Shown here: piece after piece, positions 1 through 22,315 of the stretch
Numbering within the stretch: position 1 is the stretch's first letter
Layout: each line of letters begins with the position of its first letter
Virus record (IMG/VR): IMGVR_UViG_3300042514_000078
Location: 1 to 22,315 of that record
Strand: one strand, 5' to 3'
Source: a virus
Length of the DNA stretch: 22,315 nt
The notes under the pieces: generated by a model
Database searches by the model: none
What the model was told of the DNA's origin: nothing
What the model saw: only the letters and a program-made list of their open reading frames with translations
Program-made: the position numbers and the translations under genes

Positions 1-21
1 TATCTTAATCCTAGGTAAAAT

Positions 22-630
22 TTAATTTATACCGTAGTAGTAGTTATCCGTATCTTCTGCCACCCATCTGTCACTCTGGTTCTCTACACTAGGTAGTTCT
101 GTATCTACTTTGTATGATGTAGGGTGTAATGGGAAATCTTTAGTTACCCAGTTAGAGTCTTTCCAGTATATCCGGTTATTAGGCATACATAGTAGGTAGC
201 CATCTTCACTTACTAGTATATGTCCGGCTTTATAGTCACTTGGTTCATCACTGTATGGGTTATTGTACCAGTCCACTGTAAACAAGTAATTGGCCCATAC
301 TAAACTTTTGTCTTTTAAAATTACCTGGCATCTGTGCTCACTTAAGAAGTCATAGTGTACTACGCTTACATTTTCACTGAAGCAATCCCATAGTTGTTTG
401 AAGTGAAAGGGAATATCATTCTCACACTCCTTAGTATATATCTCACTTATGGGTACTCTGGATCTTACCATACCATAGTCAGTAATAACGTGAAAGGTTA
501 GTATTTTACCCGCTATACTTTGTATCCCGAATACATAGATGTTATCATATTCTGTGTCCTCTGTATTCTTAGTGAGATAAGCCCTTTTTATTAATGCTTT
601 GAAGTGAGGTATATTTGAATTTAGAACCAT
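22..630 (-). CDS. Conserved-looking hypothetical protein, the only leftward gene
   Basis: I do not recognise this protein of 202 residues. It is soluble, rich in Tyr, Asp and Trp, and has no signal peptide, membrane segment or obvious catalytic motif. The C-terminal third carries closely spaced aromatic residues (the stretches IYWKDSNW and DNYYYGIN). I chose the ATG at 630. A TTG at 648 would add six residues, but that segment (GIYLI) coincides with the AT-rich promoter-like sequence reading leftward, so the shorter form is more likely. It is the only gene on the minus strand and diverges from the rightward late operon, so it probably ends a leftward operon whose remainder lies outside the window. 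The reading frame is long and uninterrupted, which supports it being real; the function is unknown. Confidence 0.75.
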   Translation of the reverse strand: MVLNSNIPHFKALIKRAYLTKNTEDTEYDNIYVFGIQSIAGKILTFHVITDYGMVRSRVPISEIYTKECENDIPFHFKQLWDCFSENVSVVHYDFLSEHRCQVILKDKSLVWANYLFTVDWYNNPYSDEPSDYKAGHILVSEDGYLLCMPNNRIYWKDSNWVTKDFPLHPTSYKVDTELPSVENQSDRWVAEDTDNYYYGIN

Positions 631-719
631 GATCAAATATATACCCAATTATTTTAGTATGTATATTTGTTAATAATTTGTTAGTGGTGGTAAATATATA
701 AAGTGTAAACTTGTATATT
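631..719. promoter_or_regulatory. Divergent intergenic region with candidate promoters both ways
   Basis: This very AT-rich 89-nt gap separates the leftward gene (ATG at 630) from the rightward operon (ATG at 720). It contains a match to the Bacteroidota -7 element TAnnTTTG facing left (TATATTTG at 641-634) and one facing right (TATATTTG at 662-669). I could not find a convincing TTG/TTTG -33 element at the usual distance for either. The rightward gene start is immediately preceded by TTGTATATT. The arrangement fits a divergent control region, but individual promoters are only weakly supported. Confidence 0.4.
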
Positions 720-836
720 ATGCCAGAGAATGAAGAAGTTAGCAGGCCGGTCACTTGTATTAGGTGTGGTAAACCAATGGAACCTGATGAGCCTTGTGAT
801 TGCAATGAGCTGGTGTATGTGTACTGGGAAATGTAA
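720..836 (+). CDS. Cys-rich microprotein (38 aa), possible zinc knuckle
   Basis: A short open frame of 38 codons begins at the ATG at 720 and ends at TAA 834-836. The product has a CIRC pair at residues 13-16, followed by CGKPMEP-like sequence and a second pair CDC at residues 26-28. The spacing CxxC-x9-CxC is that of a small zinc-binding knuckle. It is acidic at the N-terminus and ends in YVYWEM. It is the first gene of the rightward operon, 11 nt ahead of the next start. Small size means that chance cannot be excluded, but the paired cysteines and position support a real gene. A regulatory or protein-binding role is possible; nothing in the sequence settles it. Confidence 0.5.
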   Translation: MPENEEVSRPVTCIRCGKPMEPDEPCDCNELVYVYWEM

Positions 837-847
837 ATTATAAACCA

Positions 848-1084
848 ATGGATGAAAATAAAGAGCTTACACCTGAAGAGGTAAAAGAGCGCAAAGAAAA
901 GTTAGTTCAGTATTATACTGAACAAGTAGAATTCTTAACTGTACAGTTAGAGTATGAGACGTTAGTTACACAGATTGAGGAACAGAGAGCTAAGCGCTTG
1001 CAGTTCCAAGTTATGGTGGCTAATATGTTGGCCCCGGATGAAGAGGAGGAAGAGGAAAAGCCAAGAACACTTAAGAGGTCATGA
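848..1084 (+). CDS. Small acidic coiled-coil protein
   Basis: This 78-residue protein is almost entirely helical in character. Residues 1-50 form a charged heptad-like stretch (KEKLVQYYTEQVEFLTVQLEYETL), a likely coiled coil for dimerisation, followed by a run of glutamates (residues 65-70) and a basic tail (TLKRS). No catalytic motif is seen. Its TGA stop shares bases with the ATG of the next gene (ATGA at 1081-1084), so the two are probably translationally coupled. It sits at the head of the packaging gene cluster. I cannot assign a function; a small structural or adaptor role is a guess. Confidence 0.75.
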   Translation: MDENKELTPEEVKERKEKLVQYYTEQVEFLTVQLEYETLVTQIEEQRAKRLQFQVMVANMLAPDEEEEEEKPRTLKRS

Positions 1085-1449
1085 TCGTAAATCAAGTTAG
1101 TAAGAAAGTTAAGATGGATAAGAGTGATATTGTAAAGTATCAACTCCTCACCCATTGTTATCTTGAGAGGATTAACGTTAGTAACGCTGATCTTGATTGT
1201 CTTACTATGCTTGCATTTAATGGGGAGATTGAGCTTACCGAGTTTTGTAATTATGTATCAGATGAGGGGATCTTCAAGACCCCTCAATCTGTTAGGAATG
1301 CAGTTATTAAGTTTGAACGCAAAGGCATGATTGAAAAGAATGGTAAGGGAAGGAAGATGATTAAGTTGGCACCCGTCCTTAATGTGCAAGCCACTGGTAA
1401 TGTTTTATTAGATTATAAATTTGTAAGTATTGAACCCCAAGAAGTATAA
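1081..1449 (+). CDS. Winged-helix-like small protein
   Basis: The 122-residue product has the order of helices expected of a winged helix. A helical N-terminal region (LLTHCYLERINVSNADLDCLTMLAF) is followed by a candidate recognition helix in TPQSVRNAVIKFERKGMIEKNGKGRK, the pattern 'xxSVRNxxxxLExKGxIxKxGxGR' seen in MarR-like and replication-initiator wings. The C-terminal end is a beta-like segment (VLLDYKFVSIEPQEV). The ATG at 1081 overlaps the previous stop; an internal ATG at 1114 is an alternative start. The gene overlaps the next one by 20 nt. A DNA-binding role in control of late genes or in packaging is plausible. It rests only on this visual pattern. Confidence 0.6.
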   Translation: MIVNQVSKKVKMDKSDIVKYQLLTHCYLERINVSNADLDCLTMLAFNGEIELTEFCNYVSDEGIFKTPQSVRNAVIKFERKGMIEKNGKGRKMIKLAPVLNVQATGNVLLDYKFVSIEPQEV

Positions 1450-1813
1450 AGATATCTTAAAGCAAACGTCTATAGAATTAGAGATGGAACAGAAAGTAGT
1501 TAAAGCTGTTACTGACTTTTACTGGGACAAAGCTAGGAAGTCTTTATCTTCTCTAGAGGATCCGCACGTACTTATAGATGGCCTTGGTACTTTTAATATT
1601 AAATGGGATATTCTACAAACTAGTATCCGGAGATATTCTGAGTACTTAGCAAATAGAGAGAACTTAGTTTTTTCAAGATATCATGTGTACAAGGGTACAG
1701 TAGATAAGCTAGAGAAAATGCAAGCACTAGAAATCAAAATGAAAGAAGAATATGAGAAAAAGAAAGATCATAGAAAAAATAAAAAACAACAAACTGACAA
1801 CACTCTGGAATAA
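1430..1813 (+). CDS. HU/IHF-like DNA-binding protein candidate
   Basis: This protein of 127 residues begins with a helix (YKDILKQTSIELEMEQKVV) and a second helix (VTDFYWDKARKSLSSLEDP), then reaches VLIDGLGTFNIK at residues 47-58. The GLGTF motif at 51-55 sits where HU/IHF proteins have GFGTF, just before the DNA-clasping arm. HU-like proteins occur near packaging genes in Bacteroidota phages. The C-terminal half diverges into a highly basic, coiled-coil-like tail (EKKKDHRKNKKQQ). The start is the TTG at 1430: a stop (TAA, 1424-1426) lies just upstream in frame, and the first ATG (1484) would delete the first helix. It overlaps its neighbours by 20 nt and 62 nt. It may bend or condense DNA during packaging or replication; an unrelated helical protein remains possible. 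Confidence 0.55.
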   Translation: MNPKKYKDILKQTSIELEMEQKVVKAVTDFYWDKARKSLSSLEDPHVLIDGLGTFNIKWDILQTSIRRYSEYLANRENLVFSRYHVYKGTVDKLEKMQALEIKMKEEYEKKKDHRKNKKQQTDNTLE

Positions 1814-2087
1814 TAAGTCTTTAATCCTAGAAGGAATTAAGAACTATTTATTTACTACAGACACTATTGAGCAGATCGCATTAGAGCGCAACACTATATG
1901 TATGGCTTGCCCTAATTATGATGTTACCGGAGCTAGTTGTTTGGCACCAGGTTCACAACCATGTTGCTCTAACTGTGGGTGCTCGTTAAAATTTAAGACT
2001 AGGAGTTTATCTTCTGAGTGTCCTGTAAAAAAATGGCCGGCATTACTTACTCAAGAAGAGGAGGATGATTTATTATCTAAGTTATGA
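1752..2087 (+). CDS. Zinc-ribbon protein with eight cysteines
   Basis: The 111-residue product has a basic helical N-terminus (residues 1-45) and then a cysteine-rich domain: CMAC (50-53), C63, CC (71-72), C75, C77 and C90. The pattern CxxC ... CCxNCGC ... ECPxKKW resembles zinc ribbons found in phage packaging clusters. The cysteines could hold two zinc ions, one of them in CSNCGC. The start at 1752 is preceded by a purine-rich GAAAGAAGAA sequence and lies 62 nt inside the previous gene; no later ATG keeps the N-terminal helix. Its TGA overlaps the ATG of the nuclease gene (ATGA at 2084-2087), suggesting the two proteins are made together. A DNA- or protein-binding partner of the nuclease or terminase is likely but unproven. 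Confidence 0.75.
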   Translation: MRKRKIIEKIKNNKLTTLWNNKSLILEGIKNYLFTTDTIEQIALERNTICMACPNYDVTGASCLAPGSQPCCSNCGCSLKFKTRSLSSECPVKKWPALLTQEEEDDLLSKL

Positions 2088-2899
2088 GCGTAATATTTAA
2101 ATCACAAAACCACAAGTATGAATCTGTTGATTCATCTGAAGTAATAGAGTGGACATCTGTCACCTCTTTTATATCTAAGTATAAGAAACCTTTTGATGCT
2201 CAGACTGTAGCAGAGAAATCATCTAAGTCTAAGAAGTCTAAGTGGTATGGTATGTCTGTACAAGATATCTTGCAAGCTTGGGAGAATGAATCTACTAGAG
2301 CTATTGATCAAGGTAACTGGTATCACAATCAGCGTGAAGCTGATCTACTTCAATTGAATACTATTGAAAGACATGGTTGTATTCTTCCTATCATTAGACC
2401 CCTTATTACGGATGATATTAAATATGCTCCACCACAGAAGTTGCAAGAGGGTATGTATCCTGAGCATTTTGTATACTTAAAGTCTGCGGGTATATGTGGT
2501 CAATCAGATCTTGTAGAGGTGGCAAAAGGAGAGGTGAATATTACAGACTACAAAACCAATAAAGAAATTAAGAAGGAATCATATGTAAATTGGGAGGGTG
2601 TATCACAGAAAATGTTATCACCAGTATCTCATCTGGATGACTGTAACTTTTGGCATTATGCACTACAGTTGTCCACTTATATGTATATTATATTAAAGCA
2701 TAACCCTAAACTTAAGCCGGGAAAGATTACTATTCACCACGTATTGTTCTATACAGATGGTACAGATAAGTTTGGAAATCCTATTACTAAGCTAGATGAC
2801 CAAGGAGAACCTTTAGTTAAAAAGATTGTGCCTTATGATCTACCTTATCTTAAAGCTGAGGTTATTAACTTAATTAAACATAAGCAAGATGCTAATTAA
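2084..2899 (+). CDS. PD-(D/E)XK family nuclease
   Basis: This protein of 271 residues carries the core of a RecB/Cas4-like PD-(D/E)XK nuclease. PEHFVYL (126-132) and GQSDLVE (139-145) supply the first acidic residues including Asp142. ITDYKTN (153-159) supplies the Asp155-x-Lys157 pair. QLSTY (195-199) is the QxxxY motif of the RecB group. There are no four cysteines of the Fe-S type that Cas4 and AddB have. It would cut DNA with a divalent metal, in the host cytoplasm. It lies between the zinc-ribbon gene and two small genes leading into terL, overlapping both sides by 4 and 11 nt. That placement suggests a role in processing replicated DNA for packaging or recombination; which of these cannot be told from sequence. 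Confidence 0.85.
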   Translation: MSVIFKSQNHKYESVDSSEVIEWTSVTSFISKYKKPFDAQTVAEKSSKSKKSKWYGMSVQDILQAWENESTRAIDQGNWYHNQREADLLQLNTIERHGCILPIIRPLITDDIKYAPPQKLQEGMYPEHFVYLKSAGICGQSDLVEVAKGEVNITDYKTNKEIKKESYVNWEGVSQKMLSPVSHLDDCNFWHYALQLSTYMYIILKHNPKLKPGKITIHHVLFYTDGTDKFGNPITKLDDQGEPLVKKIVPYDLPYLKAEVINLIKHKQDAN

Positions 2900-3404
2900 A
2901 CTATTTGATATAGTAAACAACAAAGTAGTACCTACGGAACACTGTTATACAATATCGTCTTTGAATGATATAATGACTGAGTATCCGGATGATTATTTAA
3001 AAGTATACACTTACTTGTTCTATATGACTTGTCCTAATCCTGATCTTAACCCTTTCTTTAATGTTCCTGAACATGAGAAAGAAGAGATCATTATGTCAGA
3101 GATTGATATGGATATTTCTACTGAAGATAATTTGATTATCCGGGGTATGAGCACGTGTAAGAAATTATATGAGACTCCTACGTATAGGACGTATGTAGGT
3201 ATTAAGTCTATGCTGGATAGATTGGCCCATTATATGGAGACTACAGAGATCCAGCATGGTAGAGATGGTAACATCACTGCATTAGTAAACGCTGCTGCTA
3301 AGTTTGAGCAGATTAGGCAATCTTTTAAAGGGGCTTATAAAGATTTAGCTGAAGAACAACAAAGCCAAGTAAGAGGAAATATAGGATTAGCTTATGACCA
3401 ATAA
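2889..3404 (+). CDS. Unknown protein of packaging cluster; small terminase candidate
   Basis: I do not recognise this 171-residue protein. The N-terminal half is mixed (an MLIKLFDIVNNKVVPTEHCY beta-like opening, then helices). The C-terminal half is strongly helical: CKKLYETPTYRTYVGIKSML, then HGRDGNITALVNAAAKFEQI and QSFKGAYKDLAEEQQ. A helical oligomerising C-terminus and a position two genes upstream of terL fit a small terminase subunit, which is otherwise not apparent in the window. There is no clear helix-turn-helix, however. It overlaps the preceding nuclease gene by 11 nt and the following gene by 11 nt, so it is part of the same coupled operon. The assignment to packaging is from context only. 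Confidence 0.7.
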   Translation: MLIKLFDIVNNKVVPTEHCYTISSLNDIMTEYPDDYLKVYTYLFYMTCPNPDLNPFFNVPEHEKEEIIMSEIDMDISTEDNLIIRGMSTCKKLYETPTYRTYVGIKSMLDRLAHYMETTEIQHGRDGNITALVNAAAKFEQIRQSFKGAYKDLAEEQQSQVRGNIGLAYDQ

Positions 3405-3615
3405 TACGGAACAAAATTTATATGGATGGTTATTTACATATAACCCCCATACAAAACTATGGAGTGCTTTTAAATCTGAGGATAAAGAAGCATATTTTAA
3501 TAATACTAAAGAATGTAAGTCTAGGATTTCATCTAAAACAATTGATACATTACTTTATATGATTATTAAATATAACGGACATGTTGAAGAGCCTGAAGAT
3601 CTAGTAAATGAGTGA
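3394..3615 (+). CDS. Small hypothetical protein upstream of terL
   Basis: The product has 73 residues and no motif I can name. It opens with a hydrophobic-aromatic segment (LYGWLFTYNPHTKLWSAF) and continues into a helical, lysine-rich region ending in acidic residues (VEEPEDLVNE). The sequence style (WLFxYNPxTxxWxAF) resembles small accessory proteins that sit beside terminase genes in Bacteroidota phages, but I cannot assign a role. The ATG lies 11 nt inside the preceding gene, and its TGA overlaps the terL start by 8 nt (ATGAGTGA at 3608-3615). Such a tight fit argues that it is translated and coupled to terL. Confidence 0.65.
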   Translation: MTNNTEQNLYGWLFTYNPHTKLWSAFKSEDKEAYFNNTKECKSRISSKTIDTLLYMIIKYNGHVEEPEDLVNE

Positions 3616-5800
3616 AATTATAGAGATACCAACCTGGGATAATGGTGCATGGACTATTAGTACATTTTCTTCTAAAGAGGAATGGAGAGAGTATGTACTT
3701 ACATTATTTAAAGAACCAGGTCAGTATAACTTTAATGAAACAGCTTTATTGTTTAATAAAGAAGCCACTGTATTTAATAAGTTAGGCTTTTACACTGTAG
3801 CACCCTTTAAATCAAAGGATTACATTTATTACTGGGATGACCAAAAGAAGAAATGTAGGAATGGGGTATTGTATAAGGATGGCAAGAACGTATGGTATCT
3901 AACTAGAGACTATTATATGTGGCTTAACTTCCTACCTATTTATGATAAGGAAGAGAAGAAGTTTGGATTTGCTAAAGTCCGGGATGCACAGTATCACATG
4001 GCATTGTATGAAGTACTAGCTGAATTGTATTACAAACATGTAGCAATCTTGAAGAAACGTCAGATTGCATCATCATACTTTCATGCTGGTAAGTTAATTA
4101 ATTCATTATGGTTTGAAGAGGGTGTTACTCTTAAAATGGGTGCTTCTCTGAAAGACTATATAAATGATAAAGGTACATGGAAGTTCTTAGATGAGTATGC
4201 ATCTTTCTTAAATGAACATACAGCCTGGTATAGACCTATGAATCCGGATAAGGTTATGCTGTGGCAGCAAAAGATTGAAGTAAGAAAAGGGAATAAGAAA
4301 ACTGAAGTAGGATTAAAAGGTACTATACAAGGTATGTCATTTGAGAAATCTGCAACAGCCGGTGTGGGTGGTCCTTGTCAGTACTTCTTTCATGAGGAAG
4401 CAGGTATTGCTCCTAAGATGGGGGAAACATATGAGTACCTGCGGCCAGCATTACAGTCTGGTATGGTGACTACAGGTGTATTTATTGCAGCAGGATCTGT
4501 GGGTGATTTGGATCAGTGTGAACCATTGAAGAATCTTATCATGAATCCTGAAGCTAATGACATCTTTGCAGTAGAAACTAATCTATTAGACGGTAAAGGA
4601 ACCATTGGTACAGCTGGATTATTTATTCCAGAACAATGGTCTATGATGCCATTTGTAGATAAGTATGGTAACTCATTAGTAGAAGAAGCTTTAGAAGCTA
4701 TTAAAGAAGAGAGAATAAAGTGGAAGAAAGAGATTGAGCCTGATAAGTATCAGTTGCGTATTTCTCAGAAACCTACAAATATTGAAGAGGCATTTGCATT
4801 TAGACGGGAGTCTGTGTTTGCAGTGCACTTACTTGCTGCTCAGTTGAGAAGAATTGAAGACAAAGAATATCCTTATGAATTATTAGAATTATACAGGGAT
4901 GAACATAACAACTTAACCGTAAAAGACTCTAAAAAATTACCTATCAATGAGTTCCCTATTTCTAAAAAGACGGAGGATAAAAGTGGCTGTCTGGTCGTGT
5001 GGGAGAGACCTAAAAAAGATCCCACATTTGGAATGTATTATGCAAGTATTGACCCGGTTTCTGAAGGTAAGACTACTACCTCTGATTCTCTTTGTTCTAT
5101 TTTTGTTTATAAAGCCCCTGTTGAAGTATCTAGAGAAGAGAATGGAGAGCAGAAAACGCATATAGAACAGGATAAAATTGTAGCAGCCTGGTGTGGGCGT
5201 TTTGATGATATCAAAAAAACACATGAAAGATTAGAGCTAATTATAGAATGGTATAATGCTTGGACACTAGTGGAGAATAACGTATCTTTATTTATTCAAT
5301 ATATGATCTCCCAGAGAAAGCAAAGATATCTTGTAACTAAAGATCAGATCTTATTTTTAAAAGATATTGGTAGTAATGCCAGTGTATATCAGCAGTATGG
5401 TTGGAGAAACACGGGTACATTATTTAAGGCACACCTTATCTCTTATGCTATTGAGTTCCTTAGAGAAGAGATAGACCATGATTATAAGACAGATGGCTCA
5501 GTTGTAAAGACAACATATGGTGTATCTAGAATACCGGATCCTATGCTAATCAAGGAGATGCTGGCATATAGAGAAGGATTAAACGTGGATAGACTTGTAG
5601 CATTTACAGCTCTAGTAGCCTTTGCAAAAATCCAACAATCAAACCGTGGATATTTAAAACGTAGAGAACTAAACCCTGAAAGTTTGGATAAGTCAAAAGA
5701 TTTATATAAATTAAAAGTAGGGGCTTTTAGGCATATTGGGAAAAGCGGGTCTTCTAGCGGTATGCAAAGGCCAAAACAGGCATTTAAAAATTTAAGATAA
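3608..5800 (+). CDS. terL: Terminase large subunit
   Basis: The packaging motor protein: an ATPase that threads DNA into the prohead through the portal and a nuclease that cuts the concatemer. It has 730 residues, long for the family. The ATPase half shows a degenerate Walker A region at about 149-157 (KKRQIASSY, the 'classic' GKT replaced) and a clear Walker B with catalytic glutamate at 257-266 (CQYFFHEEAG). The RNase H-like nuclease half shows SIDPVSEG (Asp482), TLVENN (Glu556) and a late acidic residue in IPDPMLIKE (Asp644), the expected three metal-binding positions. The region before residue 140 is an N-terminal extension rich in Trp and Tyr. It overlaps the previous gene by 8 nt, and its TAA shares a base with the next ATG. 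The length and motif style match large terminases of crAss-like and related Bacteroidota phages. Confidence 0.93.
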   Translation: MSEIIEIPTWDNGAWTISTFSSKEEWREYVLTLFKEPGQYNFNETALLFNKEATVFNKLGFYTVAPFKSKDYIYYWDDQKKKCRNGVLYKDGKNVWYLTRDYYMWLNFLPIYDKEEKKFGFAKVRDAQYHMALYEVLAELYYKHVAILKKRQIASSYFHAGKLINSLWFEEGVTLKMGASLKDYINDKGTWKFLDEYASFLNEHTAWYRPMNPDKVMLWQQKIEVRKGNKKTEVGLKGTIQGMSFEKSATAGVGGPCQYFFHEEAGIAPKMGETYEYLRPALQSGMVTTGVFIAAGSVGDLDQCEPLKNLIMNPEANDIFAVETNLLDGKGTIGTAGLFIPEQWSMMPFVDKYGNSLVEEALEAIKEERIKWKKEIEPDKYQLRISQKPTNIEEAFAFRRESVFAVHLLAAQLRRIEDKEYPYELLELYRDEHNNLTVKDSKKLPINEFPISKKTEDKSGCLVVWERPKKDPTFGMYYASIDPVSEGKTTTSDSLCSIFVYKAPVEVSREENGEQKTHIEQDKIVAAWCGRFDDIKKTHERLELIIEWYNAWTLVENNVSLFIQYMISQRKQRYLVTKDQILFLKDIGSNASVYQQYGWRNTGTLFKAHLISYAIEFLREEIDHDYKTDGSVVKTTYGVSRIPDPMLIKEMLAYREGLNVDRLVAFTALVAFAKIQQSNRGYLKRRELNPESLDKSKDLYKLKVGAFRHIGKSGSSSGMQRPKQAFKNLR

Positions 5801-5961
5801 TGAACTGGTACATAAGTACTACAGCAATGGAAAATATTACAGTTAATGTAACTTACGTTAGCTATTATTCTGATGAAGATGATGATACCATTGAGATGAG
5901 TTTAGATGAATTAATAGAACAACCTAATACAACAATTACAGACTATGGCTTATCTTTATAG
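5800..5961 (+). CDS. Small acidic protein (53 aa), possibly truncated at its 3' end
   Basis: An ATG at 5800 overlaps the terL stop (TAATG) and opens a frame of 53 codons ending in TAG at 5959-5961. The product starts MNWYISTTAMENITVNVTYV, continues with an acidic patch (SDEDDDTIEMSLDELIEQ), and ends DYGLSL. It is the only confident gene in the window that stops with TAG. Its last 17 nt are shared with the start of the GIY-YIG endonuclease gene. Direct coupling to terL suggests a packaging-related accessory gene. The endonuclease insertion may have replaced its original 3' end. The function is unknown. Confidence 0.55.
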   Translation: MNWYISTTAMENITVNVTYVSYYSDEDDDTIEMSLDELIEQPNTTITDYGLSL

Positions 5962-6487
5962 ACATATTAGATTAGATAAAAATGAGCCTTTTTATATAGG
6001 AATAGGTAGTGATGCTCAATATAAAAGAGCTAACTCTATTAATCCTAGAACTAAACATTGGAAAAATATTATTTCTAAAACAGCTTATAGAATAGACATT
6101 GTATTTGATGATTTAACTTGGGAAGAAGCTTGTGAAAAAGAAAGAGAATTTATTTCTATGTACAAAAGAAAATGTGATGGTGGAATTTTATGTAATTTAA
6201 CCCTTGGTGGTGAAGGTGCATATGGTAGAATTTTATCAGAAGAAAGTAAAAATAAAATTTCTAAAAAAGTATCTGGTATAAATCACGGGATGTATGGAAA
6301 ATCTCATACTGAAGCTGCAAAAAATAAAATTGTAGAAGCTGCATCAAAAAGTGTAATTAATACAGAAACTAATGAGATATTTACATCTATAAAAAATGCT
6401 GCTATCAGTATAAACATAAGACCTAATACATTAACACGAAAACTTTCCGGTATTAGACATAATGATACAGTTTTTAAATTAATTTAA
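5945..6487 (+). CDS. GIY-YIG homing endonuclease, free-standing
   Basis: This 180-residue protein has the standard GIY-YIG layout. YLY is at residues 3-5 and FYIGIG at 16-21, the GIY...YIG pair. An arginine-containing helix follows (KRANS, near 29), and a helix with the metal-binding glutamate is in EKEREFI (64-70). After the catalytic domain come a NUMOD3-like segment (GMYGKSHTEAAKNK, about 115-128) and a NUMOD1-like helix-turn-helix (SVINTETNEIF through TLTRKLSG, about 136-169), which bind the target DNA. It nicks or cuts an intron-less allele of its neighbourhood and is copied by repair. It lies between terL and the portal gene, with no sign that it sits inside an intron. It starts 17 nt inside the small upstream gene. 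AT-rich codon use distinguishes it from its neighbours, as expected for a mobile gene. Confidence 0.9.
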   Translation: MAYLYRHIRLDKNEPFYIGIGSDAQYKRANSINPRTKHWKNIISKTAYRIDIVFDDLTWEEACEKEREFISMYKRKCDGGILCNLTLGGEGAYGRILSEESKNKISKKVSGINHGMYGKSHTEAAKNKIVEAASKSVINTETNEIFTSIKNAAISINIRPNTLTRKLSGIRHNDTVFKLI

Positions 6488-6496
6488 AAAAAGAAA

Positions 6497-9244
6497 ATGC
6501 AACTTTTTAACGCACTGCAATTAAAAAATGGAGCAAAAGTAGAATACAATCGTATGTCTACTTTAACTCAACCTATACAGTTTATTCCTCGTAATGAAAA
6601 AAATGATGACTGGGCTGCTCATAATCTTGACTGGCTAGAATGGCAGGGTATGAAGCAGTTGCGTAGAAATGCTAGAAGGCTTTCTAAGAACTATAAGCTT
6701 GCTAAAGGTATTATTGATAAAACAGATTATGTTGTTGAAGAGGACGTAGAATATGCAGAATTAATTGATGTTCTTACTAAAGAGGATCAGTCTGCATTAG
6801 AGTTAAAATTTTATCCTATTATCCCCAACGTAATTAACGTACTTGTATCTGAATTTGCTAAGAGAAATACTAGAGTTAGTTTTCGTGCTGTAGATGAGAT
6901 CTCATATAATGAGTTATTAGAGCAGAAAAGAGCTATGGTTGAGCAGAAGTTATTAGCTGATGCTGAGCGTAAGATGGTGATGAGTATGATTGAGCAGGGT
7001 GCTGATTTAGAAGATCCTGAAATCCAGAAAGCATTATCTCCAGAAAATCTTAAATCATTACCTGAGATTGAACAATACTTCAAGAAAGATTATAGATCTA
7101 TGCTAGAAGAATGGGCAGAACACCAAGCCCGTGTAGATGAGGAAAGATTTAAAATGGATGAACTTGAAGAGAGAGCTTTCCGTGATATGTTAATCACAGA
7201 TAGAGAATTCTGGCACTTCAAGATGAATGAGGATGATTATGAGATGGAGTTGTGGAATCCTTTAGTAACTTTCTATCATAAGTCTCCTGATGTAAGATAT
7301 ATCTCTCAGGGTAACTGGGTAGGTAAAATTGAGTTATATACTGTAGCAGATATTATTGACAAGTATGGTTACTTGATGACTGATGATCAGTTGCGTTCTA
7401 TGGAGGCTATTTATCCTACAAGAGCTGCCGGTTATCCTTTAGAAGGTTATCAAAATGATGGATCATACTATGATGCTACTAAATCACATGAGTGGAATAC
7501 TAACATGCCTTCATTACAGTACAGACAGTTTATGTCTACTTGGGAGCAGAATAGTACAGCCGGTAATGATATTGTTAGTTACATTATGTCTGAGTCTGAA
7601 GATTATGTAGATTATAAGAACACGGATATGTTACGTGTTGCTCATATCTATTGGAAGTCACAGCGTAAAGTAGGACACTTAACTAAGATTGATGAGAATG
7701 GTCAAGTAATTCAAGATGTTGTAGATGAGTCATATAAAATCACTCAAAAACCTTTGTATGATACTACACTATTTAAGAATAAGAATAAAGAAAATCTAAT
7801 TGCCGGTGAGCATATAGATTGGATTTGGATTAATGAAGTATGGGGTGGTGTAAAGATTGGACCTAACTATCCTGCATACTTTGGTATGAATAATAATGCT
7901 GGTGGTATTAATCCTATCTATATTGGTATTAATGAATCAAAACCCGGACGTGTACCTTTCCAATTTAAAGGAGATGCTACACTGTACGGCTGTAAATTAC
8001 CAGTAGAGGGATCTGTATTCTCAGATAGAAACACTAAGTCTACATCTCTTGTAGATTTGATGAAGCCTTATCAGATTGGTTATAACATTGTTAACAACCA
8101 GATTGCTGATATTCTTGTAGATGAATTAGGTACAGTGATCATGTTAGATCAGAATGCTTTACCTAGACACTCATTGGGAGAAGATTGGGGAAAGAACAAC
8201 TTGGCAAAAGCTTATGTTGCAATGAAGAACTTTCAGATGTTACCATTAGATACTTCTATTACTAACACTGAGAATGCTCTTAACTTCCAACATTATCAAG
8301 TATTAAACTTAGAACAGACACAGCGTTTGATGTCTAGAACTCAATTAGCTAACTATTTTAAGCAACAAGCTTTTGAGGTTATAGGGATCACACCACAGCG
8401 TTTGGGAGAGCAAGTGGAGCAAGCTACCGCTACAGGCGTTAGAATGGCTGTATCAAACTCCTATGCACAAACTGAGACATATTTTATTAATCACTGTGAT
8501 TACTTAATGCCTCGCGTGCATCAGATGCGTACAGACTTAGCTCAATACTATCAATCAACTAAGCCTTCTATCAGATTGCAGTACATTACTTCTACTGATG
8601 AAAAGGTTAATTTTGAGATGAATGGTACTGACTTATTGCTTAGAGATTTTAATATCTTCTGTACAACTAAGACAAACCATAGAGCTACGCTAGAACAATT
8701 GAAGCAATTAGCTCTTACAAATAATACTGCCGGTGCTTCTATCTATGATTTAGGTAATATCATGAAAGCTGAGTCTATCTCTGAAGTTACTCATATTCTT
8801 AAGTCTGCTGAAGAAAAGCAACAAGCTCAACGTCAGCAAGAAATGCAGCAACAACAAGCTATGCAAGAACAAGCTTTACAAGCTAAGAATCAAGAAACAA
8901 TGATGAAGATGCAGTTTGAATCTGAAGAGAATGAGAAGAACAGACAAAATGATATTGTAATTGCTGAAATTAGAGCTGCCGGTTATGGTGCTGCTGTAGA
9001 TGTTAACCAAAATCAGATGTCAGATTACCAGGATGCAATGAAAGATATCCGTAAGAGTGAAGAGTTTCAGCAACAGATGGATCTGAAAAAAGAATCTGCT
9101 GCTACACAGAAAGCTGTTAACATGGATAAGATGGCAATTGAGCGTGAAAAGCTAGCATCACAAAGGGAAATAGCTAATAAGCAATTAGAGATAGCTAGAA
9201 CTAATAAAAACAAATACGACAAGCCAGACAACAAGAAAAAGTAA
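6497..9244 (+). CDS. Portal protein
   Basis: The product has 915 residues, very large for a portal but in the range of podoviral Bacteroidota phages. It would form the dodecameric ring at one capsid vertex through which DNA passes. The N-terminal part (FIPRNEKNDDWAAHNLDWLEW, then RRLSKNYKLAKGIID) is the kind of start I associate with crAss-like portals. A middle domain contains YVDYKNTDMLRVAHIYWKS and the aromatic YPAYFG region. A helical stem-like segment follows (QRLMSRTQLANYFKQQAFEVIGITPQRLG). From about residue 771 to the end the protein is Gln/Lys/Glu-rich coiled coil (EEKQQAQRQQEMQQQQAM), fitting a long barrel inside the capsid. The start at 6497 follows an A-rich AAAAAAAGAAA leader; a second ATG at 6554 (MSTLTQP) is a possible alternative. 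Function follows from length, position after terL and these features. Confidence 0.85.
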   Translation: MQLFNALQLKNGAKVEYNRMSTLTQPIQFIPRNEKNDDWAAHNLDWLEWQGMKQLRRNARRLSKNYKLAKGIIDKTDYVVEEDVEYAELIDVLTKEDQSALELKFYPIIPNVINVLVSEFAKRNTRVSFRAVDEISYNELLEQKRAMVEQKLLADAERKMVMSMIEQGADLEDPEIQKALSPENLKSLPEIEQYFKKDYRSMLEEWAEHQARVDEERFKMDELEERAFRDMLITDREFWHFKMNEDDYEMELWNPLVTFYHKSPDVRYISQGNWVGKIELYTVADIIDKYGYLMTDDQLRSMEAIYPTRAAGYPLEGYQNDGSYYDATKSHEWNTNMPSLQYRQFMSTWEQNSTAGNDIVSYIMSESEDYVDYKNTDMLRVAHIYWKSQRKVGHLTKIDENGQVIQDVVDESYKITQKPLYDTTLFKNKNKENLIAGEHIDWIWINEVWGGVKIGPNYPAYFGMNNNAGGINPIYIGINESKPGRVPFQFKGDATLYGCKLPVEGSVFSDRNTKSTSLVDLMKPYQIGYNIVNNQIADILVDELGTVIMLDQNALPRHSLGEDWGKNNLAKAYVAMKNFQMLPLDTSITNTENALNFQHYQVLNLEQTQRLMSRTQLANYFKQQAFEVIGITPQRLGEQVEQATATGVRMAVSNSYAQTETYFINHCDYLMPRVHQMRTDLAQYYQSTKPSIRLQYITSTDEKVNFEMNGTDLLLRDFNIFCTTKTNHRATLEQLKQLALTNNTAGASIYDLGNIMKAESISEVTHILKSAEEKQQAQRQQEMQQQQAMQEQALQAKNQETMMKMQFESEENEKNRQNDIVIAEIRAAGYGAAVDVNQNQMSDYQDAMKDIRKSEEFQQQMDLKKESAATQKAVNMDKMAIEREKLASQREIANKQLEIARTNKNKYDKPDNKKK

Positions 9245-9351
9245 TAGCCTTATATTACAAAAAATACAGCTCTAAAAACAAATTTTTAAAGTTTATAAAA
9301 AGTAATATATTATATTCTTAATGTACACTACAAAATAAAATAACCAACTAT
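9245..9351 (+). promoter_or_regulatory. AT-rich gap before the scaffold gene, candidate late promoter
   Basis: The 107 nt between portal and the scaffold candidate form the longest gap in the head module and are very AT-rich. A perfect 10-nt palindrome (TAATATATTA) is at 9303-9312. TATATTATA at 9306-9314 is the same nonamer that forms the heart of the repeated element ahead of two fibre genes. No good TAnnTTTG element and no hairpin with a T tract are seen. The A-rich leader ACTACAAAATAAAATAACC precedes the next ATG closely. An internal promoter for scaffold and capsid genes is plausible, but the sequence is low in complexity. Confidence 0.35.
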
Positions 9352-10575
9352 ATGAGTGAAACAAAACCAAATGAGCAAACCACCGTACAACAAGTAGATA
9401 TCAACATAGATGATATCTTTGGTGGAGCTCCGGGAGCAGATAGTATTGTGCTGCCAACAGAGGAAGAAAAGAAACCTGGTTTTTTTTCAACCCCTAAAAC
9501 AGATTTAACGTTCTTAGACAAACAAGAGGAGGATGAAGATGGAAATCTAAAGCCTGCTACTCAAACTGCTAATGACTTATTAAATGAGTTAACCAACGAT
9601 GTTGATGACTTAATTAATGAGGAGGAGTCACCCAAAGGAGGTAGACCTAAGGTAGATAAGAGTGGTATGGTAGAAACCTTCTCTAAACTAATTGAAGAGG
9701 GTGTATTAATTGGATTTGAAGATGAGAAGCCAATGGATGAATACTCTCTTAAAGATTGGAAGGAGCTCTTGCAAGCTAACTTTGAAGAAAAGGAGCGGGC
9801 AATTAAAGAGCAAACTCCAAAAGAGTTCTTTGAAGCACTTCCTGAAGAACTTCAGTATGCTGCACAATATGTAGCAAACGGAGGTAATGACCTTAAAGGT
9901 CTATTCAGTGCATTAGCTCAAGTAGAAGAAGTACGTGGTTTAGATCCAACAGATGAGATGGATCAGGAACAGATTGTACGTTCATACTTGCGTGCCACTG
10001 GATTTGGCAATGATGAGGAAATTGATGAGGAGATTGTAACTTGGAAAGACTTAGGTAAGTTAGAACAACAAGCTAATAAGTTTAAACCAAAGTTGGACAG
10101 AATGCAAGAGTCTATTGTAGCCCAAAAGATTGCTGAACAAGAGCAATTAAAGGCACAACAAGAACAAGCGGCATCAGCATATATGGATAACGTATATGAA
10201 GCCCTTAAGCCTTCAGAATTGTCCGGTATTAAGTTGGATAAGAAAACCCAGTCTATGTTATATGCTGGTCTTGTACAACCTAATTACCCATCTATTTCAG
10301 GAAGAAATACAAACCTATTGGGACATTTGTTAGAGAAGCATCAATTTGTAGAACCTAACTACCCATTAGTAGCTGAAGCACTATGGTTATTGGCTGATCC
10401 AGATGGATACAAGTCAAAGATTATGGAGCAAGGCAAAAACAAAGTGGTTGAAAACACTGTAAGGCAACTTAAAACAGAGCAGTCTAGAAAGATCTCTAGC
10501 ACTGTAGCTGAAGAAAAAGAGGAGCCTAAACAGCGTAAGATTGCAAGACAGACAAACATTTTTAAAAGATTTTAA
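9352..10575 (+). CDS. Acidic head protein, probable capsid scaffold
   Basis: This 407-residue protein lies between portal and capsid genes, the usual place of the scaffold on which the prohead assembles. It is strongly acidic at the N-terminus (VDINIDDIFGG, DKQEEDEDGNLK, NDVDDLINEEE) and contains a basic GGRPKVDK tract near residues 96-103. The middle is predicted helical (EEKERAIKEQ, EQEQLKAQQEQAAS). The C-terminus is basic (KQRKIARQTNIFKRF), the charge pattern of scaffolds that bind capsid protein through a C-terminal basic helix. There is no protease triad that I can see. A run of eight T at 9480-9487 (codons for GFFS) could permit slippage, but the frame is intact. An internal head protein is the main alternative. 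Confidence 0.65.
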   Translation: MSETKPNEQTTVQQVDINIDDIFGGAPGADSIVLPTEEEKKPGFFSTPKTDLTFLDKQEEDEDGNLKPATQTANDLLNELTNDVDDLINEEESPKGGRPKVDKSGMVETFSKLIEEGVLIGFEDEKPMDEYSLKDWKELLQANFEEKERAIKEQTPKEFFEALPEELQYAAQYVANGGNDLKGLFSALAQVEEVRGLDPTDEMDQEQIVRSYLRATGFGNDEEIDEEIVTWKDLGKLEQQANKFKPKLDRMQESIVAQKIAEQEQLKAQQEQAASAYMDNVYEALKPSELSGIKLDKKTQSMLYAGLVQPNYPSISGRNTNLLGHLLEKHQFVEPNYPLVAEALWLLADPDGYKSKIMEQGKNKVVENTVRQLKTEQSRKISSTVAEEKEEPKQRKIARQTNIFKRF

Positions 10576-10607
10576 CAACACAAACAACACAAAACAAATA
10601 AATAATT

Positions 10608-12227
10608 ATGGCAACTCCAGTTTTAAACAATGGTATATTTCTGCGTGATACCAGCTACCAAGCTAGTTCTCACGTAGATTCATACCACCTCGTAAACATG
10701 CTGAAAAGCAGTGAACCTATGGATTTAGGTCCAGTAGACATTTGGGCTATGGCTCAAAAGGTTGAAATGCCTTTGTACCAGTTCTCTAGCTTTGGTGGCA
10801 AGAACATCATCAATGTAGATAACGCTCGTGGAGAGTACAAGTGGCAGGTTCCTGTTGCTCAAGATCTTCCTTACATTGTAACTGACATTGATTCTACTAA
10901 CACTACTAAGGGTATTGATGGTACTACTTTCCAAGTAAAATTAAACAAGCGTATTTTTGGACATGGTGACATCGTTACTTATGACAAGTACAATGGTTTG
11001 GAAATGTACATCACTGCTGATGACATTATCCCTACTGGTGATGGTTTCATCTACACTGTTCAATTGGTAAACAACAGCAATGGTGTTTCTTTGGACAATA
11101 AGTACTTGGCTTCTGGTACTAAAATGTTCCGTAAAGGTTCTGCTCGTGGTGAATACGGTGAGCGTTTCTCTGATATCGGACACTATGGTGCTGGTTTCCG
11201 TGAATTCTACAACTACGTAGGTGGTGCAGAAGCTCACGTACACTATTCAATTTCTAGCCGTGCTGACTTGATGTTGAAGGGTGGTTTGAACGCAGATGGT
11301 ACTATTCCTGTAACTGAAATCTGGCGTAACTTTGACAAGACTATGGATCCTTCTGTAACTAGCTTGGAGTCTATGGTACAAACTATGGGTAAAGATGCAG
11401 TTAAGCGTGCATTTGACAATGGTAACTTGACCCGTACTTTCTTGACTACAATGGAAGCAGCTCACTTGACTAAAGTAGCTAATGACATTGAGACCTACTT
11501 GATGTGGGGACAAGGTGGTAAGATTAAGCAAGATGGTCCAGATGATATCCGCTTATCAGTGGGTCTTTGGAAGCAGTTGGATAACAGCTTTAAGCGTGTA
11601 TACAACAAGTCTAGCTTCAACTTGGATTTGTTCAAGTCTGAAATCTATAACTTCTACTTGGGTAAGGTTGACTTCCAAGGTCCAGATCCTAAGCGTCAGT
11701 TGATTGTTCAAACTGGTATGGGTGGTATGAAGTTGGTTAACGAAGCAATTAAGAAAGAGGCTATCCAGTCTGGTATGATCATCAATGCTCAAGAAATTGG
11801 TGCTATTACTGGTAAGGGAATGGACTTGAACTTTGGATTTGCTTACACCAGCTATGTAATTCCTTTCTTGGCTAACGTTAAGTTTGTATTGAACCCTGCA
11901 TTTGACAACTTGCACACTAACGATATTGAAAACCCCTTGATTGATGGTTTCCCATTGTCTTCTTATAACTACATCATTTTTGATATCACTGATAACACTA
12001 ATGATAACATCTTCATGTTGAAATTGTCTTGGGACAATCAATTGAAGTGGTTCTACCAAAATGGTACTATGGATTACATGGGACGTACCCAAGGCTTCCA
12101 AAGCTCTGGTCAGTTCAATGGATACCGTGTATACATGAGCCAAACAATGCCTGCGATCTGGGTGAAGGACCCAACGAAAGTTCTCAAAATTGTGATGAGA
12201 AACCCAATCACCGGGGGATCGTTCTGA
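10608..12227 (+). CDS. Major capsid protein
   Basis: The product has 539 residues, with the order and size expected of an HK97-fold shell protein in this phage type. The start MATPVLNNGIFLRDTSYQAS and the early segment VNMLKSSEPMDLGPVDIWAM match capsid proteins of Bacteroidota phages as I know them; the HK97 fold itself is not visible from motifs. Glycine-, aspartate- and aromatic-rich segments follow (GGKIKQDGPDD, VIPFLANVKFVLNPAF). The leader is A-rich (ACAAATAAATAATT). Codon use is unlike the neighbours: leucine is nearly always TTG and arginine CGT, with AAC, TTC and GGT frequent, as in a highly expressed gene. That bias breaks down in the last ~28 codons (from about 12141), which use CTC, GTG, GCG, ACG, GGG and TCG. 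The LAGLIDADG endonuclease gene follows directly. Confidence 0.85.
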   Translation: MATPVLNNGIFLRDTSYQASSHVDSYHLVNMLKSSEPMDLGPVDIWAMAQKVEMPLYQFSSFGGKNIINVDNARGEYKWQVPVAQDLPYIVTDIDSTNTTKGIDGTTFQVKLNKRIFGHGDIVTYDKYNGLEMYITADDIIPTGDGFIYTVQLVNNSNGVSLDNKYLASGTKMFRKGSARGEYGERFSDIGHYGAGFREFYNYVGGAEAHVHYSISSRADLMLKGGLNADGTIPVTEIWRNFDKTMDPSVTSLESMVQTMGKDAVKRAFDNGNLTRTFLTTMEAAHLTKVANDIETYLMWGQGGKIKQDGPDDIRLSVGLWKQLDNSFKRVYNKSSFNLDLFKSEIYNFYLGKVDFQGPDPKRQLIVQTGMGGMKLVNEAIKKEAIQSGMIINAQEIGAITGKGMDLNFGFAYTSYVIPFLANVKFVLNPAFDNLHTNDIENPLIDGFPLSSYNYIIFDITDNTNDNIFMLKLSWDNQLKWFYQNGTMDYMGRTQGFQSSGQFNGYRVYMSQTMPAIWVKDPTKVLKIVMRNPITGGSF

Positions 12228-12277
12228 TGATTAAATTTTCTTGGATTTCTAATAACATTGTTGTATATTTGTACTGA
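12227..12277 (+). CDS. Possible 16-residue linker frame between capsid and endonuclease
   Basis: A tiny frame begins at the ATG at 12227-12229, sharing its A with the capsid stop (TGATG), and ends with TGA at 12275-12277, which shares its A with the ATG of the endonuclease gene (TGATG again). It would encode 16 residues (MIKFSWISNNIVVYLY). It may exist only to carry ribosomes from the capsid gene to the endonuclease gene, or it may be chance. A promoter-like sequence lies inside it. Coding status is unproven. Confidence 0.25.
   Translation: MIKFSWISNNIVVYLY
12241..12271 (+). promoter_or_regulatory. Bacteroidota-type promoter before the LAGLIDADG gene
   Basis: TTG at 12241-12243 is followed after 20 nt by TATATTTG at 12264-12271, matching the Bacteroidota/Flavobacteria pattern TTG-N19-ish-TAnnTTTG. 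Transcription would begin at about 12276-12278, that is, at or next to the ATG at 12277, giving a leaderless or nearly leaderless mRNA. If that is right the endonuclease can be expressed independently of the capsid operon. Chance matches are possible in such AT-rich sequence. Confidence 0.45.
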
Positions 12278-13227
12278 TGTACAAGACAACAAATACTAAA
12301 AAAGAAGAAATCCAAAGGTTGTATGATGAGGGGGTGATGCTTACTGAAATATGTAAGATCACTTCCTCCTCTCAACCAACTGTTAAAAAAGTTTTACTAT
12401 CTTGCGGTATAGACTATGATGCAGAAAAAAAGAAAGCAAGAGAAAAACAATTACAAGAGGTTATAGAATTATATAACCAGGGTAAGTCTCAAAATTATAT
12501 AGAGACTACACTTAAACTTACCCGGAAAACAATTAGAGAATTACTTAAAGAAGCTGGTGTAGAATACCGAGATAAATCTCAACAACAGCATATTAACAAT
12601 AACACTGAAATCAATCATCATGCATTTGATGAATTAACCCCTGAAGTTTTATACTGGATTGGTATGTTATTTACAGATGGGCATATAGAACAAAAAACAG
12701 AGGCATCTATAGATCTTACATTACATAATAATGATATAGATCATTTGTATAAATTTAAAGAGTTTTTAGGTAGTAGCCGGGATATTAAAAAAAATAAAGG
12801 TGATTGTTCTAGATTAAGAGTTAACTCTAAACAACTTAGAGATAGACTTGTAGAACTAGGTTTTACACATAATAAAAGTACAAGTATAGTACCTCATGAG
12901 TTATTAAAAGATTCCCGTGATTTTTGGCGTGGATGTATAGATGGTGATGGTGGTGTTTATTGGAGAAAAGATAATACTGGTCATATTACATTATGTGGTA
13001 CATTAGAAACAATTTTTGAATTTGCAATATTTTGTAATAAATATACTGGTGTAAAAGATAAGTATCCTACAAGATCTAATGGTAAAAATTTATATCAGAT
13101 ATCTTATTATGGAAAAGATGCTAGAAAGATAGCTACTTACTTATACAAAGACTCTACTGTATACCTACAACGTAAATATGATACTTACCGGGACTTTTTA
13201 AATTTTCCAGAAGAAGAACTAGTTTGA
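12277..13227 (+). CDS. LAGLIDADG homing endonuclease, free-standing, with N-terminal HTH region
   Basis: This 316-residue protein has two LAGLIDADG helices. LYWIGMLFTDGHI (125-137) ends in the catalytic aspartate 134, and FWRGCIDGDGGV (216-227) in Asp222/Asp224. They form the two halves of a monomeric enzyme that would cut a long asymmetric site. Residues 8-45 (EEIQRLYDEGVMLTEICK ... SQPTVKKVLL) and 60-95 (EVIELYNQGKSQNYIETT ... TRKTIRELLKEAG) are helix-turn-helix repeats of the resolvase/homing-associated type and would help recognise DNA. The gene follows the capsid gene by a TGATG linker and precedes the first fibre gene by 44 nt. Its AT-rich codon use (ATA, TTA, AGA) differs sharply from the capsid gene, fitting acquisition by homing. 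A shorter start at the internal ATG (GVMLTE, 12337) is possible if the promoter makes a leaderless message. Confidence 0.88.
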   Translation: MYKTTNTKKEEIQRLYDEGVMLTEICKITSSSQPTVKKVLLSCGIDYDAEKKKAREKQLQEVIELYNQGKSQNYIETTLKLTRKTIRELLKEAGVEYRDKSQQQHINNNTEINHHAFDELTPEVLYWIGMLFTDGHIEQKTEASIDLTLHNNDIDHLYKFKEFLGSSRDIKKNKGDCSRLRVNSKQLRDRLVELGFTHNKSTSIVPHELLKDSRDFWRGCIDGDGGVYWRKDNTGHITLCGTLETIFEFAIFCNKYTGVKDKYPTRSNGKNLYQISYYGKDARKIATYLYKDSTVYLQRKYDTYRDFLNFPEEELV

Positions 13228-13235
13228 TAATAAGA

Positions 13236-13261
13236 ATTATATTAAGTATATTATAATAGAA
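13236..13261 (+). promoter_or_regulatory. Repeated promoter-like element, copy 1
   Basis: A 26-nt sequence lies 10 nt ahead of the ATG of the first fibre gene. It matches the element at 15515-15540 in 24 of 26 positions, with the only differences at 13244-13245 (AA here, TT there). The last 16 nt, GTATATTATAATAGAA, are identical in both. The core contains the palindrome ATTATAAT and is close to a T4-late-type TATAAATA box. I read it as a candidate phage late promoter; a ribosome-loading role is also possible. Confidence 0.5.
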
Positions 13262-13271
13262 GAGTACTATC

Positions 13272-15149
13272 ATGCCTTTAGAAAGATTCATACCCAAATC
13301 ACCTGATATGTTTATTAGAAACAGTCAGGATTTTGAAGTTGCCAAATTTGGGCATCTTAATGCTATTGTTGAATATATCAATAATAATTCTGGTGGTTTA
13401 AAATTATCCGGTAATGGTTTTATATCTGTTACAGTAAAAACTGTACTAGATCCTGCTGGAAATACTACACCATTAAGAATGTCTAGTTCTTCTATTACCA
13501 ATTATGGTGGAGGATCTATTGATACTAATACAGCATTTGGTTCTAGTGCATTAGGTAGAAACTCAACAGGGGCTAATAATACAGCTTTTGGTCTATCTGC
13601 TATTTATAACAATACAACCGGAAGTAATAATACTGGTATTGGCTCCTTATCATTAGCATTTAACAATGGTTCTGATAACGTAGCAGTTGGTTATCGTGCT
13701 CTAACTACTAATACTAGCGGAGGTACAAACGTGGCTGTGGGTGTGGATGCTTTGAAAAGCAATACGACAGGAAGTAACAATACCGCAATAGGTTGGCGTT
13801 CATTATACCTCAACACCTCCTCTTACAACACCGCAATAGGGTTTCAAGCCGCAGAAAATAATTCAACAGGTGATATTACAGCAGTAGGTTATAGAGCAGG
13901 ATTAAAAAGCACAACAGCAATAGAAGTCACTTTTGTAGGAAATCAAAGTGGTTTTGAAAATACAACAGGTGCATACAATACATCTTTAGGTAGTACTGCA
14001 TTATACAACAACACGACAGGCTCACAAAATACGGCTTTAGGTCGTAGTGCGTTGTTTCAAAATGCAACAGGTAGCAACAATACCGCTGTAGGCATGAATG
14101 CTTTATTGTATGTTACAGGTTCAGATAACACAGCAGTAGGTACATCATCACAGCAAACTGCATCAACAGGGAGTGGGAATACATCGTTAGGCTTTCAATC
14201 ATTACTTTCCAACACCGCTTCCAATAACACCGCAGTAGGCTATCAAGCGTCAAATCAAAATACTACGGGAGTAAATAATACTGCATTAGGTTTAGGTGCA
14301 TTAAAAGCAAATACCACGGGTTCTTCAAATGTTGCGATTGGTGTTAATGCTGCTAATTTTGGTGGTGGTGGTGCTATTGGTAACGAAAATGTTGTGGTAG
14401 GGATACAAGCAATGCAATATGGGGGAAGTGGTAATACCGCATTAGGGTCAAATGCTTCTCGATTTAATGAGACGGGTACTCTTAATGTAGCAGTAGGGGG
14501 GTATTCATTAAATAAAAGTAGTAGTGGTTCAAATATTGTAAGCGTTGGCTATGAATCACTATTTAACAACACTGCCTCCAATAATACAGCGGTAGGTTAT
14601 CAAGCAGGGTTTAGTAATACAAGTGGAACGGGTATAACTGCGATAGGGTATCAAGCGTTGACATTGAGTACGGGTAGTGATAATACTGCAGTAGGTTTTC
14701 AATCGTTGGATGCAAATACTACGGGTGCATCAAGTACGGCAGTTGGTAGTTTTGCTTTAACTTCAAATACTACGGGTTCGGGAAATAACGCTTTTGGAGT
14801 AGGAGCATTAAATAATAACACAACGGGAACAAATAATACTGCAATGGGTGCAGAATCTTTACAATTCAATACTTCTGCAAGTAACAATACAGCAGTTGGA
14901 GTTCAATCTTTAAGAACAAATACAACAGGAGCAGGCAATACAGCAGTTGGTGCTAATATTGATTCGGGTAATTTTTCGGGTTCTTTACTTTTGGGAAAAG
15001 ATGCAATTGCGACAGCAAATAATCAAGCCGTATTTGGTAGTGCACTAACAAATGCAGGTACAGTAGACACAGCAGTAGTAGCTCCTACTAAGCGTTGGAA
15101 AGTAAAGATTAACGGAGTAGATTATTATATTGCTTTAGAGCCAGCTTAA
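13272..15149 (+). CDS. Anchored solenoid fibre with NTAVG-type repeats
   Basis: This 625-residue protein is a modular virion appendage. Residues 1-40 form the shared anchor domain (ERFIPKSPD, then AKFGHLNAIVEYINNN). A short linker (about 48-76) has the pattern VTVKTVLDPAGNTTPL, also seen in the gene at 18095. Residues 86-570 hold about 29 tandem repeats of 16-17 residues of the type NTAVGxxALxxNTTGSN, expected to stack as a beta-solenoid like the YadA head or Hep_Hag repeats. The last 55 residues (from SLLLGKDAI) form a non-repetitive cap ending KRWKVKINGVDYYIAL. It would trimerise into a rigid, sugar- or surface-binding rod. Codon use changes near 13740: ACG codons are absent before about 13758 and then occur about a dozen times. 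That suggests that the solenoid was acquired separately from the anchor. Confidence 0.85.
   Translation: MPLERFIPKSPDMFIRNSQDFEVAKFGHLNAIVEYINNNSGGLKLSGNGFISVTVKTVLDPAGNTTPLRMSSSSITNYGGGSIDTNTAFGSSALGRNSTGANNTAFGLSAIYNNTTGSNNTGIGSLSLAFNNGSDNVAVGYRALTTNTSGGTNVAVGVDALKSNTTGSNNTAIGWRSLYLNTSSYNTAIGFQAAENNSTGDITAVGYRAGLKSTTAIEVTFVGNQSGFENTTGAYNTSLGSTALYNNTTGSQNTALGRSALFQNATGSNNTAVGMNALLYVTGSDNTAVGTSSQQTASTGSGNTSLGFQSLLSNTASNNTAVGYQASNQNTTGVNNTALGLGALKANTTGSSNVAIGVNAANFGGGGAIGNENVVVGIQAMQYGGSGNTALGSNASRFNETGTLNVAVGGYSLNKSSSGSNIVSVGYESLFNNTASNNTAVGYQAGFSNTSGTGITAIGYQALTLSTGSDNTAVGFQSLDANTTGASSTAVGSFALTSNTTGSGNNAFGVGALNNNTTGTNNTAMGAESLQFNTSASNNTAVGVQSLRTNTTGAGNTAVGANIDSGNFSGSLLLGKDAIATANNQAVFGSALTNAGTVDTAVVAPTKRWKVKINGVDYYIALEPA
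13527..14981 (+). repeat. Coding tandem repeat, ~29 units of 48-51 nt
   Basis: Protein residues 86-570 of the fibre gene repeat with a period of 16-17 residues: N-[TV]-[AS]-[VIL]-G-x-x-[AS]-[LA]-x-x-N-T-[TS]-G-x-[NG]. At DNA level the units are diverged, but some are close: the unit pairs at about 14210-14270 and 14570-14630 both encode NTASNNTAVGYQA. The repeats maintain the reading frame without stops. Confidence 0.85.
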
Positions 15150-15185
15150 TAAATAAAACATAAAAAATAAAAAATAAATACAATT

Positions 15186-15512
15186 ATGACAACTTACAAT
15201 TGGACAATTACTAATCTCTACACAAAAACTGTAGAAGGATTACAAGATTACGTAGTAACTGCTATGTACAATGTTACCGGAGTAGATGGAGAATTCTCTT
15301 CTACTATTAACGGAAGTCAAATGTTTACTGTAAAAGAAGGACAAGACTTTATCCCATATTCTGAATTAACTAACGAGACTGTTGTTGAGTGGATTAAAGA
15401 AGAGTTGGGTGAGAATGGTATTCTTTCTATTACTGCTTGTATTGATGGACAGATTGAGTCTCAAAAGAACCCTCCTGTAGTTCCACAAAATACCCCTTTG
15501 CCTTGGGCTTAA
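15186..15512 (+). CDS. Conserved phage protein of unknown function (NPP..PLPW type)
   Basis: The 108-residue product begins with alternating beta-like residues (TYNWTITNLYTKTVEGLQDY), includes GSQMFTVKEGQDFIPYSELT and a helical VVEWIKEELGENG segment, and ends with NPPVVPQNTPLPWA. I recognise this as a family widely seen in tailed phages next to tail-fibre genes, where proteins share the 'TYxWxI ... DGQI..Q.NPP ... PLPW' frame. Their role is unknown as far as I know. Here it sits between the solenoid fibre and the next anchored gene, with an A-rich leader (AAAAATAAATACAATT). A virion-surface or fibre-associated role is inferred from context. No membrane or signal sequence is present. Confidence 0.75.
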   Translation: MTTYNWTITNLYTKTVEGLQDYVVTAMYNVTGVDGEFSSTINGSQMFTVKEGQDFIPYSELTNETVVEWIKEELGENGILSITACIDGQIESQKNPPVVPQNTPLPWA

Positions 15513-15514
15513 GG

Positions 15515-15540
15515 ATTATATTTTGTATATTATAATAGAA
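15515..15540 (+). promoter_or_regulatory. Repeated promoter-like element, copy 2
   Basis: This is the second copy of the 26-nt element, 16 nt before the ATG of the gene at 15557. Its last 16 nt are identical to copy 1. The spacer to the start is the A-rich AGAAAAAATAAATAAA, a typical Bacteroidota-phage leader. Its presence in front of two anchor-domain genes, and nowhere else in full length, suggests they are co-regulated. Confidence 0.5.
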
Positions 15541-15556
15541 AGAAAAAATAAATAAA

Positions 15557-16135
15557 ATGGCAATAGGAAAATTTGTTGTGTTAAACCCTGATAGATGGGT
15601 TACTGGTTTAGGTAAAACGGCTGCTGATAGTACACAGGCACGTTTTGGTCACTTAAACCGTATTGTTGATTATATCAATGAGCACGTAGAAGAAAAAATG
15701 TTACGTACAGTTAGCTTAAATGCTGCTGCTACTGCTGAATTATATAGAGAGACTGATCCGGTATTGTTATCAATTCCTGCAACTTCTTTCTTAGTTGGAG
15801 CAACTAACTACTTAGTACCTGTTAGCAATAACTGTGCATGGTCTGTTACTGTAGATTTTACTGCGGTATGTAGCACTGCTGGTGGTAGTGTATCTTTAGG
15901 AGATTCTTTCTTAGGTAAGTACACTGTATTGTTCAAGCGTGTTAATGGTACTGCTAGTATTGTAGGCATTAACGGTGCAGTAACTGTAGCTGATGCAAGT
16001 ATGGAAACTTCTCAGGTATTATTTACTGCTGGTGCATCTCAAGATTTCCGTATTCAGTTTCAAGCTCCTAGCACTGCTAGTGGAACAGGCTTTAAATTGA
16101 GAGCGGATGTATATTTCACTGAATTAACTTTCTAA
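15557..16135 (+). CDS. Anchored beta-domain appendage protein (192 aa)
   Basis: Residues 1-45 are a diverged copy of the shared anchor (KFVVLNPDRW ... ARFGHLNRIVDYINEH), with a five-residue-longer loop than the other copies. After a linker (about 46-94), residues 95-192 form a beta-rich C-terminal domain: WSVTVDFTAVC, GDSFLGKYTVLFKRVNGTAS and QDFRIQFQAPS. The same C-terminal domain closes the next two genes, where it follows YadA-like repeats instead of the anchor. I infer a short virion-surface spike or a base on which the two following proteins mount. The gene uses codons typical of this phage's structural genes and has an A-rich leader. There is no enzymatic motif. Confidence 0.75.
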   Translation: MAIGKFVVLNPDRWVTGLGKTAADSTQARFGHLNRIVDYINEHVEEKMLRTVSLNAAATAELYRETDPVLLSIPATSFLVGATNYLVPVSNNCAWSVTVDFTAVCSTAGGSVSLGDSFLGKYTVLFKRVNGTASIVGINGAVTVADASMETSQVLFTAGASQDFRIQFQAPSTASGTGFKLRADVYFTELTF

Positions 16136-16139
16136 TATC

Positions 16140-17081
16140 ATGTCAAATTTTTCATTACAAATTGGTGATGGTAGTGTAAAGAATGGTGCTGCCAGAGGTG
16201 CTGACTCAATTGATTTACAATTAACCCGTACAACTCCTTATCAAGTTGCATCTGGAAGAGGTTCTATGATTGTAGGTGGTGCTAATAACACTTCTAATGG
16301 ATTATATGCTGCCGTAATGGGTGGTTATGGTAATACAAGTCTTGGTACTTATGCTGTTACTGGTGGTGCCGGTAACATTGCTAGTGGTGAATCATCAATA
16401 GCTTTAGGTGCTGGTAACGAAGCAACTGCTCAAGGTTCTGCAGCAATTGGATTAGAAAATAATGCAAATGCTCAAGCATCTATTGCAATTGGTAATGGTA
16501 ATACAACTGCTGCTATCAGTAGTGCCATTATTAACTCTGTAGGTTCTGCAACATTTAGCACAGCTCCTTATTCTACTATTATTGGTGGTGCTGGTGGATT
16601 ATCATATTTGCCTGGTCAATTAATTACTAATCCCCGTTCTCAATACGGTGGTGGTGGTACTTTTCAAGTAAGTGAGTTATTAGTATTCCGTGAAGTATCT
16701 CAATCAGCTGGTGCATATAGTGCAATTCAATACACATTGGATGGTTTACCTCCAGCAGTAACTAATGAATTAATTATTAATTCAGCTAACAAAGTATGGC
16801 AGGTTGTATCTGAGTGGATGTTGATCAACCAGACTACTAGCCAAGTAGTTGTAGGTAAGGATTTAGTAGTTGTACATAAAGTAGGCGGTGTTGTAAGATT
16901 AGTTACTTCAACCAACATTAGTAAAGCTGGAGATTTCTCTATGACTTCTGTTTGGAACGCAGCATACAATACAGCAAATGATATGTCTGTAACTTTAATA
17001 CCTACAGGTGGTTCTTCACTTGGTACTACTATCTTCCGTGGATCTGCAAAACTTACTATTACAGAATTAAAATCTAACTAA
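16140..17081 (+). CDS. YadA-head-like appendage protein with shared beta-domain (313 aa)
   Basis: Residues ~37-130 hold 14-residue repeats of the YadA head type (VASGRGSMIVGGANNTSNG, GESSIALGAGNEATAQG, SAAIGLENNANAQASIAIG), which form a left-handed trimeric beta-roll. A middle region (about 131-217) is variable. Residues ~218-313 are the C-terminal beta-domain shared with the flanking genes: WQVVSEWMLIN, GKDLVVVHKVGGV, TNISKAGDFS. There is no FGHxN anchor. The gene starts 4 nt after its predecessor and ends one base before the next ATG, so the three are translated together. It probably forms a short trimeric fibre. Receptor binding is an inference. Confidence 0.75.
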   Translation: MSNFSLQIGDGSVKNGAARGADSIDLQLTRTTPYQVASGRGSMIVGGANNTSNGLYAAVMGGYGNTSLGTYAVTGGAGNIASGESSIALGAGNEATAQGSAAIGLENNANAQASIAIGNGNTTAAISSAIINSVGSATFSTAPYSTIIGGAGGLSYLPGQLITNPRSQYGGGGTFQVSELLVFREVSQSAGAYSAIQYTLDGLPPAVTNELIINSANKVWQVVSEWMLINQTTSQVVVGKDLVVVHKVGGVVRLVTSTNISKAGDFSMTSVWNAAYNTANDMSVTLIPTGGSSLGTTIFRGSAKLTITELKSN

Positions 17082-17082
17082 T

Positions 17083-18084
17083 ATGGGAAATTATGTACTT
17101 ACTCCTAATGTAGGAAATGCTCGCGGTAATTATGCAGTAGATTTTAACTTTGTTAAAACAGCTGCAGATATGGTTGCTAGTGGTTATGCTTCTATCTTAA
17201 TTGGTGGTGGTGATAATAAAGCTGGTGCTGGTTACGCCTCAGTAATGGGTGGATTTAATAATGTTGCTAACGGAGAAGCAAGTACAGTAGTTGGAGCATA
17301 TAATGAATGTGATGGTGCAAATTCATTTGTATTTGGTTACTCAAATAAATCAAGTGCTTTTACATCATTTCTAGGTGGTAGTTATAATCAGTTAAAAGGT
17401 AGTTATCATTTTGCATTTGGTCAGTATGGTACTATGCTTAATGATTTAAATAGACATAGTACTATTCTTAACTGTCAAACATACTATATTGGTACAGATT
17501 CTAGTGATGGTGATGCTCAGGCTCCTACTACTGCAATCTTTTCTGGTGGATTTGCTTGGCCCGTACATGAAGGTGAGCAAGTAAGAAATTCACGTTTCTA
17601 TGAAGCAATTGGATTATTAAAAGCTGTTCAACACTCTGTTATCACTATGTTCTATCAAGGTATTGCAACAAACACTGTACCTTGTAAATTACAGACAAAT
17701 GGTGACATGGCTAATATTCCTGATTTAGGAAAAGATTTAACTATGTTACATGATGTTAATCCTGTTACTGGTGCACCTGTTCCTATGGCTTGGTCATTAA
17801 ATGTAAACTGGGTTGCTATTGATTTAGTAAACAATAGAGTAATTACCGGTGAAGATACAGTAATGGTTAACCGTGTTAATAGCGCTGGTGGAGTTATCTT
17901 TAGTGTAGAAACAGATCCTATTGCAAAAGCTGGTGATTCTTCTTTAAATTCTTCAGTAGTATTGTATGCAACTTCAACATTGTATCCTAACTCAATTACT
18001 ATTAGGTTCAGACCTAGTTATTCTTCTAATTTCCGTGTAGCAGCTAGAGTTCAGATGTTACAAGATATCTCAAACCCTGTATAA
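17083..18084 (+). CDS. YadA-head-like appendage protein, paralogue of the upstream gene (333 aa)
   Basis: This is a tandem paralogue of the gene at 16140. The opening NARGNYAVDFNFVKTAADMV corresponds to its ARGADSIDLQLTRTTPYQVA. The repeats run as VASGYASILIGGGDNKAG, GYASVMGGFNNVANGEAS and GANSFVFGYSNKSSAF, and give way to a unique centre (about 125-235) containing TTAIFSGGFAWPVHEG. The shared C-terminal beta-domain is at ~238-333 (NVNWVAIDLVNN, GEDTVMVNRVNSAGG, IAKAGDSSLNSS). Only one base separates it from the previous gene. The divergent middle between conserved ends suggests that the variable part contacts something outside. No enzyme motif is seen. Confidence 0.75.
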   Translation: MGNYVLTPNVGNARGNYAVDFNFVKTAADMVASGYASILIGGGDNKAGAGYASVMGGFNNVANGEASTVVGAYNECDGANSFVFGYSNKSSAFTSFLGGSYNQLKGSYHFAFGQYGTMLNDLNRHSTILNCQTYYIGTDSSDGDAQAPTTAIFSGGFAWPVHEGEQVRNSRFYEAIGLLKAVQHSVITMFYQGIATNTVPCKLQTNGDMANIPDLGKDLTMLHDVNPVTGAPVPMAWSLNVNWVAIDLVNNRVITGEDTVMVNRVNSAGGVIFSVETDPIAKAGDSSLNSSVVLYATSTLYPNSITIRFRPSYSSNFRVAARVQMLQDISNPV

Positions 18085-18094
18085 TATAAATAAA

Positions 18095-18655
18095 ATGATA
18101 AACAAATTTGTTCCCCTATCTCCTGATCCATATTTAAACACTGACGCTGATATGTCATTGGCCAAATTTGGTCACATTAATACTATTGTTGATTATCTAG
18201 CAGATAGTTTAAAACTAGCAACAACTGGTCCGTTAACTGCAACTCTTACACCAATAATGGATGCATATGGTAATTTAACTAGTCTTAAATTATCTATTAA
18301 TTCAGCTCAGTTCACAAGTCCATTACGCATTACTACAGATGATATTAGTGCAATGTATTTGGATATTGAAGATGGTAGTGCAACTAACCGTTTTAATATC
18401 ACTAGAGTTCCTTCATCTCAGCAAGTAAACTTAAACTTTGCCTCTAATCCGGTTGGTAGTACTACTATTGTAGGTGGTATTAGAACCTATGTAGATGGTA
18501 TTAATTTAAGTGATGTTGTAACATTTAGAGAGGATGGTCTAGTAAATATTTTAAAATTGGGTATTACCAGTTTACCAAATAGTTCTGCCGGATTACCTTC
18601 AGGTTCTTTATGGTATGATCCTGCTGCAGGAAATGCTATAAAGTATGTACCATAA
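18095..18655 (+). CDS. Short anchored stalk protein (186 aa)
   Basis: Residues 1-36 are the anchor (NKFVPLSPDPYL ... AKFGHINTIVDYL). Next comes a segment LTATLTPIMDAYGNLTSLKL, similar to the linker in the solenoid fibre at 13272. Residues ~109-150 contain NPVGSTTIVGGIRTYVDG, a module also present in the next gene. The C-terminus GLPSGSLWYDPAAGNAIKYV is a tip type common in Bacteroidota phage fibres. It is a compact version of the fibre architecture and links module types found in its neighbours. The leader TATAAATAAA places an A-rich site three bases from the ATG. It is presumably a virion-surface appendage; the target is unknown. Confidence 0.75.
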   Translation: MINKFVPLSPDPYLNTDADMSLAKFGHINTIVDYLADSLKLATTGPLTATLTPIMDAYGNLTSLKLSINSAQFTSPLRITTDDISAMYLDIEDGSATNRFNITRVPSSQQVNLNFASNPVGSTTIVGGIRTYVDGINLSDVVTFREDGLVNILKLGITSLPNSSAGLPSGSLWYDPAAGNAIKYVP

Positions 18656-18672
18656 ATTTAAATTAAATAATC

Positions 18673-19926
18673 ATGCCTTTAGAAAGATTCATCCCCTTAT
18701 CACCAGACCCTAATATCACTACATCTAGTGATATGGGGATGGCTCAGTTTGGTCATTTAAATACTATTGTAGATTATTTAAATGGTACATATGCTTTAAC
18801 TGATATAAAGATTGCCGGTATTAATAATACACCGGGTTATATTGATTTTTCAGCTAATCCTTCTGGATCTACTACTGCTGTGGGTGCAATTCGCACGTAT
18901 CAAGATGGAACAAATCTGTTACCTACGTTAACATTTATTGAAAGTGGTGATGTTTACCAAAGTAAATATAGCGGTGGAATTAATAACATATTTATACAAG
19001 ACAACGCAGGTGTAAATATGCCCAATGGGACAGGTGTTTATCAAGGTGACTACGTTGGTCGCAGAAATGGTGCAACAGCAACATTGTTTAGACAAGCATT
19101 AACGTATAATGGAGATGGAACTACACGTAGAGGTAGATATTCTATGAGTGTTGCGGAAAGTAGTGGTTTTGGTTCTTATCAATTTGTTTTAACACAATAT
19201 GGAAACTTAAAAGTAAATATATCGGGTCATGGTGCAGGTAGTTATATTGACGATGCTATTAGCCCAACCACTGCATATAATATACACGCAGGTAATATAA
19301 TAAATACAATAGGTAGTACATTACCATTGCTTTCTTTAGACGTTAATGGATTGACAAAACACGTTTTCCAAACCAATGGTAACGTATCATTTAACAACAC
19401 TGCGGATATGGCGGCTATTGTTGGCATCAAAGGCAGTGGATCTACCTCAGCTACTATTTCTTTATTAGTGCAGAATAGTGCAGGTAATACTGCGTTTCAA
19501 GTAAAAGATGATTTGAACGCTAATTTTCAAGGTAGAATACAAATTGAATACGATAAAATTTCATTTTTGGGCAGTCCATCAAATACATACATAGAACAAT
19601 CATTAGGTTTAGGTATTGGTTTTTATTCTGCTGCTGTATCTAATCAGATAATGATTAATGCACAGCCTAAAATAATCGTAAAAGATACAGGTGCATCACG
19701 GGCGAGTACATTGATTGTAGGTCATAACGTACCTACTACGGATGCTGCTGATGTAAGTGCATTGTTAGAAGTTAGGTCTGATGCTACTTATCTAAAAGGC
19801 TTCCTACCACCAAGAATGACAACAGCACAAAAGAACTTAATTGCAAGTCCAGCTATTGGTCTTCAAATATTTGATACCGATCTTAATAGACCTTGTTTTT
19901 ACAATGGTGCATGGGTAACATTATAA
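18673..19926 (+). CDS. Anchored composite fibre (417 aa)
   Basis: Residues 1-37 form the anchor (ERFIPLSPDPNI ... AQFGHLNTIVDYL). Residues ~55-95 carry the NPSGSTTAVGAIRTYQDG module shared with the preceding gene. The middle (about 96-250) is a distinct fibre body with QGDYVGRRNGATATLF. A KGSGSTSATISLLVQNS module starts at residue 253, and the end (from about 376) is GFLPPRMTTAQKNL ... NRPCFYNGAWVTL, a fibre tip common in Bacteroidota and their phages. Codon usage becomes less phage-like after about 18960, where AGC, GCG and ACG appear, so the distal part may have been exchanged. The protein is probably a trimeric receptor-binding fibre. No endosialidase-type peptidase S74 domain is seen. Confidence 0.78.
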   Translation: MPLERFIPLSPDPNITTSSDMGMAQFGHLNTIVDYLNGTYALTDIKIAGINNTPGYIDFSANPSGSTTAVGAIRTYQDGTNLLPTLTFIESGDVYQSKYSGGINNIFIQDNAGVNMPNGTGVYQGDYVGRRNGATATLFRQALTYNGDGTTRRGRYSMSVAESSGFGSYQFVLTQYGNLKVNISGHGAGSYIDDAISPTTAYNIHAGNIINTIGSTLPLLSLDVNGLTKHVFQTNGNVSFNNTADMAAIVGIKGSGSTSATISLLVQNSAGNTAFQVKDDLNANFQGRIQIEYDKISFLGSPSNTYIEQSLGLGIGFYSAAVSNQIMINAQPKIIVKDTGASRASTLIVGHNVPTTDAADVSALLEVRSDATYLKGFLPPRMTTAQKNLIASPAIGLQIFDTDLNRPCFYNGAWVTL

Positions 19927-19961
19927 TCAATTAAAACAAAAAAAATAAATATATTTACAAC

Positions 19962-20336
19962 ATGAAAGCTCTAAAAATTAATGCCCCCGTAAACTTAAAT
20001 ACCGGTGCAACTTTAGCCTCTGGTTCTTTAGTAGTTATTACTGAAGGATTAGCTCAAGTATTTACTACCAAAGAAGGTAGCATGAATGCTCAAATTGTTA
20101 ACGCTGTATACACTAGTGTAGAAGCATTTGAATCTGGTAAAGCCGCTGTATCAGGTATTGCTGATTTTAACCCAGCAATGTATGGTCTTTCTTTATCTGT
20201 AGAAGATTACAGCACTAAGACTGCTGAAGCTCTTTTAGTAGATACAGTAGAAGCCCAGTTGGAAGCAATTTACTCTGGTAGTGTAGAAGAAGTGGATGTT
20301 ACTCCTTATGTAGCTCCAGTTGAATCTGCTGAGTAA
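19962..20336 (+). CDS. Small structural-type protein of unknown function (124 aa)
   Basis: The product opens with KALKINAPVNLNTGATLASG, has a beta-rich N-terminal half (SLVVITEGLAQVFTTKE), and a helical stretch (VDTVEAQLEAIYSG) before an acidic tail ending in VESAE. I recall similar small proteins next to fibre genes of Bacteroidota phages, but I know no function. It lies between two anchored fibre genes with an A-rich leader (AAAAAAAATAAATATATTT). The codon bias matches the phage's structural genes, so good expression and a virion role are likely. After the stop codon the same frame stays open for 20 more codons, to TAA at 20397-20399. Confidence 0.65.
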   Translation: MKALKINAPVNLNTGATLASGSLVVITEGLAQVFTTKEGSMNAQIVNAVYTSVEAFESGKAAVSGIADFNPAMYGLSLSVEDYSTKTAEALLVDTVEAQLEAIYSGSVEEVDVTPYVAPVESAE

Positions 20337-20406
20337 TTTTTTACTAACCCGGTGGTACGCCTGCAAATAGAGCTCGTAACTCTTACCGGGTACAAATAAC
20401 AAGATA
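20337..20406 (+). other. GC-richer spacer with stem-loop before the last fibre gene
   Basis: This spacer has about 47% GC in 20341-20400, well above its surroundings. It holds a perfect 7-bp inverted repeat, ACCCGGT at 20347-20353 and ACCGGGT at 20385-20391, separated by 31 nt; a smaller AGAG/CTCT stem can form inside. No T tract follows the 3' arm, so it is not a standard terminator. It may be an mRNA processing or stability element, or a regulated leader. It coincides with a 20-codon in-frame extension of the preceding gene. Confidence 0.4.
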
Positions 20407-22315
20407 ATGGCTTTAGAAAGATTTATACCAAAATCCCCGGATATATTTATCCGTAATAGTCAAGACTTTGAAGTAGCAAAGTTTGGTCATCTTAACACTA
20501 TTGTAGAGTACATAAACAATAACTCAGCTAAACCTGCCGGGCTTAATGGCTATGTACAATTTAATGATAACACTGCACTAGGAGGAGATGCTGGATTATT
20601 CTGGGATAATGTAAACAAGAGGTTAGGTATAGGTACAGTTACTCCAACTAGTTTATTAGATATAGTAAGATACACAACAGGTAGTGTAAATAATAACTAT
20701 CAAATGCGTATTCTAAATAGTGCCGATGGTCTATATCCTTATACTGTTTTGCTTTTAGAACACAACAATAGAACAGGTGTAGGAAATCAAGGAGGTGCTT
20801 CTATTGTAATCAAAGATGGATTTGCTAACGTAGCAAGAGCCGGTCTTGGATTTGATTATTTTAATAGTGGTTCTTATACAAATGCAGGTGGAACTTTACG
20901 TTTATCAAATGATGGACAAGGAAACCTTATATTAGCAACTGGTGGTGTTGATGCTGTAAGAGTATTCAAAGACCAAGGTGTACAAATTGGTAGTATTAGT
21001 ACGAATTTATCAAGTATAGCACGTTTATTGGTCAAAGGCAGTGGTTCTACTTCAGCTACTACTTCCTTGTTAGTTCAAAATAGTGCGGGAAATAATTCGT
21101 TTGAAGTAAAAGACGATAGAAGTGCAATATTCAGTGCAGGTTTGACCACAAGTGGTATTTTAAGTTTTGCAAATATAGACATACAAGCGGGCTTAAAGGT
21201 TTTGACAACTGTAGGTATTGGTGGATATAATGCCGCAAAAGATGGAACTACTGTTGACATTTACGGTAGTCAAACAACTGCTTCAAGTTTTGGAGGTGCT
21301 CAAAGTTTATGGATAAATAATACTTTATTAGCCAATAACAATAATTATAATTTAATTGGTTTGCGTATTAATCCAACTTTTGACCACAGTACATTTGTAA
21401 ATACGGTTGATTATGGAATACAATTTAATTCTACTTTTGCATTTAGCACTGGCACAAACAATGCAACTAATTTTATACTAAATCCAACTTATAATTATAC
21501 AGGTGGTACAAACACTGTAAGGGGCATTTATTATAACCCCACGCTAACAAGTTTAACAGGAACTACCCATATTGCCTTACAAACCGTAACGGGCGATGTA
21601 ATATTTGGTTCTACAAGTGGTAATGTAGGTATAGGTGCAACTGGTCCAACAGCCCGTTTACAGGTTAAAGGCAGCGGTTCAACAGGTGCCACTTCATCAC
21701 TTTTGGTGCAGAATAGTGGAGGTGTAACAGCGTTAGAAATTTTTGATAGTTTAACGGTAAGAAGTGATAATTCTAATTTGTTTTTTTCAAACACTACAGC
21801 ACAACATAGGCTTGGGCTTATGACTTTTACAAATAATTCTATAAGTTGCTTAAGTGTCTTGAATATTGGCGGTAATACTGCAACTACTTTTACTAATGCT
21901 ACTTTATCGTTTCAAACAAGCACGACATTTAATGCATTAGGTGCTCCTAATAACGCAACAAGAAGTGGTATCAGCATTGTAGGAGATTTTACAAATCCAG
22001 GGGCTGGTATAATAAGTGTAGGAAACAACTTTAATATAACAACTGCGTTAAATACCTCTGTAGGTACCGTTACATTAAATCAATTTAACATTACAAATAC
22101 AGTAAACACTACAGGAGGTACAACCTTACAACGTGGATTTTATTACAATCCTACGTTAACGGGAACTGTTGGTTTTACTCACTATGCAATACAAACTACT
22201 TCTGGAGGTGCGTATATCAATACTGCCACACCAGCAGCAACAGCAGCACTACAAGTAGATAGTACAACGCAAGGATTTTTACCACCCCGAATGACAACTG
22301 CACAAAGACTTGCTA
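20407..22315 (+). CDS. Large anchored composite fibre, 3' end outside window
   Basis: The frame is open from ATG 20407 to the window edge (636 codons, no stop). Residues 1-40 are the anchor, differing from that of the 13272 gene at only 3 of 40 residues. A segment GYVQFNDNTALGGDAGLFWD and LGIGTVTPTSLLDI follow, typical of Bacteroidota fibre bodies. Two KGSGST-SAT-SLLVQNS-type modules are at residues 210-243 and 421-454. Two ~33-residue units with YYNPTLT are at about 365-397 and 569-601. The last visible segment is GFLPPRMTTAQRLA, which in the gene at 18673 lies about 35 residues before the end, so little is likely missing. It is the longest anchored fibre and probably the main distal fibre. 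Codon use shifts after about 21000, with ACG, GCG and TCG appearing. Confidence 0.8.
   Translation, partial: MALERFIPKSPDIFIRNSQDFEVAKFGHLNTIVEYINNNSAKPAGLNGYVQFNDNTALGGDAGLFWDNVNKRLGIGTVTPTSLLDIVRYTTGSVNNNYQMRILNSADGLYPYTVLLLEHNNRTGVGNQGGASIVIKDGFANVARAGLGFDYFNSGSYTNAGGTLRLSNDGQGNLILATGGVDAVRVFKDQGVQIGSISTNLSSIARLLVKGSGSTSATTSLLVQNSAGNNSFEVKDDRSAIFSAGLTTSGILSFANIDIQAGLKVLTTVGIGGYNAAKDGTTVDIYGSQTTASSFGGAQSLWINNTLLANNNNYNLIGLRINPTFDHSTFVNTVDYGIQFNSTFAFSTGTNNATNFILNPTYNYTGGTNTVRGIYYNPTLTSLTGTTHIALQTVTGDVIFGSTSGNVGIGATGPTARLQVKGSGSTGATSSLLVQNSGGVTALEIFDSLTVRSDNSNLFFSNTTAQHRLGLMTFTNNSISCLSVLNIGGNTATTFTNATLSFQTSTTFNALGAPNNATRSGISIVGDFTNPGAGIISVGNNFNITTALNTSVGTVTLNQFNITNTVNTTGGTTLQRGFYYNPTLTGTVGFTHYAIQTTSGGAYINTATPAATAALQVDSTTQGFLPPRMTTAQRLA

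What the first reader, a model, noticed from the sequence alone, without database searches (positions are those of the whole stretch)
13715..14980. Codon-usage break inside the solenoid gene
In-frame ACG is absent from the first ~160 codons (to about 13758) and then occurs about a dozen times up to about 14830, together with GCG, TCG, ACC and GCC. The anchor and first few repeats follow the phage's usual codon choice; the rest does not. The distal repeats look imported or exchanged, with the join inside the repeat tract.
Basis: seen in the sequence. Interest (0 to 1): 0.5.

Follow-up and report, generated by a model that had tools for sequence, protein, structure and literature searches.

The report
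Mosaic repeat fibre in crAss-like phage
A host-recognition fibre gene of a crAss-like bacterial virus is a patchwork: its beginning is shared with near-identical viruses, while its later repeats are shared with other fibre genes, so these viruses appear to re-equip themselves by exchanging blocks of repeats.

Summary
The codon observation is largely correct. In-frame ACG occurs 12 times, from 13764 to 14823. ACG alone gives no significant break (p=0.21), but all NCG codons together do (0/45 before 13717, 24/161 after; scan p=0.003). ACC and GCC do not respect the break. The better evidence is comparative. Distal coils 14568-15125 instead match (79%, E=5e-134) a second solenoid fibre gene, with another anchor, in a second near-identical phage (L295), and a third fibre with a third anchor (L297). 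For 13713-14561 no close relative was found. Four other close relatives (90.6-98.5% backbone identity) carry other tracts, or a non-solenoid fibre, in the same slot. So the gene is a mosaic: anchor plus about five coils, orphan tract, shared coil block, cap. The import reading is supported, but the matching partners are other phage fibre genes, not a bacterial genome, and codons are a weak marker. Tail-fibre mosaicism is known; swapping coil blocks inside one solenoid, and between two fibre loci, is the less usual part.

The parts
13272..15149 (+). Solenoid tail-fibre gene, 625 aa; about 28 coils of 15-17 aa between an N-terminal anchor and a C-terminal cap
   Evidence: PHROG matches incl. tail spike protein phrog_4636 E=2.3e-60; beta-solenoid model residues 83-592, mean pLDDT 71.4
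13272..13397 (+). Anchor (aa 1-42), motif F..SPD...A.FGH.N.IV.Y, shared by five fibre genes in the window
   Evidence: alignment A2; 80% nt identity to 20407-20525
13272..13712 (+). Segment 1: anchor plus first about five coils; NCG 0/44; 96.2% identical to L085 over 13272-13720
13689..13748 (+). Hinge coil GYRAL..NTSG..NVAVGVD in which segment 1 ends; one copy per gene in 13 of 192 solenoid genes, over six anchor types
13710..13715 (+). Junction: identity to L085 breaks here (ML 13712), in the N-T-S-G turn (residues 147-150) between coils
13713..14561 (+). Segment 2: orphan tract; best relative 119 bp at 76%; NCG 10/91
14562..14935 (+). Segment 3: coil block shared with the second solenoid gene of a near-identical phage (L295) and with a fibre of a third anchor type (L297); NCG 11/48
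   Evidence: (E=5e-134 and 2e-120)
14568..14627 (+). Joint coil NTASNNTAVGYQAGFSNTSG: number of other solenoid genes with >=78% DNA match jumps from 3 to 23 at 14562
14936..15149 (+). Segment 4: C-terminal cap (KRWKVKINGVDYYIALEPA), 78-82% identical to caps in L086, L092, L098; NCG 3/23
15186..15512 (+). 108-aa gene that follows this fibre slot (phrog_7802, function unknown); 95-98% aa identity in L259, L260, L261
12277..13227 (+). LAGLIDADG-type homing endonuclease gene between MCP and fibre; its last 90 bp are shared with a different endonuclease allele in L085
10608..12227 (+). Major capsid protein (Crass_capsid), upstream edge of the variable fibre region
   Evidence: L005 is 94.9% identical up to 12228 and unrelated beyond except short anchor matches

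Best explanation
The gene is a recombinant tail fibre of a crAss-like phage. Shown: near-identical phages share the anchor, the first coils and the genes around, but not the middle and distal coils; one distal coil block of the window sits in a different fibre gene, with a different anchor, in a near-identical phage. Inferred: during co-infection, blocks of coils are exchanged in register by homologous recombination between solenoid fibre genes, at recurrent coils that many such genes carry (GYRALxxNTSGxxNVAVGVD at the proximal end, NTASNNTAVGYQAGxSNTSG more distally), including between the two solenoid loci of this phage group. The register of the solenoid is kept, so the chimera folds; the anchor still docks on the virion and the cap still closes the fibre, while the exposed surface, and probably host range, changes. 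The codon break is a by-product: the exchanged coils came from NCG-richer fibre genes.
For: L085: 98.5% over 7198-12233, 96.7% over 13137-13720, non-alignable tract, then 94.9% over 14919-18193; break 13712, interval 13710-13715. A second contig, 3300043436_000306 (L252/L262/L254), is 93-96% identical on both sides (9991-13418 and 15033-20646) with a different tract between. L259 and L260 (98.5% and 98.3% over the MCP region) carry a non-solenoid fibre and a 509-aa solenoid in the same slot before the same 108-aa gene. Segment 3 matches L295 over 558 bp at 79% (0.83-0.87 in 75-nt steps over 14625-14849) and L297 over 497 bp at 79%; ACG at 14721, 14736, 14772 and GCG at 14655 are shared with L295. 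NCG in second-locus genes 29/289, 41/386, 42/358, 33/327 (10-12%) vs other first-locus genes 16/299, 5/163, 13/213, 9/148, 18/230 (3-8%). The same pattern holds at the second locus: L093, L089, L295 and L165 share pairwise the first 433-872 nt, then differ. 29 of 45 solenoid gene pairs with a >=88% match over >=90 bp match over only part of the gene. The break falls between strands in the model.
Against: No donor at >90% identity was found: segment 3 is 79% while the backbones differ by 4-5%, so the exchange was not directly between these two phages, and direction is inferred from codons only. Segment 2 has no relative, so its import is inferred from its absence in relatives. Identity to L085 already declines before the break (0.99 to 0.91 after 13600), so it may be several events or selection. 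The hinge coil is the best-matching DNA window in only 19 of 136 ordered pairs between anchor types (top 5% in 58), so homology at that site is moderate. An exact 27-mer over the junction is in no other viral contig. Receptor binding is not tested.
Confidence: 0.82

Rival explanations
1. Assembly chimera: the assembler joined two different fibre genes at a shared stretch in the repeats, so the junction does not exist in any phage.
For: The window is a 22,315-base virus record; an exact 27-mer over the junction occurs in no other viral contig; the window and L085 share a run of about 25 identical bases just before the break, enough for a k-mer join.
Against: The flank returns to the same species on the right (15150-18193), so two misjoins would be needed; five other contigs of this group (L085, L252/L262, L260, L259, L086) each show their own tract or fibre in the same slot; coils within the gene are only 51-76% alike.
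Confidence: 0.08
2. No import: the repeats are the phage's own and the codon change is chance or follows repeat composition.
For: ACG alone is not significant (p=0.21); other fibre genes in the window also have about 10% NCG; 23 of 145 other solenoid genes show p<=0.05.
Against: NCG break p=0.003 under synonymous permutation; an ACG preference before Gly is not general (585/4354 before Gly vs 2141/16272 elsewhere in 149 solenoid genes); the alignment break with L085 does not depend on codons.
Confidence: 0.04
3. Turnover in place: duplication, deletion and unequal crossing-over of the gene's own coils, without any outside source.
For: Coil number differs widely (460 to 902 aa in first-locus genes); coil blocks occur at shifted positions in other pairs, e.g. 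L135/L137.
Against: With 1.5-5% backbone divergence, in-place turnover would leave out-of-register coils at >90% identity; the best 51-nt match of any step from 13731 on to L085 is 0.80, and of any step to the gene's own other coils 0.76. Segment 3 has its match in another gene.
Confidence: 0.08
4. Import from a bacterial (Bacteroidota) genome.
For: Bacterial genomes hold related solenoids; 77 loci were found with residues 161-569.
Against: No genome-collection locus reached the level of L295/L297; the strongest genome-collection hits (L165, L208) are small contigs of one Sphingomonadaceae MAG, and L165 is 91% identical over its first 455 nt to the second solenoid gene of L085's phage, so it is probably phage DNA in a bin. 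Plasmids: no match.
Confidence: 0.05

Closest known systems
Tail-fibre gene mosaicism by recombination at conserved motifs (T-even distal fibre; Tetart 1998, seen only as reference 50 in PMC7468147, details recalled)
   Same: Conserved virion-proximal part, exchangeable distal part, joins at recurring sequence motifs.
   Different: Here the joins lie inside one continuous solenoid, in coil register, the cap is conserved again, and a block occurs in two different fibre loci of near-identical phages.
Metaviromic islands in marine phages (PMC3909814, passages read)
   Same: Near-identical phages with hypervariable tail-fibre regions; one fibre carries a YadA domain that under-recruits.
   Different: That work reports read recruitment; in the passages read no junction was placed in a repeat tract, and the word 'recombination' has 0 occurrences in the text.
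Flexible gene modules in cryoconite phages (PMC7468147, passages read)
   Same: Near-identical core genomes, including a Bacteroidetes phage, with interchangeable homologous modules and variable homing endonucleases.
   Different: In the passages read, whole modules or genes are described, not coil blocks inside a solenoid.
crAss001 virion (PMC10172136, passages read)
   Same: Crassvirus head and tail fibres dock by short N-terminal anchors (gp21 1-38, gp29 1-58, gp22 1-26).
   Different: The anchor profile of this window finds no crAss001 chain in the PDB (single hit unrelated, E=0.07).

Membership tests
Crassvirales (crAss-like phage) | Crassvirus major capsid protein | tested here: met
   PF23898 Crass_capsid, E=5.6e-32, 111 bits vs cut-off 27
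Crassvirales (crAss-like phage) | Portal and large terminase present as in a tailed phage | tested here: met
   phrog_6547 portal E=6e-92, phrog_6681 terminase large subunit E=8e-64; order-specific assignment of these two was not tested
YadA-type head (trimeric autotransporter left-handed beta-roll) | Pfam YadA_head repeat model | tested here: not met
   0 Pfam families at E<=0.01 for the gene; only the neighbour 16140-17081 has a sub-threshold match (19.2 bits vs 25)
YadA-type head (trimeric autotransporter left-handed beta-roll) | Same fold in structure comparison | tested here: inconclusive
   Model is a beta-solenoid; VIA-align best Z 18.5 (rmsd 2.9, 276 aligned, Vag8), then tailspikes and lyases at about 11-17; Foldseek no match at E<=0.001; handedness and trimer not tested
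Recombinant (mosaic) tail fibre | Abrupt change of closest relative inside one gene | tested here: met
   L085 up to 13712, L295/L297 from 14568, caps of L086/L092/L098 from about 14917-14954
Recombinant (mosaic) tail fibre | Change of receptor specificity | not testable with these tools
   needs binding or host-range assays
Diversity-generating retroelement target | Near-identical template repeat in the genome | tested here: inconclusive
   In the 22-kb record the gene's DNA matches only itself and three anchor stretches; the rest of the genome is not held; no reverse-transcriptase search was made
LAGLIDADG homing endonuclease (12277-13227) | Domain match above curated cut-off | tested here: met
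   PF14528 23.8 bits vs 22.5; phrog_4645 endonuclease E=3.7e-47

The most novel reading that the evidence does not exclude
These crAss-like phages keep a combinatorial fibre system: two solenoid loci with locus-specific anchors and caps, between which, and with other phages, coil blocks are shuffled in register at a small set of recurrent joint coils, so that a fixed docking end and cap present an ever-changing shaft. The nearby homing endonucleases may promote the exchange.
Probability: 0.35. Interest if true: 0.65.

Novelty: new variant of a known kind. Interest (0 to 1): 0.45.

Why it matters
It turns a codon oddity into a mapped recombination joint, placed to within six bases, in a fibre gene of an uncultured crAss-like phage. 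It suggests that beta-solenoid fibres are exchanged in coil blocks rather than only as whole genes, which gives a natural rule for where such fibres can be joined and still fold. It also warns that similarity in these fibres tells little about the phage that carries them, and that host prediction from backbone identity may fail.

Tried and rejected
ACG alone as a marker: not significant. A general ACG-before-Gly habit of the repeats: rejected over 149 genes. Plasmids: no match. Phages in GenBank: two records, DNA matches over only 13% and 8% of 13600-14900. Own-contig paralogue as a recent donor for L085: L085 and L093 tracts of the same contig are at most 80% alike, over short stretches. The distinctive piece 14331-14561 as query: 8 loci, best-segment aa identity 37-47%; their DNA was in the pool searched and gave no close match for it. 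The hinge coil as the most conserved DNA site: only partly. PDB by sequence: none for the gene; the anchor profile gives one unrelated hit at E=0.07. Foldseek: no match at E<=0.001. In one search the control regular expression for the GYQAG coil had a wrong spacing and gave 0; it was corrected. The first line (4, 29) was counted out of frame and is not used. Solenoid-gene sets differ between calls: 149 (145 of them had enough NCG codons to test), 150 with the window, 192 after the last scan. The number of coils (about 28) was counted by eye from the translation. The list showed only hits ending before 14990, which hid the L295 match; searches show it.

Homing endonuclease as the driver: considered, neither supported nor excluded. 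The window and L252 share the endonuclease but differ in the tract; L085 has another endonuclease; L259 and L260 have none there.

Full report
What the gene is. The finding lies in an ORF at 13272-15149 (625 aa) of a crAss-like phage: the gene at 10608-12227 is a crassvirus major capsid protein (PF23898, E=5.6e-32), with portal and terminase upstream. The record is a 22,315-base virus contig. The protein has an N-terminal anchor that it shares with four other genes in the window (alignment A2), about 28 coils of 15-17 residues, and a C-terminal cap. AlphaFold gives a beta-solenoid for residues 83-592 (mean pLDDT 71.4, pTM 0.63; residues 1-82 below 50). PHROGs list virion structural and tail spike families. 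Pfam gives nothing for it. The likeness to YadA heads is recalled from the repeat motif; it was tested by Pfam and not met, and by fold comparison it is inconclusive.

The observation. ACG occurs in frame 12 times, from 13764 to 14823, never before. GCG and TCG are also all distal; ACC, GCC and TCC are not. Permuting synonymous codons within the gene gives p=0.003 for one break in NCG codons and p=0.21 for ACG alone. The break lies between 13713 and 14031. NCG is 0/45 before 13717 and 24/161 after, against 62/1312 in the rest of the window. By segment: 0/44, 10/91, 11/48, 3/23. Two other fibre genes of the window have about 10% NCG. So the break is real but modest, and it is the distal part that deviates, not the proximal part.

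The junction. Of 123 relatives of the protein found among viral contigs (80 kept), L085 is decisive. It is 98.5% identical to the window over 7198-12233, 96.7% over 13137-13720 and 94.9% over 14919-18193. Between these the repeat tracts cannot be aligned: about 1.43 kb in the window and 2.26 kb in L085 from the break to the stop codon. The maximum-likelihood break is 13712, support 13710-13715. The break falls in the turn N147-T-S-G150, between two coils in the model, and the coil register is kept. Identity already drops from 0.99 to 0.91 after 13600, so more than one event is likely. On the right, identity climbs slowly over 14910-15149 and is at 0.97 or more from about 15320, so that border is blurred.

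Other close relatives. Contig 3300043436_000306 (L252, L254, L262) is 94.1% identical over 9991-13418, including the endonuclease gene, and 93-96% over 15033-20646, with a different fibre gene and a different solenoid between. L260 (98.3% over 9260-12228) has a 509-aa solenoid, and L259 (98.5% over 9088-12228) a 455-aa fibre without such repeats, both before the same 108-aa gene. L086 (90.6% over 6703-12228) shares the anchor (13270-13388) and the cap (14954 onward) but only short patches of the middle. L005 is 94.9% identical up to the end of the capsid gene and then carries another fibre module, with only short anchor matches.

Where the distal coils belong. In the last scan (530 pattern stretches, 500 relatives, 80 kept) the best protein match to 14541-14849 is in L295, on contig 3300043436_000306 itself, but in a second solenoid gene further downstream with the anchor MSSSITQL. 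At DNA level window 14568-15125 matches L295 over 558 bp at 79%, E=5e-134, reaching 0.83-0.87 in the steps from 14625 to 14849; a third gene with the anchor MGTSLFNTTP (L297) matches 497 bp at 79%. The next best hit has less than half their score (178 vs 474 and 428 bits). Four NCG codons are shared in place with L295. Second-locus solenoid genes have 10-12% NCG; first-locus ones, apart from the window's 11.7%, have 3-8%. That fits the codon signal in segment 3. From about 14917-14954 on, the closest relatives are the caps of L086, L092 and L098 (78-82%). Segment 2 (13713-14561) has no match better than 119 bp at 76%.

Generality. The second locus behaves in the same way: four genes (L093, L089, L295, L165) share pairwise their first 433-872 nt and then differ, while the flanking DNA of L093, L089 and L295 is 85-90% alike where compared. 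Of 45 solenoid gene pairs with a match of at least 88% over 90 bp, 29 match over only part of the gene, some at shifted positions. The hinge coil GYRALxxNTSGxxNVAVGVD lies at the end of the shared part in several pairs and occurs once per gene in 13 of 192 genes, over six anchor types. The number of other genes with a 78% DNA match jumps from 3 to 23 at 14562, where segment 3 begins. I read these two coils as joints used in exchange. Against this, the hinge coil is the top DNA match in only 19 of 136 ordered gene pairs.

How it most likely works. Shown: the mosaic and its borders. Inferred: homologous recombination in register between fibre genes in co-infected cells, selection on the exposed shaft, and a change of host range. 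The anchor presumably docks as crAss001 fibres do (PMC10172136, passages read), but no sequence relative of the anchor was found in the PDB. The direction of transfer is inferred from codons only.

What is known. Variable tail fibres between near-identical phages are well described: PMC3909814 (passages read) even reports a fibre with a YadA domain that under-recruits, and PMC7468147 (passages read) describes interchangeable modules with near-identical cores, among them a Bacteroidetes phage. Recombination between conserved motifs in T-even fibres is a 1998 paper that I saw only as a reference. My searches (open-licence papers only, listings and abstract starts) listed no paper on coil-block exchange in crAss-like solenoid fibres; that is not proof of absence. 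I rate this a new variant of a known kind.

Noticed in passing
window 5945-6487: A NUMOD3-motif homing endonuclease gene (PF07460, 40.3 bits) sits between terminase and portal; L005 lacks it, with a clean gap between window 5942 and 6497, and L008 and L009 lack it too.
   Followed up: partly
window 12277-13227 and L085:5162-5956: The LAGLIDADG endonuclease between MCP and fibre exists in two alleles that share only the last about 90 bp (13137-13227) plus a 78% patch; so it is itself mosaic, next to the fibre joint.
   Followed up: partly
L165, L204, L208 (RFPL01000035, 31, 29): Contigs filed in a Sphingomonadaceae MAG carry solenoid fibre genes; L165 is 91% identical over the first 455 nt to the second solenoid gene of L085's phage, so phage contigs seem to be binned into a bacterial genome.
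   Followed up: partly
L092, L263, L264, L265 vs window 15186-15512: The 108-aa gene follows solenoid fibres with quite different anchors, also in a phage whose MCP is only 25% identical (L264's record); it travels with the fibre and could be an assembly factor.
   Followed up: no
L135/L137/L159: Solenoid genes with a 99% identical 506-nt start and 93-98% identical blocks at shifted positions, a clear case of coil-block shuffling in other phages.
   Followed up: no
L006:2384-3167: About 780 extra bases between window positions 9209 and 9233 (portal end / next gene) in this relative.
   Followed up: no
window 14337-14382: A run of 15 codons all ending in T, island p=0.002 within the gene; may be another small patch in the orphan segment.
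   Followed up: no
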